Shown here: one piece after another, positions 1 to 64,000 of the stretch | Layout: each line of letters opens with the position of its first letter | How positions within the stretch are numbered: position 1 is the first letter of the stretch | Origin: Flavobacterium phragmitis | Lineage (GTDB): Bacteria > Bacteroidota > Bacteroidia > Flavobacteriales > Flavobacteriaceae | Reading direction: 5' to 3' | Length of the DNA stretch: 64,000 nt | Assembly: GCF_900112575.1 (NCBI RefSeq) | Contig: NZ_FOMH01000005.1 | Location: 186,001 to 250,000 of the forward strand | Notes under the pieces: model-generated | Told to the model about the DNA's origin: nothing | Databases searched by the model: none | The model's input: only the letters and a program-made list of their open reading frames with translations | Made by a program: the position numbers and the translations under genes

Positions 1-703
1 AGAATCAACTTCATTTTACGATAAAAACATTACTACAGGAATGCAGGCTTACCAAGTAGGAATGGAACATTTAGTAAAAGCATTAGACGGACAAATGCTA
101 ATTTATGCTGCAATTTCTCCTAATATGGCTACAGGCCGTTATGCACACGTTCGCCGTATTGCATGCGACGCTTGGAAAACAATCGAACAGACACAATATA
201 CTTTAAACAGTGTGAATTACGGTTGGTGGCAAACGTATTTGTATGATTATATAGATGCAGACCATGTTGTTTTTGCAGATGTTACAGAAGGCGAGAATCG
301 TGCGAGATTAATTTCGGCTGTCATTACAGGAACATTAATTACAGGAGACGATTACAGCAAAGAAGGAATCTGGAGCAAACGTGCAAAAGAATGGCTTCAA
401 AATCAAGAATTGCTAAAAATTGTTGCCAATGGAGTAGCTTTCCGCCCAGTAGAAGGGAATACTGGAAAACTAACAACTGAAGTTTTCGAACAAAAAATAG
501 GAAATGATTGGTATGTGGCGGTTTTAAATTATGGTGCAGCAGCTAAAAATTTTGCTCTGCCATTAGAAAGATTAGGTGTTAAGAATGGTAAGTATAAATT
601 GCAAAATCTTTTTACAGCCGAAACTGTTGAGATAAAAAACAACAGTATTGATTTAAATCTTGGTGCTAAAGATGCTGGTTTATTTAAAATAGTAAAACGT
701 TAA
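1..703 (+). CDS. C-terminal part of a clan GH-D-like glycosidase (probable alpha-galactosidase), cut by the left edge
   Basis: The reading frame is open from base 2, so the true start lies outside the window. The visible part has the end of a TIM-barrel-like catalytic region (YGWWQTYLYDYIDADHVVF, then ITGTLITGDDY), followed by a C-terminal beta-sandwich of about 80 residues ending in DAGLFKIVKR. This layout is typical of GH27/GH36-like alpha-galactosidases. The catalytic Asp residues are not in the visible part, so the exact family is inferred. It lies 11 bp upstream of the acetylesterase and is probably co-transcribed with it. A related GH31 or another clan GH-D enzyme is the main alternative. 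Confidence 0.6.
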   Translation, partial: ESTSFYDKNITTGMQAYQVGMEHLVKALDGQMLIYAAISPNMATGRYAHVRRIACDAWKTIEQTQYTLNSVNYGWWQTYLYDYIDADHVVFADVTEGENRARLISAVITGTLITGDDYSKEGIWSKRAKEWLQNQELLKIVANGVAFRPVEGNTGKLTTEVFEQKIGNDWYVAVLNYGAAAKNFALPLERLGVKNGKYKLQNLFTAETVEIKNNSIDLNLGAKDAGLFKIVKR

Positions 704-714
704 TTTACAGGTTT

Positions 715-2685
715 ATGAGAAAATATTTTTTTAAGAAATCGGCTTTAGTATTTAGCTTATTTATTCTTTCCTCAAACGTAATAAACGCAACGGTTTCATT
801 GCCATCTTTTATTACGGATAATATGGTTTTGCAGCAAAAAAGTACTGTTCCGTTTTGGGGAGAAAGCGATAAAAAATCAGTGTCTATTACAACTTCTTGG
901 GATAAAAAGACTTATAAAGCCAATGTTATAAATGGTAAATGGAATGTAGTTTTAAAAACGCCCGTTTATGGTGGCCCTTATACTATTGCAATAAATGACG
1001 GAGATTTAAAAACACTGCAAAATGTTTTAATTGGCGATGTGTGGCTATGTTCTGGACAAAGTAATATGGAAATGCCTTTGGAAGGCTGGGGAAAAATCGA
1101 TAATTATAAAGAAGAAATTGCTAATGCCGATTATCCTCAAATACGATTATTACAAGCCGAACATATCGAAAGCACTTTACCTCTAAATACACTAAAAGTG
1201 CAACACGATGGGTGGAATGTATGCAGTCCTAAAACTATTGCCGATTTTAGTGCGACAGCTTATTTTTTTGCCAGAAAAATTTATAAAGAAAAAAAGATTC
1301 CCATTGGATTGATTCATTCTTCTTGGGGCGGAACATTAATTGAAGCTTGGACAAGTTCTGGAGCGTTAAGCACAATCCATGATTTTGATGTTCAGATTGA
1401 AGCGATGAAATCTGAAACCAATGCTGCCGCATTATTACAAAAATATAATGCTGACATGGGAGATTGGGAAATGAAAGTGAGAGGTGCAGATGAAGGATTT
1501 GAGACAGGAAAAGTGATTTGGGCAGCACCGAATTTTGATGATACTTCATGGAAAACAATGAAAGTGCCTTCTTTCTTTGACAGCAACGGATTAGGGAATT
1601 TTGATGGTGTAGTCTGGTTTAGAAAAAAAGTAAATATTTCAGATACTGGTAAAGATTTTACTCTGAATTATTTCGCTGATGATGACGATATAATTTGGTT
1701 TAATGGGAATTATATTGGAGAAACCAGAGGTTATAATGTAGAACGCCATTATACTATTCCAGCCAAATATTTAAAGAAAGGTGAAAACCTAATAACAATA
1801 AGAGTTTTTGACGGAGCAGGAAATGGAGGTATTTATGGCGATGAAAATATCACTTTAAAATCGGATAAAGAGACTATTTCATTGACCGGAGATTGGAAAT
1901 ATGTTATTGGTGTCGACAGTAAAGATTTACCTGGAAAACCGTATTTGGCACAAGGACAAAACCGACCAAGCGCCATTTACAATGCCATGATTGCGCCTTT
2001 GTTAGATTATAAAATAAAAGGAGTAATATGGTATCAAGGCGAGAGTAATGCCGAACGAGCACATCAATATCAAAAGTTAATGCCACTCTTGATAAACGAC
2101 TGGCGAGATAAATTTAAAGACAAAAATCTTCCGTTTTTCTTTGTGCAGCTAGCCAATTACAAACAGCAGAAAGAACAGCCCGGAGATTCTGATTGGGCAG
2201 AATTAAGAGAAGCACAATTTATGGCTTTAAAAGTTCCCAATACAGGAATGGCTGTGACAACTGATATTGGTAATGTAGAAGACATTCACCCAAAAAACAA
2301 ACAAGACGTTGGCGCACGCTTGGCGAATATTGCTTTAGCAAAAGTGTATAATACCAAAATTGATTATTCGGGACCTCTTTATAAATCATATAAAATTGTG
2401 CATAACAGCATTATTCTGGATTTTGATTTTAATGAGGGAATTAAAGCTAACGAAGATTCATTAAAAGGATTTTCAATCGCAGGATCAAACCAGAAGTTTT
2501 ATTGGGCAGAAGCAAAAATAGTTGATGGAAAAGTAGTTGTTTATGCTCAGGAAGTTCCAAACCCTGTGGCTGTAAGATACAATTGGGCAGACAATCCAGA
2601 AGGAAACTTAACCAATGCATCAGGATTACCAGCATCATCATTTAGAACCGATAATTGGAAAGGAATTACAGAAGGAAAAAAATAA
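715..2685 (+). CDS. Sialate-O-acetylesterase-like carbohydrate esterase (CE20-type, SGNH hydrolase)
   Basis: Predicted secreted esterase that removes O-acetyl groups from glycans. A signal peptide covers about residues 1-25. The SGNH nucleophile block is GQSNME with Ser116. The catalytic Asp/His pair is in EDIHPKNK (D523, H525), and GVIWYQGESN marks a second conserved block. The hydrolase is split by an inserted jelly-roll domain (about residues 250-395, GH2 sugar-binding-like), an arrangement known from enzymes annotated as sialate O-acetylesterases and from CE20 xyloglucan acetylesterases. Nothing nearby handles sialic acid, so plant or algal glycan deacetylation is more likely than sialate. 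It sits between two alpha-galactosidase-like genes with gaps of 11 and 18 bp, indicating an operon. Confidence 0.85.
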   Translation: MRKYFFKKSALVFSLFILSSNVINATVSLPSFITDNMVLQQKSTVPFWGESDKKSVSITTSWDKKTYKANVINGKWNVVLKTPVYGGPYTIAINDGDLKTLQNVLIGDVWLCSGQSNMEMPLEGWGKIDNYKEEIANADYPQIRLLQAEHIESTLPLNTLKVQHDGWNVCSPKTIADFSATAYFFARKIYKEKKIPIGLIHSSWGGTLIEAWTSSGALSTIHDFDVQIEAMKSETNAAALLQKYNADMGDWEMKVRGADEGFETGKVIWAAPNFDDTSWKTMKVPSFFDSNGLGNFDGVVWFRKKVNISDTGKDFTLNYFADDDDIIWFNGNYIGETRGYNVERHYTIPAKYLKKGENLITIRVFDGAGNGGIYGDENITLKSDKETISLTGDWKYVIGVDSKDLPGKPYLAQGQNRPSAIYNAMIAPLLDYKIKGVIWYQGESNAERAHQYQKLMPLLINDWRDKFKDKNLPFFFVQLANYKQQKEQPGDSDWAELREAQFMALKVPNTGMAVTTDIGNVEDIHPKNKQDVGARLANIALAKVYNTKIDYSGPLYKSYKIVHNSIILDFDFNEGIKANEDSLKGFSIAGSNQKFYWAEAKIVDGKVVVYAQEVPNPVAVRYNWADNPEGNLTNASGLPASSFRTDNWKGITEGKK

Positions 2686-2703
2686 AAAATAACATATAAT
2701 AAA

Positions 2704-4908
2704 ATGAAAAAACAAAGTATCAATTTAAGGCAGTCTTTTGCGATAGCATTTTTTATTCTCACGAGTTATTGCAGTACAGTAACCGCACAACAGATTATCG
2801 CTGTAAAAACAAAAACTAACGCATTAGTTTTACAAGTAACTCCCGGAAAAGAAGTTAACACGATTTATTTGGGCGAAAAACTAGCAAACGATTCTGATTA
2901 TTCAAAAATACAAAGTCAGTATCGTCAGGGAACAGATTATTCTGGAATTTATAACGCAGCTTATACAGCATCGGGGTCTAAAAATTTATTAGAACCTGCA
3001 ATTACAGTAACACATGCTGACGGAAACACTTCTTTGGATTTGCTATATGTAAGTCATAAAACGAATACGGTAAGTACAGGAGTTACTCAAACTGAAATTA
3101 CATTAAAAGATCCTGTATATCCAGTTGAGGTTCATTTGTTTATTCAAGCTTATTACGATACTGATGTGATTGAGCAATGGACAACTATTCAGCACAATGA
3201 AAAAGGAAGCATTACTTTAAATAAATATGCATCGGCTAATTTATATTTGAAAGGATACAAAAACTTTTATTTGAATCAATATCATGGAGACTGGGCAAAA
3301 GAAATGCAGCCAGAAGAAACTAAAATTACTCACGGAATCAAAACTTTAGATACGAAATTAGGTTCTCGCACCAATTTATTTCAGCCTTCTGTTTTTATGG
3401 TTTCTTTAGATAAACCAGCAACTGAAGATGAAGGAAAAGTTTTGTTTGCAGGTTTAGAATGGTCGGGTAATTTTAGAACCGATTTAGAATTAGATCCATT
3501 GAACAATCTTCGTGTTATTTCCGGAATCAATAATGCGGCGGCAGCTTACAAATTAGCTAAAAGCGAAGTGTTTACTACGCCTAAATTTTGGTACACTTTA
3601 TCTTCTAAAGGAAAAGGAACTGCAAGCCGTAATCTGCATGACTGGTCAAGAACTTACAAAATCTTAGGCGGAAAAGAAGATCGTTTGACCTTATTAAACA
3701 ACTGGGAAGCAACTTATTTTAATTTTGACGAAGAAAAACTTAAAGTTTTAATCGCCGATAGTAAAAAACTAGGCGTTGATCTGTTCTTGTTGGACGATGG
3801 CTGGTTTGGAAATACGTATCCTCGTAACAACGATGATGCAGCTTTGGGAGATTGGGATGTCAATAAAAAGAAATTGCCAAACGGAATTGGAACTTTAGTA
3901 AAAACGGCCAAAGACAATCAAGTGAAATTCGGAATCTGGATTGAGCCTGAAATGGTAAATCCGGCAAGTGATTTGTATAAAAAACATCCTGATTGGGTTA
4001 TCAAACAACCCGGAAGAGCAGAACATTATTTCCGTAATCAATTGGTTTTAGATTTGGCAAATCCAAAAGTTCAGGATTTTGTTTATGGAGTGGTAGATAA
4101 TCTTTTTACTGAAAATCCAGAATTGGCTTATATTAAATGGGATTGTAATGCTGTGATTTATAATGCTTATTCTAATTATTTGAAAGACAAACAGAATAAT
4201 TTCTACACCGATTATGTAAACGGATTGTACAAAGTGCTGGAACGTATACGCGTAAAATATCCAAAAGTTCCAATGATGCTTTGTTCTGGCGGTGGAGGAA
4301 GAGTAGATTATGGTGCTTTGAAATACTTTACAGAATTCTGGCCAAGTGATAACACAGATCCTTTAGAGCGTGTTTACATGCAATGGGAATACTCGTATTT
4401 TTATCCAGCGCTTACTATTGCGGCACACGTTACAGACTGGGGAAAACAACCCCTAAAATACCGTACAGATGTTGCTATGATGGGAAAATTAGGTTTTGAT
4501 ATTGTAGTAAAAGATTTAAATGAGAAGGATTTGGCTTTCACTCAGAAAGCAATAAAAAACTATAACGAATTAAGCAATACCATCTGGCAGGGAGACCAAT
4601 ATCGTCTGCAGAATCCTTGGGATAATGATGCCGCTTCTGTAATGTTTGTCAATAAAAATGGTAATGAAGGGGTAGTTTTCAGCTATTCTGTTAACTCTAG
4701 ATATGAAGCAGGAACTCATCTTCCAATTAAACTAAAAGGATTGCAGGCTGGACAAAACTATAAAGTAGAAGAAATCAATGTATATCCAGATAAAAAACCA
4801 GTGGTAGAAACCGCTGTATATTCGGGCGATTTTTTAATGCAGGTTGGGATTAATCCGAATGTTACAGCATCAAACAGCAGTGTTGTTTTAAAAATTACTA
4901 AGGCCTAA
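2704..4908 (+). CDS. GH36 alpha-galactosidase
   Basis: Retaining alpha-galactosidase releasing terminal alpha-galactose. An N-terminal signal peptide (to about residue 29) sends it to the periplasm or outside. The N-terminal beta-sandwich is followed by the TIM barrel with FLLDDGWFG and GIWIEPEMVNP. The nucleophile is Asp480 in YIKWDCNA, and the acid/base is Asp549 in WPSDNTDPLERVYMQW; both motifs are GH36 hallmarks. The 734-residue length fits the family. The start is 18 bp after the esterase stop, so it is probably co-transcribed. Substrate could be alpha-galactosyl side chains of a heteroglycan; activity on alpha-GalNAc cannot be excluded. Confidence 0.92.
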   Translation: MKKQSINLRQSFAIAFFILTSYCSTVTAQQIIAVKTKTNALVLQVTPGKEVNTIYLGEKLANDSDYSKIQSQYRQGTDYSGIYNAAYTASGSKNLLEPAITVTHADGNTSLDLLYVSHKTNTVSTGVTQTEITLKDPVYPVEVHLFIQAYYDTDVIEQWTTIQHNEKGSITLNKYASANLYLKGYKNFYLNQYHGDWAKEMQPEETKITHGIKTLDTKLGSRTNLFQPSVFMVSLDKPATEDEGKVLFAGLEWSGNFRTDLELDPLNNLRVISGINNAAAAYKLAKSEVFTTPKFWYTLSSKGKGTASRNLHDWSRTYKILGGKEDRLTLLNNWEATYFNFDEEKLKVLIADSKKLGVDLFLLDDGWFGNTYPRNNDDAALGDWDVNKKKLPNGIGTLVKTAKDNQVKFGIWIEPEMVNPASDLYKKHPDWVIKQPGRAEHYFRNQLVLDLANPKVQDFVYGVVDNLFTENPELAYIKWDCNAVIYNAYSNYLKDKQNNFYTDYVNGLYKVLERIRVKYPKVPMMLCSGGGGRVDYGALKYFTEFWPSDNTDPLERVYMQWEYSYFYPALTIAAHVTDWGKQPLKYRTDVAMMGKLGFDIVVKDLNEKDLAFTQKAIKNYNELSNTIWQGDQYRLQNPWDNDAASVMFVNKNGNEGVVFSYSVNSRYEAGTHLPIKLKGLQAGQNYKVEEINVYPDKKPVVETAVYSGDFLMQVGINPNVTASNSSVVLKITKA

Positions 4909-4929
4909 ACTAAATTTCAAACATTAGTA

Positions 4930-4937
4930 TATATTTG
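4930..4937 (+). promoter_or_regulatory. Candidate -7 element upstream of the GntR regulator
   Basis: TATATTTG matches the Bacteroidota -7 consensus TANNTTTG and lies 41 bp upstream of the regulator start. No convincing TTG is seen at the -33 distance, so this is a moderate call. Confidence 0.4.
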
Positions 4938-4978
4938 TAATACAATATTTTCTAAATAAATACTTATTAAAACGATTT

Positions 4979-5995
4979 ATGAAGCAAATTATTCAGCAAA
5001 TCAAAAATCTTGAATCTATTAATTCCTTATCCAAACATGAGCAATTGGTTCAAGGAATAATTAATGCAATTGATGAGAAGGTAGTCGTAAAAGGTGATTT
5101 ACTTCCGTCTGTGAATACTTTTATAAGCGAATTGGGTTTTGCGAGGGAAACCATTGCTAAAGCTTATAAGGAATTGGTACACAGAGGAATTATCGAATCA
5201 AAAAACCGATTAGGTTATTTTGTTGCGACAAATGATGTAAAACAGGAATTAAAAGTGGCATTGTTGATATTTGCTTTTGATATTTTCCAGGAAACGTTTT
5301 ATGAGAATTTTAGAAAAGGATTAGGGAAAAATGTGCAATTGGATATTTTCTTCCATCACAATAATTTTGACACTTTCGAAAATATTGTTCAGAATATAAA
5401 AGGTAAATACGGCATGTTTGTTATTGCACCTATTCCAAACAAGAAAACACCAGCTGTTTTAAAACAATTGCCAACAAACAGAGTTTTACTGGTAGACCGT
5501 TTTATAGAAACAGATGAAGATTATAATTATGTTGCACAAGAGTTTGGAGATTCGTCTTACAATGCTTTTGTGCAGCTTAAAGATAAAATTAAAAAATACG
5601 ATGAACTGATATTTTTCTTTAAACCATCATCAGCAGAGCCTAACGAAATTTTAAATTCGTTTAAAAGATTCATGAAGGATTATAATATTAAAGGGGTTAT
5701 AAAAGAAGAATATGTCGCGGGTTCATTAGAAAAAGGAAAAGTGTATTTTACGATTCACAATCTGGAACTTTGGGAAATGCTGAAAGATTCCAAAATCAAA
5801 GGTTTGAAAATTGGTAAAGACATTGGGTTTATTTCCCACAATGATGATATCGTTAAAGAGATTATTTTTGATGGAGTAACCACATTTTCTACAGATTTCG
5901 CAGAAATGGGAAAAAGAGCGGCCGATTTTGTTTTAAACCGAAAGAAAACACAAGAGATTATTCCGACCATTCTTATCGATAGAAACTCGTTGTAA
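4979..5995 (+). CDS. GntR-family transcriptional regulator with a LacI/periplasmic-binding-protein-like effector domain
   Basis: The N-terminal 80 residues form a GntR winged helix (GDLLPSVNTFISELGFARETIAKAYKELVHRGIIESKNR). The rest (about 85-338) is a sugar-binding-protein-like domain of the type found in LacI regulators (LKIGKDIGFISHNDD, FSTDFAEMGKRAADFVL). This GntR/PBP-like combination is common in Bacteroidota sugar loci, where the effector is usually a free monosaccharide. The stop is 3 bp before the symporter start, so regulator and transporter are one operon. It probably controls the adjacent symporter and glycosidase genes; the ligand is unknown, with galactose or fucose as guesses from context. 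Confidence 0.85.
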   Translation: MKQIIQQIKNLESINSLSKHEQLVQGIINAIDEKVVVKGDLLPSVNTFISELGFARETIAKAYKELVHRGIIESKNRLGYFVATNDVKQELKVALLIFAFDIFQETFYENFRKGLGKNVQLDIFFHHNNFDTFENIVQNIKGKYGMFVIAPIPNKKTPAVLKQLPTNRVLLVDRFIETDEDYNYVAQEFGDSSYNAFVQLKDKIKKYDELIFFFKPSSAEPNEILNSFKRFMKDYNIKGVIKEEYVAGSLEKGKVYFTIHNLELWEMLKDSKIKGLKIGKDIGFISHNDDIVKEIIFDGVTTFSTDFAEMGKRAADFVLNRKKTQEIIPTILIDRNSL

Positions 5996-5998
5996 TTT

Positions 5999-7591
5999 AT
6001 GAATGTTTTATCTATTGTTAGTTTTCTGCTAATTACAGGTTTAGTGGCCTTTATTTCGGTACTAAAAACACGAAAAAAAAAGGTACAGACTACCAGTGGA
6101 CTTTTCTTTGCAGATCACAACAATAATTTCTTTATAGTTGGCGGTGCTTTATTGCTGAGTAATATCAGTGCTAATCAGTTTATAGGCGAAAACGAATCTA
6201 TTTACACCAATAACATGAGCGTGATGGCATGGGGTGTGAGTTCTGTATTGGCAATGCTGTTGGTGGCGGAGTTTTTTCTTCCAATTTACTTTCGTACTGG
6301 AGCAATGACAATTCCCGATTATTTGGGGAAACGTTATGATGAATCGACTAAAAGGCTGGTGTCCATTATATTTCTATGCAGTTATATTGTTAATTTACTT
6401 CCAGCTGTTTTATATGGTGGTGCTGTGGCGCTGACTGGAATGTTTAATTTTCTGTATCCGTTAGAATTAAGTTATTGGCAGAATATCTGGGTGATGGTAT
6501 GGCTAATTGGGCTTACTGGTTGTGCCTATTCCGTCTTGGGTGGTTTGCGTGCCATATCCATTAGTGATACGGTTTTGAGTGTTGGTTTGCTGACGATTGG
6601 CATTGCATTTCCATACTTTGGTTTTAAATTTTTAGGAAATGGAGACTTTTTCAAGGGACTTCACACCTTGCTTTCAGAGCATAAAGAACATCTGAATTCA
6701 ATTGGAGGACCACACGACGAAATTCCGTTAAGTACCATTTTTACAGGAATGTTTATCATGAACCTGTATTATTGGGGAATGGAACAATTTATTGTCCAGC
6801 AGGCACTTTCAGCAAAAAGTTTATCACACAGTCAGAAAGGAATGGGATTAGCCTGTTTAGGAAAATTATTGTGCCCTTTTATAATTAATATTCCGGGACT
6901 AGTAGGAGTTCATCTTTATAAAAATCTGGAAAATACAGCTGAGGTTTTTCCTTTGGTTATAAAAGATACTTTACCCGGAGTTATGATTGGACTTACAGCG
7001 GCTGTTGTTTTAGGAGCGGCAATAAGTACTTTTAATGCAGGACTAAATAGCAGCAGTACTTTATTTGTTTTAAATCTTTACAAACCTTGGTTAGAGAAAA
7101 GAAAGAAAGAAGTTACAGAGAAACATTTGGTTTATACTGGCCGTAAATTTGAAATCATTGTTTCGGGTTTAGCCATGTTTGCCGCACCGTTTATAATGTT
7201 TAGTAAAGCTGGTTTTTATACCTATCTGCAACAGTTGAGCGGTATGTTTTGCTTGCCTATTTTTACTATTATCCTAATCGGATTTGTATTTAAAAAAGTG
7301 CCACCACAGGCAGCAAAATTAGGAATGATCTTTTTTATTCTGAGTTACATTATTTTTAATTATGTGCTTGATATTAAATTACATTATTTGCACATGCTGG
7401 CACTTCTTTTTGTGTTAACTTCAATATGCATGCTGTTGGTTTCTAAACTTCATCCAACTTACAATTATACAGAAATCAAGTTGGAAACGGTAGAATTGTC
7501 GCCCTGGAAAAATCGTTATTGGTATTTTACAGCTTTAATAATCGGTATGATAAGCATTTTTGTTTTATTCTCGAAATGGGGAATAGCTTAG
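5999..7591 (+). CDS. Sodium/solute symporter (SSS/SLC5 family), probable sugar importer
   Basis: Inner-membrane protein with about 13-14 predicted hydrophobic segments across 530 residues. SSS signatures include the N-terminal NISANQFIGENE region, GAMTIPDYLGKRYD after TM2, and AAISTFNAGLNSSSTLF in the middle of the protein. SSS members near glycosidase genes generally import the released monosaccharide with sodium. It follows the GntR gene by 3 bp, so it is likely under that regulator. A sialic acid or other solute specificity cannot be ruled out; no substrate-specific residue was identified. Confidence 0.85.
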   Translation: MNVLSIVSFLLITGLVAFISVLKTRKKKVQTTSGLFFADHNNNFFIVGGALLLSNISANQFIGENESIYTNNMSVMAWGVSSVLAMLLVAEFFLPIYFRTGAMTIPDYLGKRYDESTKRLVSIIFLCSYIVNLLPAVLYGGAVALTGMFNFLYPLELSYWQNIWVMVWLIGLTGCAYSVLGGLRAISISDTVLSVGLLTIGIAFPYFGFKFLGNGDFFKGLHTLLSEHKEHLNSIGGPHDEIPLSTIFTGMFIMNLYYWGMEQFIVQQALSAKSLSHSQKGMGLACLGKLLCPFIINIPGLVGVHLYKNLENTAEVFPLVIKDTLPGVMIGLTAAVVLGAAISTFNAGLNSSSTLFVLNLYKPWLEKRKKEVTEKHLVYTGRKFEIIVSGLAMFAAPFIMFSKAGFYTYLQQLSGMFCLPIFTIILIGFVFKKVPPQAAKLGMIFFILSYIIFNYVLDIKLHYLHMLALLFVLTSICMLLVSKLHPTYNYTEIKLETVELSPWKNRYWYFTALIIGMISIFVLFSKWGIA

Positions 7592-7643
7592 TGAAGGTGC
7601 TGAGGTTCTGAGGAACAAAGGTTCAAAGGTTTATCTTCTGTAG

Positions 7644-7667
7644 AGACGTACTGTTGTGCGTCTTTTT
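7644..7667 (+). terminator. Terminator-like hairpin after the symporter gene
   Basis: Stem AGACGTA / TGCGTCT (7644-7650 with 7657-7663, one G-U pair) followed by five T. It sits 52 bp after the symporter stop. A degraded similar segment (GAACGTGTTACTGTTCGTC, then a T run) recurs around 7757-7780, so it may also belong to a dispersed repeat family. Confidence 0.45.
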
Positions 7668-7680
7668 ATATTTAGTATGT

Positions 7681-7712
7681 AGACCGACAGGTTTTTAAAA
7701 CCTGTCGGGTCT
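7681..7712. repeat. Dispersed palindrome (GACAGGTTTT...AAAACCTGTC type)
   Basis: Near-perfect inverted repeat of the same type as the one at 21503-21535, lacking one C in the left arm. It belongs to the AACCTGTC/AACCTTGCAGG-type palindromes scattered in intergenic gaps of this locus. Between 7713 and 7990 I see only AT-rich sequence without a supportable gene. Confidence 0.7.
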
Positions 7713-7990
7713 AATAATAATTTAAGTAAGATAGATTTAAAAGATTTTTAAAGAGGGAACGTGTTACTGTTCGTCTTTTTTTAGTTTGTATTTTGCATAA
7801 ATTTCCCATGACTATTTCTCCCGATTTTATGTTTATTTTCTTCATTTTTAATTAAATAACACTTCGTTTTTGTCTGAGAATTCTTTGGTTTATCAAATCC
7901 TTTATTTTCTTTTTCCTTTTTTATACCCCGTATTTATAGCAAAGCCGAAATAAATCAATAAAAAAAATAGCAAATTCTTAAAACATAAAT

Positions 7991-8020
7991 TTGGATGTAA
8001 TGAAAATATTTGTATGTTTG
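7991..8020 (+). promoter_or_regulatory. Promoter of the susC-susD operon
   Basis: TTG at 7991-7993 and TATGTTTG at 8013-8020 with 19 bp between them is an excellent match to the Bacteroidota sigma-ABfr promoter (TTG-N19-TANNTTTG). The start point would fall near 8027, giving a leader of about 100 nt before the susC start at 8131. Confidence 0.75.
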
Positions 8021-8030
8021 CAATGTTGTA

Positions 8031-8045
8031 GTATAGTATAGTATA
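8031..8045 (+). repeat. Short tandem repeat (GTATA)x3 at the predicted transcript 5' end
   Basis: Three exact GTATA units directly after the predicted start point of the susC transcript. The unit number could vary, but three copies is short. Confidence 0.5.
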
Positions 8046-8130
8046 AGTCAATTCGTTTTCTCTTATTTTCATGCTCAATAAAGAACAAAAAACTAACTCA
8101 CTAATTTATTAACTAAAAAACCAAATTATT

Positions 8131-11100
8131 ATGAGAATTGCAATAAGATACTTATGCTTCTTAGTAGTTATGTTGTGTGCCGGTACACTTTACTCACAAA
8201 CCATAACCGGTAAAGTTACAGATAATGAAAATTTACCTTTACCAGGCGCGACCATTCTGGTAAAAGGTACAAAGAACTCAACGGTAACAGACATTGATGG
8301 TAGTTACAAATTGTTAAACGTAAAATCTGGCTCCACTCTGGAATTTACTTTCATAGGATTTAATATGCAAGCAGTAAATGCAAATAAATCTGTAATAAAT
8401 GTTTCTCTAATTCCAAACACTCAGGAATTGAATGAAGTTGTAATCGTTGGAGCTACAATGAAAAAGGGAGATCTTACGGGGGCTGTCAGCAGTGTTTCTG
8501 GTGATAAACTTAGAGAAGTTCCTACTCCAAATGTTGTGCAGGCATTACAAGGACGTGCTTCAGGTGTGTATGTGCAACAAAGTGCTGTCCCTGGTCAGGC
8601 GGGTTCAATAAGAATTAGAGGAAATAACTCTCTGAACTTTGGTGGTAACCCGATATTTGTAATTGACGGATTAGTTACTGATGGTAATTTTGAAAACATT
8701 AATCCTGACGATATTGCAAGTATGGAAGTTCTTAAAGATGCTTCAGCTACAGCATTATATGGTTCAAGAGCTGCCAATGGGGTAATCGTAATTACAACAA
8801 AAAAAGGCTCAAGATCTGGAGAAGCAAAAATACAATATGATACATGGACTGGTGTGTCTGAATTTGCTAGAAATATCCCGCTGATGAATGCCCAGCAGTT
8901 ATTTGATTTAAGAGTTGATGCTTATGCAAATCGATATATGGATGAACATCCTGGTGCTGATCGTGCAGCTTATATTAATCAAATTAAGTCAGATGGTTCG
9001 ACTGTATTTGCACCTTATGAATTGGAATCTTACAGAACTGGTAAAAGCTATAATTGGCTAGATCAGGTAACGCGTTCAGGTTTTCAAACCAATCATAATT
9101 TAAGTTTTAGCGGAGGAGGAGAAAAAGGAACATACTTTGTAAGTTTCAACTATGTCGATCAAGAAGGACTTCTTAAAAACTCTGATTTTAAAAGATATAA
9201 TGGGAAAATTAATCTTACGCAAGATTTAAAATCTTGGTTGCAGTTTGGTACTAATACAACTTTTTCAAGAAGCAAGACCAATTACCAAGAAAGTAGTGCG
9301 TTTGGTGTAGCATTAGGAGCGAATCCATTATTGCCTATAGATCCTAAGGCTACGTATCTTAGATATGGTGAAGTATTTGATCAAAATCTTTATAATCCGA
9401 TAAAAAGCCTTGATATCATAAATTCAAGCACACGTAACAGACTTACAAGTAGTAACTTTTTAAGTGCAAAACCAGTAAAAGGGCTTGATATTAGAACGAC
9501 TCTTTCTGTAGATGTTATAGATCAGGCGAATTTTGATTATGTGCCAAGTTATACTGGACAGTCGCTTAGAAATTCTATGAACGGTGAAGCGCATCACTAT
9601 AGATATTCACAGTTGAATTATCAATGGGATAATACCGTTACTTACAGTAAAGTTTTTGCTGAAAAGCACGATGTAAGTGTAATGGGAGGATTTTCTGTAA
9701 TGAGTAATTCAGGTAATAGTACAGATGTAAGAGCTCGCGGATTTGTTAGTGATGACTTGACTTATATGGCATTATCAGGTGCATATCAAAAAGATAATGC
9801 ACAGTTAGGTTCTAATTTTACAGATTATACCAATCAGTCTTATTTCGCAAGAGCTAATTATACTTTTGATGGTAAATATAATATAACAGGTACAATAAGA
9901 AGAGATGGTTCCTCTAAATTTGGACCTAATAACAAATGGGGAACCTTTCCTTCAATAGCGGGAAGTTGGGATATTGCTAAGGAAAATTTCCTTTCCGGAT
10001 TTGAAAAATTAAGTCAGCTTAAGTTTCGTATAGGTTATGGTATTGTGGGGAATCAAAATGTAGATGCTTACAGATACTTCGCATTATACAATGCACAGGT
10101 TAGTAATAATTCAGGAACTTATGTATCTGATAATTATATTGACAATTTTGATCTAAAATGGGAAAAACAAAAACAATTTAATATTGGACTGGATGCTGGT
10201 TTCTTTAGAAATAGACTGACAGCAAGTGCTAATTATTTCCATATAAATAATGACGATCTTTTAATGTTGCGTAATATGCCGGTCTCGTCAGGATATAAAT
10301 ATAAGCTGGATAATATTGGTGCAACAACTAATGAGGGTATCGAATTGGAACTTAGCGGTGACATTATTAAAAACAAAGATTTTAGATGGAATGTTTCTGC
10401 CAACATATCATCAGCAAAAAACAAGGTTACAAAACTTTATGGAGATGCAACAGAAATATACAGTTTAGGTGGTTATAGTAATAATGAAATTCAGCGTACA
10501 GGAAACTTCTTTTTAGGAAAATCGGTTAATACAGTTTATGTGTTCCAATATGATGGTATAGCACAACAGGGAGAAGATCTTAGTAAAGTAAATTATGGAA
10601 GCCGAACTGTTCAGGCAGGAGATATTAAAATTAAAGATCGTAATGGAGATGGTGTTATAAACGATCAAGACAGATATGTGGTTGGCGATTTGAATCCTGA
10701 TTATTATGGAGGTTTTTCTACAGATCTTAATTACAAAGGTTTTGCATTAAATGCAGTATTTGCCTATTCAATAGGCGGTAAGAGACCAAGTGGTACTTAC
10801 GAAAGCTATATGAATTCAGGAGGAATGAGTGCAGCACATACAGATCTTTTAGATCGTTGGACTCCAACAAACACTAATACAGATGTGCCAAGAGCTTATT
10901 ATGGAGGAGGAAGATATACTTTAGGAGAAACAGATAAAGCAATACAAGACGCTTCATTCCTAAGATTAAATGCACTTACACTATCGTATACATTACAAGA
11001 CAAAGTTGCAGAAAGTGTTTTTCTTAAAAATTGCAGGTTTTATGTAACGGGATCGAATCTGTTTATTATTACTAAATACAAAGGTTATGATCCTGAGGGA

Positions 11101-11157
11101 GGAGATTCTTATCCTTTATCTAGAATGGTAGTTCTAGGATTAAATGTATCTCTTTAA
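8131..11157 (+). CDS. SusC-like TonB-dependent outer-membrane glycan transporter (RagA family)
   Basis: Outer-membrane beta-barrel that imports oligosaccharides with its SusD partner, driven by TonB/ExbBD. A signal peptide (to about residue 22) is followed by a carboxypeptidase-regulatory-like domain (about 24-100, ITGKVTDNENLPLPGATILVKGT), the plug (about 105-225, with SIRIRGNNSLNFGGNPIFVIDG and ATALYGSRAANGVIVITTKKG) and a barrel ending in VVLGLNVSL. The length of 1008 residues is normal. The start is supported by the upstream promoter and leader. It is followed after 26 bp by susD. The substrate is inferred only from the neighbouring glycosidases. Confidence 0.95.
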   Translation: MRIAIRYLCFLVVMLCAGTLYSQTITGKVTDNENLPLPGATILVKGTKNSTVTDIDGSYKLLNVKSGSTLEFTFIGFNMQAVNANKSVINVSLIPNTQELNEVVIVGATMKKGDLTGAVSSVSGDKLREVPTPNVVQALQGRASGVYVQQSAVPGQAGSIRIRGNNSLNFGGNPIFVIDGLVTDGNFENINPDDIASMEVLKDASATALYGSRAANGVIVITTKKGSRSGEAKIQYDTWTGVSEFARNIPLMNAQQLFDLRVDAYANRYMDEHPGADRAAYINQIKSDGSTVFAPYELESYRTGKSYNWLDQVTRSGFQTNHNLSFSGGGEKGTYFVSFNYVDQEGLLKNSDFKRYNGKINLTQDLKSWLQFGTNTTFSRSKTNYQESSAFGVALGANPLLPIDPKATYLRYGEVFDQNLYNPIKSLDIINSSTRNRLTSSNFLSAKPVKGLDIRTTLSVDVIDQANFDYVPSYTGQSLRNSMNGEAHHYRYSQLNYQWDNTVTYSKVFAEKHDVSVMGGFSVMSNSGNSTDVRARGFVSDDLTYMALSGAYQKDNAQLGSNFTDYTNQSYFARANYTFDGKYNITGTIRRDGSSKFGPNNKWGTFPSIAGSWDIAKENFLSGFEKLSQLKFRIGYGIVGNQNVDAYRYFALYNAQVSNNSGTYVSDNYIDNFDLKWEKQKQFNIGLDAGFFRNRLTASANYFHINNDDLLMLRNMPVSSGYKYKLDNIGATTNEGIELELSGDIIKNKDFRWNVSANISSAKNKVTKLYGDATEIYSLGGYSNNEIQRTGNFFLGKSVNTVYVFQYDGIAQQGEDLSKVNYGSRTVQAGDIKIKDRNGDGVINDQDRYVVGDLNPDYYGGFSTDLNYKGFALNAVFAYSIGGKRPSGTYESYMNSGGMSAAHTDLLDRWTPTNTNTDVPRAYYGGGRYTLGETDKAIQDASFLRLNALTLSYTLQDKVAESVFLKNCRFYVTGSNLFIITKYKGYDPEGGDSYPLSRMVVLGLNVSL

Positions 11158-11183
11158 TCAAATTAATTCTAAAAATTATTTTT

Positions 11184-12716
11184 ATGAAAGCAAAAATTAT
11201 AGCCTTTATGGCCCTAACGATATTATCAGCTTCATGTTCTTCAGATTTTTTAGATCAAGAACCAAAAAGTTCTCTTACTGCTGCACAAGCATATGGTAGT
11301 TTAGGTAAAATAGAACCTGTTCTTTTAGGAGCGATAACAAATTGGAGAAATATGCAAAAAGACCGTGCTGGACTTTATACTTCTCTAGGTACAGACGAAG
11401 CGCAACAAGGAGCTTTGCAGGTAACTGGAGATGCAAACCAAGCGGGGCTAGATTTGTACAATGGTTTCCTAAGTCAGGAGAATCAGGCAATTGGACAATT
11501 ATGGAATGACAGATGGCCAGTAATTGAAGTAGCGGCGCAATCTATTAGAGCATTAGGAATTAATACCGAAGATGATAGTGCAAAACGCGATCTTTTGATG
11601 GGTGAAGCTAGTTTTTTAAGAGCAACATTAATGTTTGAACTTACACAATACTGGGGAGAAATACCGATTAATGATAAAGCAAAATCGGCAGAGTTTGGTT
11701 TAAAGCGTCAGCCTTTAGATTTGGTCTATTCTTATATAGTTGCCGATTTGGAAAGAGCAGTAGAAAAACTTCCTGTAAAACAAAGAAATCCTGCATTTCC
11801 TGCAAAAGGAGTAGCTCAAGCGCTTTTAGGAAAAGTATATCTATACGCACCAGAAGCATCAGGATACCGTGATTATAACAAAGCAAAAAAATGGTTTGAA
11901 GAAGTTATTAAATCTGGAAAATATAGCTTGCTGCCTAATTATGCAGATGTTTTTAGTCCAGATCATGCTAATTCTTCAGAATCTTTATACGAATGGCAGT
12001 ATAACAACAATTGGCCAGATAACAACCAGATACAATGGCAGACAGGTTCAAGAGTTTTGGCCAATATGGATCAATATGCCTATTTTGGAGGTTACGATCT
12101 TATTCTTCCTACTCAATATTGCTATAAAGACAAAACGGCTGGAGGATTATGGGAAGCTGGTGACACACGTAAAAATGCCAGTATCCGTTATGATTTTACT
12201 TATAAAGGAGTTACGCCAACACTTCCTGCAGGTTTTGGAGGAGATGAGCTGGATCCGCACATTAAAAAATACGAAGATATTCGTGTAGACGGAAAACAAT
12301 CATTTTGGAATTCAGGTAAAAATAAAGCGTATATAAGATATTCTGATGTATTGCTTAACTACGCAGAATGTTTAAATGAATTAGGAAGCACAACAGAAGC
12401 TGAAAGTTATGTGAATCAGGTTCGAACAAGAGCTTTTGGAGGAACATTGCCAGCAGGAATGGCTTGGAGCGGACTTTCTCAAGCTCAGTTTAGAGATCAG
12501 ATTCTAGATGAACGTATGCGCGAATTGGCTTTTGAAGGATGGAGAAGAATGGATCTTATTCGTACAGGAAAACTGGTAGAATTGGTTGGCGCTCGCAACA
12601 AATGGGCAAAACAAAACGGTACCATTGCAGCATTTCATAACCGTTATCCTATTCCAATTGGAGAGATTAAGCTTAACGATGAGATTGGCCCAGAGGATCA
12701 AAATCAGGGCTATTAA
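11184..12716 (+). CDS. SusD-like glycan-binding lipoprotein (RagB/SusD family)
   Basis: Surface lipoprotein that caps the SusC channel and binds glycan. The lipobox is LSASC with Cys18, followed by SSDFLDQEPKSS, a typical SusD beginning. The central helical TPR-like region (GEASFLRATLMFELTQYWGEIPI) and the C-terminal RagB/SusD segment (DERMRELAFEGWRRMDLIRTGKL, then FHNRYPIPIGEIKLN) are clear. Its 510-residue length is typical. It pairs with the SusC gene 26 bp upstream. Confidence 0.95.
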   Translation: MKAKIIAFMALTILSASCSSDFLDQEPKSSLTAAQAYGSLGKIEPVLLGAITNWRNMQKDRAGLYTSLGTDEAQQGALQVTGDANQAGLDLYNGFLSQENQAIGQLWNDRWPVIEVAAQSIRALGINTEDDSAKRDLLMGEASFLRATLMFELTQYWGEIPINDKAKSAEFGLKRQPLDLVYSYIVADLERAVEKLPVKQRNPAFPAKGVAQALLGKVYLYAPEASGYRDYNKAKKWFEEVIKSGKYSLLPNYADVFSPDHANSSESLYEWQYNNNWPDNNQIQWQTGSRVLANMDQYAYFGGYDLILPTQYCYKDKTAGGLWEAGDTRKNASIRYDFTYKGVTPTLPAGFGGDELDPHIKKYEDIRVDGKQSFWNSGKNKAYIRYSDVLLNYAECLNELGSTTEAESYVNQVRTRAFGGTLPAGMAWSGLSQAQFRDQILDERMRELAFEGWRRMDLIRTGKLVELVGARNKWAKQNGTIAAFHNRYPIPIGEIKLNDEIGPEDQNQGY

Positions 12717-12792
12717 TATCTAAAAAAAATTCAATAGTAATTTTTATTTTTTTGGTTCATGTGGTTCGGTTAATGCCACAGTTTTGATTTGT

Positions 12793-12865
12793 AATGCCAT
12801 TTTGGGTATAGGTAGTAACAGTACTGAGTTCTTCTGTTCGAAAAAGCTTATTCCAAAATGGCATT
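12793..12865 (+). other. 13-bp perfect inverted repeat upstream of the GH2 gene
   Basis: AATGCCATTTTGG (12793-12805) pairs exactly with CCAAAATGGCATT (12853-12865) around a 47-nt loop. It lies in the 194-bp gap between susD and the GH2 gene and ends 45 bp before the GH2 start. There is no T tract, so a simple intrinsic terminator is unlikely. A processing site, mRNA stabiliser or leader structure are possibilities. Confidence 0.55.
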
Positions 12866-12910
12866 CTTATTTCTTATAATTCAACAATTTTTAATCATTC
12901 AAATAACAGT

Positions 12911-15856
12911 ATGAAATTTTATACTTTTCAGGTTTATATCTATTTATTTGTTTTCAATGCCTTATCGTTCCATTTTTATGCCCAAAATAAAGTAAGCCTT
13001 AACTCTTCTGAGATTGTCTGGAAAATTAAGCCACAAGCAGAAATAGGAAAAGACAGCCTTAAAATGTTTGCTCCAAATTATGCCGATAGCGATTGGGTAA
13101 AAGCAGTAGTTCCAAGTACCATTTTTAATTCTTATGTCGTGAGCGGTCTGGAGAAAGACCCTAACTTTGGCGACAATATCTATCAAGTTGATAAATCCAA
13201 ATACGATCGCAATTTTTGGTATCGTTCTGAATTTACTATTCCAGAAAATTTTACCAAAGAAATCATCTGGCTCAATTTTGAAGGCATCAATCGTGAAGGA
13301 CAAATTTATCTTAACGGAAAAAAGTTAGCCGTTTTAAGCGGAATGATGCAACGCGGTAAATTTGATATTACAAAGCTTGTAAATCGTAAAGCAAAAAATG
13401 TCTTAAACATTTTAGTAAGCATTCCAAAACAGCCATTAAATAACTACGGAAGTCCAACTTACATTTCTAGCGCAGGATGGGATTGGATGCCTTATGTTCC
13501 TGGATTAAATTCTGGAATTACTGATGATGTTTTTTTAACCAATACTGATAAAGTCACAATTGAAGATCCATGGATTCATACCAATCTGCCAACAAACGCA
13601 AGAGCAGATCTGGAAATAAAAGTAGACTTAAAAAATGCATCTGGACAAAATCAGGAAGGAGTTCTTACGGGTGTAATTATGCCCGGAAATATTACTTTTT
13701 CTAAAAAAATAAGTTTAGATGCTGATGGAATCACGAATGTAAAATTGACAAAAGAACAGTTTCCGGAACTTTCCATTCAAAACCCGAGACTTTGGTGGCC
13801 AAACGGATATGGAGATCCTAATTTATATACTTGCCAGTTTACTTTCAAAATTGGAAATGTAGTTTCGGATAGTCAAAAGATAACTTTTGGCATTAAAAAA
13901 TATACTTACGATACAGAAGGCGGCGTTTTACATATTGCCATAAATGGGAAACGAGTTTTCTTAAAAGGAGGAAACTGGGGTATGAGCGAGTACATGCTTC
14001 GTTGCAGAGGTGAAGAATACGATCTTAAAGTAAAACTTCACAAAGAAATGAATTACAATATTATCCGTAATTGGTTGGGTTCAACAACAGATGAAGAGTT
14101 TTACGAAGCTTGTGACAAATACGGCATCATGGTTTGGGATGATTTTTGGCTAAATGCCAATCCGAATCTGCCATTGGATATTCATGTTTTCAACAGCAAT
14201 GTAATCGAGAAAATAAAACGAGTTAGAAATCACGCCAGTATTGCAATTTGGTGCGGAAATAATGAAGGTTTACCGCAGCCTCCGCTAAATGGTTGGATTG
14301 CCGAAAACATCAAAACGTTTGACAACAACGACAGATATTATCAGCCATGTTCGAATACAGGAAACTTGAGCGGGAGCGGACTTTGGGGCAATAAAGATCC
14401 GAGGTTTTATTTCACAAAATATCCAGAACCTTATGCGGGAACAGGCGACGGTCCAAGTTGGGGATTAAGATCTGAAATTGGTACAGCCGTTTTCCCTAAT
14501 ATCGAAAGTTTTAAAAAGTTTATTCCAGAAAAAGACTGGTGGCCAAGAAACGATATGTGGGACAAACATTTCTTTGGACAAAAAGCATTTAATGCCACGC
14601 CAGACAATTATGATAAAAGCATCACAGAACGTTACGGCAAACCGAATAATCTGGAAGAATACACCCGAAAAGCACAATTATTAAACATAGAAACCAACAA
14701 AGCCATGTACGAGGGCTGGCTGGATCATATGTGGGAAGACGCTTCGGGAATTATGATCTGGATGAGCCAATCTTCTTATCCAAGTATGGTTTGGCAAACT
14801 TACGATTACTATTATGATTTAACGGGAGCTTATTGGGGAGTAAAATCGGCTTGTGAGCCTATGCACATTCAGTGGAGTCCTGTAGACAATTCGGTAAAAG
14901 TAATCAATACAACAGGAACCGATTTTAAAAACCTAAAAGCAGAAGCTTCTGTATATAATTTAGACGGTAAAGAAATAGCAAAATTCAAACAAAATACAAT
15001 TGTAGATTCTTATTCGAATACTGCGACAGAAAGCTTTGTGATTCCGTTTTATTCCAATCAGAAAGATTTGGCTTTTCAAAAAAATGTTACCGCATCCTCT
15101 ACCGATGGAGGAAATACCAGAGATGTTGCAGACGGAGATTCAAACACGCGCTGGGCAAGTAATTCGACAGATAATGAATGGATTTATGTAGATCTTGAAA
15201 AAGAATTCATTATCAATCGAGTAGTTTTAAATTGGGAAAATGCCTTTGGAAAAGAATACAAAATTCAAATTAGTTCTGATGCCAAAAACTGGACAGATGT
15301 AAGCGTGATTAAAGACGGAAAACAAGGACTGCAAACTATTTCATTTGATGAAACAAAAGGACGTTATGTTCGAATGTTAGGTATAAAACGTGGTTCTGGC
15401 TGGGGATATTCATTATACGATTTTAAAATTTTCGGAGCAGAAACCAATATTGATAATTCCGATTTAAGTCCGGTTCATTTCATCCGATTAAAATTAAAAG
15501 ATGCCAATAGCAAATTAATCAGCGAGAACTTCTATTGGAGAGGAACCAATATGAAAGATTTTACAGATTTGAATAAACTCCCAAAAACTAAAGTAAATGT
15601 TTCCAGCAAAGTGGTAAAACAAAATGGAAAATATGTGATAAAAGCCAAAGTTTCAAGTCCGTCTAGAATTGCTTTCGGAATTCATGTGCAACCAATAAAT
15701 GATAAGTCAGGAACTCAGATTTTACCAGCAATTATCAGTGACAGTTATTTTACTTTATTGAAAGGCGAAAGCAAAGAAGTAAGAATAGAATTTGAAGAAT
15801 CGGCATTAAAAAATGGAGAAAAACCAGTAATAAAAGCCGTACCATACAACAACTAA
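12911..15856 (+). CDS. GH2 beta-glycosidase of the exo-glucosaminidase/beta-mannosidase branch with an inserted F5/8-type (CBM32-like) domain
   Basis: Secreted retaining beta-glycosidase. A signal peptide precedes the GH2 sugar-binding domain (about 50-200), the immunoglobulin-like domain (about 205-320) and the TIM barrel. The acid/base region is SIAIWCGNNEG; a candidate nucleophile is the Glu in GLRSEIGTA. KAMYEGWLDHMWEDASGIMIWMSQSSYPSMVWQ and ACEPMHIQWS resemble bacterial exo-beta-glucosaminidases and plant glycoprotein endo-beta-mannosidases more than LacZ. About residues 715-850 form a discoidin/F5-8C module (VTASSTDGGNTRDVADGDSN, DLEKEF, GRYVRMLGIKRGSGWGYSLYDFKIFG) inserted in the C-terminal beta domains. 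With GH92 and GH95 nearby, beta-mannosidase activity is more plausible than chitosan hydrolysis, but this is inference. Confidence 0.85.
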   Translation: MKFYTFQVYIYLFVFNALSFHFYAQNKVSLNSSEIVWKIKPQAEIGKDSLKMFAPNYADSDWVKAVVPSTIFNSYVVSGLEKDPNFGDNIYQVDKSKYDRNFWYRSEFTIPENFTKEIIWLNFEGINREGQIYLNGKKLAVLSGMMQRGKFDITKLVNRKAKNVLNILVSIPKQPLNNYGSPTYISSAGWDWMPYVPGLNSGITDDVFLTNTDKVTIEDPWIHTNLPTNARADLEIKVDLKNASGQNQEGVLTGVIMPGNITFSKKISLDADGITNVKLTKEQFPELSIQNPRLWWPNGYGDPNLYTCQFTFKIGNVVSDSQKITFGIKKYTYDTEGGVLHIAINGKRVFLKGGNWGMSEYMLRCRGEEYDLKVKLHKEMNYNIIRNWLGSTTDEEFYEACDKYGIMVWDDFWLNANPNLPLDIHVFNSNVIEKIKRVRNHASIAIWCGNNEGLPQPPLNGWIAENIKTFDNNDRYYQPCSNTGNLSGSGLWGNKDPRFYFTKYPEPYAGTGDGPSWGLRSEIGTAVFPNIESFKKFIPEKDWWPRNDMWDKHFFGQKAFNATPDNYDKSITERYGKPNNLEEYTRKAQLLNIETNKAMYEGWLDHMWEDASGIMIWMSQSSYPSMVWQTYDYYYDLTGAYWGVKSACEPMHIQWSPVDNSVKVINTTGTDFKNLKAEASVYNLDGKEIAKFKQNTIVDSYSNTATESFVIPFYSNQKDLAFQKNVTASSTDGGNTRDVADGDSNTRWASNSTDNEWIYVDLEKEFIINRVVLNWENAFGKEYKIQISSDAKNWTDVSVIKDGKQGLQTISFDETKGRYVRMLGIKRGSGWGYSLYDFKIFGAETNIDNSDLSPVHFIRLKLKDANSKLISENFYWRGTNMKDFTDLNKLPKTKVNVSSKVVKQNGKYVIKAKVSSPSRIAFGIHVQPINDKSGTQILPAIISDSYFTLLKGESKEVRIEFEESALKNGEKPVIKAVPYNN

Positions 15857-15870
15857 ATGGAGAAATCTAT

Positions 15871-15897
15871 CCTAACAGGTTTCCAAAACCTGTTAGG
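15871..15897. repeat. Dispersed palindrome (CCTAACAGGTTT type)
   Basis: CCTAACAGGTTT (15871-15882) pairs perfectly with AAACCTGTTAGG (15886-15897) around a 3-nt loop, 14 bp after the GH2 stop. It could serve as a transcript 3' end or stabiliser, but no U tract follows. Confidence 0.75.
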
Positions 15898-15991
15898 TAT
15901 GTTTTAAAAAATTTCAAGATAAAAAACATCCTGGGAGGAAAAGTTCTTTTGACAGCAGAGAATATTTATAGATAGATGTTTTATCTGAAAA

Positions 15992-16101
15992 GCCCCAGCG
16001 GGGCAATATATTTATAGCATTTCAGTAAGAGAAATGAAAAAAAGCTCCAGAGGAGCGACATGTAACATAGATTGTAAAAAAAATATGTCACTCCTCTGGA
16101 G
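15992..16101. repeat. Composite hairpin cluster between the GH2 and GH95 genes
   Basis: A small hairpin GCCCC-AGC-GGGGC (15992-16004) is followed by a 17-nt inverted pair, CTCCAGAGGAGCGACAT (16045-16061) against ATGTCACTCCTCTGGAG (16085-16101), with one mismatch. The left arm is also itself a hairpin (GCTCC-AGA-GGAGC). The rest of the 429-bp gap contains a segment AAATCCGTGTAATCTGTGG (16252-16270) that resembles one at 21339-21356. No gene is visible in the gap. Confidence 0.7.
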
Positions 16102-16285
16102 TTTTATATTGCAGACGTCTATTCTAATACTATAAATATTTAGCTTCTCTGAAGCTTACCAAAAAAGAGAAATTCTTTTGGATGAACATTTAAATTATTA
16201 CGTTCTAAATAAAATCAATAAAAATTTATCACAGATAAAAAAAATCATTTAAATCCGTGTAATCTGTGGCAAAAACAATAAAACC

Positions 16286-18625
16286 ATGAATATCAAAAAA
16301 ATCAAAGCTCTGTTTTTTACACTAATACCACTTTTGGGTTATTCGCAAAATAATCCTTTGGCGTTATGGTATACAAAACCTGCTTCACAATGGGAAGAAA
16401 CGCTACCCTTAGGAAATGGCCGTTTAGGAATTATGCCCGATGGCGGAATTGAATCCGAAAAATTAGTCCTAAACGATATTACTTTATGGAGCGGATCTCC
16501 ACAAGATGCTAACAATTATAAAGCCTATACTTTTCTGCCTCAGATAAGAGAATTGTTATTGGCTAATAAAAACAGCGATGCCGAAAAATTGATTAATGAT
16601 AATTTCGTCTGTACAGGGCCAGGTTCAGGAAGCGGAGATGGTGCAAACGTACAATTTGGATGTTATCAGGTTTTAGGAAATATGACATTGAATTTTGATT
16701 ATAAAACCAAATCAAAAGCGACCAATTATTCACGAAATCTGGATTTACAAACCGCTTTAGCCTCAACACAGTTTACGATTGACGGCGTAACGTATAAAAG
16801 AGAATATTTTGCCGGATTTGGAGACGATATACTGTTTGTAAAGCTAAGTTCCAGCAAAAAAGGAAAACTCAATTTTACCGTTCACTTAGACAGACCGGAA
16901 CATTTCAAAACAATCAACGACAGTAATAATTCCTTAGTGATGACAGGTCAGTTAAACAACGGAATTGACGGAAAAGGAATGAAATATAAAGCCAAAGTAA
17001 AAGCCAAAACGACAGACGGAACAGCTTTATATACCAATAATACAATCGAAATTAAAAATGCTACAGAAGTAGTGCTTTACATTTCGGCGGGAACCAATTT
17101 CAAAGATCAAAATTTCGAATCTGCAGTAGATAAAACTTTGGATGCTGCTTTGCAGAAAAAGTTTCAGAATCAGAAGAAAAAACATATCGAAAACTATCAA
17201 AAATTATTCAATCGTGTAGCATTGAATTTTGGAAAATCAACAAAAAATGCATTGCCAACAAACGAACGTTTGGATGCTTTTATGAAAGACCCTGATTCCG
17301 ATACTGCACTTCCTGTTTTATTTTATCAATATGGTCGTTATTTAAGTATCAGCAGTACGAGAGTAGGATTGCTTCCTCCAAATTTACAAGGGTTATGGGC
17401 GCATCAAGTACAAACTCCTTGGAACGGAGATTATCATTTGGATGTGAATGTACAGATGAATCATTGGGCGTTGGAAACAGCCAATTTATCTGAATTGAAT
17501 CTGCCTTTAAAAGATTTGGTTAAAGAAATGGTGCCTTACGGCGAAAAAACAGCAAAAGCCTATTACAATGCAGACGGCTGGGTAGCTCACGTAATTACCA
17601 ATGTCTGGGGATTTACAGAACCAGGTGAAAGCGCCTCTTGGGGAATTGCAAAAGCGGGTTCGGGCTGGTTGTGCAATAATTTATGGAATCATTATTTGTA
17701 CACGAATGATCAGGCTTATTTAGCCGAAATTTATCCAATCATAAAAGGCGCTGCACAGTTTTACAACAGCATGCTGGTAAAAGATCCGGAAACAGGCTGG
17801 CTGGTAACTTCGCCATCTGTGTCGCCTGAGAATTCATTTTTCATGGAAAACGGTCAGGATGCTCATGTATGTATGGGGCCAACAATAGACAATCAGATTG
17901 TTCGTGAATTGTTTAATAATGTGATTAATGCATCTGCAAAATTAGGATTGGATAATGACTTAAGAATCGAACTGGAAAAACGATTAAAATTATTACCGCC
18001 ATCAGGAATAATTTCGCCTGACGGAAGAATTCAGGAATGGTTAAAACCATATAAAGAACCAGACCCGCAACACCGTCACGTTTCTCATTTGTACGGACTC
18101 TATCCGGCACCTTTGATTACACCAGAAAGTACGCCCGATCTTGCTGAAGCGGCTAAGAAAACACTGGAAGTAAGAGGAGATGATGGACCAAGCTGGTCAA
18201 TTGCCTATAAAATGCTTTTTTGGTCGCGTTTGAAAGAAGGCAATCGAGCTTATAAATTATTTAAAACCATTTTGAGACCAACTTTAGCCACCAATATCAA
18301 TTATGGAGCAGGAGGAGGAGTTTATCCAAATTTACTTTCTGCTGGTCCGCCTTTCCAAATCGATGGTAATTTTGGAGCTACAGCAGGAATTGGTGAAATG
18401 CTGATACAAAGCCACGCTGGATTTATCGAATTATTGCCTGCAATGCCAGATGCTTGGTTAAAAGAAGGAGAAGTAAAAGGACTTAAAGCTGAAGGAAACT
18501 TTACTATAAACATCAAATGGGATAAAGGTAAAGTGACGAAATATGAAATTTTATCTCCTACACCAACAAAAGTGAAAGTAAAAGTAAACGGCGAATTAAA
18601 AGAAATCACTTCATCTAAATTATAA
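16286..18625 (+). CDS. GH95 alpha-L-fucosidase / alpha-L-galactosidase
   Basis: Secreted inverting glycosidase. A signal peptide ends near residue 21 (GYSQ). The N-terminal beta domain starts with the family-typical LWYTKPASQWEETLPLGNGRLGIMPDG pattern and LNDITLWSG. In the (alpha/alpha)6 barrel, the Asn pair of DVNVQMNHW activates water, SPSVSPENSF carries the expected catalytic Glu, and QIDGNFGATAGIGEMLIQSH carries the conserved Asp. All are as in characterised GH95 enzymes. The length of 779 residues fits. GH95 enzymes remove alpha-1,2-fucose or alpha-L-galactose; specificity cannot be decided from sequence alone. Confidence 0.93.
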   Translation: MNIKKIKALFFTLIPLLGYSQNNPLALWYTKPASQWEETLPLGNGRLGIMPDGGIESEKLVLNDITLWSGSPQDANNYKAYTFLPQIRELLLANKNSDAEKLINDNFVCTGPGSGSGDGANVQFGCYQVLGNMTLNFDYKTKSKATNYSRNLDLQTALASTQFTIDGVTYKREYFAGFGDDILFVKLSSSKKGKLNFTVHLDRPEHFKTINDSNNSLVMTGQLNNGIDGKGMKYKAKVKAKTTDGTALYTNNTIEIKNATEVVLYISAGTNFKDQNFESAVDKTLDAALQKKFQNQKKKHIENYQKLFNRVALNFGKSTKNALPTNERLDAFMKDPDSDTALPVLFYQYGRYLSISSTRVGLLPPNLQGLWAHQVQTPWNGDYHLDVNVQMNHWALETANLSELNLPLKDLVKEMVPYGEKTAKAYYNADGWVAHVITNVWGFTEPGESASWGIAKAGSGWLCNNLWNHYLYTNDQAYLAEIYPIIKGAAQFYNSMLVKDPETGWLVTSPSVSPENSFFMENGQDAHVCMGPTIDNQIVRELFNNVINASAKLGLDNDLRIELEKRLKLLPPSGIISPDGRIQEWLKPYKEPDPQHRHVSHLYGLYPAPLITPESTPDLAEAAKKTLEVRGDDGPSWSIAYKMLFWSRLKEGNRAYKLFKTILRPTLATNINYGAGGGVYPNLLSAGPPFQIDGNFGATAGIGEMLIQSHAGFIELLPAMPDAWLKEGEVKGLKAEGNFTINIKWDKGKVTKYEILSPTPTKVKVKVNGELKEITSSKL

Positions 18626-18639
18626 GTTCGAGTAGTAAT

Positions 18640-18725
18640 CCTGCAAGGTTTCAAAAACTTTGCAGGTTTTATATTTTAAGTTGTGCTAAAAACTACACCT
18701 ACAAAGGTTTTGAAAACCTTGCAGG
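18640..18725. repeat. Two tandemly placed palindromes of the CCTGCAAGGTTT family
   Basis: The first, 18640-18666, has arms CCTGCAAGGTTT and AAACTTTGCAGG (one G-U pair). The second, 18698-18725, has arms beginning CCTACAAAGG and ending CCTTGCAGG. They lie just after the GH95 stop. Confidence 0.75.
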
Positions 18726-18741
18726 AGCCAAACAGTAATAT

Positions 18742-18873
18742 GAATTGCCTCCAGCTTTAGCTGGAGGTTTAAAAAGTCTATCAGATAGGGCTTTAGCCAA
18801 AATCTCGATGTTTTGGCTAAAGCCCTAATAGGATCTAATCTCAAGAACCTACAGCTAAAGCTGTAGGCAATTC
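18742..18873. repeat. Nested palindromic element (cloverleaf-like)
   Basis: The outer arms, 18742-18769 and 18846-18873, are inverted copies matching at 26 of 28 positions. Each arm is itself a palindrome (CCTCCAGC/GCTGGAGG and CCTACAGC/GCTGTAGG). The inner arms AGGGCTTTAGCCAAAA (18787-18802) and TTTTGGCTAAAGCCCT (18811-18826) are a perfect 16-bp pair with an 8-nt loop. The element fills most of the gap between the GH95 and GH92 genes. Confidence 0.85.
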
Positions 18874-18915
18874 AAAAAATAATGAAATCATATTTCATAA
18901 AATCTTTATCTTAAA

Positions 18916-21183
18916 ATGAAATTCAAAAAAATAATATACTGTTGTGCAATTGTGAGCTCGCTAAATTTAGGAGCACAAACGGCAGAAAAAAAAACTTCTC
19001 ATGTAAATCCGTTTATTGGAACAGGAGCAGCACATGGTTCACCGCTTTCGGGAAATAATTATCCTGGAGCGACAGTACCATTCGGAATGGTGCAATTAAG
19101 TCCAGATACAAGAAACATACCCGATTGGAGTGTTGCAAGCGGTTACAATTATAACGATACCACCATTGCAGGTTTTAGTCACACACATCTAAGCGGAACT
19201 GGTGTAGCCGAATTATTTGACGTAATGTTGATGCCCTTCAGCGGTTCTGTTGTAAAAGAAGAAGCAGGACAGAATGCCTATCAGTCTAAATTTTCTCATG
19301 ACAAAGAATTTGCAAAACCGGGGTATTACAGTGTAGAACTTTTGGATTATCAAATAAAAGCAGAATTGACGGCAACAACACATGCCGGTTTTCATAAATA
19401 CAGTTTTCCTAAAAATAAAGAAGCTCATATTGTAATTGATTTAGATCATTCGATGAAAAAATCAGACTGGAATACGCGTGTTATTGCTTCTCAATTGTCT
19501 TTTCCGAATGATTATACCATTGAAGGATATCGCATCATTACAGGCTGGGCGCCAATGCGAAAAGTATATTTTCATGCCGAATTTTCACAGCCAATACTTC
19601 ATAATCATGTAGCAGATGGTGGTAATGTCTATGAGAATGCCAAAATAGTAAACGGAAATGCCATTAGGGCGATATTAGATTTTGATACTTCAAAAGAACA
19701 GGAGATTTTGGTAAAAGTCGGAATCTCTGCCACAAGTATCGAAAATGCTCGTCTGAATGTCCAGACTGAAATTCCTGTTTGGAATTTTGAGGCAATTGTA
19801 AATACCGCAGATGCTGTTTGGGAAAAAGAACTAAGCAAGATAAAAATTGAAGGCACGGAAGAACAAAAACAGATTTTCTATACGGCTTTGTATCATACAT
19901 TTATTCAGCCAAATACTTTGTCAGATGTTAATGGCGATTATCCGTCAGCAGATTTTACGGTTAGAAATTCATCCAAATCATATTATTCTACTTTTTCTTT
20001 GTGGGATACGTATCGCGGCGCGCATCCTTTGTACACTCTTTTACAGCCAGAACGTTCGGCTGATTTTGTAAACAGTATGCTGGCGTATTATAAAGTTTTC
20101 GGTTATTTACCAATCTGGCAGTTATGGGGACAGGAAAATTATTGTATGATAGGCAATCATGCTATTCCAGTTATTGTAGATGCTGTTTTGAAAAAAATCC
20201 CCGGAATTGATGCGGAAACGGCATTCGAAGCGCTAAAGAATTCTTCTTTGAGAGAACATCCCGGATCGCCTTTTGGAATATGGGAAAAGTATGGATATAT
20301 TCCTGAGAACCTGAAATCGCAGTCGGTTTCATTGACTTTAGAAATGGCTTATGATGATTGGTGTGTGGCCGAATTGGCGAAGAAATTAGTTAAAATTGAT
20401 GAATACAATCAGTTTGCAGAACGTTCTCAGTTTTATAAAAATTTATATGATAAAAAAATAAGTTTTTTCAGGGCAAAAGACGATAAAGGCAATTGGATTG
20501 GACCTTTTGATCCGTTAAAGTATGGAGCCAATGGCGGTTATCCGTTTACGGAAGGAAATGGCTGGCAGTACTTTTGGTATGTTCCCCAAGACGTCAAAGG
20601 ACTTATAAATTTGGTTGGTGGAAATAATGCCTTTACCAAAAAGCTAGATACCTTTTTCACCCTAGAAGACAAACCAGAAGAAGTAAATGATAATGCTTCG
20701 GGCTTCATCGGTCAATATGCGCACGGAAATGAACCAAGTCATCATATTGCGTATTTATACAATTATGCAGGTGAGCCATGGAAAACACAAAAATATACTG
20801 CTGATATTTTGAAAAAGATGTATAATACCACTTCATCAGGCTATTCTGGTAATGATGATTGCGGTGAACTTTCGGCTTGGTATATTTTCAGTTCAATAGG
20901 GTTTTATCCTGTCAATCCCGCAAATGGTGTTTATGTGATAGGTTCGCCACGATTGAAAGAAGCTTCTATAGAATTGAAAAACGGCAAGATTTTTAAAGTT
21001 ACAGCTAAAAACGTTTCAGATCAAAATAGCTACATTCAAAGTGCTAAACTGAATGGTAAAAGTTATACCAAGACTTTTGTAAAACATACAGATATTGAAG
21101 CTGGAGGCACTTTAGAATTTGTTATGGGACCAAAACCAAATAAAAACTGGGGAAGCAAATTAGAAGACAGACCTATTAATTAA
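18916..21183 (+). CDS. GH92 exo-alpha-mannosidase
   Basis: Calcium-dependent inverting alpha-mannosidase. A signal peptide ends near residue 20 (NLGAQ), and there is no lipobox. VNPFIGTGAAHGSPLSGNNYPGA and GYNYNDTTIAGFSHTHLSG are the family-typical N-terminal beta domain. The C-terminal (alpha/alpha)6 part holds FSLWDTYRGAHPLYTL and the catalytic-site block GYSGNDDCGELSAWYIFSSIGFYPV. The length of 755 residues is normal. Linkage (alpha-1,2, -1,3, -1,4 or -1,6) cannot be assigned by eye. Its presence beside GH2 and GH95 genes points to a mannose-containing glycan such as an N-glycan or an alpha-mannan branch. Confidence 0.95.
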   Translation: MKFKKIIYCCAIVSSLNLGAQTAEKKTSHVNPFIGTGAAHGSPLSGNNYPGATVPFGMVQLSPDTRNIPDWSVASGYNYNDTTIAGFSHTHLSGTGVAELFDVMLMPFSGSVVKEEAGQNAYQSKFSHDKEFAKPGYYSVELLDYQIKAELTATTHAGFHKYSFPKNKEAHIVIDLDHSMKKSDWNTRVIASQLSFPNDYTIEGYRIITGWAPMRKVYFHAEFSQPILHNHVADGGNVYENAKIVNGNAIRAILDFDTSKEQEILVKVGISATSIENARLNVQTEIPVWNFEAIVNTADAVWEKELSKIKIEGTEEQKQIFYTALYHTFIQPNTLSDVNGDYPSADFTVRNSSKSYYSTFSLWDTYRGAHPLYTLLQPERSADFVNSMLAYYKVFGYLPIWQLWGQENYCMIGNHAIPVIVDAVLKKIPGIDAETAFEALKNSSLREHPGSPFGIWEKYGYIPENLKSQSVSLTLEMAYDDWCVAELAKKLVKIDEYNQFAERSQFYKNLYDKKISFFRAKDDKGNWIGPFDPLKYGANGGYPFTEGNGWQYFWYVPQDVKGLINLVGGNNAFTKKLDTFFTLEDKPEEVNDNASGFIGQYAHGNEPSHHIAYLYNYAGEPWKTQKYTADILKKMYNTTSSGYSGNDDCGELSAWYIFSSIGFYPVNPANGVYVIGSPRLKEASIELKNGKIFKVTAKNVSDQNSYIQSAKLNGKSYTKTFVKHTDIEAGGTLEFVMGPKPNKNWGSKLEDRPIN

Positions 21184-21202
21184 ATTATTTGTTTTTTTCT
21201 CT

Positions 21203-21229
21203 CCTGCAAGATTTTCAAAACCTTGTAGG
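21203..21229. repeat. Dispersed palindrome of the CCTGCAAG...CTTGTAGG family
   Basis: Imperfect inverted repeat 20 bp after the GH92 stop, same family as 18640-18725. The convergent GH92 and DUF5107 genes face each other across this 374-bp gap. Confidence 0.7.
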
Positions 21230-21358
21230 TATAGAGTAGTACAATTGACCGCTAACTATACTCACTAAAGCACACTGATAAAACTGATTTACTTCGTAAA
21301 AATGGGGATTAAAAACGGATTTCTATTTTAAATTTTAAAAATCCGTGGTAATCTGCGT

Positions 21359-21374
21359 CTTCGCGTTAGCGAAG
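21359..21374. repeat. Short hairpin CTTCGC-GTTA-GCGAAG inside a degenerate repeat
   Basis: Six-bp perfect arms around a 4-nt loop, next to a segment AATCCGTGGTAATCTGCG that resembles 16252-16270. No coding signal is seen. Confidence 0.5.
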
Positions 21375-21453
21375 CCGTCTCATCTGTGTGCTATTTTTAA
21401 GATTAGTTAAAGTAACGGTTAGTCAAGTTGATTAGAAGTGAAAAAACTTATAT

Positions 21454-21535
21454 CTACAAGGTTTAGAAAACTTTGCAGGAATGCAATCCGATTATAAAAG
21501 CAAGACCCGACAGGTTTTTAAAACCTGTCGGGTCT
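21454..21535. repeat. Two palindromes in the convergent gap, one a perfect 33-mer
   Basis: 21454-21479 is an imperfect CTACAAGG/CTTTGCAG hairpin. 21503-21535 is a perfect palindrome with 16-bp arms (AGACCCGACAGGTTTT and its complement) around one central base. It lies 22 bp beyond the DUF5107 stop, so it may act as a bidirectional transcript end. Confidence 0.8.
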
Positions 21536-21557
21536 ACTGTTAAAAATAGTTACTAAC

Positions 21558-24500
21558 TTAAACAGAAATGGATTCCTCGTTTTTCAATAAAGATAAATGT
21601 ATCGTAACTCCAGAATGGCTTTTCTCTTCAGAAAGCACAGTGGTAAAACTTTCCTCTGCCTGCATCTTTTTATCCAATCCCATAAAACCTAATCCCTGCA
21701 TGTACAAACAATGAATTTTATTACGCTTGTCCAGATCATCTTCCCAGATCATTAAATCGGGTAAGGAAACAGCAAAATAATCAATGGTTACATGATCGTT
21801 TAGATGCTTTTGTCCGTAAGCAGCTAATTTTTCAAAACGTTTATTGGCTTCGGCAGGATTGTTTAATTTTAAATGAGCCAAACCTTGATAGAAAATTTTA
21901 TCCGGCTGTTGGTCATTATAGAAAATTGCCGCTGTTGGTTCTTCTAATCCCTGAGTTGCTTTATGCCACCAGTTATTCGCTTCTTCTAAATTATTTTTCT
22001 TTTCAAAAGCTACTCCAAGCCAATAATGAATATCATTTTCTTGTGCGCCCGGCAGTTTTCCTTCTCCCAGATTTTCAGGATAAATTTGCGCCTGTTCTAG
22101 AAGTTCAATCGATTTATCATAATGGCCTTCAGAAATCTGTTGTTTTGCAATTTCAATTAAAGAAATAAGATATTGTCCGCTCACTTTTCCTTCACCGCCT
22201 TCCCACGGGTGAAATTTTCTATTTTGTAATAAAGTCAGCGCTTTGTCATGTTTGCCTAAGAGATTGTACAAAGCCACTCTTTCTAAATAAACATCATCTC
22301 TCTGAATAACTAATTCTAAATGTTTTTCTAAGAAAGCCAGCCTGAAGACTAAATCTCTATTTAAACGTTTGTACAATTGATCCAATTCCATTAAAATTCT
22401 AGAATCTTCTACATCTAAAGAAAATGCTTTTTCTAAACTTGAAAGCGCTTTTTGTTCATCATTTAATTTATTGTAATAAGCCAATGACAAGTTTCTATGA
22501 ACAGTTGGAAATGTGTCATCTATTGCTGCCGATTTTTCCCAACAGGAAATCGCATCATCATAAAATTTCGAAGCATACCAGAAGTTTCCTAAATAATACA
22601 AAGCTTTGGCATCATGAGTCTGTTTCTGAATTACTTCAGAAAGAACTAAAGCCGCTTCAATCTGATTTGGAAAACAATAATCCGGTTTTGCCTGAGAAGC
22701 CATTTGGAAACATTTTTCGGCTTGACCGACATCATTTAACTTTTCATAAAATGAACCCGCAAAATACCACGCCATCGGATAGGTGTTTTCATCTTTCAGT
22801 CCTTCATTTAATAATGAAGCAGCTTCTTCATATAAACCGGCCGCATTGTAATCTAAAGCATATTCGATATAAGTATGAATGTTATTTCGGATAAGCGCAT
22901 TTAGATAATCCAAATCCTTTTTATCATTACTCAAAATATATTTTTCATACAATAAACCAAAATTAAAGCCGTCATTTTTTAAATAACTGTTGATTAAATC
23001 AACTGCTTTTTCTTTTTGATTTAACTTTCTAAGAAACGCTGCTTGCAAATGCACTGCTTTATGATCTTCGGTGTTTTTTGAAATGGCTTTTTTGATATGT
23101 TCCAATGCCAATTCATAATCGCCTTTTAAAGCATCAAGCTGTGCCACATAAAAATATCCCTGATTCTGCCAAGCCGCATTCCATGTAGATTTGTAAAAAG
23201 CATCGTAAGCCTGTTCATTTTTGTTTTGATATTTAAGGCAAAGCCCCAAATTGAAATAAGCCTCACCATCATACGGATTCGGATTGCGTTGTGTCAACGT
23301 TTTGATCGCAGCTCTGAAATAAGGTTCGCTTTCTGCAAATTTTGCTCTTCGCATCAGCCATAATCCCATTGCATTATTGCATCGAACATCGCCAGAATCA
23401 CGTTTTAAGGCTTCTTCGTAATACGGAATTGGACTGTAAGTAGCGTGTCTGTATTGTTCTAAATGTTGTGCTGTCAGAAACAACTGTTCGTTATTTTCTA
23501 TGTTTTCAGGAGCAAGTGCAGGTTTGGCGGCTTCTGGGATTTCATCTTCATTTTGTCCTTCGTAAACCCAGTCAACTAGAACTTTGTTAGCTGCATCGGT
23601 TACAGAAATCGATAAGCCTTCTAAAGAAACATTCGCAAAATCAATAGTTTCTTCAAATGAATTGTTTGGAGAAGCATCGTATTGTTTTTGTAATAAAACA
23701 ACATCATTATTTTTTAAAGTAACGGTTGTTTTAGGATAAACGCCTGTTGTGTACGCTTTAATGACTAATTTATTGTCAACACTCTCCAGATTAACCATCG
23801 CGTTTTTAGTAGCATTTTTAACAATACCCAAATCTCGGTACGGCATAAAATATTGCGTAAATTCCTTTTGTTCACCCGGCATAATCCAAGTAAAATCTGG
23901 CTGATTATCTGTGTAGACACCACACATCAATTCGATATATGGACCATCTTCATCGGTAAGATTGCGATCCCAGGCACGTCCGAAATCGCCATGTCCCCAA
24001 GTCCATTGTTTTTTTCCAGGAGAAACATGATGATTGGCAACGTGCAGTAAACCACCTTTTGAATCATTTTCGTAACCGCCTACAAAATTATATTTGGATG
24101 CAATGGCCATATAAGATGTCGGAACCGGAATATTTTTATAACGAGAAATATCAGTTCCTGGCGAATAATCTACTTTGTAATACGTTCCTTTTGCAATTGG
24201 AAATGATGAAACATCACGTTTACCGTGATCAAAAACAGCGTTTACATCAGGCGGAAAAACCGATTGATAATCGTCGTTTACTTTAACTGCAGGATTAGCC
24301 CACCATAAAAAAGTCTGTGGGAACGATGTTCTGTTGTACAATTGTGCTTTAATTTCCAAGTAAGCTTTATCAGGATACAATCTAAAACCAGCCATACCTT
24401 TGGTTCTAAACATGCGTTCCACTTCACTGCACCAAACAGTTGCGCTTCCGTCTTCATGTTCTTCGATTTTAAAATCAACAGGATCAAAAGTGGTTGGTCT

Positions 24501-24869
24501 ATGGTGCTGAGGCCAGTTAAATTCAATTCCACCAGAAATCCAAGGACCTGTAAGTCCAACCAATGCAGGTTTTACAACCTGATTGTAATAGACAAAATGA
24601 CGTTCTTTGGTTTTGTCATACGCCATATGAACTCTTCCGCCAAGTTCAGGCAGAATCATTATTTTAATGAATTCATTTTCAAGATATACGGCTTGATATT
24701 CTTTATCTGTTTTTTCATCCGCGATTTTTTCAATAACCGGATAAGGATATACCGATCCGTTACTTCCCTGATACACTCTTTTCTCAATAAATACAGGATT
24801 TTTTTCAGGTTTGCCCACCTCATAAGTTGGCAGGATTATTTTTTCCTTCCAAACATTTACTTTTTGCAT
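21558..24869 (-). CDS. DUF5107 domain protein with C-terminal TPR array
   Basis: A 1103-residue protein without signal peptide, so probably cytoplasmic. About residues 1-340 match the DUF5107 type (IMILPELGGRVHMAYDKTKERHFVYYNQ, GLTGPWISGGIEFNWPQHHRPTT), which looks like a galactose-mutarotase-fold sugar-binding or sugar-processing sandwich. About residues 440-1040 are tetratricopeptide repeats (YNAAGLYEEAASLLNEGL, LYYLGNFWYASKFYDDAISCWEKSA). Its start is 18 bp after the MFS porter stop, so the two are an operon. The reaction is not known to me. Context suggests it acts on the sugar brought in by the porter, perhaps as an epimerase-like or hydrolytic enzyme. Confidence 0.8.
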   Translation of the reverse strand: MQKVNVWKEKIILPTYEVGKPEKNPVFIEKRVYQGSNGSVYPYPVIEKIADEKTDKEYQAVYLENEFIKIMILPELGGRVHMAYDKTKERHFVYYNQVVKPALVGLTGPWISGGIEFNWPQHHRPTTFDPVDFKIEEHEDGSATVWCSEVERMFRTKGMAGFRLYPDKAYLEIKAQLYNRTSFPQTFLWWANPAVKVNDDYQSVFPPDVNAVFDHGKRDVSSFPIAKGTYYKVDYSPGTDISRYKNIPVPTSYMAIASKYNFVGGYENDSKGGLLHVANHHVSPGKKQWTWGHGDFGRAWDRNLTDEDGPYIELMCGVYTDNQPDFTWIMPGEQKEFTQYFMPYRDLGIVKNATKNAMVNLESVDNKLVIKAYTTGVYPKTTVTLKNNDVVLLQKQYDASPNNSFEETIDFANVSLEGLSISVTDAANKVLVDWVYEGQNEDEIPEAAKPALAPENIENNEQLFLTAQHLEQYRHATYSPIPYYEEALKRDSGDVRCNNAMGLWLMRRAKFAESEPYFRAAIKTLTQRNPNPYDGEAYFNLGLCLKYQNKNEQAYDAFYKSTWNAAWQNQGYFYVAQLDALKGDYELALEHIKKAISKNTEDHKAVHLQAAFLRKLNQKEKAVDLINSYLKNDGFNFGLLYEKYILSNDKKDLDYLNALIRNNIHTYIEYALDYNAAGLYEEAASLLNEGLKDENTYPMAWYFAGSFYEKLNDVGQAEKCFQMASQAKPDYCFPNQIEAALVLSEVIQKQTHDAKALYYLGNFWYASKFYDDAISCWEKSAAIDDTFPTVHRNLSLAYYNKLNDEQKALSSLEKAFSLDVEDSRILMELDQLYKRLNRDLVFRLAFLEKHLELVIQRDDVYLERVALYNLLGKHDKALTLLQNRKFHPWEGGEGKVSGQYLISLIEIAKQQISEGHYDKSIELLEQAQIYPENLGEGKLPGAQENDIHYWLGVAFEKKNNLEEANNWWHKATQGLEEPTAAIFYNDQQPDKIFYQGLAHLKLNNPAEANKRFEKLAAYGQKHLNDHVTIDYFAVSLPDLMIWEDDLDKRNKIHCLYMQGLGFMGLDKKMQAEESFTTVLSEEKSHSGVTIHLSLLKNEESISV

Positions 24870-24887
24870 GATGTAATGAAATTTAAA

Positions 24888-26294
24888 TTATTGAATATGT
24901 TTTGATTGATCAGAAGCCATAAGCTCCTCAATCTCTTCAAGACTTTTGTTTTTCGTTTCAGGAAGTTTTCTGAAAACAAATAGAAATCCTAAGGCACAGA
25001 TAATTCCGTACAGCCAGAAAGTGCCTGACGTGCCCAGATAGTTGTTGAAAATTGGAAAGGTTTGAACCAATAGCGCAGATGCAATCCAGAGTGCAAATGT
25101 GGCAACAGACATTGCAACACCTCTGATTCGGTTAGGGAAAATTTCAGATAAAATAACCCAGGTAATAGGAGCAAGGGACATTGCATAGATAGCAATGGCT
25201 AATAATACCAATAAAAGCAATGGGAATCCAGTAACGCTGGTGTAATAAAAATATCCTAGTAAAGCATAAATAACAGCAAGTGCTCCAGAACCAAATAACA
25301 TTAATTTTTTGCGGCCTAATTTGTCTACAGTTCCCATCGCAACTAAAGTGAAAACTAAATTAATGCTTCCTGTTATCACAATGTTCATGAAGAGATCATT
25401 GATGCTGTAACCAGCTGATACAAAGATTTCTTGAGCATAATTGAATATAATATTAATACCACACCACTGCTGGAAGGCAGCCAATATAATTCCAATGAAT
25501 AAGATTGAGAACGCTTTTTTGTCGAATAATGTTTTGAAATTGGTTTTTTCGCTCTCGTGTGTAAAGCTTTCTTTAATTTTTGAAAGTTCTTCTTTTGCAT
25601 AAGAAACTCCACCAATTTTAGCAAGAGTATCTTCTGCCGAATTTTGGCTGTCTTTTTTAGCCAAATATCTTGGACTTTCTGGAATTAAAAACATTAAAAT
25701 GAAGAAAAGCACAGCTGGAAAAAATCCTGCCCAAAACATCCATCGCCATCCAGTTTGTCCGTTCCAAGACGCAAGAATTTGTTCGTGAGAATAACCAGTT
25801 GGAATCACTTCTGTGATTAGCATATTGGTAATCTGTGCTGCAAGAATACCAATAACTACTGTAAGCTGATTTATGGATACAAAGAGCCCTCTTGTTTCCT
25901 GAGGTGCAATTTCGGCAATGTATAAAGGCGAAATAGTAGAGGCAACTCCAATTCCGAGTCCTCCAATAATACGCCACATAATAAATATGTTGAAAGTTTC
26001 TGAAGCTCCTGTTCCAATTGCAGATAATGAGAATAATACAGCAGCGACAATAAGCAAAGGACGTCTTCCGTATGTGTCGGCTAGTTTTCCTGCAACAGCG
26101 GCACCAGCCACACAGCCAAAAAGGGCGCTACTCATCGCCCAGCCCTGAAGAGCAGGAGAATCTGAAATGCCAAAGTAAATTTCGTAAAATGGTTTTGCTC
26201 CGCCAATAACAACCCAGTCATAGCCAAAGAGTAAACCACCCAGTGCTGCGACAAGGCTGATTGATAGTAAAAAGGTATAATTATAGTTTTTCAT
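24888..26294 (-). CDS. MFS sugar porter (XylE/GLUT-type sugar:H+ symporter)
   Basis: Inner-membrane transporter of 468 residues with 12 predicted segments. Sugar porter signatures are GGLLFGYDWVVIGG in TM1, RIIGGLGIGVAS, PESPRYLAKK at the central loop, QQWCGINIIFNYAQEIF in TM7, and PETKNKSLEEIEELM at the C-terminus. It probably imports a monosaccharide released in the periplasm. It is transcribed ahead of the DUF5107-TPR gene. I see no clear promoter in the 127 bp upstream, so it may be co-transcribed with the AraC gene or depend on an activator. Confidence 0.92.
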   Translation of the reverse strand: MKNYNYTFLLSISLVAALGGLLFGYDWVVIGGAKPFYEIYFGISDSPALQGWAMSSALFGCVAGAAVAGKLADTYGRRPLLIVAAVLFSLSAIGTGASETFNIFIMWRIIGGLGIGVASTISPLYIAEIAPQETRGLFVSINQLTVVIGILAAQITNMLITEVIPTGYSHEQILASWNGQTGWRWMFWAGFFPAVLFFILMFLIPESPRYLAKKDSQNSAEDTLAKIGGVSYAKEELSKIKESFTHESEKTNFKTLFDKKAFSILFIGIILAAFQQWCGINIIFNYAQEIFVSAGYSINDLFMNIVITGSINLVFTLVAMGTVDKLGRKKLMLFGSGALAVIYALLGYFYYTSVTGFPLLLLVLLAIAIYAMSLAPITWVILSEIFPNRIRGVAMSVATFALWIASALLVQTFPIFNNYLGTSGTFWLYGIICALGFLFVFRKLPETKNKSLEEIEELMASDQSKHIQ

Positions 26295-26421
26295 AAAAAG
26301 GTTTTATAGCTTTTGTAAAATTAGCGGAATCGGAACCTTTGATTTATGGATATTTTTTTTGAATAGATGGATTATAATCTGATTTTTTGAATGTCTGCGT
26401 TAAAATACGAAAACAATTGCG

Positions 26422-27378
26422 TTACTGTTTGTATTCTGTGCGATATTGTATAGGCGAAGTGCTCATTACTTTTTTAAACAAACGAGAGAAATATAACGGA
26501 TCATTAAAGCCTAAATTAAAACTGATCTCTTTTATGCTCATAGTCGTAAAACTGAGATACTGACAGGCTTTCTGCATTTTTAAATAGTTGAAATAATGTA
26601 TAGGAGAATAGCCGGTCTGTTTCTTGAATAAGGTGAAAAAATGAGAAGGCGAATAATTAAAATAAGCCGCCACATCGTTTATTTTTAAGGATATATCCAG
26701 ATGTTTTTTCATGTAATCAATTGCCGATTCAATAGTATTATCCTCTGAAAATTTTCGGTTCTTTTGAATGAAATATTTCTCGTACAAAAAAGTATTCAGT
26801 AGCTGCCATAACGAAAGATTCGCAAATTCTAGATTGCTGGCGCTGTAACCGTCTTCCATAACATCTAATATGTTTTCAAACAGTTCGATACGTCTTTCTT
26901 CAAGAGATAGCTGAGGTGCAGAATCTGGAAATTCGGTTATGAATTTTTCATAAAAATGAGTTGCCTGAGATCCTGTAAAATGAATCCAGTAAATACTCCA
27001 CGGATTTTGTTTTAAAGCATAATAATCATGTGCAATTTCGGGAGGTATAATATAAAAGGTATTCACTTTAAGTGTTATCGTTTTGTTTTCTTTACTGATA
27101 ATGCCTTCTCCTTTATAGCAATAAATCAAAATGTATTGTTTACTTCCATGTTTTCTTTTCATAGAATGATGACTCGCATTTGGAAAAACACCGATATCGG
27201 TGAAATACAAACTCGCTATAAGCGGATTCTTTTTAATAATCGAAAGTATGTTTTTTGGAATTACAATCATTCTTTGTCCCAAAAAACCTTCTTTGACTTT
27301 TATCTTTTCTTTTTGTGCTGAATTTTTCATAGCCCTGATCGTGTTTTTCAAATATCGTAATTTAATCCATGCTTTCAC
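26422..27378 (-). CDS. AraC-family transcriptional regulator with N-terminal cupin domain
   Basis: The N-terminal sugar-sensing cupin is visible in LIYCYKGEGIISKENKTITLKVNTFYIIPPEIAHDYYA. The C-terminal double helix-turn-helix spans about residues 215-318 (LKINDVAAYFNYSPSHFFTLFKKQTGYSP and IKEISFNLGFNDPLYFSRLFKKVMSTSPIQYR). The first 16 residues are very basic and unlike the family. A start at Met17 (27330) gives the more usual beginning MKNSAQKEKIKVKEGFLGQR, so the true 5' end may be 27330. It is divergent from aldose 1-epimerase and upstream of the sugar porter, and probably activates one or both in response to a sugar. Confidence 0.9.
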   Translation of the reverse strand: MKAWIKLRYLKNTIRAMKNSAQKEKIKVKEGFLGQRMIVIPKNILSIIKKNPLIASLYFTDIGVFPNASHHSMKRKHGSKQYILIYCYKGEGIISKENKTITLKVNTFYIIPPEIAHDYYALKQNPWSIYWIHFTGSQATHFYEKFITEFPDSAPQLSLEERRIELFENILDVMEDGYSASNLEFANLSLWQLLNTFLYEKYFIQKNRKFSEDNTIESAIDYMKKHLDISLKINDVAAYFNYSPSHFFTLFKKQTGYSPIHYFNYLKMQKACQYLSFTTMSIKEISFNLGFNDPLYFSRLFKKVMSTSPIQYRTEYKQ

Positions 27379-27392
27379 AAAAAAAGTCCATT

Positions 27393-27420
27393 TTGAGAAT
27401 AATAATCAAAACTAAATTTG
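27393..27420 (+). promoter_or_regulatory. Promoter of the epimerase-GH97 operon
   Basis: TTG at 27393-27395 and TAAATTTG at 27413-27420 with a 17-bp spacer fit the Bacteroidota promoter. The start point would be near 27427, 39 bp upstream of the epimerase start. It lies in the divergent gap with the AraC gene, the natural place for its operator. Confidence 0.65.
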
Positions 27421-27465
27421 AAAAACTATACTAACCTTAATCTTTCTAATCATTTTTAAAACCAT

Positions 27466-28491
27466 ATGAATTCCTTAAATAGTATTGTTTGTGAACCTTT
27501 TGGCCAATACGGCGGAAAGGAAATTTTCAAATTTAAAATTACAAATGTTCATAGTAATACTATTGAACTATTGAATTATGGAGCCATAGTAAAATCCATA
27601 ATGATGCCTGATAATTTTGGAAATAGAGAAAATATAGTTTTAGGATTTCCCACTTTAGAAGGCTATGTTAAAGATCAGGCTTATATAGGAGCAACAGTTG
27701 GTCGTTTTGCCAACAGAATTAATAATGCGGCATTTTCTATCGAAAATAATACTTACTATCTCGATAAAAACGATGGTAAAAACAATAATCATAGTGGTTG
27801 GGCTGGATTTAATAACAAAGTGTTTGATTTTATTGTAGAAGAAGATGCCGTAATTTTTATGCTTGAAAGCCAAGACGGAGAAGGCGGTTTTCCGGGAAAT
27901 TTGAAAACCAAAATAATCTATCAATGGACAGATAAAAATGAATTAAAAATTGATTTTTGGGCTGAAGCCGATGAAGCAACGCCTTTAAACTTTACGAATC
28001 ATTCGTACTTTAATTTATCAGGTTGCAAAGAAAAAATACAGCATCATAACCTAAAAATTGAGGCGGATAAAATACTGGAAAGTACAGAAGATTATATTCC
28101 GACAGGCAAAATTATAGATGCAGGACAATATTCTTTTGATGGTCAAAAATTAGGTGATGTTACGAAAGATGCCGGTTTGAATACCTATTACATTTTTAAC
28201 AAAAATAAAAGGGACAAAAACGCTGTTTGTGAATTGTCTGATGAAAAATCAGGAAGAATAATGCGGGTTTATACTTCGTATCCAGGTGTGCAGTTGTATA
28301 CAGGAGATTATTTAAATAGTACAATAATCGGTGAACATTCCAAACGCTATACTTCTTTTGACGGACTTTGTTTGGAATGCCAATATTTTCCTGATAGCCC
28401 GAATCATGCTCATTTTCCTAATACGATATTCAAATCGGGACAGGTTTATAATGAAACGATTACATACACTTTTGATATTCAAAAAAAATAA
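27466..28491 (+). CDS. galM: Aldose 1-epimerase (galactose mutarotase)
   Basis: Interconverts alpha and beta anomers of galactose or glucose. Family motifs are GATVGRFANRINNA, the histidine of NFTNHSYFNLSG, PGVQLYTGDYL, and the catalytic Glu in CLECQYFPDSPNH. The length of 341 residues fits. No clear signal peptide is present, so the enzyme is probably cytoplasmic. It is 30 bp upstream of the GH97 gene and in the same operon. Mutarotation would feed galactose released by the several alpha-galactosidases into the Leloir pathway. Confidence 0.92.
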   Translation: MNSLNSIVCEPFGQYGGKEIFKFKITNVHSNTIELLNYGAIVKSIMMPDNFGNRENIVLGFPTLEGYVKDQAYIGATVGRFANRINNAAFSIENNTYYLDKNDGKNNNHSGWAGFNNKVFDFIVEEDAVIFMLESQDGEGGFPGNLKTKIIYQWTDKNELKIDFWAEADEATPLNFTNHSYFNLSGCKEKIQHHNLKIEADKILESTEDYIPTGKIIDAGQYSFDGQKLGDVTKDAGLNTYYIFNKNKRDKNAVCELSDEKSGRIMRVYTSYPGVQLYTGDYLNSTIIGEHSKRYTSFDGLCLECQYFPDSPNHAHFPNTIFKSGQVYNETITYTFDIQKK

Positions 28492-28521
28492 ATTCTATCT
28501 ATCACCTCTAAAAATTATACC

Positions 28522-30453
28522 ATGAAAAAAATGTTTGTTTATCGAACTTTAAATTTGCTGCTACCCGCAGTATTTTTTGTGCTGACGAGCTGTGTCGCCC
28601 AAAATGAAGAACTTTCTTTAAGGTCAAAAGATAATTTCAATAAAATCAGTTTGTCTTTGACCAAAGACGGAAAATTATCGTACAAGGTTTTTCGTAAAGA
28701 CAAAACCATAATCGAAGATTCGCCACTTGGACTTGTTTTTGAAAATCAGGACTTTTCATCAGGATTAGTTGTTGAAAACGTTTCTGCTGTAGAAGAAAAG
28801 CGTGAAAAATACGAACTTAAAGTAGCGAACAATAAAGTGGCAGATCATGTTTTTAAGAGTAAAAGTGTTATGTTCAAAAACAAACAAGGCACTATAATGA
28901 CAATTGATCTAATTGCTGGAGAACAAGGAGTTGCTTTTAGATACCGATTTGCTGACAAAGAAAAAGAACCTCGAATTCTTAAAAATGAATTGACAGGATT
29001 TCATATTGAACAGAAAGCAAAAGGATGGTTGCAACCTTATAATAAAGCGGGGGATTATACTCCGGGTTATGAGGATTTTTATATTAATGTAAAGCCTGGA
29101 GACCCTATAAGTGGAGCAAGAGGTGAATCGGTTGGGTGGTGCATGCCAGCACTTTTTAATGTAAATAATACTCAGAATTGGGTTTTAATTGCTGAATCAG
29201 GAACCGATGGATCATTTCCGGGCTGTCATTTAGCGCCAGATTCTAAAGACGGGATTTACAGCATAGCTTTCGCTAAAAACGATGAAAAATTCACATTGCC
29301 TTTGCCAGATAAAGGAACAGCTTATCCTCAGTCAAACTTACCTTGGACAATGCCGTGGAGAGTGATTATGATTGGCGATAAAGCAGGAGATATTTTATTA
29401 TCAACCATGATTACCGATTTAGCTCCGGCTTCTAAAATTACGGATACTTCGTGGATTGAAACCGGAAAAGCCGCTTGGTCATGGTGGTCGCATCCTGAGG
29501 ATTTTACACCAGAAATGTATAAAAAGTTTACTGATGTTTCGGCTTCGTTTGGGTTTAAATACACGCTTTTTGATGCCGGATGGGAAAAAGCTAACAAAGA
29601 TGGAAAAATTATTGATCATGCGTTATCCAAAGGAGTTAAACCTTTGGTTTGGGGTTATTCTTCAGAATATTTCGATCCAGAAAAAAGAAAAAAAAGATTC
29701 AAAGAATTGGCTGATATGGGTGTAAAAGGCGTTAAAATCGATTTTTGGTGTTCAGACAGACAAGAAGTAATGGCAGCACTGCAATCGGTTTTTGAGGATG
29801 CGGCTAAAGAACATTTATTAGTAAATCTGCACGGTACAACCATGCCAAGAGGATGGCACAGAACATGGCCAAATTTTGTAACTGCTGAAGCTATTTTAGG
29901 AACTGAAAGTTATTTTTATGAGCCAAGATTCCCGGAAAAAGCGGCAGAACAAAATACAGTATTGCCTTTTACAAGAAACGTGGCAGGACCAGCAGATTAC
30001 ACGCCATTTGCTCTGACTTTTAGAAAATATACACGTTTAAACACGGCAGCACATGAATTAGCTATGACCATGATTTATACTTCAGGAATTATCCATTTTG
30101 CCGATTCTGAAGAGGTTTTCGCGTCGCTTTCAGACGATCTTAAAACTCTGTTTAAAGAAATGCCTGCGACTTGGGATAAAACAGAATGCATAATTGGTGA
30201 GCCTGGAAAAGCAATAGTTTTGTCTCGCCAAAAAGATAATTTAAATTATATAGTTGGAATAAATGGGACTAATGTCTCACAGCCTATATCAATTGATTTG
30301 AAGAAATATGCTAAAGGTTTTTCTAAATTTAAAATCATCTCCGAAGGCAAAGATCCGTTAATGGAATTTAAAGTGGAGTCTTTTCCTGTAACATCAAAAT
30401 GGCAGTATAATTTAGTTCCAAAAGGAGGATTTATTATACAGTTTATAAAATAA
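28522..30453 (+). CDS. GH97 glycosidase, probably a retaining alpha-galactosidase
   Basis: Predicted lipoprotein (LTSC, Cys24) or signal-peptide enzyme of 643 residues. The N-terminal beta-sandwich begins with the GH97-like LSLTKDGKLSYKVFRKDKTIIEDSPLGLVFE. The barrel has AAWSWWSHPEDFTPEMYKKF and GVKIDFWCSDRQEVM, where Asp407 is at the position of the nucleophile of retaining GH97 members; inverting alpha-glucosidases such as SusB use Glu residues instead. HGTTMPRGWHRTWPNFVTAEAILGTE is the conserved acid/base region. Alpha-galactosidase is therefore favoured over alpha-glucosidase, consistent with its operon partner aldose 1-epimerase. Confidence 0.9.
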   Translation: MKKMFVYRTLNLLLPAVFFVLTSCVAQNEELSLRSKDNFNKISLSLTKDGKLSYKVFRKDKTIIEDSPLGLVFENQDFSSGLVVENVSAVEEKREKYELKVANNKVADHVFKSKSVMFKNKQGTIMTIDLIAGEQGVAFRYRFADKEKEPRILKNELTGFHIEQKAKGWLQPYNKAGDYTPGYEDFYINVKPGDPISGARGESVGWCMPALFNVNNTQNWVLIAESGTDGSFPGCHLAPDSKDGIYSIAFAKNDEKFTLPLPDKGTAYPQSNLPWTMPWRVIMIGDKAGDILLSTMITDLAPASKITDTSWIETGKAAWSWWSHPEDFTPEMYKKFTDVSASFGFKYTLFDAGWEKANKDGKIIDHALSKGVKPLVWGYSSEYFDPEKRKKRFKELADMGVKGVKIDFWCSDRQEVMAALQSVFEDAAKEHLLVNLHGTTMPRGWHRTWPNFVTAEAILGTESYFYEPRFPEKAAEQNTVLPFTRNVAGPADYTPFALTFRKYTRLNTAAHELAMTMIYTSGIIHFADSEEVFASLSDDLKTLFKEMPATWDKTECIIGEPGKAIVLSRQKDNLNYIVGINGTNVSQPISIDLKKYAKGFSKFKIISEGKDPLMEFKVESFPVTSKWQYNLVPKGGFIIQFIK

Positions 30454-30478
30454 AATTCCTTGTAATTTAAGCAAAAAA

Positions 30479-30505
30479 GGCTGTCTCATACGAGACGGCC
30501 TTTAA
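30479..30505. terminator. Bidirectional intrinsic terminator between convergent genes
   Basis: GGCTGTCTC (30479-30487) pairs with GAGACGGCC (30492-30500), one G-U pair, loop ATAC. A T run follows on the plus strand and a T run (the complement of AAAAAA at 30473-30478) on the minus strand. It serves both the GH97 gene and the M16 peptidase gene. Confidence 0.8.
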
Positions 30506-30537
30506 AGACTAATAAAATAAAAATGTATTCTAAAGTT

Positions 30538-33351
30538 TTACTTTCCTGATTGGCTTTCAGGGTTCATAATAACTTCGACGCTACTAGAACTATCCAAAAC
30601 GTGCTTACTAAACTGCTGAATAGTTTTCTGATTAATTTTAGAAATTAAGTTTTTATATTCTTCATCTGTTGAAAACGGAATCTGATTTAAGCTGTAATTG
30701 TATAAGGTTGTAGCCCAAAAAGCATTCGTTTTAAGCGATTCCTCTCGGTTTTTCAACAACGCTTTTTTAATGTCTTCCAAATCATTTGCATTCACTGGAT
30801 TGGTTTTTAAATCATTGATTTCTTTCCAGACAATCTGCATTAATTTTTCCTGTTTCTCAGGATTGCAGTCAAAAGTAAGGGCAAGGCTGAAGGATGGTTT
30901 TGGAATCAATTCCAGATTACCGCCAACGTTTACACCGTAGCTTCCGCCTTCTTCTTCTCTAATGGTCTGCAAGAAACGTTTAGAAAGCAATTCACCAATG
31001 ATATAGATTGTCATGGCATTTTCCTTACTGTATTCTGTTTTTCCAGAAAGATTCAGGTAAACAGTACTTTTTGCCACTTCCATAGGACGATTGAAATGCA
31101 CAACTGTTTTTCCTTTTTTCGGACCAATATTATGGTCTGCGAACGTTTCTTTTACAGCAGGATTTGATTTTAAGTTGCCAATGTACTTCTGAATCAGTTC
31201 TAAAGCTCCTTCAGGAATATTCCCAACAAAAACAAAAGTAAAATCTGAAGCATTTTTAAAGCGGTCTTTATAAATACTTTCGGCTTTCTGTAAATCAATG
31301 TTCTGTAAAAACTTTTCGTCAAAAATAAAAGTCCTCGGATTATGATTAGAGTTTGCTAAATCAACAGAATCTTTAAATGTATTTCCGTTGTCTTTTTTGA
31401 TGGTTTCTAAACGATTTTTATACTGTTCTTTTAGTATGCCGAAAATATTTGGATCAAAGCGTGGTGCTTCAAAAGAAAGATACATCAATTGCAGCATCGT
31501 TTCGAAATCGGCTTTGTTGGAACTACCTTGGAATCCCTGCGTATTTTCGCCAATAAAAGGAGCAGACTGTGCTACCTTACCAGTCAGTTTTTCTTTTAGA
31601 GCGATATTGTCAAAATTCCCTAAACCAGACGATCTTGCTATAGTTGTTGCAATTTCGGCAGAAGCCAAATCTTCGGTTTTAATTAAAGATTTACCGCCTT
31701 TAGAAAAAGCTGTCAATACAACTTGATCTTGTGAATAAGTTGTAGGTAATACAATTACGTTAGCACCATTTTCTAAAGTATATCCTTTTGCCGCAGCAAT
31801 TCCTGGAACTTCAAATGTTTTTTTAATTGCAACAGGTTTTAATTCTTTTGCAATCAAAGGTTCGTTGTTTTCTTTTTTAGTATAAGGCTCTAAAGTCTTG
31901 TTTTCGACTTTTTTCATTACTTGAACTACCGCCTCTTTAGTTGGAAAATTTACTTTATCTTCATCAGAACCGGTTACTAAAACGACTTGATTGGTTGGTT
32001 TTTGAATGGTTTTGATATAAGTATTTATTTCTTCTAAAGTGATGTTTTTGATAATGCCTACAATCAATTTATAATCGTCTTCAGCAGAAAGAAATGGTTT
32101 TGCTTTTAAGAAATAATTCGTCAGTTTTTCCGACCAACTGTCATTGTCTACTTTATCTTTATTGCTGATAAAATCGTCATAAGAACTAATAAACAGTTTT
32201 TTAGTTCTGTCTAATTCTGCTTGTGCAATTCCAAAACGTTTTAAACGCTCCGCTTCTGTATAAGCATCTTCAAAAGCTTCTAATGTCTTTCCTTTTTTGG
32301 CTGAAGCCGAAATATTAAAGGAAGTATTTAATCTCGAAATGGGCTGAAAATAGGTTTGTAAACCTAACGCAGCACTTTGGTTTTTTAAAATCAATTCTTT
32401 ATAACGATTGTTTAGAATGTTGGTGTAAAAAGAATTCATTACATTTTTACGGGTCAAAATACTGTCTTTTACCAAAGGTTCATCCAAAACATACTGCAAT
32501 GTAATGTTAGTTGAAGAAGCTTCTTTATCAGATGCAGTTCCAAAATACAATTCATCATGTTTCGGAATTTCAAAATAGGTACGTGGCGTTGCTTTTTTAG
32601 CTAATGGAATTCCAGAAAAAATAGCTTTTACTTTCTGTTCCATTGCTTTTACATCAATATCTCCTACAATAATTACAGCCTGCAAATCGGGTCTGTACCA
32701 TTTTTTATAATAATTTCTCAATTCAGGATATTTGAAGTTATTGATGATATTTAAATCTCCAATAACATCTCTTTTGCTGTATTTTGAACCTTTATACAAA
32801 ACAGGATCAGTCTGCATTTTTAAACGAAAATCACTTGTACGGCGCGTTCTCCATTCTTCTCGGATTACGCCTCTTTCAGCATCAATTTCTTCATTAGTTA
32901 AAGAAAGAGAACCTGACCAGTCGTGCAACACCCAAAGGGTAGAATCGATTAGCTTTTCATTCGTAACCGGAACCGTACTGATGTTGTAAACTGTTTCATC
33001 TTGAGCCGTATAAGCGTTGATATCTTTTCCAAAGGTTACCCCATTTTTTTCCAGCATTTTAATGATGCCTTTTCCTTTAAAATGTTCCGTTCCGTTAAAC
33101 GCCATGTGTTCTAGAAAATGCGCCAATCCGTTTTGATTGTCGTCTTCTAAAATAGCGCCGACATTTTGAACAAAGTAAAAACTGGCTCTGTCCTTTGGTT
33201 CTTCGTTATGCAGAATATAATATGTAAGACCATTTTTTAATTTTCCAGTCGTAACGTCTTTATGTAGCGGAATCGTAGTTTTAAACTGCGAAAATGCACC
33301 TTGAAAAGACAAAGCCATAATCGCAATAATGATATTTTTTTTAGTTTTCAT
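30538..33351 (-). CDS. M16 family zinc metallopeptidase (PqqL/insulinase-like, two-repeat)
   Basis: Periplasmic protease of 937 residues with a signal peptide (to about residue 22, GAFSQ). The inverted zinc motif HFLEH (H78, E81, H82) lies in GLAHFLEHMAFNGTEHF, and a distal Glu is in DAERGVIREEWR. Two M16 halves are visible, the second starting near residue 520 and lacking the zinc motif, as is usual for the family. M16 proteins of this kind degrade peptides that fit a closed chamber. It is the last gene of the susC-susD-ABC operon, 12 bp after the GldFG-like permease, suggesting that the imported or exported substrate is a peptide. Confidence 0.93.
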   Translation of the reverse strand: MKTKKNIIIAIMALSFQGAFSQFKTTIPLHKDVTTGKLKNGLTYYILHNEEPKDRASFYFVQNVGAILEDDNQNGLAHFLEHMAFNGTEHFKGKGIIKMLEKNGVTFGKDINAYTAQDETVYNISTVPVTNEKLIDSTLWVLHDWSGSLSLTNEEIDAERGVIREEWRTRRTSDFRLKMQTDPVLYKGSKYSKRDVIGDLNIINNFKYPELRNYYKKWYRPDLQAVIIVGDIDVKAMEQKVKAIFSGIPLAKKATPRTYFEIPKHDELYFGTASDKEASSTNITLQYVLDEPLVKDSILTRKNVMNSFYTNILNNRYKELILKNQSAALGLQTYFQPISRLNTSFNISASAKKGKTLEAFEDAYTEAERLKRFGIAQAELDRTKKLFISSYDDFISNKDKVDNDSWSEKLTNYFLKAKPFLSAEDDYKLIVGIIKNITLEEINTYIKTIQKPTNQVVLVTGSDEDKVNFPTKEAVVQVMKKVENKTLEPYTKKENNEPLIAKELKPVAIKKTFEVPGIAAAKGYTLENGANVIVLPTTYSQDQVVLTAFSKGGKSLIKTEDLASAEIATTIARSSGLGNFDNIALKEKLTGKVAQSAPFIGENTQGFQGSSNKADFETMLQLMYLSFEAPRFDPNIFGILKEQYKNRLETIKKDNGNTFKDSVDLANSNHNPRTFIFDEKFLQNIDLQKAESIYKDRFKNASDFTFVFVGNIPEGALELIQKYIGNLKSNPAVKETFADHNIGPKKGKTVVHFNRPMEVAKSTVYLNLSGKTEYSKENAMTIYIIGELLSKRFLQTIREEEGGSYGVNVGGNLELIPKPSFSLALTFDCNPEKQEKLMQIVWKEINDLKTNPVNANDLEDIKKALLKNREESLKTNAFWATTLYNYSLNQIPFSTDEEYKNLISKINQKTIQQFSKHVLDSSSSVEVIMNPESQSGK

Positions 33352-33363
33352 TTTTTTTGAATT

Positions 33364-35625
33364 TTATCTTCTATTTCTTCTAATAAGTAGAAAAGCACCG
33401 CTTAGTATGATTAATAATGGAAAGATTCCTATAAACAAGATTTTGTTGATGAAAACTTGATTTGACGTAATCGTGATTTTATTATCGGTTTTTAGAGGAC
33501 GTGTAGTATCAATTGGAAATTGATAATTGCTGAACCAGCTGAAAATATCGGTTACAAACTGGAAAGTTCCAGATCCGCCACGGCTTAATTCGGCATTGCC
33601 CATAAAATCGGCATCTCCGGCAACAATTATTTTTTGTGTTTTACCATTGATCTTTCTCGTTAAAGCAGTTACAAGAGGAATTTCTTTTGAAGAAGGCTGT
33701 TTCTTTAAATCTTCTGAAATTGAAGTAATTCCTGCCTGAGATTCCCATGCCGGTAGCTTATTGGTTTTTAAAAGTGGTGTAACTTTAAATCCAGCTTCTT
33801 TTGTTACAGTAACACCACTACTTCCTAAAAGCGGGATAGGATTATTGATTTTGCTTAATTTGATTACAGTAGAATCGACATTTTTTTGAAGCTCGGTTAC
33901 TAAGAAATCAGGAGAATTCGTTTCACTTTCCTGCACTAAAGTCTGTTTTGTAAATCCGATTCCTAGTTTATCTGTTATAGAAACCAAAGCCGAATTCGTT
34001 TCAGGTTCTGCTAAAAGCATTACGTTTTTACCTTCATCAACATATTTAGTAATACGGTTGACAGCACCTTGACTTAATTGTGTTTTAGGATCTGCAATAA
34101 CTAAAACGTCAGTTGTAGACGGAATATTCTGCGCATTAATATCTACAGAAACAACGTCAAAACCTTGATTGATTAGCGAGTTTCTGAATGTTATTTCATT
34201 AAATCCAGTTTTATAATTTTTATCTCCATTTTTTTCAATGCTACGTTCCATGTTTCCAGTTGCAAATACAATTTTTACAGGATTAGAAACTAGGCGTTTT
34301 AATGAAGCAGAGATTTCTTTTTCAAAAGGTACTTTAAATAAGTCATCAAACATTCTCAGGAAAGTCTTCTTGCCATTGTATTCTACGGTTCTGACCACTC
34401 TGTTTTGTTCAGGTCCTAAATCGATAAATTTTTTAATTTCTGCAGGAGTATATAATTTTTTAAGTTTCATATCCTGCGACTCGACCATTTTTTCGGCAAG
34501 CTGTTTGTCGTTTAGCCCTGGATTTTGGGCATACAAAGCTTCATTTGTTGAAGTGTCATAGTAATAAACGTACTCCATTTCTATTTGGGGCAAAAAACGG
34601 GTATATTTTGAAAAACTCGCAATATCAGAATTTTGAGAGTATGGCATCGCCATGTAATAATTAATATCTAGTAAGTTAACATAGGTTGTTATCTTAACAG
34701 GGCCTTCTATCTTATCAACCACATCTAAACTGCTTTTGGTTAATGTATTGTCCTTATTTCGGGTCATATCGTGATAGAAAGTAAGTGGTGCTCTAGAAGT
34801 AATATAACCAAGAGATAAGACTGCAGCAATCAATACAGTATACTTTAAAACTCTTTTGGATACGGTTTGTGCATCTCTTCCGGTCTGTAGTTTATAAATA
34901 CTCAATACAATAAAAAGACTGCTTACCAAAACAAAGTATAATACATCTTTACTGATAATCAATCCTTCCAGCATTTCGTTGGCACGTCCCGCAATGGAAA
35001 GGAAATAAGTAATGTCTTTTACGATTTCGACATCCTGCCAAAGTTTTCCAATAAAATTTAAACCTGCTAAAACAACTAATGTGCTGATTGCGGCAACTAC
35101 CTGATAAGAAGTCAGACACGACATAAAAAGTCCGATTGCAGCATACGTACATACCAATAAATAAAGACCAATTAAACCAGAAATAGCAAATTTAAGATCT
35201 AAATTTTCGATAGAAAAATAAGCAATAGCAACCTGTAAGCCTAAAATAGCAATGAATAAAAGGCAATAAGCGGCAATCGCTAAATATTTACCTAAAACAA
35301 TGTCTTTAATTCTAATTGGCGAAGAAAGCAGTAATTTGATTGAACCGCTGTTGATTTCACGGCTTACTAATCCCATTGTTAAAAGCGGAACATACAGATA
35401 AAGGTAATTCTGCATTTCAGTATACAATCCGCTGAAACCAGAAAAAACAACCTGTGATAAATTGTCCATACTTTGTCCAATTTTCTGTGCTTTTTCGAAA
35501 CGTTCGATGGTGTTGAAAAATTTCCAGCTTGACTGGATTGAAAATATTACTAAAACAACCCAGGCAACTGGCGAGTAGAACATCGTATTGAGTTCTGTTT
35601 TAGCAATTCTATATATTGTTTTCAT
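33364..35625 (-). CDS. GldF-GldG-like fused ABC-2 permease and GldG-type auxiliary protein
   Basis: A single 753-residue frame. About residues 1-250 are an ABC-2 permease like GldF (SPVAWVVLVIFSIQSSWKFF, GLVSREINSGSIKLLLSSPIRIKDIVLGKYLA) with six to seven membrane segments. Residues of about 260-725 are a GldG-like extracytoplasmic domain (SLDVVDKIEGPVKITTYVNLLD, VLVIADPKTQLSQGAVNRITKYVDEGKNVMLLAEPE), followed by a C-terminal membrane helix (LFIGIFPLLIILSGAFLLIRR). In gliding flavobacteria GldF and GldG are separate proteins, and their combined size is close to this one. It sits 12 bp after the ATPase gene and 12 bp before the M16 gene. It is probably a paralogue of the gliding transporter; substrate and direction are unknown. 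Confidence 0.9.
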   Translation of the reverse strand: MKTIYRIAKTELNTMFYSPVAWVVLVIFSIQSSWKFFNTIERFEKAQKIGQSMDNLSQVVFSGFSGLYTEMQNYLYLYVPLLTMGLVSREINSGSIKLLLSSPIRIKDIVLGKYLAIAAYCLLFIAILGLQVAIAYFSIENLDLKFAISGLIGLYLLVCTYAAIGLFMSCLTSYQVVAAISTLVVLAGLNFIGKLWQDVEIVKDITYFLSIAGRANEMLEGLIISKDVLYFVLVSSLFIVLSIYKLQTGRDAQTVSKRVLKYTVLIAAVLSLGYITSRAPLTFYHDMTRNKDNTLTKSSLDVVDKIEGPVKITTYVNLLDINYYMAMPYSQNSDIASFSKYTRFLPQIEMEYVYYYDTSTNEALYAQNPGLNDKQLAEKMVESQDMKLKKLYTPAEIKKFIDLGPEQNRVVRTVEYNGKKTFLRMFDDLFKVPFEKEISASLKRLVSNPVKIVFATGNMERSIEKNGDKNYKTGFNEITFRNSLINQGFDVVSVDINAQNIPSTTDVLVIADPKTQLSQGAVNRITKYVDEGKNVMLLAEPETNSALVSITDKLGIGFTKQTLVQESETNSPDFLVTELQKNVDSTVIKLSKINNPIPLLGSSGVTVTKEAGFKVTPLLKTNKLPAWESQAGITSISEDLKKQPSSKEIPLVTALTRKINGKTQKIIVAGDADFMGNAELSRGGSGTFQFVTDIFSWFSNYQFPIDTTRPLKTDNKITITSNQVFINKILFIGIFPLLIILSGAFLLIRRNRR

Positions 35626-35637
35626 TTGTTTATTTTT

Positions 35638-36588
35638 TTAAGAAAGAATAGCGTTTTTAGATGGGGCTTTTTTAGATAATTGAGCAAAGATTTCGTCTAA
35701 TGAAACTTTTTCAAATTGAATTTCACGAAGTTTCCAATTTTTCTGAACGCTTAATGAGACAATTTTTTCAGCAACTTCTTGTGTACCGCTGAATGTAATC
35801 TGAACTTTTTTAGGAGTCAAGTAAACGGCATCTGTAACCTCAGAAATTTCTTTGAATGCCTCAACAGCCGGCGGGTTTTCAAAGCTAGCCGTTAATTTAT
35901 CGGCTTCGATATAATTGTTGAAAGCTTCCAGCGTATCAGAAAAAACCATATGTCCGTTTTCAATCATTTTGATATCCTGGCAGGTTGCCTGAACTTCAGA
36001 AAGAATGTGAGAAGAAAAGATTACGGCTTTGTCTTGTGCTATTTTCTTAATTAAATTTCTAACTTCCAGAATCTGATTTGGATCTAATCCGTTTGTAGGT
36101 TCATCTAAAACGACCAATTTAGGCTCATGGATAATCGCCTGCGCAATACCCACACGCTGTCTGTAACCACCCGACAAGTTTTTAATCAAACGGTGGCTGA
36201 AATGCGAAATCCCGCATTTTTCTTTTGCTTTTTCTACAGCGTTTCTTAGATTTTCTTTTGGAACTAATCTTAACTGCGCACAGTGAATTAGATATTCATC
36301 TACTGTTAAATCTAAATGCAAAGGCGGTGTCTGCGGTAAAAAACCGATTAATTTTTTAGCTTCGACCGGGTTTTCTTTTAAGTTAATTCCATCAATAAAA
36401 ATATTTCCTTTGGTCTGGTTTAAAACGCCGCAAAGAATATTCATGGTAGTAGATTTTCCGGCTCCGTTAGATCCTAAAAGGCCTAAAATCCTATTTTCTT
36501 TAATTTCGAAATTGATATTTTGAATTGCCCAATCCTTACTGTATTGATGCGACAAGTCCTCAACTCTTACAATTGTGGTTGTTTCCAT
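35638..36588 (-). CDS. ABC transporter ATP-binding protein (GldA-like)
   Basis: Cytoplasmic ATPase of 316 residues. Walker A is GSNGAGKST (about 39-47), the signature LSGGYRQR is at about 138-145, Walker B LVVLDEP at about 158-164, and the H-loop is IFSSHILSE. A C-terminal extension of about 80 residues resembles that of ABC-2 ATPases such as GldA. Its partner is the fused permease 12 bp downstream. The 62-bp gap to the susD stop contains no obvious promoter, so it is likely read from the susC transcript. Confidence 0.93.
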   Translation of the reverse strand: METTTIVRVEDLSHQYSKDWAIQNINFEIKENRILGLLGSNGAGKSTTMNILCGVLNQTKGNIFIDGINLKENPVEAKKLIGFLPQTPPLHLDLTVDEYLIHCAQLRLVPKENLRNAVEKAKEKCGISHFSHRLIKNLSGGYRQRVGIAQAIIHEPKLVVLDEPTNGLDPNQILEVRNLIKKIAQDKAVIFSSHILSEVQATCQDIKMIENGHMVFSDTLEAFNNYIEADKLTASFENPPAVEAFKEISEVTDAVYLTPKKVQITFSGTQEVAEKIVSLSVQKNWKLREIQFEKVSLDEIFAQLSKKAPSKNAILS

Positions 36589-36650
36589 AGTGTTTTTTAA
36601 ATCTCAGGAATGTTTTTTATGAAACATTCCTGAGTAATTATTTAAATGAT

Positions 36651-38021
36651 TTAGTTATATCCTAAGTTTTGAGTTAAAAAAGGATTAGAGCGTCTTGCTG
36701 TTTCCGGTATAGGGAATAGATTGTCTGTTGAAGCCCATATTTTGCCCGGAGTTGTACTTAGAACTTCATCGATTTTTCCGGTTCTTTTAAGATCGAACCA
36801 TCTGTGTCCATTTTCGGTAAATAGCTCTCTTTGTCTTTCTAAAGCTATTAATTCCAGTAACTGATTAGAATCTGTTAAGGTAGTGTTGCCAAGTAAAGCC
36901 CTGTTTCTGATTACATTGATATCTTGCTGTGCGCCTGTAATATCATTTAATTTTACTCTGGCTTCGGCTCTTATCAGATAAAGTTCTGCTAATCTAAGAA
37001 TTGTTGAACGCTCTACAGGTGTTGTAGTATACGAATTTTTATACTTTCTTGGAATTGTATATGTCAATCCATCTGCGGCAACTGTAGTACCAGTCCAGTT
37101 TGTTTTTCGGGCATCACCGGTTTCAAATAGTGTGTTTCCGTTTCTTAACATGTATGTTCCTGAAGATGAAAACAATGCACTGCCTTCATAAGTATAAGTA
37201 ACATTTGAATAAGGAATCTGTAAAATAGCCTCTTTATTGTCTGCGATAAACGGGCTGTTGGTACTTGTCAATCCTGTAATTATTTTATAATTGCTGCTAT
37301 CGTTAATTACTAAAGTTGCCAGATCTGAAGCCTCTGTCCAGTTTCCTAGGTACAAGTAAACTCTGGATAATAAAGCATGGGCAGCTGCTTTTGTAGCTCT
37401 AACTCGTATAGCACTATAGCCAGAAAAATCAGCAGGAAGATCAGTTGCAGCTTCTTTAAGATCAAGAATAATCTGATTGTAAATCTCTGTTTGAGTATTG
37501 CGAGGAGCAAGCGATGTTTCGTCGATATTTGTAGTTAAAACTAATGGCACATCACCCCATAGATTTGTTAGATAGAAATAAGAATATGCACGAAGAAATT
37601 TTGCTTCGGCTATCCATTGTTTCGCTTTAGTAGGGGTAAGGGTTTTACTGCCGCTAATTCCAATTATGGCATTGTTAGCATTATAAATTGTTTTATAAAA
37701 CTCCGTCCACATTGTCCCAGCAGAGCTGTCTGTATCAATCATTTCATTGGTCGTATAGACATTGCTGAGCTGAGTTTTTAAAATTAACTCATCTGAGGTC
37801 TGTCCAAGAATGGTATGTAAAGAGTTATAATAAGTATTCGTTACCATACTTTGGTAAATTCCGTTTATGGTGGCTTCTGCAGTAGGATCGGAGGCATACA
37901 CAACTTCAGATGACAATTCATTGATTGGCAGCTCAGCTTCAAGCATATCATCACAGCCAGTTAAACCGATTAAAAGAAAAAACGAAAATATATAGATGTA
38001 TTTTATTGAATTATTTTTCAT
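36651..38021 (-). CDS. SusD-like lipoprotein (RagB/SusD family)
   Basis: Lipoprotein with lipobox GLTGC (Cys23) and a typical start DDMLEAELPINELSSEVVY. WIAEAKFLRAYSYFYLTNLWGDVPLV and LIALERQRELFTENGHRWFDLKRTGKIDEVL are the RagB/SusD helices, and NLFPIPETARRSNPFLTQNLGYN is the conserved C-terminus. At 456 residues it is slightly short for the family. It follows its susC partner by 10 bp. The neighbouring peptidases and the absence of glycosidases suggest that it binds a peptide or protein rather than a glycan; this is inference. Confidence 0.93.
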   Translation of the reverse strand: MKNNSIKYIYIFSFFLLIGLTGCDDMLEAELPINELSSEVVYASDPTAEATINGIYQSMVTNTYYNSLHTILGQTSDELILKTQLSNVYTTNEMIDTDSSAGTMWTEFYKTIYNANNAIIGISGSKTLTPTKAKQWIAEAKFLRAYSYFYLTNLWGDVPLVLTTNIDETSLAPRNTQTEIYNQIILDLKEAATDLPADFSGYSAIRVRATKAAAHALLSRVYLYLGNWTEASDLATLVINDSSNYKIITGLTSTNSPFIADNKEAILQIPYSNVTYTYEGSALFSSSGTYMLRNGNTLFETGDARKTNWTGTTVAADGLTYTIPRKYKNSYTTTPVERSTILRLAELYLIRAEARVKLNDITGAQQDINVIRNRALLGNTTLTDSNQLLELIALERQRELFTENGHRWFDLKRTGKIDEVLSTTPGKIWASTDNLFPIPETARRSNPFLTQNLGYN

Positions 38022-38031
38022 GGTTTTAGGT

Positions 38032-41000
38032 TTAAAATGTTAATTGTGTTCCTAAAGTTATTGTACGCAAAGGAGGTAAAACCAAACCTGGAGCTTCAGG
38101 ATCAAATCCTTTGTATTTCGTAAAAGTTATCAGATTTTGTCCTTGTAGTGTTACACGCGCATTTTTAAGAAATTTTCGCGTGCTTTCATCTAAAGGAATA
38201 GCATAAGAAGCGCTTACATTTTTAAGTTTGATATAAGAAGTATCAGTAAACGTAGCATTTGAAACTATATAATTGCCATAACTTGAAAGGTAATTAGAAC
38301 TTAAGACATTGCCCTGTGCTAAGTAATCATTGTACTCATCTACCTGAAAGTTTGCAAGTCCGTATGGATACCCTGGCTGTATGCCTGTAGTTGACATTAA
38401 AGTTCTTCCGGATTGTTTTACAAATTGGAATAAAAAGTCAAGCGAGAATGCTTTATAAGAAATTGAATTTGAAATCCCTCCATAATATTTCGGATATGTT
38501 GGTCCATAATATTGTCTGTCACCAACACCAGTATCAGAAAGTCCAGTAGAAATTTTTCCATCTCCATTGGCATCTTCAAATTGTGGTACACCATTTACTA
38601 CGCCGGTATATTTATATAAATATTGACTGTTTAATGGTCTTCCTACAACATATTGTGAGTAGTAACTAGTATTTTTTATACCATCAAATGATAATAATTT
38701 ATTAGAATTAGTTGAAATATTAAAAGAGGTTGACCAATTAAGGTTTTGCGTTTTAACGTTTGTCGTTGAAAGTGTAAACTCCCAGCCTTTGTTTTCAACA
38801 GCTGCACCTAAATTAGCGGTATAAGTTGTAAATCCTGCTTGTGGGCTAAGGGTATAATTAACCAATTGGTTGTCTGAAATGTTTCTGTAATAGGCGGCAG
38901 TAAAAGAAATACGGTCATTTAAGAAATTTAGATCCATAGCAGCTTCAAATTTTTTAGAAACTTCCCATCTATAATTCGGATTTGCAATTCGGGTTGCTGA
39001 CATAGAAGCATTTCCGTTTCCGTAAGTTCCTGTAGAATAGGTGTCAGCATATCCGTAATCTCCAATACCATCACTTCCCACTTCTCCATAACTTGAACGA
39101 AGCTTACCAAAACTTAGCCACGAGTTGTCTTTTAAGAAATCTTCTTCCGTAAATACCCATGCAGCACCAATAGAACCAAAATTTCCATATTTATTATTTG
39201 CTCCAAAGCGGGAAGAACCATCTCTTCTAAAATTAATGTTTAAAATATATTTATTCATAACATTATAATTCAGCCTGCTAAAAAGTGATATATATTTATA
39301 TTCAGAGGAACCGTTATATACTTTTACAGTTGTAGCTGTTCCAGTAATACCAATAAGGTTGTCAGCGCTATATACAGAAGAAGTTACATAAGATGGCATT
39401 TCTGATCTTCTTTTTTGATAGGATCCACCTACTAAAGCAGTTAGATTTCCTTTCCACAATGAAGTGGAATAATTCAACTGAGGATCAATAGTGAAATTAT
39501 TAGTATTGTTAGTCGAAACAACATAAGATCTTAACGAGTTTAGACTGATTTTGAGAGCATCATAATAAGCGTAATTACTGGCTGAAGCAGGTTGATATTG
39601 CTCGGAAGTCATTTCTGCAGTTCCATATCCTAAATCAGTTTTAAAAGATAATCCCTTTGCAATTTCATAGTTTACACTAAAACTTGTAATTAAGTTGGTC
39701 CCTTTATCTTCAACTCTTTTTCCTAATGCTGCCAGAGGGTTGATATCACTAAAATAAGTAGAAGCCCAGTAAAAAGAGTCATCTGCGTTATAAATAGGAC
39801 GATTTGGAGCTGTACTTATTGCGTAGCTTGCGATGTCAAAAAATGGCAGTTTATTTTTATCCGTTGCAAAAATTACAGAAGCTCCTATCTTCAGTTTTTT
39901 GTTTAACGTATAATGATTGATGTTAAAATTGGTGGAAAATTTATTGTAGCCAAAATCTCCAGGTAGAACGGTTGTTTCATTATGATAACCAGCACTTAAT
40001 AAAAAGTTTGTAGTGTCATTTCCACCTTTTAAGCTTGCAGAATAATTATTGAAATTAGCCGATCCGCCAATTAATAAATCCTGCCAATTAGTATATTGAT
40101 TAGGATCCCAGTTTGTTAAAGCTATTCCGGTACTAGAGTTACTTGCATTTGCATTTGCATTTGTTAAGGCAGTTTGTAACATGTTAAGATAAGCAGGCGT
40201 ATCTAAGGTTCTAACTCTATTGGCAACTTGAGAAATTCCTGAGTTAGTACCTATAGTAAATTCTGTTTTACCTGCTGAACCTTTTTTAGTAGTAATAAGT
40301 ACTACACCATTTGCACCTCTGGATCCATAAATTGCAGTTGCATCTGCATCTTTAAGAATTTCAATACTTTCAATGTCATTAGGATTAAGAATGTTTAAAG
40401 GGCTTGTTGATTTTTGTGCTCCTCTAATTGCATATGGCTGTTGATTATTTGTACCTACACCCGTTTGTTGTGCCTGTTCTTTTATATCATCACCAATATA
40501 TGGAACTCCATCTACAATGTAAAGAGGAAGAGTCTCTGCAGCAAGAGAGTTTCTTCCGCGAATACTGATATTAATATCACTCCCTGCATAACCAGATGTT
40601 TGAGATACAAATACACCAGGTGTTCTTCCTTGTAAACTTTGTAAAATATTAGTTATAGGTTGTTTTTGAATGTCTTCAGATGTGATTTTAACTACAGATC
40701 CTGTAGAAGTTCTTTTTGTTGTTGTACCGTATCCAATAATTACAACCTCGTCTAACTTTGCCAAATCGGGTTGCATTTTGATGGTAACTGTGGTTTGGTT
40801 TTCTACGGTAACTTCCTGTGTTTTGTATCCTAAATAAGATATTTTTAAGACATGTTTTCCTTTTGGTAATTCGATAAAAAACTGTCCGTCAAAATCAGAT
40901 ATTGCTTGTTTATTGCCTCCTACAACTGCAACAGAAACACCTGGAAGAGGCTGTCCGTTTTCGTCCAGCACTTTTCCGTTAAGCATAATAGTAACTTCTT

Positions 41001-41448
41001 CGGCATTTTCTTTTTTTTCGGTATTTACAGCAATTTTAGCAACTTCTTTTTTATAAATCACGACATTTTTATCCACCTGTTTGTATACCAGATTACTGCC
41101 CTGAAATACAATATCCAGAATATCGCTTACACTTCTGCTGCCTCTTGGAGTAGTAACTTTTGGGAAATCTTTTATGATCTGTGGCTGATAGGCGAACAAT
41201 AATCCTGTTCTGTTTTCGATAGTTTTAAATAGCGTTTTAATATCCTGATTATGTAATTCAATGTCAACAGATATTGACTCTAAGTTCTGACCACTCATTT
41301 CAGTTGCGAAAATCATATGAGTGCCGCAGGTCAGTAAGAAAATGTGGAATAAACTGATTCGCATAATCATAATGGTTTTTTTTGACAAGTGAAAAAAAGA
41401 CGAATTCTTTTCACTGTCAAACATGGTTGTTTTACAGCGTAATTTCAT
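38032..41448 (-). CDS. SusC-like TonB-dependent transporter with N-terminal STN (signal-transducing) domain
   Basis: Outer-membrane transporter of 1138 residues. A long N-terminal region with a hydrophobic stretch (LFHIFLLTCGTHMIFA) precedes an STN/secretin-like domain (about 58-134, VDIELHNQDIKTLFKTIENR). Next come a carboxypeptidase-regulatory domain (about 150-235), the plug (LQGRTPGVFVSQTSGYAGSD, ATAIYGSRGANGVVLITTKKG) and the barrel. Internal starts at Met27 or Met29 are possible. STN-type transporters signal substrate binding to a FecR-like anti-sigma factor, and such a gene lies directly upstream, so self-regulation through the ECF sigma factor is expected. Confidence 0.95.
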   Translation of the reverse strand: MKLRCKTTMFDSEKNSSFFHLSKKTIMIMRISLFHIFLLTCGTHMIFATEMSGQNLESISVDIELHNQDIKTLFKTIENRTGLLFAYQPQIIKDFPKVTTPRGSRSVSDILDIVFQGSNLVYKQVDKNVVIYKKEVAKIAVNTEKKENAEEVTIMLNGKVLDENGQPLPGVSVAVVGGNKQAISDFDGQFFIELPKGKHVLKISYLGYKTQEVTVENQTTVTIKMQPDLAKLDEVVIIGYGTTTKRTSTGSVVKITSEDIQKQPITNILQSLQGRTPGVFVSQTSGYAGSDINISIRGRNSLAAETLPLYIVDGVPYIGDDIKEQAQQTGVGTNNQQPYAIRGAQKSTSPLNILNPNDIESIEILKDADATAIYGSRGANGVVLITTKKGSAGKTEFTIGTNSGISQVANRVRTLDTPAYLNMLQTALTNANANASNSSTGIALTNWDPNQYTNWQDLLIGGSANFNNYSASLKGGNDTTNFLLSAGYHNETTVLPGDFGYNKFSTNFNINHYTLNKKLKIGASVIFATDKNKLPFFDIASYAISTAPNRPIYNADDSFYWASTYFSDINPLAALGKRVEDKGTNLITSFSVNYEIAKGLSFKTDLGYGTAEMTSEQYQPASASNYAYYDALKISLNSLRSYVVSTNNTNNFTIDPQLNYSTSLWKGNLTALVGGSYQKRRSEMPSYVTSSVYSADNLIGITGTATTVKVYNGSSEYKYISLFSRLNYNVMNKYILNINFRRDGSSRFGANNKYGNFGSIGAAWVFTEEDFLKDNSWLSFGKLRSSYGEVGSDGIGDYGYADTYSTGTYGNGNASMSATRIANPNYRWEVSKKFEAAMDLNFLNDRISFTAAYYRNISDNQLVNYTLSPQAGFTTYTANLGAAVENKGWEFTLSTTNVKTQNLNWSTSFNISTNSNKLLSFDGIKNTSYYSQYVVGRPLNSQYLYKYTGVVNGVPQFEDANGDGKISTGLSDTGVGDRQYYGPTYPKYYGGISNSISYKAFSLDFLFQFVKQSGRTLMSTTGIQPGYPYGLANFQVDEYNDYLAQGNVLSSNYLSSYGNYIVSNATFTDTSYIKLKNVSASYAIPLDESTRKFLKNARVTLQGQNLITFTKYKGFDPEAPGLVLPPLRTITLGTQLTF

Positions 41449-41497
41449 AAATTTGCTTGTTTTTTAATGGTTACTGGATTAATTGTTAAAAATCTTG

Positions 41498-41523
41498 GCC
41501 ATCTGGTGTAGGAGCTGGATGGC
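41498..41523 (-). other. Stem-loop in the susC leader
   Basis: GCCATC (41498-41503) pairs with GATGGC (41518-41523). On the minus strand, the direction of susC, the stem is followed within a few bases by a T run (complement of 41487-41492). It lies 50-75 bp upstream of the susC start. It could be a fecR terminator or an attenuator; the stem is only 6 bp. Confidence 0.35.
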
Positions 41524-41620
41524 TTTTTTAATTTAGTTTTGGTTAATTGGTCTTTGTTTTTAAGGTTAATATTTATTTTCAAAGCTTTCTAAGTAGGAGG
41601 TTAGTCAGCCTTATCTCTTC

Positions 41621-41704
41621 TCTATATTCTATATTCTATATTCTATATTCTATATTCTATTTTCTATATTCTATTTTCTATTTTCTATTTTCTATTTTCT
41701 CTTT
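41621..41704. repeat. Heptanucleotide tandem repeat between fecR and susC
   Basis: Eleven consecutive 7-bp units, TCTATAT (units 1-5 and 7) or TCTATTT (units 6 and 8-11), with a degenerate twelfth unit running into the fecR stop codon. It occupies a third of the 254-bp fecR-susC gap, upstream of susC on the minus strand. Confidence 0.95.
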
Positions 41705-42746
41705 ATTCACAGCCTTTCCCGTCCAAAATGACATTTCCGGCTTTATTGTAACGATATTCTGTTTCGATAACACTGCTGATTACCTTCAAGACATGATCTA
41801 AATCTTCTTCATTTAAGAAACTGGCAGTAATTCGGCAATTCTTAATTTTTTCATTCGAGATTAAAATCTGCACTTTATATTTTTGAGCTATTAATGAAAC
41901 AGCTTCAGCCATATTCAAATCATCCAGAATCAGGTAATTGCTTTTCCATTCGGTTACAATAGCCGCACTTACATTATTTTGTTCAAAGTTCAAAGTGCTT
42001 TTGTTTACTTTAATCTGCTGATTTGGAGTGATTACGCCATACACTTTTTCAACATCTCCAACCTGAACTTTACCACGTGCAACAGTAACTTCGATATTGT
42101 CTGAAGAATTTTGAGCATTAATATTAAAAGCAGTTCCTAAAACTCTAGTCTGAATTTTACCAGTATGTACGATAAATGGTTTTTCGGGATTGTGTTTAAT
42201 GTCAAAAAAAGCTTCTCCAGTTAAGGTAACTTCACGAGTTTTGGAGTCAAAAGAACTTTGATCGTATTTCAACGTACTGTTATCATTTAACAACACTGTA
42301 CTACCGTCTGGAAGATGAACCAATTGTTTACCGCTAAAGTCAATTAAAGTATTTTGCGCTACAGCAGCTGGTATTTCAGTTGTAATAGTTGGAACTGTTG
42401 CTTTTTGCTTAAAGAAGAATGAATTTCCCAAAGCAATTAATAAAGCAATACTTGCCGCTGCAAAAAGCGATCGTAAAACGATTTTTCTTTTTCGTTTTGG
42501 ATTTAAATCGACCACTTTAGGTTCATTTTGCGGTTTAGATAAAATATAGTTCAGAATATCGTCACTCTGTTTTTTATCCATTACATCTGTAACATAATCA
42601 CTTTTCAGCATCTCATGAATTTTTTCCTTCAGAAAATCGTCATGCTCGCCCTGCTGCATTATTTCCATCATTTGCTGCTGTTCCGCATCAGATAGATTAT
42701 TCTGCAGATAGCCTTCAAATAACTCTTCGAACTTTTTTTGCTGCAT
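41703..42746 (-). CDS. FecR-like anti-sigma factor
   Basis: Inner-membrane regulator of 347 residues. The cytoplasmic N-terminal segment (about 1-85) would bind the sigma factor; one membrane helix follows at about 89-108 (VLRSLFAAASIALLIALGNS). The periplasmic FecR domain includes VHLPDGSTVLLNDNSTLKYDQ and VTLTGEAFFDIKHNPEKPFIVHTGKIQTRVLGTAFNI. The C-terminal DUF4974-like domain (MAEAVSLIAQKYKVQILISNE) is the part expected to meet the STN domain of SusC. It lies between the sigma gene and susC, the usual order for this signalling cascade. Confidence 0.95.
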   Translation of the reverse strand: MQQKKFEELFEGYLQNNLSDAEQQQMMEIMQQGEHDDFLKEKIHEMLKSDYVTDVMDKKQSDDILNYILSKPQNEPKVVDLNPKRKRKIVLRSLFAAASIALLIALGNSFFFKQKATVPTITTEIPAAVAQNTLIDFSGKQLVHLPDGSTVLLNDNSTLKYDQSSFDSKTREVTLTGEAFFDIKHNPEKPFIVHTGKIQTRVLGTAFNINAQNSSDNIEVTVARGKVQVGDVEKVYGVITPNQQIKVNKSTLNFEQNNVSAAIVTEWKSNYLILDDLNMAEAVSLIAQKYKVQILISNEKIKNCRITASFLNEEDLDHVLKVISSVIETEYRYNKAGNVILDGKGCE

Positions 42747-42794
42747 TTGTTTCGTTAATTAAATTAGTACTTGTTTGTAAATGATAGTTTGGAG

Positions 42795-42821
42795 TTTTTT
42801 TTTTTTTTTTTTTTTTTTTTT
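42795..42821. repeat. 27-nt poly-T (poly-A on the coding strand) tract between sigma and anti-sigma genes
   Basis: An uninterrupted run of 27 T on the plus strand. It is 49-75 bp upstream of the fecR start, in its probable leader. The same 230-bp gap also has three direct GTAAAAAAAT-like copies (42918-42942). Confidence 0.9.
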
Positions 42822-42976
42822 CAGCCCTTCTAATTTTAGGGATAGAACACGTTTTAAATGTTCCTTTTATATAAAGACCATTTAAAAAAGGGGAGGGAGT
42901 AGTTGAAAGTGAAAAAAATGTAAAAAAAATGTAAAAAAATGTAGTTCTTGGCTTTTTTGAAAGAAAAAACTTTAGT

Positions 42977-43564
42977 CTAGAACTTTAAAAATAGCAGTAA
43001 TGACATGAACATATTCATGTACGGAGAAATTTTAAGACGTATAAATTTTAAAGCCTGAGCCATGTGTTTTTTTACCGTCTCGGTTGAGATGCCCAAATCT
43101 TCACCAATTTTTTGATGACTAAGGCCGTCTATTTTAGCCATTTGATAGACTTTTTGCTGTTGAGGTGGCAACTGTTCAACGATTTGATTTAAAATCGTAT
43201 TGTACTGTTCATCTTTGATATTGCTGTCAGTATCAATAATTCCAGCTTCTTTCTGATTGAATTCGGCTATTTGACTCGTTTCTCGTGCGATTTTTTTAAT
43301 CGAATTGAACAAATGATTGCGTGAGATTATATAGAGGTAATTTTCAAAATGAGTTACTTCTGCTAAATTCTCGCGATTTTGCCATATTTTTAAAAAGATG
43401 TCCTGAACAGCTTCTTCTGCTTGAATTTTCGATTTTGTAATTCGTAAAGCAGTAGAATACGCATTATTTTTATATTGATTGTACATATTGGTAAACGCAA
43501 CCTCACTTCCTTGAGACAATTCAAGAAGAAGTTTTTTTTCGTCTATATTCGAATTTTGAGCCAT
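42977..43564 (-). CDS. ECF RNA polymerase sigma factor (Bacteroidota FecI-like type)
   Basis: 195-residue sigma factor. Region 2 is about residues 15-85 (FTNMYNQYKNNAYSTALRITKSKIQAEEAVQDIFLKIWQNRENL), and region 4 is about 130-185 (QLPPQQQKVYQMAKIDGLSHQKIGEDLGISTETVKKHMAQAL). Followed by fecR and an STN-type susC, it is the probable activator of that operon. The gap of 230 bp to fecR is unusually long for a sigma/anti-sigma pair. Confidence 0.95.
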   Translation of the reverse strand: MAQNSNIDEKKLLLELSQGSEVAFTNMYNQYKNNAYSTALRITKSKIQAEEAVQDIFLKIWQNRENLAEVTHFENYLYIISRNHLFNSIKKIARETSQIAEFNQKEAGIIDTDSNIKDEQYNTILNQIVEQLPPQQQKVYQMAKIDGLSHQKIGEDLGISTETVKKHMAQALKFIRLKISPYMNMFMSLLLFLKF

Positions 43565-43809
43565 GTTTTGGTAACAATCAATTCAGCAATATTATTTATT
43601 TTTTTTGAAATGAAGATTATTTATCGATAACAAGCCTCGAAAAATGTTATTTTACCATTTTATCATTAAAATAATAAATAATCGTAAAAATAAGTAGCAC
43701 TCTTTTGCATAAGATTCAATGAAGTAAAATTGCGCTGTTTGATATATTGTAGGTTAAGTCTTGTTTTAATTGAGAATTGAGCAGAATAGAATTAAAATTT
43801 GATTCTTTT

Positions 43810-43840
43810 TTGAAGTATATTTATAAAAAATATAGATTTG
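43810..43840 (+). promoter_or_regulatory. Promoter of the M28 peptidase gene
   Basis: TTG (43810-43812) and TAGATTTG (43833-43840), spacer 20 bp, match the Bacteroidota housekeeping promoter. The predicted leader is about 58 nt. The remainder of the 340-bp divergent gap is AT-rich with no other recognised element. Confidence 0.7.
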
Positions 43841-43904
43841 TCTTTTTTTCAGACCCTTCTTTTTTTATCAGAAAATTATTCAATCTTTAATTTGATTTTT
43901 AATT

Positions 43905-45374
43905 ATGAAAAAAAAGTTGTTTTTATTACTCAGCTTAAGCTGTAACATTATTTTTTCGCAAACGATCAAAAAACCTTTGATCAGTGCGATTACTTTAAAG
44001 GATCTTAAAACAGATATGTACCAGATGGCCGGCGATCATTTTAATGGCCGTGAAGCTGGTACTTTAGATGAACTAAAAGTATCCATGTGGCTGGCAGAGA
44101 AAGCCAAAGAAGCTGGAATGTCACCAGCGGGAGACGATGGTACTTTCTTTCAGTTTTTTGATTTATACCGACATCAGGTTACCAATAATACCAAATTTAA
44201 AATCGGACAAAAAGAATTTAAATTATGGAGTGAGGTGCTGGTTGCCGAAACGACCACAAAGAAAGTTGAAGCTCCCATTTTATTTTTAGTTAACGCTTCT
44301 GCTGAGGAAATCAGAAAAGCAGATGTAAAAGGAAAAGCTGTTGTAGTATTGGCCTCTAAAGAGGGAATTTCAGATAATATTTCGCTTTTCGAGAGACGTT
44401 ATCCAGGTTTTGTCAAGCAGAAATATTATGAAGATTTAGCCTACAGAGGTGCTGCGGCTTTTATTATTGTTGCAGATGAGCTGGGCGAAAAAAGTTGGTC
44501 TGAAGTGGAACCTCAAATGAAACGAGGTGTATACGGAATAGAAGGATACCGTGATAAAATGCCTGTTCCGCCTAGAATGCCTGCTTTTTGGGTGCACAAT
44601 AATCAATTAGAATTTCTTAAAAACACAAAAGACTTTTTATCTGCCGAAGTAGTTTCAGAAACTTACAAATATCCATCTGTGAATGTTGTTGGAAAAATTG
44701 AAGGAACTGATTCCAAATTAAAAAATGAATATGTGCTTTTTAGTGGACACCAAGATCATGATGGCGTAAGACAGAAATACGGTCAAGATTCTATTTACAA
44801 TGGAGCAGATGATAATGCCAGTACTTGTGTCGCAATGCTGGCTATTGCTAGAGCTTACAAAAAACAGCCAGCAAAAAGATCCGTTCTTTTTGTATTTCAT
44901 GGTTCAGAAGAACGCGGATTATTAGGATCGAGCTGGTATGCTTCACACCCAACGGTGCCTGAAAAAGATATAATTGCTGTTTTAAATGGTGATATGATAG
45001 GTCGGAATGATATCAATCAAGCAGCACTTTTAGGTTCAAGTGACCCGCATCAAAATTCGCCTGATTTGGTAGCTGTGGCTAAAAAAGCCAATGATGAAGG
45101 CCCAAAATTCGAACTCGATAAACTTTGGGACAGACCAGAACATCCAGAGTTTTTCTATTTCCGATCAGATCACTTACCTTATGCGAGAAAAAATATTCCA
45201 GCAGTTTTCTTTACAAGCGTATTGCATAGTCAATATCATACGCCAATGGATGAATCTGAAAATATTGATTTTGGCAAATTGCATAAAATGACAGATTGGA
45301 TCTACAGAACGGGCTGGATTTTATCCAATCAAACTGAACGTCCAAAAGTAGTTCCGCAAAAAAGAGAACAATAA
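43905..45374 (+). CDS. M28 family zinc aminopeptidase with PA-like insert
   Basis: Secreted exopeptidase of 489 residues with a signal peptide (to about residue 19). The five metal ligands of M28 are visible: His282 in SGHQDHDG, Asp in GADDNAST, the EE pair of GSEERGLLG, Asp in LNGDMIGR, and His in SQYHTPMDE. A PA-like domain of about 140 residues (about 95-240, VKGKAVVVLASKEG, YRGAAAFIIVAD) sits between the N-terminal region and the catalytic core. It is divergent from the ECF sigma operon, which ends with an M16 peptidase, so it may work on the same peptides. It has its own promoter. Confidence 0.93.
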   Translation: MKKKLFLLLSLSCNIIFSQTIKKPLISAITLKDLKTDMYQMAGDHFNGREAGTLDELKVSMWLAEKAKEAGMSPAGDDGTFFQFFDLYRHQVTNNTKFKIGQKEFKLWSEVLVAETTTKKVEAPILFLVNASAEEIRKADVKGKAVVVLASKEGISDNISLFERRYPGFVKQKYYEDLAYRGAAAFIIVADELGEKSWSEVEPQMKRGVYGIEGYRDKMPVPPRMPAFWVHNNQLEFLKNTKDFLSAEVVSETYKYPSVNVVGKIEGTDSKLKNEYVLFSGHQDHDGVRQKYGQDSIYNGADDNASTCVAMLAIARAYKKQPAKRSVLFVFHGSEERGLLGSSWYASHPTVPEKDIIAVLNGDMIGRNDINQAALLGSSDPHQNSPDLVAVAKKANDEGPKFELDKLWDRPEHPEFFYFRSDHLPYARKNIPAVFFTSVLHSQYHTPMDESENIDFGKLHKMTDWIYRTGWILSNQTERPKVVPQKREQ

Positions 45375-45383
45375 ATACAAAAG

Positions 45384-45420
45384 CAGAGGTGTTTGATTAA
45401 TCAGGCACCTCTGTTCTTTT
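45384..45420. terminator. Intrinsic terminator after the M28 gene
   Basis: CAGAGGTG (45384-45391) pairs perfectly with CACCTCTG (45406-45413), followed by TTCTTTT. The AAAAG preceding the stem also allows use from the minus strand. Confidence 0.75.
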
Positions 45421-45526
45421 ATTCTCTAATGGATGTTTTATCCTGAAGTGTCATTTTAGCAATTTCATCTTTTCGTTTAAAAGTAACACCATTATGTTTT
45501 TTGATTTTGTACCCATATTTTTTCAT
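45419..45526 (-). CDS. Possible small protein of 35 residues
   Basis: ATG at 45526 to TAA at 45419 encodes MKKYGYKIKKHNGVTFKRKD followed by 15 more residues (EIAKMTLQDKTSIRE). It is lysine-rich, with no hydrophobic segment. The frame stays open for about 18 codons upstream of the ATG, which may mean a longer form with another start or the tail of a decayed gene. It lies between the terminator at 45384-45413 and the YheT-like gene. I recognise no family. Confidence 0.3.
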   Translation of the reverse strand: MKKYGYKIKKHNGVTFKRKDEIAKMTLQDKTSIRE

Positions 45527-45599
45527 AAAATAATACAGATTATGCTTTTCGTTTGTAAAACTATTCGTTAATTTATAAATTACGTATCAATGTATTTCT

Positions 45600-45607
45600 T
45601 AGCTTTG
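45600..45607 (+). promoter_or_regulatory. Candidate -7 element of the YheT-like gene
   Basis: TAGCTTTG, an exact TANNTTTG match 28 bp upstream of the start. No clear TTG is seen at the -33 distance. Confidence 0.5.
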
Positions 45608-45635
45608 TAGTACGCACCGTAAAAACCGTTTTATT

Positions 45636-46616
45636 ATGCCAATAATTAAACAATCAGAATATAGTTTTCCTTCTATTATTCACCGAAACAGGCATATTTC
45701 GACTATTTATGCCGCCTTGATTAAAAAGTTTGATGCTCCTGATTATACCAGAGAAAAACTGGAATTAAATGATGGAGATTTTATCAATGTTGATTTTGTT
45801 CTAAAAAATTCTAAAAAAGCGGTTATTCTTTGTCACGGGTTAGAAGGAGATTCCCGAAGAACTTATAATAATAGCTGTGCCTCTTATTTTTTGGAGCAGG
45901 GTTTTTCTGTTTTTGCTTGGAATAACAGAACCTGTGGAGGAGAGATGAATCGACTTCCGAGGTTGTATCATCATGGCGCGGTTGATGATCTTAACGAAGT
46001 GGTTCAATTTGCCCTGCAGAAAGGCTTTGAGGAGCTTTATTTAATTGGATATTCAATGGGTGGTGTACAGCTTTTGAATTATCTGGGCTGGACAAAAATT
46101 GATGAACGAATAAAAGCGGCCGTTTCCATTTCGGTTCCAACACATATTGCTACAAGTGCTGAAGTCCTAAAACAAGGTTTCAACAGGGTTTATTTAAAGA
46201 ATTTTACCATTGATATAAAGAAAAAGCTTAAATACAAAGCCGTTCAGTTTCCAGATTTTATAAATAGCGATCAGATTGATAAAATTACTTCTTTTGATGA
46301 AGTCGATCAGTATTTTACGGCACCGCTTCATGGTTTTGCGAGCAGAGAAGACTATTATCATCAAGTTTCTCCTGAATTTTCACTTAAAAATATTACTACT
46401 CCTGTTTTAATTATTAATTCACTGGATGATCCTTTTTTAGGAGAAAGATGTTATCCAAGAGCAATTGCGCAGGATAGCGAATATGTATATCTGGAAACTC
46501 CAAAATATGGCGGACATTGCGCTTTTCCGCTGCGTAATTCAACTTATTCTTATGCGGAGAAAAGAGCATTTGAGTTTTTTACGTCTTATCAATCCACAGA
46601 AACTTTTAAGGCTTAA
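45636..46616 (+). CDS. YheT-like alpha/beta hydrolase
   Basis: Cytoplasmic alpha/beta hydrolase of 326 residues in the YheT/AB-hydrolase-4 family. Visible motifs are VILCHGLEGDSRRTY (oxyanion region), FSVFAWNNRTCGGEMNRLPRLYHHGAVDDL, the nucleophile elbow GYSMGG (Ser140), the acid in INSLDDPFLG, and the histidine in YGGHCAFPLR. The natural substrate of this family in Bacteroidota is not settled. It carries its own promoter and is probably a housekeeping gene unrelated to the flanking loci. Confidence 0.88.
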   Translation: MPIIKQSEYSFPSIIHRNRHISTIYAALIKKFDAPDYTREKLELNDGDFINVDFVLKNSKKAVILCHGLEGDSRRTYNNSCASYFLEQGFSVFAWNNRTCGGEMNRLPRLYHHGAVDDLNEVVQFALQKGFEELYLIGYSMGGVQLLNYLGWTKIDERIKAAVSISVPTHIATSAEVLKQGFNRVYLKNFTIDIKKKLKYKAVQFPDFINSDQIDKITSFDEVDQYFTAPLHGFASREDYYHQVSPEFSLKNITTPVLIINSLDDPFLGERCYPRAIAQDSEYVYLETPKYGGHCAFPLRNSTYSYAEKRAFEFFTSYQSTETFKA

Positions 46617-46758
46617 AGGGCATTGATTAAAGTCTGCTGTAAAATACTTACAGTTCCCTTTAATTAACGGGCTTTAATTCGTTTTCGTTTTTAACTTAAC
46701 ATATAGTTTATGATTAAATAAACTTCCGATTGTATCCTTGTCAGTTAAATTACAAAAC

Positions 46759-49700
46759 ATGACTAGGATATTACTATTTCTTTACTTTTTCACAATATAT
46801 TCATTTGGGCAACAGATAAAGTTTGAGAATTTTACCACCAATCAAGGATTGTCCAACAATTCTGTAGTCGATATAGAAAGCGACAAAGAAGGCGGATTGT
46901 GGATTGCGACTTGGGATGGCTTGAACTATTTTGATGGTTATACTTTTAAAATTTTCAAAAATAATAACAATGATCCTAAAACAATTTCGAGCAACTACAT
47001 TACTAAATTAGAAAAAGATTCAGAGGGAGTTATTTGGCTGATTACCAAAGAAGGTCATGTAAATCGATATCTGGGGAATAATGAGTTTCAGGACTTTAAA
47101 TTCAAAAGTCTTCCAACAAATATTTATTTATCTCAAAAGGGAAATATTGTCGTAGAAACGGGGAAAAAATATTACGAACTCAAGAATAAATCTTTTGTTG
47201 AAATCCAGCAGAATAGCATCAAAACAACGGATTTTAGAAATCTGAAAAATATACTGCTTAGAAAATATCCAAATCTCAGAATCAATGATATTCTAAAAGA
47301 TAAAGCGGGAAATATCTGGTTTGCGACTCGGGAAAACGGATTGTATATTATCACAAATGAATCGGACGAAAACAATATACAGCATTTTACATCCGATTTA
47401 TATTCGCCTTATTCCTTCAAAAACAATGAAATAGAAACCATTCATGAAGACAATTTCGGAAATATTTGGTTAGGACAGAAAGATGGCGGATTAAGCATGG
47501 CATACAGCGGTTCTGAAAAAATAAATTCGGTTATGCCACATCCGGTGAAAGAGCCTAATCTTCCAAATGAAACTATCAGAGCTGTAACCAAAGACAGTAA
47601 AGGAAAAATCTGGCTGGGTTATTATACCAGAGGTCTTTTTTGTTACAATGAAAGAAGTCATTTTTTTGAAAAGTTTAAAATAGATAAAGCTGTTTCGAGT
47701 CCAGATTGGGAAAGAATACGAACTTTATTTACTTCCAGCGATGGAACGGTCTGGGCAGGGACTTATGAAGGAATTCTGCGCATTTCGGATCAGAGTGTTA
47801 CAAGTTTTGAAAAGAACAGTATTCCGGGAATGTCCATCAGCAGATGTTATTCTATTTTCGAAGATCAAAACAAACAGCTTTGGATGGGATGCTGGGGCGG
47901 TCTGGCTAAATTTAATATGGTTACTGGAAAGTTTGAAAACTTTAGAGGACAGGAATTGTTTAGTAAATATCATATAAGATGTGTAAAAAAAAGCAATCAG
48001 AATCTGATACTGGCAACAGAAAACAGTGGTGTTGTTGTATATAATTTAGTTACCGGTACATTAAAAAAAATAACAACCAGAGAAGGAATTTTAGGAAACA
48101 GTATTTATTCTGTTTTTGTGGATAATGAATCAGATAATTATTGGATTGCTTCTTTGGGTGGCGTAACTATTTTTAATAAGAGAAAAGGTGTCGTAAAAAA
48201 CATTACAGAAGCTGAAGGACTGCCAAGTCACATGGTTTATGGACTTATCGATAATGGCGATAAAGTTTGGTTAAGTACTACAAAAGGAATCGCTTCTATC
48301 GACAAGAAAAGCTATTCTGTTACTTCTTATAATCCGCATTATGGCTGGCAGGCGCCTGAGTTTTCGGAAGGTGCTTATTATCAGGATTCAAAAGGGAATT
48401 TATTTTTCGGCGGTGTAGGCGGACTCAATTACTTTAATCCCAATACTATTCAAGGTAATAATGCAAAAGCAAAAATAAAATTGAAGGTCGATGGAAGTGA
48501 AAGTTATTTGTCGGCCATTGAAAAAGGGTTTAGTGATAATGAATTAAAAATCGAAGTCATCCCGATTATATTTCCCAACAGCAGAAGAAATAATATTTAT
48601 TACAAACTAGAAGGAAGAGACGAAAATTGGTTTTTACTTCCTGCAGACAATAAAATTGAATATGCAGGTTTGTCTTCTGGTGATTATAGTTTTCTTATAA
48701 AAGAAGGAATAGACGGCATTGCTGAACCTGCTTTTTTTACGCTTCACATTACCGAAGCTTTCTACGAGTCTATTTTGTTTTACATTTTATTATCTGTTCT
48801 TATATTGTTGAGCTGTCTGGTAGTGATTTATATCAAAAATAAAACAGCTCTGGCACAGCAGCAATATATGGAAGAGCTGGTAAAAGCACGAACGGCTGTT
48901 ATCGAAAATCAGAAAAAAAATCTGGAAGAAATTAATGCAGAACTCGATCAGAAAAGTAAAAAAATTGAGGAACAAAAAGAAAAACTGCTCATTCTCCATA
49001 GTAATTTAAAAAAAGAAAATTTCGAGATTGAAAAATTCAAAACCTTTATGTTGGCTGAATTTCAGGAACCCATATCGCGAATAATTAAAACTTCCAGCTC
49101 TTTAAAAAAAGATACCGAAATGCAGCGGGCTTTATTAGCTGAATCAGGTAAACTGCTCAATCTTATTTCGGAATGGAATTATCTGGAACAGGTAAAAGAT
49201 TTGGGGTCTGTAAAGAAAACGGCAGTGAATTTGTTTCCTGTTTTAAAAAACAATGTCGAAAAACTAAAAAAAGATTCACAGCTTAATCAGGTGAATTTTA
49301 ATTGTGAAATAGACAATTCAGATTGTTTTGCAGCTGTAGATGTTTTGCGTTTGAAACTTTCGCTTCAGTATTTTTTTAATGACTTAAGTAAATATTCTGA
49401 CAAGGATAGTACTTTGAATATTTCGATTACTTATGAGAATGATTGTATCGAAATAAAGACCATTTCGGATAGTGTTATTTTAAAGGATAATTGGTACAAT
49501 ATTTTACACTACAGTCCCTATTTTAAAGCTTTAGAAATTTTGCTTCAAGATTTGAATGGAGAAATTATTTCTTCGTCTGAAGAACAATTTCAAGCCAAAT
49601 TGCGAATCCCAATCGAAGTTGTCGATTCTAATGAGAATTTAAAAGAAACTATTTCCTGGAAAAACTTTAATCACCAAGATCAGTTTTCTCCAGATAAAAA

Positions 49701-50457
49701 ATGTCTTTTGGTTTTTGGTGATCCGTACAATACTCCTGCAGCGAATCAGATTTTGGAAAGCAAAAAATACAATTTGATTTTTGAGAGTTCTATTTCAAAT
49801 TTAAACGCCATAATTAAACAGACAGAAATTGCAGCGTTAGTTTTCTATCAGGCAGAATTCTCCAGAGAGCTGATTAATTTTCTAAAACAGAATAGAGAAA
49901 ACAGCGCGGTAAAAATTCCACTCATCTATATATCTGAGAATATTAACTACGAACAAGACGAACAATTGTTGGAATTGGGTATTGATACTCATATTAAACT
50001 GCCGGCTAGTTTATCATTTATCAGCAAAAAGATTAATAGGTTGATCAATCAAAACAGCGAACCAGTAAAAGAGTATAAAATCCAGCAGAAGATATTCGAG
50101 ATTCTGACAGAAAATAATGAGAATATCACGGCTAATGAAAAGCTTCTCAAAAAGGCTTTGGAAATCATTAAAGAAGAATTGCAGAACCCCGCTTTTAATG
50201 TTGAAATGATGGGCGAACAATTAGGGATTTCTAGGGTAAAATGCTATCGTTTGTTTAAAGAAACTTTGAATCAGTCTCCATCAGATATTTTAATGTCTCT
50301 TCGCTTGCAAAAAGCCGAATTACTATTAAAAACTAAAAAATTGAACATCTCTGAAATCAGTTTTGAGTGCGGTTATAATGATCCAAAATATTTTGGTCGC
50401 TCTTTTAAGAAGTATTTTGGCAAAAGTCCGAAGGAATATAAAGAATATTCGCTTTAG
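46759..50457 (+). CDS. Hybrid two-component-like sensor/AraC regulator with degenerate kinase and receiver modules
   Basis: Start chosen at ATG 46759, where a clear signal peptide begins; an upstream TTG at 46738 is possible. Residues are counted from 46759. About 20-595 form a periplasmic two-component-regulator beta-propeller (repeats such as GNIWFATRENGLYIITN and GTVWAGTYEGILRIS). About 600-665 is a Y_Y_Y domain, about 672-693 the membrane helix, then a coiled coil. The kinase module lacks key residues: the H-box position reads LAEFQEPIS (Ala766 instead of His), the N-box Asn is Asp (FFNDLSKYS), and the G boxes are absent. In the receiver the phospho-acceptor position is Gln1031 (VFYQAEF). 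The last 110 residues are an intact AraC HTH. It lies 177 bp upstream of susC and probably regulates it. Confidence 0.9.
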   Translation: MTRILLFLYFFTIYSFGQQIKFENFTTNQGLSNNSVVDIESDKEGGLWIATWDGLNYFDGYTFKIFKNNNNDPKTISSNYITKLEKDSEGVIWLITKEGHVNRYLGNNEFQDFKFKSLPTNIYLSQKGNIVVETGKKYYELKNKSFVEIQQNSIKTTDFRNLKNILLRKYPNLRINDILKDKAGNIWFATRENGLYIITNESDENNIQHFTSDLYSPYSFKNNEIETIHEDNFGNIWLGQKDGGLSMAYSGSEKINSVMPHPVKEPNLPNETIRAVTKDSKGKIWLGYYTRGLFCYNERSHFFEKFKIDKAVSSPDWERIRTLFTSSDGTVWAGTYEGILRISDQSVTSFEKNSIPGMSISRCYSIFEDQNKQLWMGCWGGLAKFNMVTGKFENFRGQELFSKYHIRCVKKSNQNLILATENSGVVVYNLVTGTLKKITTREGILGNSIYSVFVDNESDNYWIASLGGVTIFNKRKGVVKNITEAEGLPSHMVYGLIDNGDKVWLSTTKGIASIDKKSYSVTSYNPHYGWQAPEFSEGAYYQDSKGNLFFGGVGGLNYFNPNTIQGNNAKAKIKLKVDGSESYLSAIEKGFSDNELKIEVIPIIFPNSRRNNIYYKLEGRDENWFLLPADNKIEYAGLSSGDYSFLIKEGIDGIAEPAFFTLHITEAFYESILFYILLSVLILLSCLVVIYIKNKTALAQQQYMEELVKARTAVIENQKKNLEEINAELDQKSKKIEEQKEKLLILHSNLKKENFEIEKFKTFMLAEFQEPISRIIKTSSSLKKDTEMQRALLAESGKLLNLISEWNYLEQVKDLGSVKKTAVNLFPVLKNNVEKLKKDSQLNQVNFNCEIDNSDCFAAVDVLRLKLSLQYFFNDLSKYSDKDSTLNISITYENDCIEIKTISDSVILKDNWYNILHYSPYFKALEILLQDLNGEIISSSEEQFQAKLRIPIEVVDSNENLKETISWKNFNHQDQFSPDKKCLLVFGDPYNTPAANQILESKKYNLIFESSISNLNAIIKQTEIAALVFYQAEFSRELINFLKQNRENSAVKIPLIYISENINYEQDEQLLELGIDTHIKLPASLSFISKKINRLINQNSEPVKEYKIQQKIFEILTENNENITANEKLLKKALEIIKEELQNPAFNVEMMGEQLGISRVKCYRLFKETLNQSPSDILMSLRLQKAELLLKTKKLNISEISFECGYNDPKYFGRSFKKYFGKSPKEYKEYSL

Positions 50458-50578
50458 ATTTTCTGTTAGCCCTGTATTTGCATAAAGTTAGGCTAATGTT
50501 AATGTACAAAATTCACCCTTTTTCAGCGTTAATTCTATCCTAAATTGAATTAAAAGTCCTCTTTTGAAAAACAAAAAT

Positions 50579-50611
50579 CCTCCTTTTGGAGGGATCGTTA
50601 AAATACTTTTG
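50579..50611 (+). promoter_or_regulatory. Promoter region of the second susC with overlapping hairpin
   Basis: TACTTTTG (50604-50611) is an exact TANNTTTG match 23 bp upstream of susC. A hairpin CCTCC-TTTT-GGAGG (50579-50592) covers the -33 region; its TTG is only 15 bp from the -7 element, shorter than usual. A weak -33 fits a promoter that needs the neighbouring AraC-type activator. Confidence 0.55.
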
Positions 50612-50634
50612 GCAAAACAAAAAAAGTAATTTAA

Positions 50635-53604
50635 ATGAAAAAAATTTATGCATTGCTAATTCTTGCCTTCGGATGTATGTCATACTCCTATGGGCAGATA
50701 AATGTATCAGGAATTGTAGTTTCTGATGTTGAAAAAGTACCAGTTCCTGGTGTTTCTGTTTATATTAAAGGAGAACCAAAAGGAGCAGTTACAACAGATT
50801 TTGATGGAAATTTCAAAATTAAGGCACAACAGAATGAAGGTGTTTTGGTTTTTTCTTATGTTGGATTTAAAACAAAAGAGGTTTCTTTCTCAGGTACTCA
50901 AAAACTAACTGTTTCTTTAGCAGAAGAGATAAGTACCTTAAATGAAGTAGTAGTGGTTGGTTACGGTTCTCAAAAGAGATCTGATGTAACGGGTGCTATT
51001 GGTTCTGTAAAAAACGAAAATTTCAACAAAGGAGTTGTAGCCAATGCAGGGCAATTAATTCAAGGTAAAGTTGCCGGAGTTAATGTAATGGCTGCTAGTG
51101 GCGAGCCAGGAGCTAATCAAGATATTATTATTCGTGGAGTTGGAAGTTTACGTTCTGGAACAACACCTCTTTATGTAGTAGACGGATTTGTTCTTGATAA
51201 TTCTAGTAATGGTGTTGCTACAAACCCTTTAAACTTTATCAACCCGCAAGATATCGAGAGCATTGATGTTCTTAAAGATGCTTCTGCAGCGGCTATTTAC
51301 GGTTCTAGAGCGGCAAATGGAGTAGTGGTAATTACAACTAAAAAAGGTTCAAAAGGGCAGTCAAAAATTAACCTTTCTATGACTACTGGTTTTTCTTCTT
51401 TAGCCAATAAAGTAGATGTTTTTAGTGCAGATGAATTTAGAAAACAAGTTACTGCTGTGAACGGAACTTTACAAGATGGAGGAGCAAATACAGACTGGCA
51501 GGATGAATTAACAAGAACAGGAGTTTCTCAAAACGTTAATTTATCGATGAGTGGCGGAACTGAAAAATCTACTTACGCAGCTTCTGTGGGGATGGATAAT
51601 CAGGAAGGTATTTTTCAAAATAGTGATTTAAAACGTTATTCAGGACGTTTGAATTTGAACCAAAAAGCATTAAACGATAAGTTTAATATTGCCTTTAACT
51701 TGACAGCAACTAAACTTGAAAATTCAAGACCAGATGCAAGAAATGTTGTTGGAAATATGTTGACATTGAATCCAACGGATGCAGTATACGTTAACGGACA
51801 GCCAAATGTTAACTTAAGCAACGATGCTGTAAATCCTTTAATCAGCCAAAGAATTTATTCTGATGAAACAAACAACAATCGTATTCTTGCGAACATTAGC
51901 CCATCATACGAATTTATAAAAGGATTAACGTATAAATTTAATCTTGGAGTTGATTATTCTATGTCTGAAAGAGACATTCAAGTTTTGCCATATACTTCGG
52001 CTACTAATACAACTGAAAGTACTTTGAACGACATTGTTACGAATAATAATAACGTTTTGTACGAAAACACTTTGACGTATAACTTCAATGTTAAGAAACA
52101 TAACTTTACGGTTTTAGCCGGTCAATCTTACCAGAAAATACAAGTGAATCAGAAGAATTATGATTTTAAAGGATTTCCGGATAATGGTGTAGAGCCAAAA
52201 AATCAAATTGGAGCAGCAGCTGAGCTTAGAAGAAAATCTTCATCGGCAATAGAAAATGAGCTTCAGTCTTTCTTTGGTAGATTAAACTACGGATATGATA
52301 ATAAATATTTATTAACTGCAACTATGCGTGCAGATGGTTCTTCTAAATTTGGTAAAAACAACAGATACGGATATTTTCCATCTGTAGCATTAGGTTGGAA
52401 TATTACAAAAGAAGATTTCTTAAAAGAATCTGAAACGCTGAACAACTTGAAACTAAGAGCAAGCTGGGGGCAGACTGGTGTTCAAGAGATTCCTTCAAAA
52501 ATTACCAAAACAAGTTATACAGAAAGCAACAGTGGCTATGATACGTATCCGCTAGATCCAAGCGATACAGATTTAGCTAGTTATCCTTATGGTTCAATCT
52601 ATACTCGTTTAGCAAATCCAAATCTGCAATGGGAAGTTTCAACACAAACAAACGTTGGTTTAGATTTTAGTTTATTCAATAGTAGATTATCAGGTACAGT
52701 AGATTATTTTAACAAAGTTTCAGATAATATTTTGTTAGAGGTTGCGCCTGTAGATCCTATTCAGCCTGCATCAAAGTATTGGACAAACATTCCTAATATG
52801 GAAATCCAAAACAACGGTATTGAAGTTGCTTTAGATTACAGCAGTGATAAAAGTAAAGACTTCTCTTATAGTATTGGAGGAAATATATCTTTTACAAACA
52901 ATAAAGTAGTAAACTCTCCTTATAAAATATTGACAACTGGAGCGGCGCAAGGAGGCGGACAGACTGGCGCAACTATCAACGGAGTTTTAAACGGGCATCC
53001 AATTGGTTCTTTCTACATGCTTGATTTTACAGGAATAGGTCCTGATGGTCAAAATCAGTTTGCAGATACAAATGGAGATGGTTCTATCCTTGACAACGAT
53101 CGTATTGTTGCAGGAAGCGCATTACCAGATTATATCTATGCTTTTTACTTGAATTTGAAATACAAGAATTTTGATTTTGTTGCTAATTTTAATGGTGCAG
53201 CCGGAAATAAAATTTACAACCACGTTGCGATGACTTCATTCAATAGAGGAAATTTAGCAAACTCTTTTAATACGACAGACAGAGCTTCACAATATTTAAA
53301 CGAAGCCTCTACAAACTCTAATACAGTTTCTACAAGATACTTAGAAGATGGAAGTTTCTTAAGATTAAATAATGCGAGTTTAGGATATAATTTAAGCCCA
53401 AAATTAGTTGGACTTGGAGATGTAATGGACAATATTCGTCTTTCTGTAACAGGTCAGAACTTATTTGTAATTACAAAATACAGCGGTTTTGATCCTGAAA
53501 TTAATACTGGAACTTCTGTGGGTGAAATTCAGTCTTTTGGTATTGATTATTTCAGTTACCCAAGAGCGAGAACCATTGTATTTGGCTTAAACGTAGCATT
53601 TTAA
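50635..53604 (+). CDS. SusC-like TonB-dependent outer-membrane transporter
   Basis: 989 residues with a signal peptide (to about residue 20, SYGQ), a carboxypeptidase-regulatory-like domain (about 22-100, VSGIVVSDVEKVPVPGVSVYIKG), a plug with LIQGKVAGVNVMAASGEPG and AAAIYGSRAANGVVVITTKKG, and a barrel ending RTIVFGLNVAF. It is followed by susD after 16 bp. With the regulator upstream and the phosphodiesterase-phosphatase downstream it forms one locus. The substrate is not evident from the barrel sequence. Confidence 0.95.
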   Translation: MKKIYALLILAFGCMSYSYGQINVSGIVVSDVEKVPVPGVSVYIKGEPKGAVTTDFDGNFKIKAQQNEGVLVFSYVGFKTKEVSFSGTQKLTVSLAEEISTLNEVVVVGYGSQKRSDVTGAIGSVKNENFNKGVVANAGQLIQGKVAGVNVMAASGEPGANQDIIIRGVGSLRSGTTPLYVVDGFVLDNSSNGVATNPLNFINPQDIESIDVLKDASAAAIYGSRAANGVVVITTKKGSKGQSKINLSMTTGFSSLANKVDVFSADEFRKQVTAVNGTLQDGGANTDWQDELTRTGVSQNVNLSMSGGTEKSTYAASVGMDNQEGIFQNSDLKRYSGRLNLNQKALNDKFNIAFNLTATKLENSRPDARNVVGNMLTLNPTDAVYVNGQPNVNLSNDAVNPLISQRIYSDETNNNRILANISPSYEFIKGLTYKFNLGVDYSMSERDIQVLPYTSATNTTESTLNDIVTNNNNVLYENTLTYNFNVKKHNFTVLAGQSYQKIQVNQKNYDFKGFPDNGVEPKNQIGAAAELRRKSSSAIENELQSFFGRLNYGYDNKYLLTATMRADGSSKFGKNNRYGYFPSVALGWNITKEDFLKESETLNNLKLRASWGQTGVQEIPSKITKTSYTESNSGYDTYPLDPSDTDLASYPYGSIYTRLANPNLQWEVSTQTNVGLDFSLFNSRLSGTVDYFNKVSDNILLEVAPVDPIQPASKYWTNIPNMEIQNNGIEVALDYSSDKSKDFSYSIGGNISFTNNKVVNSPYKILTTGAAQGGGQTGATINGVLNGHPIGSFYMLDFTGIGPDGQNQFADTNGDGSILDNDRIVAGSALPDYIYAFYLNLKYKNFDFVANFNGAAGNKIYNHVAMTSFNRGNLANSFNTTDRASQYLNEASTNSNTVSTRYLEDGSFLRLNNASLGYNLSPKLVGLGDVMDNIRLSVTGQNLFVITKYSGFDPEINTGTSVGEIQSFGIDYFSYPRARTIVFGLNVAF

Positions 53605-53620
53605 TCAAAAATAAAAAAAC

Positions 53621-55363
53621 ATGAAAAATAAAATAATAATAGCTGCTCTTGCATTAGGTATATTGTTTACCTGGAGCTGTACTGACTTAGAAGAAAAGAT
53701 CCTTGACGAATCCTTAAATGGTGCAGGACAAGCAGAAGTAATCAGTGGTGCTATTGCTCCAGCTTATGGACAATTAAAAGCAACATGGTACCATACCAAT
53801 AATTTTGGTTTACAGTTAATTGCCAGTGATGAAGGTATTTTACCTTACAGAGGAGGAACAGATTGGTACGATGGAGGTAAATATTTAGCAGTACATGCAC
53901 ATACTACAACGCCTACTAATGACTTGGTTACCAGTACTTGGAATGCTCTTACTAAAAATATTTCCAGAACATTATCTGCTATTGAAGTATTGACTCCTCT
54001 TGCAGAAGGAGGAAATACAGAAGCAAAAGGAGCTCTTTATGAAATGAAAGCCTTAAGAGCTTATTTAAATATGCAGACATTAGACAGCTGGGGATTGGTG
54101 TTTAAAAAAGAGTCATCGGCTAGTACTTCTGAAATTCTTCGCGGACAAGATGCTGTGACTTACATTGAAAATGAATTACTTTCTGTTGCTGATGTAATCA
54201 ATACAGATAAAGGTCCAGGAAGAATGACTCAATCTGCGGTTTGGGGACTTCTTGCGAGATTAAATTTAAATGCGGCAGTATATCGTGATCCTTACGGAGT
54301 ACCTTCATTTACTCCAGCAGATATGGATAAGGTTATTAAATATACAGATAATATTATTAACTCTGGTAAATACAGTTTTTCTCCTGAGTATTTTGACTTA
54401 TTTGATGACAGCAATGACAAAAACAAAGAAGTAATCTTTTCAATAGATCAGCGTGGAGTTTTAGCTGATGAGCACAACCGTTGGGCATATTGGTCAATTC
54501 CGGGTTCTATGTTCCCAAGACCTGAGTCTATCAATGCAGATGGTACCGATGGTCCCGCTATTACTTCAGATTTTTATCAAACATGGGTAAGTGCTTATGG
54601 TACTGTAGATCCAGCCGATGCTGATTCAAGATTTTATAAAGACAATGCAAAAGTACCAGCACATTTGAAAGATCTTACAGGGTTCTCTCCATTAAATGAT
54701 GAAAATCACTACTATTGCGTTAAAGCTGAAGATTTTGAAATAGACAGAGGAATTATGAGAGGTATTCCTTGGGCTGCCAGAAAAGACAATAATGGAGCAT
54801 TCTACAAATGCGATGGCGGATACAGAATTTATCCAGTAAAACAAATTAAAGGAAATGGCCCTGATAAAAACGTTGGTTATGTAAACCTTACAGAAAAAGT
54901 TGATTTCACTAAAGAAGGAAGTATGCACTATTCTGGATATAGAGTATCGAAATATCAATTTAGCCACACTTCTCCTGATGGGAATACATACAGCAGTGTA
55001 GACATGGTAATGCTGAGATATGCTGAAATCTTCATGATGCGTGCTGAAGCTAAATTGAGAAAAGGAGATAACGCTGGTGCATTAGCCGATATGAATGCAG
55101 TTAGAACCTCAAGAACGGCTCGTGCTCCAATTCCTGCTGCGCTTCCAGCAATTAATTTAGATATTTTGTACAGAGAATATGGTTTCGAATTTTACTGGGA
55201 AGGTTTAAGAAGAAATACTCAAATCCGTTTCAGTCATTTTGAAGACAAATGGACTGAAAAATCAGATGCAGATGTAAACAAGAGATTGTTCCCAATTCCA
55301 CAGGTAGCAATTGATGGAGCATCTAATACTCCTGGTTATTTAGTACAGAATAAAGGATACTAG
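53621..55363 (+). CDS. SusD-like glycan-binding lipoprotein
   Basis: 580-residue lipoprotein with the lipobox FTWSC (Cys20). RagB/SusD features are EMKALRAYLNMQTLDSWGLVF, the C-terminal MLRYAEIFMMRAEAKLRKGDNAGALADMNAVR, YGFEFYWEGLRRNTQIRF, and LFPIPQVAIDG. The segment SDEGILPYRGGTDWYDGG is shared in outline with the partial SusD at the right end (TDESILPSRGGNWFDN), so the two are probably paralogues. Two terminators follow it. Confidence 0.95.
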   Translation: MKNKIIIAALALGILFTWSCTDLEEKILDESLNGAGQAEVISGAIAPAYGQLKATWYHTNNFGLQLIASDEGILPYRGGTDWYDGGKYLAVHAHTTTPTNDLVTSTWNALTKNISRTLSAIEVLTPLAEGGNTEAKGALYEMKALRAYLNMQTLDSWGLVFKKESSASTSEILRGQDAVTYIENELLSVADVINTDKGPGRMTQSAVWGLLARLNLNAAVYRDPYGVPSFTPADMDKVIKYTDNIINSGKYSFSPEYFDLFDDSNDKNKEVIFSIDQRGVLADEHNRWAYWSIPGSMFPRPESINADGTDGPAITSDFYQTWVSAYGTVDPADADSRFYKDNAKVPAHLKDLTGFSPLNDENHYYCVKAEDFEIDRGIMRGIPWAARKDNNGAFYKCDGGYRIYPVKQIKGNGPDKNVGYVNLTEKVDFTKEGSMHYSGYRVSKYQFSHTSPDGNTYSSVDMVMLRYAEIFMMRAEAKLRKGDNAGALADMNAVRTSRTARAPIPAALPAINLDILYREYGFEFYWEGLRRNTQIRFSHFEDKWTEKSDADVNKRLFPIPQVAIDGASNTPGYLVQNKGY

Positions 55364-55392
55364 TTTGAGTTTGTTTTTTATACGTTGAATTT

Positions 55393-55443
55393 AAGACTGC
55401 CGATTTTCTATCGTACGCTATTGTAAAATAGGCAGTCTTTTTG
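55393..55443 (+). terminator. Intrinsic terminator after susD
   Basis: AAGACTGCC (55393-55401) pairs with GGCAGTCTT (55431-55439), followed by TTTTG. The loop is long (29 nt) but AT-rich and can pair further. Confidence 0.7.
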
Positions 55444-55456
55444 TGTTAGTTGTTTT

Positions 55457-55508
55457 AAAACAGGGTAGTTTTTGAACCTTTAAGAAAACACCCTGTTTTT
55501 TTTTAATC
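55457..55508 (+). terminator. Second tandem terminator
   Basis: AAAACAGGGT (55457-55466) pairs perfectly with ACCCTGTTTT (55490-55499), followed by more T. Tandem terminators separate susD from the phosphodiesterase-phosphatase gene, which therefore probably has its own promoter within 55510-55626. Confidence 0.65.
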
Positions 55509-55626
55509 CCAATTTTATTTTTGAGTATTTGTTTCGGCTGATTATTTCAGTTGACAGACTCTTTTTGTCCACTACCAATCTACTACCTGCTATTTTGTTC
55601 ATTCAAAATCCATCAATTTATTCCAA

Positions 55627-57420
55627 ATGAAAACATCATTTTTATTCATCTGGCTATCCTTGTTTTTCTGGGGAGCAGGTGATCAGTTATATTCTCAGAA
55701 TTTAGTTACTGTACATTCTCATAACGATTATGAACAAGCCGTTCCTTTTTGGAATGCTTACGCGAATGGAGCATCATCGATAGAAGCCGATATTTTTTTG
55801 AAAGATAATATGTTATATGTCTCTCATGATCAAAAAGGAATTGCTGCGACAAGAACTTTAGAAGATTTGTATTTAAAACCGTTAGAAACGGCTCTAAAAA
55901 TGAATTATAAAAAAGAGCAAAAATTAGTTTTACTGATTGACATTAAAACAGAAGCAGTAGCTACTTTAGATAAACTTATTGCTGTTCTAAAAAAATATGA
56001 GACCATCACAAAAAATAAGGATACTAAAATCGTTATATCTGGAAACAGACCAGACGCAGAAACATATAAAAAATACCCTGATTTTATCTGGTTTGATTTT
56101 CAGGGAATAGACCAAACGATTTCAAAAGAAAACTGGGAAAAAGTGACCATGATCAGTTTCGATTATAAAAAATATTCGGTTTGGAATGGTTTAGGCAGAT
56201 TAACGCATGATGAGCGTAATCGGGTAAGTTCAATTATTGCTAAAGCAAAAAGCTTAAACAAACCATTTCGTTTTTGGGGTTGTCCAGACACTAAAACAGC
56301 ATGGAAAGCATTTTTAGAATTGGGAGTTGATATCATTAATACTGATTCACCTTATAATTGCGTTCAGTATCTACAGTCTTTACCAAAGAGATTGGTTACA
56401 GCAACCAACTCTTCAAAAGTGTATGTTCCGACTTATAAAACGGATCAAAAAGAGACTCCTGTAAAAAATGTGATTCTTTTAATTGGAGACGGAAATGGTT
56501 TATCACAAATTTCCTCAGCTGTTTTGACTAATAATGGCGCTTTGTCTGTAACGCAGATGAAAAGCATCGGTTTCATAAAAACACAATCAGCAGATGATTT
56601 CACAACCGATTCTGCTGCTGCGGGCACGGCATTGGCAACAGGTCAGAAAACAAATAATAGAGCAATTGGAACAGATAGTCTGCGCAAACCAATTCCGAAT
56701 ATTTTAGAAGTATTGCAAAAGCGAAATTTTTCTACAGGAATTATTACAACAGATGAAGTTACAGGAGCAACACCAGCGGCTTTCTATGCTCATACCGAAG
56801 AAAGATCGAATACAGAAATAATAGCGCAGGATTTATTTAAAAGCAAATTGAATCTGTTTGTAGGAGGCGGTGCTTCTACTTTTAAAAATATAGCATTATC
56901 TTCAAAATTCAAATTATTGAATACGGTACAGGAGATGCAGACCGAGAATAATGATGCGGTAGGTATTTTCATTTCGCAGCATAAAGTTCCATCTGTTTTA
57001 GAAGGAAGAGGAGAAGTATTGGCCGATGCCGTAAAATACAGTTTGGAATTTTTAAACAAAAAGAACAAACCTTTCTTTTTAATGGTAGAAGGTGCACAGA
57101 TTGACAGTTTTGGTCATGTGAACAATGCTGCAGGAATCGTAGCTGAAACCATAGATTTTGATACAGCCATTACTCAGGCTTTACTATTTGCAGATCAAAA
57201 CGAAGGAACATTGGTTATCGTTACGGCGGATCATGAAACTTCTGGTTTTGCCATTCCGCAGGGAAATGTAAAACAGCATAAAGTGGAAGGTGATTTTATT
57301 ACTACAGATCACACCGCTACTATGGTTCCTATTTTTTCTTATGGACCGCATTCAAAAGATTTCCAGGGTGTTTATGAAAACAACGAAGTATTCCATAAAA
57401 TACTTTCAGTCTTGAAGTAA
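55627..57420 (+). CDS. Secreted fusion of a glycerophosphodiesterase/PI-PLC-like domain with alkaline phosphatase
   Basis: 597 residues with a signal peptide (to about residue 24). About 26-255 are a GDPD/PI-PLC-like barrel: HSHNDYE (H30-E35), SIEADIF (E53, D55) and VSHDQ (H67) match the catalytic and metal positions. About 277-597 are an alkaline phosphatase: LIGDGNG (Asp288), the nucleophile Ser329 in TTDSAAAGTALATG, and metal ligands in QIDSFGHVNNA, TADHETSGFA and TDHTATMVP. Together they could cleave a phosphodiester and remove the remaining phosphate in one exported enzyme. It follows susCD of the same locus after two terminators. Each domain is clear; the substrate is inferred. Confidence 0.9.
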   Translation: MKTSFLFIWLSLFFWGAGDQLYSQNLVTVHSHNDYEQAVPFWNAYANGASSIEADIFLKDNMLYVSHDQKGIAATRTLEDLYLKPLETALKMNYKKEQKLVLLIDIKTEAVATLDKLIAVLKKYETITKNKDTKIVISGNRPDAETYKKYPDFIWFDFQGIDQTISKENWEKVTMISFDYKKYSVWNGLGRLTHDERNRVSSIIAKAKSLNKPFRFWGCPDTKTAWKAFLELGVDIINTDSPYNCVQYLQSLPKRLVTATNSSKVYVPTYKTDQKETPVKNVILLIGDGNGLSQISSAVLTNNGALSVTQMKSIGFIKTQSADDFTTDSAAAGTALATGQKTNNRAIGTDSLRKPIPNILEVLQKRNFSTGIITTDEVTGATPAAFYAHTEERSNTEIIAQDLFKSKLNLFVGGGASTFKNIALSSKFKLLNTVQEMQTENNDAVGIFISQHKVPSVLEGRGEVLADAVKYSLEFLNKKNKPFFLMVEGAQIDSFGHVNNAAGIVAETIDFDTAITQALLFADQNEGTLVIVTADHETSGFAIPQGNVKQHKVEGDFITTDHTATMVPIFSYGPHSKDFQGVYENNEVFHKILSVLK

Positions 57421-57475
57421 AAAAGAATCCGAAAATAATAATAGCATACCGAACAGCCCCCAAATGTTCAATTTT

Positions 57476-57511
57476 GCCTGTCAGTGTTTTTACAAACAAG
57501 GACAGGCTTTT
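57476..57511 (+). terminator. Intrinsic terminator after the fusion gene
   Basis: GCCTGTC (57476-57482) pairs with GACAGGC (57501-57507), with an inner TGTTT/AAACA stem, followed by TTTTAG. Confidence 0.75.
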
Positions 57512-57615
57512 AGTATTATATAAAATTTCAATTGAAATACTGTCTAGGTATTTATAACAATCCTTTGAGTGATTTTTTTTAATTCTATTAGATCAGCTTA
57601 GATATAAATTTGTCT

Positions 57616-57659
57616 AAATCTGCGTGAAATATTTTATTATAAATTTTTCACGCAGATTT
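57616..57659. repeat. 14-bp perfect inverted repeat (AAATCTGCGTGAAA)
   Basis: AAATCTGCGTGAAA (57616-57629) pairs with TTTCACGCAGATTT (57646-57659). The ATCTGCG core also occurs at 21350-21356, so this may be another dispersed element. From 57660 to 57900 I see only AT-rich DNA. Confidence 0.6.
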
Positions 57660-57904
57660 TAAAGGATTTCAGCAGATCAAATTAGATTTTAATTTTTGAA
57701 TGAAGCTATTTTTATTCTATTTCCTCCAACAGATTTATAATATTATTTAAACATTGTTGTACAAGTTTTCTTTTAACCACAAAAAAAAGAATAATTTCAG
57801 CTCTTAGCGATAACAAATGCAATAACTACACAAAGAATCTGTCTATATTTTTGACGGATTAATCCATCTTAATAAAAAGCAATAAGTGTAATTTTATTTT
57901 CGGG

Positions 57905-57946
57905 TTCAGAACCTTATTCTTCGTTCTGAATCTTGAATTAAGTTTG
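57905..57946 (+). promoter_or_regulatory. Candidate GH89 promoter with upstream hairpin
   Basis: TAAGTTTG (57939-57946) is an exact TANNTTTG. A perfect 8-bp hairpin, TTCAGAAC (57905-57912) with GTTCTGAA (57923-57930), lies just upstream and could be an operator. No TTG lies at the -33 distance. Confidence 0.45.
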
Positions 57947-57988
57947 TTAATTATAGTAATAAATTTTTGTTAGGGTTTTATTTGAGTT

Positions 57989-58027
57989 GGGAGATTAATA
58001 AATAATTTAATCTCCCTTGTTTTTGTT
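57989..58027 (+). terminator. Terminator-like hairpin inside the GH89 leader
   Basis: GGGAGATTAA (57989-57998) pairs perfectly with TTAATCTCCC (58007-58016), loop of 8 nt, followed by TTGTTTTTGTT. It ends about 45 bp before the GH89 start and 570 bp after the nearest upstream gene, which already has its own terminator. Confidence 0.75.
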
Positions 58028-58069
58028 AGGCTAAAATAAATTAAGACAATTTAATAATAGGTTATTTAT

Positions 58070-60244
58070 ATGAAAAGTGAGAATTTTAAAATTGAAAGGA
58101 ACGATTCCTTAAAAATAGCGGTAATGGCTTTTATGCTGTTGTTTTTGGGATCTTTTAAAGCACATTGTCAAGGTGATGAAAAAACAAAAAGTGCTTTTGC
58201 CGTAATTGAAAGATTGGTAGGAAATCGTGCCAATGAGTTTGAGTTAAGCATTACCGAAAATCAAACCAAAAGCAAATCAGATTGGTTTGAAATTGAAACC
58301 GCTAATAATAAGGTAAAAATAAAAGCATCAAACAATACCGCAATTTGTTATGCAGCCTATAATTTTTTAAGAGACATAGGTGCTGTTTTAGTAAGCTGGG
58401 AAGGAAACAGAGTTAATCTTCCTAAAACCTGGCCGAAATATTCCAAAAAAGGAGATACTCCATTTGAATATAGAGAATATTTAAACGCCTGTACTTTTGG
58501 TTATACCACTCCATGGTGGGACTGGAAACGCTGGGAACAAGAAATTGACTGGATGGCATTGCATGGAATCAATCTTCCAACAGCAATGGAAGGTCAGGAA
58601 GCGGTATGGCAGGAATTATGGAAAGAATATGGTTTGACAAATGCTCAGTTAGAATCTCATTTTGCAGGACCGGCTTATCTGCCATGGCAACGTATGGGAA
58701 ACATCAATAGTCTGGAAGGTCCGTTGCCACAAGAATGGTTTGTTAAAAAAGAAGCACTTCAAAAGAAAATTTTAGAAAGAATGAGAGCTTTAGACATGCA
58801 TCCTGTTGTACCGTCTTTTAGTGGTTATGTGCCAAAGGCTTTCGCCGAAAAACATCCGGAAGCTAAAATAACAGAACTAAAATCTTGGTCAGGTGGAGGT
58901 TTTGCAAGTACTTTTCTGTTAGATTCTAAAGATCCTTTATTCAAACAAATAGGAAAACGTTTTATTGAAATCTATACTAAAATGTACGGAAAGTCTAATT
59001 TCTATTTAGCCGATTCTTTCAACGAAATTGAACCTCCAGTTACAGAACATAATAAATATGAAGAACTTTCTAATTATGGAAGCGCTGTTTATGAAACTAT
59101 AAATGAAGCGGCTCCTGGTGCAACTTGGGTGATGCAGGGATGGCTTTTTGGCGACAATAAAGAATTCTGGACCAAAGAAGCAACAAGCGCATTTTTAAGC
59201 AAAGTGCCAAATGATAAAGTAATGGTACAGGATTATGCCAATGATAGATATAAGGTATGGGACAATCAGGAAGCTTTTTATGGCAAACAATGGACGTATG
59301 GATATGTACATAATTATGGAGGATCAAATCCGGTTTATGGAGATCTGAATTTTTATAAAGATGAATTGACCAGTTTATTGAAAAATCCGCATAAAGGAAA
59401 TGTTGTAGGTTATGGCGCCATGCCAGAAGGATTAAATAATAATTCTATTGTTTACGAATACATTTATGATCTTCCGTGGACAAAAGGAGAACAGTCTGTA
59501 AACGATTGGCTGACTAAATATTTACATGCAAGATATGGACAAGCACCATCAAAACCTGTTTTTCAGGCTTGGGAATTATTACTGGAATCTGTTTACAATG
59601 TCAAATATTGGCAAACACGCTGGTGGAACGACTGGGCGGGAGCTTATTTGTTGTTTAAACGTCCAACAGTAACTATTACTGAGTTTAAAGGTAATCCAGG
59701 AGATAAAACCAAATTAAAAGAAGCTTTGGATATTTTAAGCAAGGAAGCTAAAAAGTATAATAAAACCAACCTTATTCAATACGATTTAATTGATGTTTCA
59801 AGACATTACAATTCACTTTCTATTGATGAGGAATTGATGGAATGCGTAAAAGCATATCAGCAGAAAGACATTGTTAAAGGAGATCAATTGTTTAAACAGA
59901 TTGAAAAACAAGTTTTGGATACCGATAAAATGATGTCAGGACAGCCTTTAAATAATGTAGCACAATGGGTAAAATCGGCTTCAGATTATGGAAGCACCCC
60001 TTCGGTTTCTAAATTGTATGCAAAAAATGCTAAAACTTTAATTACGCTTTGGGGAGGAGAGGGACATTTGAATGATTACGCTTCAAGATCGTGGCAGGGA
60101 ATGTACAAAGGATTCTATTGGCCAAGATGGAAAATGTTTTTAGAAGCTTTAAAAAAATCAGCCGTAAATAATACTCAGTTTAACGAATCAAAAGAAAGAG
60201 AATCGATTAAAAATTGGGAAATAAAATGGACGGAGAATAATTAA
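58070..60244 (+). CDS. GH89 alpha-N-acetylglucosaminidase (NAGLU-like)
   Basis: Retaining exo-enzyme removing terminal alpha-GlcNAc. The N-terminus has a polar stretch of about 15 residues before the hydrophobic core (AVMAFMLLFLGSFKAHCQ), so an internal start at Met19 or Met22 is possible. An N-terminal alpha/beta domain (about 45-130) precedes the barrel with NACTFGYTTPWWDWKRWEQE and DWMALHGINLPTAMEGQE. The two catalytic glutamates are Glu319 in DSFNEIEPP and Glu453 in GAMPEGLNNNSIVYEY, spaced as in human NAGLU. The C-terminal helical domain is complete. Its length of 724 residues fits. It opens the locus that continues with susC-susD. Confidence 0.95.
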   Translation: MKSENFKIERNDSLKIAVMAFMLLFLGSFKAHCQGDEKTKSAFAVIERLVGNRANEFELSITENQTKSKSDWFEIETANNKVKIKASNNTAICYAAYNFLRDIGAVLVSWEGNRVNLPKTWPKYSKKGDTPFEYREYLNACTFGYTTPWWDWKRWEQEIDWMALHGINLPTAMEGQEAVWQELWKEYGLTNAQLESHFAGPAYLPWQRMGNINSLEGPLPQEWFVKKEALQKKILERMRALDMHPVVPSFSGYVPKAFAEKHPEAKITELKSWSGGGFASTFLLDSKDPLFKQIGKRFIEIYTKMYGKSNFYLADSFNEIEPPVTEHNKYEELSNYGSAVYETINEAAPGATWVMQGWLFGDNKEFWTKEATSAFLSKVPNDKVMVQDYANDRYKVWDNQEAFYGKQWTYGYVHNYGGSNPVYGDLNFYKDELTSLLKNPHKGNVVGYGAMPEGLNNNSIVYEYIYDLPWTKGEQSVNDWLTKYLHARYGQAPSKPVFQAWELLLESVYNVKYWQTRWWNDWAGAYLLFKRPTVTITEFKGNPGDKTKLKEALDILSKEAKKYNKTNLIQYDLIDVSRHYNSLSIDEELMECVKAYQQKDIVKGDQLFKQIEKQVLDTDKMMSGQPLNNVAQWVKSASDYGSTPSVSKLYAKNAKTLITLWGGEGHLNDYASRSWQGMYKGFYWPRWKMFLEALKKSAVNNTQFNESKERESIKNWEIKWTENN

Positions 60245-60460
60245 ATCAATACTTAATTACGATTAATCCGTATATAAAGAAAAAATTAACTAATTCTTGA
60301 TAAACAAAACCTAAATAACAACTAAAATATGAAATGAAATCTCCACGAAAACGATTTATTAGTAAGGATTTAATTATAGAAAAAAATAAAAATAACTTCG
60401 CTAAGCCTTGCTATCACTGACTTTATTGAAATTATCCATGTTTATGAATAACTTGTCCAT

Positions 60461-60489
60461 TTGTTAACATTTCATTAGCACTAATTTCG
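60461..60489 (+). promoter_or_regulatory. Candidate promoter of the third plus-strand susC
   Basis: TTG (60461-60463) and TAATTTCG (60482-60489, one mismatch to TANNTTTG) with an 18-bp spacer, 33 bp upstream of susC. The rest of the 278-bp gap is AT-rich and empty. Confidence 0.45.
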
Positions 60490-60522
60490 TCATTACTATG
60501 TAACCAATTAACCAATATCACA

Positions 60523-63500
60523 ATGGAAAAACTTAAACTTTTATTATTAGCCTTTTGCTTTGGCTTCTCAATGAATACATGGGCACAAAAAACAGAAGTG
60601 TCTGGTGTAGTTTTAGATGACAAAGGCGTTCCACTGCCAGCAGCCAATGTACTAGAAAAAGGTACAATGAATACAACATCTACAGATTTTGATGGGAAAT
60701 TTAAAATTTCGGCTTCAAACAAAAACGCAACACTTATATTTTCTTTTATGGGATTTGATGATCAACCTGTAAAATTAGATGGAACAAAAACAACTTATTC
60801 GATTCGATTACAGCCAACCACAACAAGTTTAGAGCAGGTAGTTGTAGTAGGTTATGGAAAAGGATCTCGAAAAAACTTAACGACTTCTGTAACTTCGGTT
60901 AAAGCTGAAGATTTAAACAGAGGTGCCATCAGCGATGTTGGACAGCTTTTACAAGGTAAAGTTTCCGGTTTAAATATTTCATCAAGTGGCGACCCTACAA
61001 AAACGGCTTCTGTAGTATTACGAGGAGCATCGACGTTAAATAGTTCTCAAGGGCCATTTTATGTAATTGATGGTATTCCGGGAGTAGATATCTCTGTTAT
61101 TGCTCCAGATGACATTGCTACAATTGACGTTCTAAAAGATGCGGCTGCAACTGCTATCTACGGTAACCGTGCAGCAAATGGGGTGATCATGGTAACCACA
61201 AAAAAAGGAAGTAAAGGAAGAACGCAGATTGCATACAACGGTTATATGGGTTGGGAAGAAGTTTCTAATAATCTGGATATGATGAATGCAGATCAGTTAA
61301 GAGCTTTTACAACTAAAAACAATTTGAATTTTACGCCAGAAAATGACAAAGGCGCTAACACAAACTGGCAGAAAGAAATTTTAAGACCAGGACGTGCAGC
61401 ATCAAGCAGCCATAACTTGTCTATGAGCGGAGGAGGAGATCACGGAAACTATACAGCCAGTATTACTTCATTCAATAAAGAAGGGGTAATGCAGAAAAGT
61501 GATTTCTCTCGTATTATTGCTCGTTTATCTGTTGAGCAGTTTGCTTTTGATGATAAGGTTAAATTTGGTTTAAATGTAACGAACTCTACAACAAAATATC
61601 AAAATGTACCGCAGCGTAATACAGTTCTTTTGCAAGCGGCAAGTTATCTTCCTATTTCTCCAGTAAAAAATGCTGACGGAAGTTACTTTGAAAATTTTGT
61701 AAGTACAGGATATTTTAACCCGGTAGCTTTAATTCAACATGGAACTGACGAAACAAAAACAGACAACCTTGTTGGGAACTTAACAGCAGAAGTAAAATTA
61801 CCATTTGGAATCACTTATAATTTGAACTTAGCACACCAAAGACTTACAGCATCTCACGGAGAGTTTTACGACAGCTATTATTCACAATACAATAGTGCGA
61901 ACTTCTACAACAATCCAGATCCGCCTTTGACAAAAACTTTAGTGAATTTTGGTGTAAATGGTTCTGCTTTGAGAAATTCTTATGAGACTAGAAACAATAT
62001 TATTGAAAGCTTCTTTACTTGGGATAGAACATTTGGAGAGCATAAAATAAAAGCCGTTGCAGGTTACTCTTGGCAGGAAAATACATTAGGAGACGGATTT
62101 CAGGCAACAACTACAAACTTTCCTGTAGATAATGTTGGATATAATAACCTTGCTTTAAGTAACTATACTTCTGTTAATGGTTATGTAGTAAACTTTGGAG
62201 ATAGCAAAGCCTATCAAAAAACACGTTTAATTGCTTATTTCGCTCGTTTAAACTACAATTATAAAGATAAATATCTTTTACAAGGATCAATCAGACGAGA
62301 CGGTGGTTCTATGTTTGGAGAAAATAACCAATGGGGATATTTCCCTTCTGTAGGTGGAGCTTGGAGATTAGACAAGGAAAACTTTATGAAGAACCAAAAC
62401 TTCTTTAGTGATTTGAAACTTCGTGGAAGCTGGGGGGTAACAGGTAACTCTTCTGGATTTAATGCTTACACGGCACAATTTATTTCAGGAAGTTTAGGAA
62501 CTTTTTATTACAACGGACAACAGATTGGAGCTTACGGACCTAACCAGGCCGCAAACCCAGATTTGAAATGGGAAAAAACAGCTACAGCAAATATTGGTCT
62601 TGATTTCTCAATCTTAAAAGGAAAAGTAACAGGTTCTGTTGATGTTTACGACAAGAAAACAACAGATATGATTTTTAACTACAATGTGAATCCGGTGTTA
62701 GTACCAGTAGGAACAATTGTAGCAAATGGAGGAACAATGTCTAACAAAGGTATTGAGGTGAGTTTAAGCACAACTCCGGTTAAAACAGCAGATTTCAGCT
62801 GGACAACGAATTTGAATTTGGCACATAACAAAAATGAGATCGTGAAATTAACTAGTCCATTCTTTGTTGGGGGAGATTCTATCCGTCGTGTACAGCCAGA
62901 CGGAGGAGGACAAACAGGAAGCACATTGCAGATTTTTAAAGAAGGAAAACCATTAGGACAATTCTTTACACTTAAATATGCAGGAAAAGATGCAAATGGA
63001 GTTTCTCAGTATTATGACAAAAATGGTGATTTGACTACTACACCTCAAATTGGAGTAGACTATCACTACGCAGGAAGCGCACAGCCAAAATTATTAATGG
63101 GATGGGCAAATAACTTTCAATACAAAAAATTTGATTTAAGTATTTTCTTTAGAGGAGTTTTTGGAAACAAAATTTTCAATGCAACACGTGCCGATTTATT
63201 CAGACCAAGTACCGCAATGACAACTAATATCTTGGTAGATGCTGGGAATGAATCTCCAAACGACCTTAATGCTTACAGATATTCAGATCGTTTTATTGAA
63301 GACGGTAGTTATGTAAGATTGGACAATATGACTTTAGGTTATAATTTCGGGAAAGTGGGCAGGTACATCAGCAGTGTACGTGTTTATCAAACCATAAACA
63401 ATGTATTTGTCATTACCAAATACAAAGGAATTGATCCAGAAGTTGAACAAGGAGGAACCGCTCCAGGTGTAGATTCAAATAACTTCTATCCAAAAACCAG

Positions 63501-63534
63501 AACATATATGTTTGGTTTAAATGTGATCTTCTAA
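60523..63534 (+). CDS. SusC-like TonB-dependent outer-membrane transporter
   Basis: 1003 residues: signal peptide (to about residue 21, TWAQ), carboxypeptidase-regulatory-like domain (VSGVVLDDKGVPLPAANVLEKG), plug with LLQGKVSGLNISSSGDP and ATAIYGNRAANGVIMVTTKKG, and barrel ending TYMFGLNVIF. It begins 278 bp after GH89 and is followed after 19 bp by a susD start. The GH89 neighbour suggests oligosaccharides with alpha-GlcNAc. Confidence 0.95.
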   Translation: MEKLKLLLLAFCFGFSMNTWAQKTEVSGVVLDDKGVPLPAANVLEKGTMNTTSTDFDGKFKISASNKNATLIFSFMGFDDQPVKLDGTKTTYSIRLQPTTTSLEQVVVVGYGKGSRKNLTTSVTSVKAEDLNRGAISDVGQLLQGKVSGLNISSSGDPTKTASVVLRGASTLNSSQGPFYVIDGIPGVDISVIAPDDIATIDVLKDAAATAIYGNRAANGVIMVTTKKGSKGRTQIAYNGYMGWEEVSNNLDMMNADQLRAFTTKNNLNFTPENDKGANTNWQKEILRPGRAASSSHNLSMSGGGDHGNYTASITSFNKEGVMQKSDFSRIIARLSVEQFAFDDKVKFGLNVTNSTTKYQNVPQRNTVLLQAASYLPISPVKNADGSYFENFVSTGYFNPVALIQHGTDETKTDNLVGNLTAEVKLPFGITYNLNLAHQRLTASHGEFYDSYYSQYNSANFYNNPDPPLTKTLVNFGVNGSALRNSYETRNNIIESFFTWDRTFGEHKIKAVAGYSWQENTLGDGFQATTTNFPVDNVGYNNLALSNYTSVNGYVVNFGDSKAYQKTRLIAYFARLNYNYKDKYLLQGSIRRDGGSMFGENNQWGYFPSVGGAWRLDKENFMKNQNFFSDLKLRGSWGVTGNSSGFNAYTAQFISGSLGTFYYNGQQIGAYGPNQAANPDLKWEKTATANIGLDFSILKGKVTGSVDVYDKKTTDMIFNYNVNPVLVPVGTIVANGGTMSNKGIEVSLSTTPVKTADFSWTTNLNLAHNKNEIVKLTSPFFVGGDSIRRVQPDGGGQTGSTLQIFKEGKPLGQFFTLKYAGKDANGVSQYYDKNGDLTTTPQIGVDYHYAGSAQPKLLMGWANNFQYKKFDLSIFFRGVFGNKIFNATRADLFRPSTAMTTNILVDAGNESPNDLNAYRYSDRFIEDGSYVRLDNMTLGYNFGKVGRYISSVRVYQTINNVFVITKYKGIDPEVEQGGTAPGVDSNNFYPKTRTYMFGLNVIF

Positions 63535-63553
63535 AAATTAAATGCTAAAAATT

Positions 63554-64000
63554 ATGAAAAAGATATTAAAATATTTAGGTCTTCCAGTATTGATGGCTGG
63601 TTTAGTATGGTCTTGCAGTGATCTTGATGTGCCTATTACAACGCAGTTGACGCCTGAAGTATTTCCACAAAATTCAACACAATATATTCAGACAACAGGA
63701 CCGGTTTATGCAGCTTTCCGAGGTGAGTTTTCATTTGCTTGGTGGTGGTCTCAGTCTTTATCTACAGATGAATCTATTCTTCCTTCAAGAGGGGGAAACT
63801 GGTTTGATAACCGAAACTATATTGCAATGCATTTTCATGACTGGAATGCAGATAATGGTATTATCGGAAGTCTTTGGGATTGGTCATCTAAAGTGATCGG
63901 AACAAGCAATCAGGCAATTTCTATCTTAAGACAGACAATGCCGGAAGGTGCAGAGAAAAAAACTTTGATTTCAGAGTTAAAAACAATGCGTGCCATTTCC
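63554..64000 (+). CDS. SusD-like lipoprotein, N-terminal part, cut by the right edge
   Basis: The frame from ATG 63554 stays open to the last base (149 codons). An in-frame ATG at 63542 is an alternative start. MKKILKYLGLPVLMAGLVWS ends at the lipobox Cys21, followed by SDLDVPITTQLTPEVF, a SusD-type N-terminus. TDESILPSRGGNWFDN and LRQTMPEGAEKKTLISELKT fit the family's first helices and resemble the SusD at 53621. It is the partner of the SusC 19 bp upstream. Confidence 0.9.
   Translation, partial: MKKILKYLGLPVLMAGLVWSCSDLDVPITTQLTPEVFPQNSTQYIQTTGPVYAAFRGEFSFAWWWSQSLSTDESILPSRGGNWFDNRNYIAMHFHDWNADNGIIGSLWDWSSKVIGTSNQAISILRQTMPEGAEKKTLISELKTMRAIS

Follow-up and report, generated by a model that had tools for sequence, protein, structure and literature searches.

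Hybrid two-component systems (HTCS) are a major class of regulators of Bacteroidota glycan loci, and canonical members such as BT4663 and BT4124 carry a sensor, a transmembrane (TM) helix, a histidine kinase (HK), a receiver and an AraC domain in one chain. A question about these proteins is whether their signalling needs phosphotransfer, or whether phosphorylation overlies a conformational path from the sensor to the DNA-binding domain (DBD). The Flavobacterium phragmitis regulator described here, encoded in the 64,000-nucleotide stretch of DNA that we analyzed (the window), has the same layout and a sensor that matches that of BT4663; judged by sequence only, its susCD neighbors and a 21-bp direct-repeat operator type are also those of canonical HTCS. 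In contrast to those systems, it has neither the phospho-His nor the ATP site, its ATP lid is deleted, its S/C-H brake is lost, its coiled coil is ~35 residues longer, and the receiver Asp is missing in nearly all members of its family. A family that is without the chemistry and keeps the domains, neighbors and candidate operator is a direct test object for this question. We found no dead HTCS described in literature titles and abstract openings, a coverage outside which most subscription papers fall.

The regulator gene (46759..50457, + strand, as are all features below) is an open frame encoding 1232 aa, with an ATG start common to most orthologues. Its product begins with a periplasmic sensor (residues 18-665; 46810..48753) of beta-propellers, in which Reg_prop matches eight stretches, and a Y_Y_Y domain. 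There follow a TM helix (residues about 671-695; 48769..48843; hydropathy 3.1, and a helix in the predicted model), an extended signalling coiled coil (residues 696-765; 48844..49053; ~35 residues longer than in paralogues of the same genome), a pseudo-histidine kinase DHp-CA region (residues 760-955; 49036..49623), a pseudo-receiver (residues 978-1105; 49690..50073) and an AraC/HTH_18 DBD (residues 1125-1232; 50131..50454; HTH_18 E 1.2e-19). In a Pfam search at a maximum E of 10, a setting at which HMMER filters discard most matches above 0.1, the regulator matched Reg_prop, Y_Y_Y and AraC HTH models and gave no match to HisKA, HATPase_c or Response_reg. The sensor also matched the BT4663 sensor (4a2l) by profile (E 7.6e-92) and by Foldseek (E 2.6e-39, from a model with pLDDT 91), so that the original prediction of an intact propeller sensor and AraC domain agrees with both the Pfam matches and the predicted folds. 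The order of kinase, receiver and AraC domains, also predicted, is homologous to that of ordinary HTCS: hhalign joined the family profile to a profile of 12 kinase-bearing HTCS-type paralogues from the same genome with Prob 100 and E 4.4e-46 over 517 columns.

Within this alignment the phosphotransfer residues are lost from both the kinase and the receiver. Hhalign pairs Ala766 (49054-49056) with the H-box His, Asp875 (49381-49383) with the N-box Asn, and S903-D-S-V-I907, with Ser903/Ser905 at 49465-49473, with the DxGxG of G1, and MAFFT concurs with all three. None of the 40 non-redundant members, of which the F. phragmitis protein is one, has the H-box His, the N-box Asn or the G1 glycines; the N-box position is Asp or Glu and residue 905 is Ser in every one, and in the regulator the ATP-lid/G2 stretch is deleted. 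All 12 paralogues matched HisKA, HATPase_c and Response_reg, while HisKA and HATPase_c are absent from the best 25 of 29 Pfam families for the 40 members, and the regulator is the sole protein without HisKA among the genome's 12 Y_Y_Y/AraC HTCS-type proteins. An Asn occurs one place before the N-box position (residue 874) in 33 of the 40. We rejected H747, the one strongly conserved linker His, as a displaced catalytic residue: it belongs to the coiled coil, gives way to Tyr in five members (His in 35 of 40) and has no ATP site to serve, and a search for an alternative ATP site in the regulator found none. The replacements foreseen from the sequence of this one protein are thus borne out at the H, N and G boxes. 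The accompanying claim that all of the changes are point or local stands for the open frame and fails for the ATP-lid/G2 deletion and the ~35 additional linker residues.

Loss from the receiver is, on the aligned residues, less complete, since Asp is found at 1031 in two members (L113 and L114) and 25 of 40 keep Asp988 of the acidic pair. Whether the phospho-Asp pairs with Gln1031, as predicted, varies with the method: it falls there in an HMMER alignment to 12aw, an HTCS response regulator, and in one of eight MAFFT runs, and on Tyr1030 in hhalign and the other seven MAFFT runs (the two residues together span 49846-49851; in the receiver alignment runs, the canonical Asp could be placed for 8 of the 12 paralogues). 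Neither candidate residue is Asp, and this one-position doubt leaves the conclusion of receiver loss unchanged. Residue 1030 is Tyr in all 40 members, residue 1031 is Gln in 26, Asn in 12 and Asp in 2, and 38 are therefore without Asp at either position. The receiver Lys is replaced throughout, by Leu1081 in the F. phragmitis protein (49999-50001), and Response_reg gave a weak Pfam match in 4 of 40.

The folds appear to have outlasted the chemistry. Structure prediction, proposed as a check, gave intact kinase, receiver and AraC folds with matches to HK853/DivL, the ArcA receiver (VIA Z 15.2, rmsd 2.3 over 120 residues) and AraC, respectively, and PDB profile matches included an HTCS response regulator (E 4e-39) and the sensor kinase 3a0r (E 7e-4); the arrangement of the domains in the model is uncertain (pTM 0.58). 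In the favored reading, the dead kinase and receiver folds are kept as structural parts. The TM helix runs into the coiled coil as one continuous predicted helix, and the distance from TM to "H-box" is 94 residues in 39 of 39 members (L107 was omitted from segment lengths), a constancy shared by residues 1060-1082, the HTH and, in 38 of 39, the CA core. A signal that travels along the coiled coil as a change of conformation would fit this constant helix length and the continuous predicted helix.

The 40 orthologues come from Flavobacterium and 13 further genera, and the losses extend to members with as little as 30% identity over the cytoplasmic part. Excluded from the set were L040 (in-frame stop), L054 and L060 (split over contigs), L118 (broken) and four copies identical to those of named genomes (L046, L047, L049 and L050). 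Since all 40 share the kinase losses, these are more than chance. In the favored reading, the kinase and receiver lost their chemistry long ago, and probably once. The same losses upstream of susCD had been proposed as a check, and susC is the next gene in 41 of 41 loci; a search for an orthologue with intact kinase residues found none among the 40. Values of dN/dS in the dead kinase and receiver domains are 0.02-0.09, and the AraC/HTH domain has the lowest of six segments in four of six pairs compared. The gene is dispensable in some species, as L040 is interrupted and L118 broken. In samples of the phylum (n=395 genomes) and order (n=296), where the genomes listed are mostly of Flavobacterium, all matches belong to the window's own family.

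The promoter of susC holds two conserved elements and a basal box. The distal element (50465..50509) has GTTA half-sites at 50465, 50487 and 50498 (22 and 11 bp apart) and ends in TGTACAA; the proximal element (50552..50587) is a direct repeat of two 15-nt copies 21 bp apart; and TACTTTTG (50604..50611), invariant in 23 aligned genus promoters, is a -7 box of the Bacteroidota type. Across 23 promoters, the 21-bp repeat upstream of susC scored above all 100 shuffles at lag 21. A spacing of 21 bp is given for HTCS operator motifs in PMC3878776, and the proximal repeat is accordingly placed here as a candidate HTCS-type operator. In several lineages (e.g. L078 and L082) the best 21-bp self-match falls on the promoter and not on the proximal repeat, and a 17-nt pair 65 bp apart is also present in the F. 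phragmitis promoter; repeat scoring covered lags up to 44. The distal element has a single exact match in the genome, two genome-wide matches with one mismatch (two for a reversed control) and seven in the window with up to three mismatches (8.16 by chance), so its weight comes from conservation and not from rarity. A repeat search upstream of the regulator gene found no direct repeat and hence no sign of autoregulation, and a Pho-box-like pattern (E. coli consensus) occurred three times in the 64-kb window against 4.25 expected.

Downstream lie genes for a SusC-like TonB-dependent transporter (50635..53604; TIGR04056 E 2.7e-245), a SusD-like lipoprotein (53621..55363; PF07980) and a protein with GDPD_2 and alkaline phosphatase domains, a PhoA1-like pair by Pfam (55627..57420). 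A homologue of the last is present in 39 of 41 loci, giving the PUS-type arrangement of susCD beside phosphodiesterase/phosphatase genes. The best reading of this gene order is a phosphodiester-scavenging operon, and the SusCD ligand is probably a phosphodiester-containing molecule. The family appears to be linked to the uptake of phosphodiesters and not simply of glycans.

We think it likely that these proteins form a lineage-wide pseudo-HTCS without a phosphorelay, acting as a membrane one-component activator of the phosphodiester-scavenging operon. A periplasmic ligand brought in by SusCD would bind the propeller/Y_Y_Y sensor; the resulting change in the dimer would pass along the TM helix and the long coiled coil to the pseudo-DHp/CA; and the pseudo-receiver might then free or re-space two AraC domains on the 21-bp direct repeat upstream of susC, turning on susCD and the GDPD/phosphatase gene. 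What we infer in this scheme is the dimer, the identity of the ligand, the sign of the regulation (activation and not repression) and the route by conformational change. Phosphotransfer-free signalling, which the original prediction had cast as a pseudokinase version of the usual system, remains sensible with the losses now seen family-wide, because the gene is under purifying selection and the AraC domain and candidate operator are kept.

Alternatively, the former CA and receiver sites may have been repurposed to bind a cytoplasmic small molecule (a nucleotide, Pi or an organophosphate) as a second, internal input. All 40 members have the same residue at Y1030, E1060 and P1082, which lie in the old receiver site or next to it, and at D861, K878, Y879, S905, S919 and P920 in the pseudo-CA; 13 sites in and around the receiver site, a set chosen after the columns had been viewed, show higher conservation than randomly drawn sites (p 0.0017); and known pseudo-receivers bind ligands (PMC12632262). 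However, conservation of the five sites presumed catalytic is not significant (p 0.077), the invariant residues may owe their conservation to structure, the ATP lid has been lost, and D861 and K878 are retained in the kinase-bearing paralogues too, which makes such a pocket rather unlikely. A one-chain allosteric machine whose kinase and receiver domains provide rigid transmission plus a second pocket, and which reads a phosphodiester in the periplasm together with a phosphorus signal from inside the cell and gates the AraC domains with no phosphate transfer, likewise has an outside chance.

A pseudokinase partnership, in which the regulator acts in a heteromer or under a separate HK that is modulated by its dead domains or touches them (cf. 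DivL-CckA), draws support from the appearance of DivL at rank 11 among the fold matches and from the HK genes of one family found upstream of the regulator in 4 of 41 loci (L032, L037, L040 and L041, all of one genus). Yet the regulator has its own AraC output, 38 of the 40 members offer phosphate no acceptor Asp at either 1030 or 1031, and no kinase was recognized near the regulator gene in the remaining 37 loci, nor anywhere else in the window (BLAST of ORFs of at least 150 codons from the 41 loci and the window, E 1e-6; 10 flanking proteins of five loci were also searched with Pfam). A conserved partner kinase adjoining the regulator was therefore rejected, and partnership of any kind seems unlikely.

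It is very unlikely that the sensor is silent and that a constitutively DNA-bound protein only maintains basal susCD expression. Such a role could follow from the absence of phosphotransfer and of the inhibitory receiver-DBD contact: the S/CHIP motif is replaced by VKIP in the F. phragmitis protein, its S/C-H pair is present in 0 of 40 members (L104 and L106 have His at the His site), and substitutions in the motif allow the DBD to bind DNA without phosphorylation, as described in PMC11253607, which also records a small subset of ordinary HTCS without the pair. But the sensor has a dN/dS of 0.05-0.10 (five unsaturated pairs; L107 and L042 were omitted from the sensor alignment), many invariant residues and a high-confidence predicted fold. 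That the gene is decaying or a single degenerate allele, as the two broken copies might suggest, has next to no probability and was rejected, given its open frame, losses shared by 40 members and strong purifying selection, in line with the original view that it is not a decaying gene.

SusR is not known to have a kinase. According to PMC3878776, SusR-like regulators of Bacteroides join a periplasmic sensor and a cytoplasmic DBD in one chain, as here; that paper gives the SusR DBD no significant similarity to other families, whereas the present regulator has HTH_18. It places SusR sites 67 or 77 bp apart; the candidate repeats here, scored at lags up to 44, are spaced by 21 and 11/22 bp, and the 17-nt pair by 65 bp. 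Full pseudo-kinase and pseudo-receiver domains further distinguish our regulator from SusR. Pseudo-histidine kinases (DivL, and the pseudokinase version of ChrS, PMC9491836) resemble it in having an HK fold without catalytic residues, but DivL acts on a separate kinase, while here a dead kinase and its own DNA-binding output occupy one chain. Similarly, the pseudo-receivers ChxR, GlnR and ShkA have the receiver fold without phosphorylation residues (PMC12632262 and PMC4395418), but here the receiver shares its chain with a dead kinase and with a sensor in the periplasm. Finally, PUSII of Flavobacterium johnsoniae (PhoA1, Fjoh_3249) places susCD beside a PF00245 plus PF13653 enzyme (PMC8115612), a Pfam pair also found in the GDPD_2/alkaline phosphatase protein here, and differs in its regulator, which is FecR-like (PMC8115612 Table 1) and not a pseudo-HTCS.

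The putative regulator is encoded by an uninterrupted frame of 1232 residues (46759-50457, + strand) whose Pfam matches, at a maximum E of 10, were eight Reg_prop stretches, Y_Y_Y and the AraC-type HTH_18, while HisKA, HATPase_c and Response_reg were all without a match between membrane and HTH at that threshold. The Y_Y_Y cut-off was passed at 13 places in the genome (11 HisKA-bearing frames, one 961-aa frame and this protein), among which it is the only frame of hybrid two-component system (HTCS) length without HisKA. HisKA, HATPase_c, Response_reg and HTH_18 were each matched in all 12 HTCS-type paralogues, which comprise those 11 frames and one with a different sensor.

Alignment of a profile of 40 non-redundant orthologues (cytoplasmic part down to 30% identity) with the 12 paralogues (hhalign, 517 columns, Prob 100, E 4.4e-46) bore out the original prediction that Ala766 replaces the H-box His and Asp, here Asp875, the N-box Asn. 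The G boxes are gone, as it had also proposed: Ser903 and Ser905 occupy the Asp and first Gly positions of DxGxG, and the lid and G2 region are shortened away. An Asn at 874, one place before the N-box position, occurs in 33/40 members; taking it as the N box is disfavored because this would break the match of a conserved Lys-Tyr (878-879). The predicted receiver Asp position, Gln1031, is either right or one residue off, depending on the alignment: HMMER (E 4e-39 against 12aw, an HTCS response regulator of solved structure) and one of eight MAFFT runs place it there, hhalign and the other seven at Tyr1030, and the third receiver strand of the AlphaFold2 model ends at 1030, compatible with both. 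The receiver Lys position is Leu1081 in both alignments. The claim that all replacements are point or local changes was mistaken, since the CA half of the kinase has a deletion and the linker an insertion.

These losses are shared. Residue 766 is A in 21 members, S in 18 and T in one; 875 is D (36) or E (4); 905 and 1030 are invariably S and Y; 1031 is Q (26), N (12) or D (2), the two members with Asp1031 not grouping as a clade (FastTree); and 1081 is L (39) or M (1). When the 40 members were scanned singly, HisKA and HATPase_c were absent among the 25 of 29 matched families listed, and Response_reg matched weakly in four (best E 0.0038). The lack of a donor His and of an ATP site and, in 38/40 members, of an Asp at 1030/1031 excludes phosphotransfer within the protein, as far as this can be judged from sequence.

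The kinase-site losses common to 40/40 members agree with the earlier view that this is not a decaying gene, and show that it is no single allele. Nei-Gojobori dN/dS was 0.022-0.093 in the pseudo-kinase (six pairs), 0.024-0.073 in the pseudo-receiver (five unsaturated pairs), 0.053-0.100 in the propeller (five pairs) and 0.012-0.043 in the HTH. Between the window and a relative (G042, locus L045), dS was 0.19 in the pseudo-kinase and 1.15-1.53 in the sensor, Y_Y_Y and coiled coil, a possible sign of recombination inside the gene. The 14 named relatives from a search of genome contigs (best segment 96 to 71% identical) are all Flavobacterium or 'Flavobacteriaceae bacterium'. The family occurs in 16/199 genomes of the genus (E<=1e-60), in 16/397 of the taxonomic family, spread over 14/237 genera, and in 5/395 phylum and 6/296 order genomes, all within that same taxonomic family. 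One long branch (FastTree, sensor and HTH columns, support 1.000) splits the 40 members from 11 paralogues, so that one ancient conversion would be the simple reading. Damaged copies exist in F. notoginsengisoli (L040, 7001-10681, in-frame stop near residue 1106) and G914 (L118, 7566-9410, broken), where full-length susC and susD frames follow.

The stretch from residue 672 to 766 is 94 residues long in 39/39 members; residues 1060-1082 and the HTH are equally constant and the CA core is so in 38/39, while the sensor, Y_Y_Y region, DHp hairpin and several linkers vary. By hydropathy, 73-78 residues separate the TM end from the phospho-His site in the 40 members, a distance that is 27-49 for the 12 paralogues. 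A set of 13 positions within or near the old receiver site, picked after viewing the columns, showed more conservation than randomly drawn ones (p 0.0017); five taken as catalytic did not (p 0.077). In the AlphaFold2 model of residues 672-1232 (pLDDT 81.7, pTM 0.58), a single helix spans model residues 2-109. Its first Foldseek matches were histidine kinases (HK853, E 3.8e-11; YycG, 1.5e-10), with the pseudokinase DivL at rank 11 (E 2.9e-10). VIA-align matched the pseudo-kinase to HK853 (Z 15.3, rmsd 4.3 over 201 residues), the pseudo-receiver to the ArcA receiver (Z 15.2, 2.3 over 120) and the HTH part to an AraC-type domain (Z 16.8, 1.7 over 109), suggesting that the three domains retain their folds in the predicted structure. 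The model of the sensor (pLDDT 91, pTM 0.85) resembles the heparin sensor BT4663 (model match E 2.6e-39, sequence profile E 7.6e-92).

Among the ORFs listed for the 41 long-flanked loci, susC (50635-53604, + strand, in the window) follows the regulator in all 41, and SusD was recognized in all but one (an ORF in L074). Within the fetched stretches, a homologue of the GDPD_2/alkaline phosphatase gene (55627-57420, + strand) was found in 39; L034 carries a GH92 gene in its place, and none was seen in L104. Metallophosphatase genes are added in L073, L078 and L080. Among 101 genus genomes, the regulator was present in 9/9 with this enzyme at >=53% identity, and in 2 of 16 further genomes with it at 39-43%. 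The enzyme shares its Pfam pair, PF00245 and PF13653, with PhoA1 (Fjoh_3249) of the F. johnsoniae phosphate-starvation locus PUSII,(PMC8115612) whose listed regulator is FecR-like.(PMC8115612) This context and Pfam pair suggest that the locus probably serves organic phosphorus.

Histidine kinase genes of one family were recognized in 4/41 loci (L032, L037, L040 and L041), where they lie upstream and are encoded on the strand opposite to the regulator (5374-6741 in L041); none was recognized elsewhere in the window. An adjoining minus-strand cluster of ECF sigma, FecR, TonB receptor, SusD-like and ABC transporter genes (33364-43564) looks like a separate ECF-controlled uptake locus, and an alpha-N-acetylglucosaminidase (NAGLU) gene and a further TonB-dependent receptor follow the phosphatase gene (58070-63534). 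In L104, the SusC of the local SusCD shares 32% identity with the window's SusC, and a second SusC-like gene that comes after this SusCD (13813-15999) shares 63%; loci may have swapped SusC types.

The gap before susC, 177 bp in the window and 175-178 bp in the other 22 loci aligned from the genus, contains what we take to be a -7 box, TACTTTTG. It also holds a candidate operator, in which a 15-nt sequence is directly repeated at a 21-bp interval (50552-50587). In 23 promoters picked as representatives of lineages, the best self-match of a 15-mer at lag 21 averaged 9.87, versus 8.02 (maximum 8.83) in 100 shuffles, which cover that lag; peaks also occur at lags 11, 22 and 43. Further upstream lies an array of GTTA half-sites spaced by 22 and 11 bp (50465-50509), whose pattern has one exact match in the 6.04-Mb genome and, with one mismatch, two versus two for a reversed control. 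Judged by eye, its 11/22-bp phasing is present in several genera, and it may bind a second regulator, not the pseudo-HTCS.

Sensor, pseudo-DHp and AraC domain are retained, the coiled coil is constant in length and there is a candidate operator, all of which fits a one-component regulator, in which a conformational change would pass from the sensor via coiled coil and pseudo-DHp toward the AraC domain; its ligand, polarity, dimerization and manner of DNA-binding domain (DBD) restraint are what we infer. None of the titles and abstract openings listed, which largely lack subscription papers, describes an HTCS whose kinase and receiver are both dead; separately, pseudo-histidine kinases are known, as are pseudo-receivers (PMC12632262). 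In Bacteroides HTCS, a receiver-DBD contact with an S/CHIP motif bars the DBD from DNA before phosphorylation; a small subset, which lacks this motif, is the exception.(PMC11253607) The pseudo-HTCS differ in lacking the S/C-H pair in every member: the window protein reads VKIP there, and L104 and L106 have His at the site. The candidate operator shares the direct-repeat layout of Bacteroides HTCS sites, which average 21 bp spacing,(PMC3878776) and SusR is likewise a membrane regulator, whose sensor is periplasmic and whose DNA-binding domain lies in the cytoplasm.(PMC3878776) We file the pseudo-HTCS as HTCS by descent, not chemistry.
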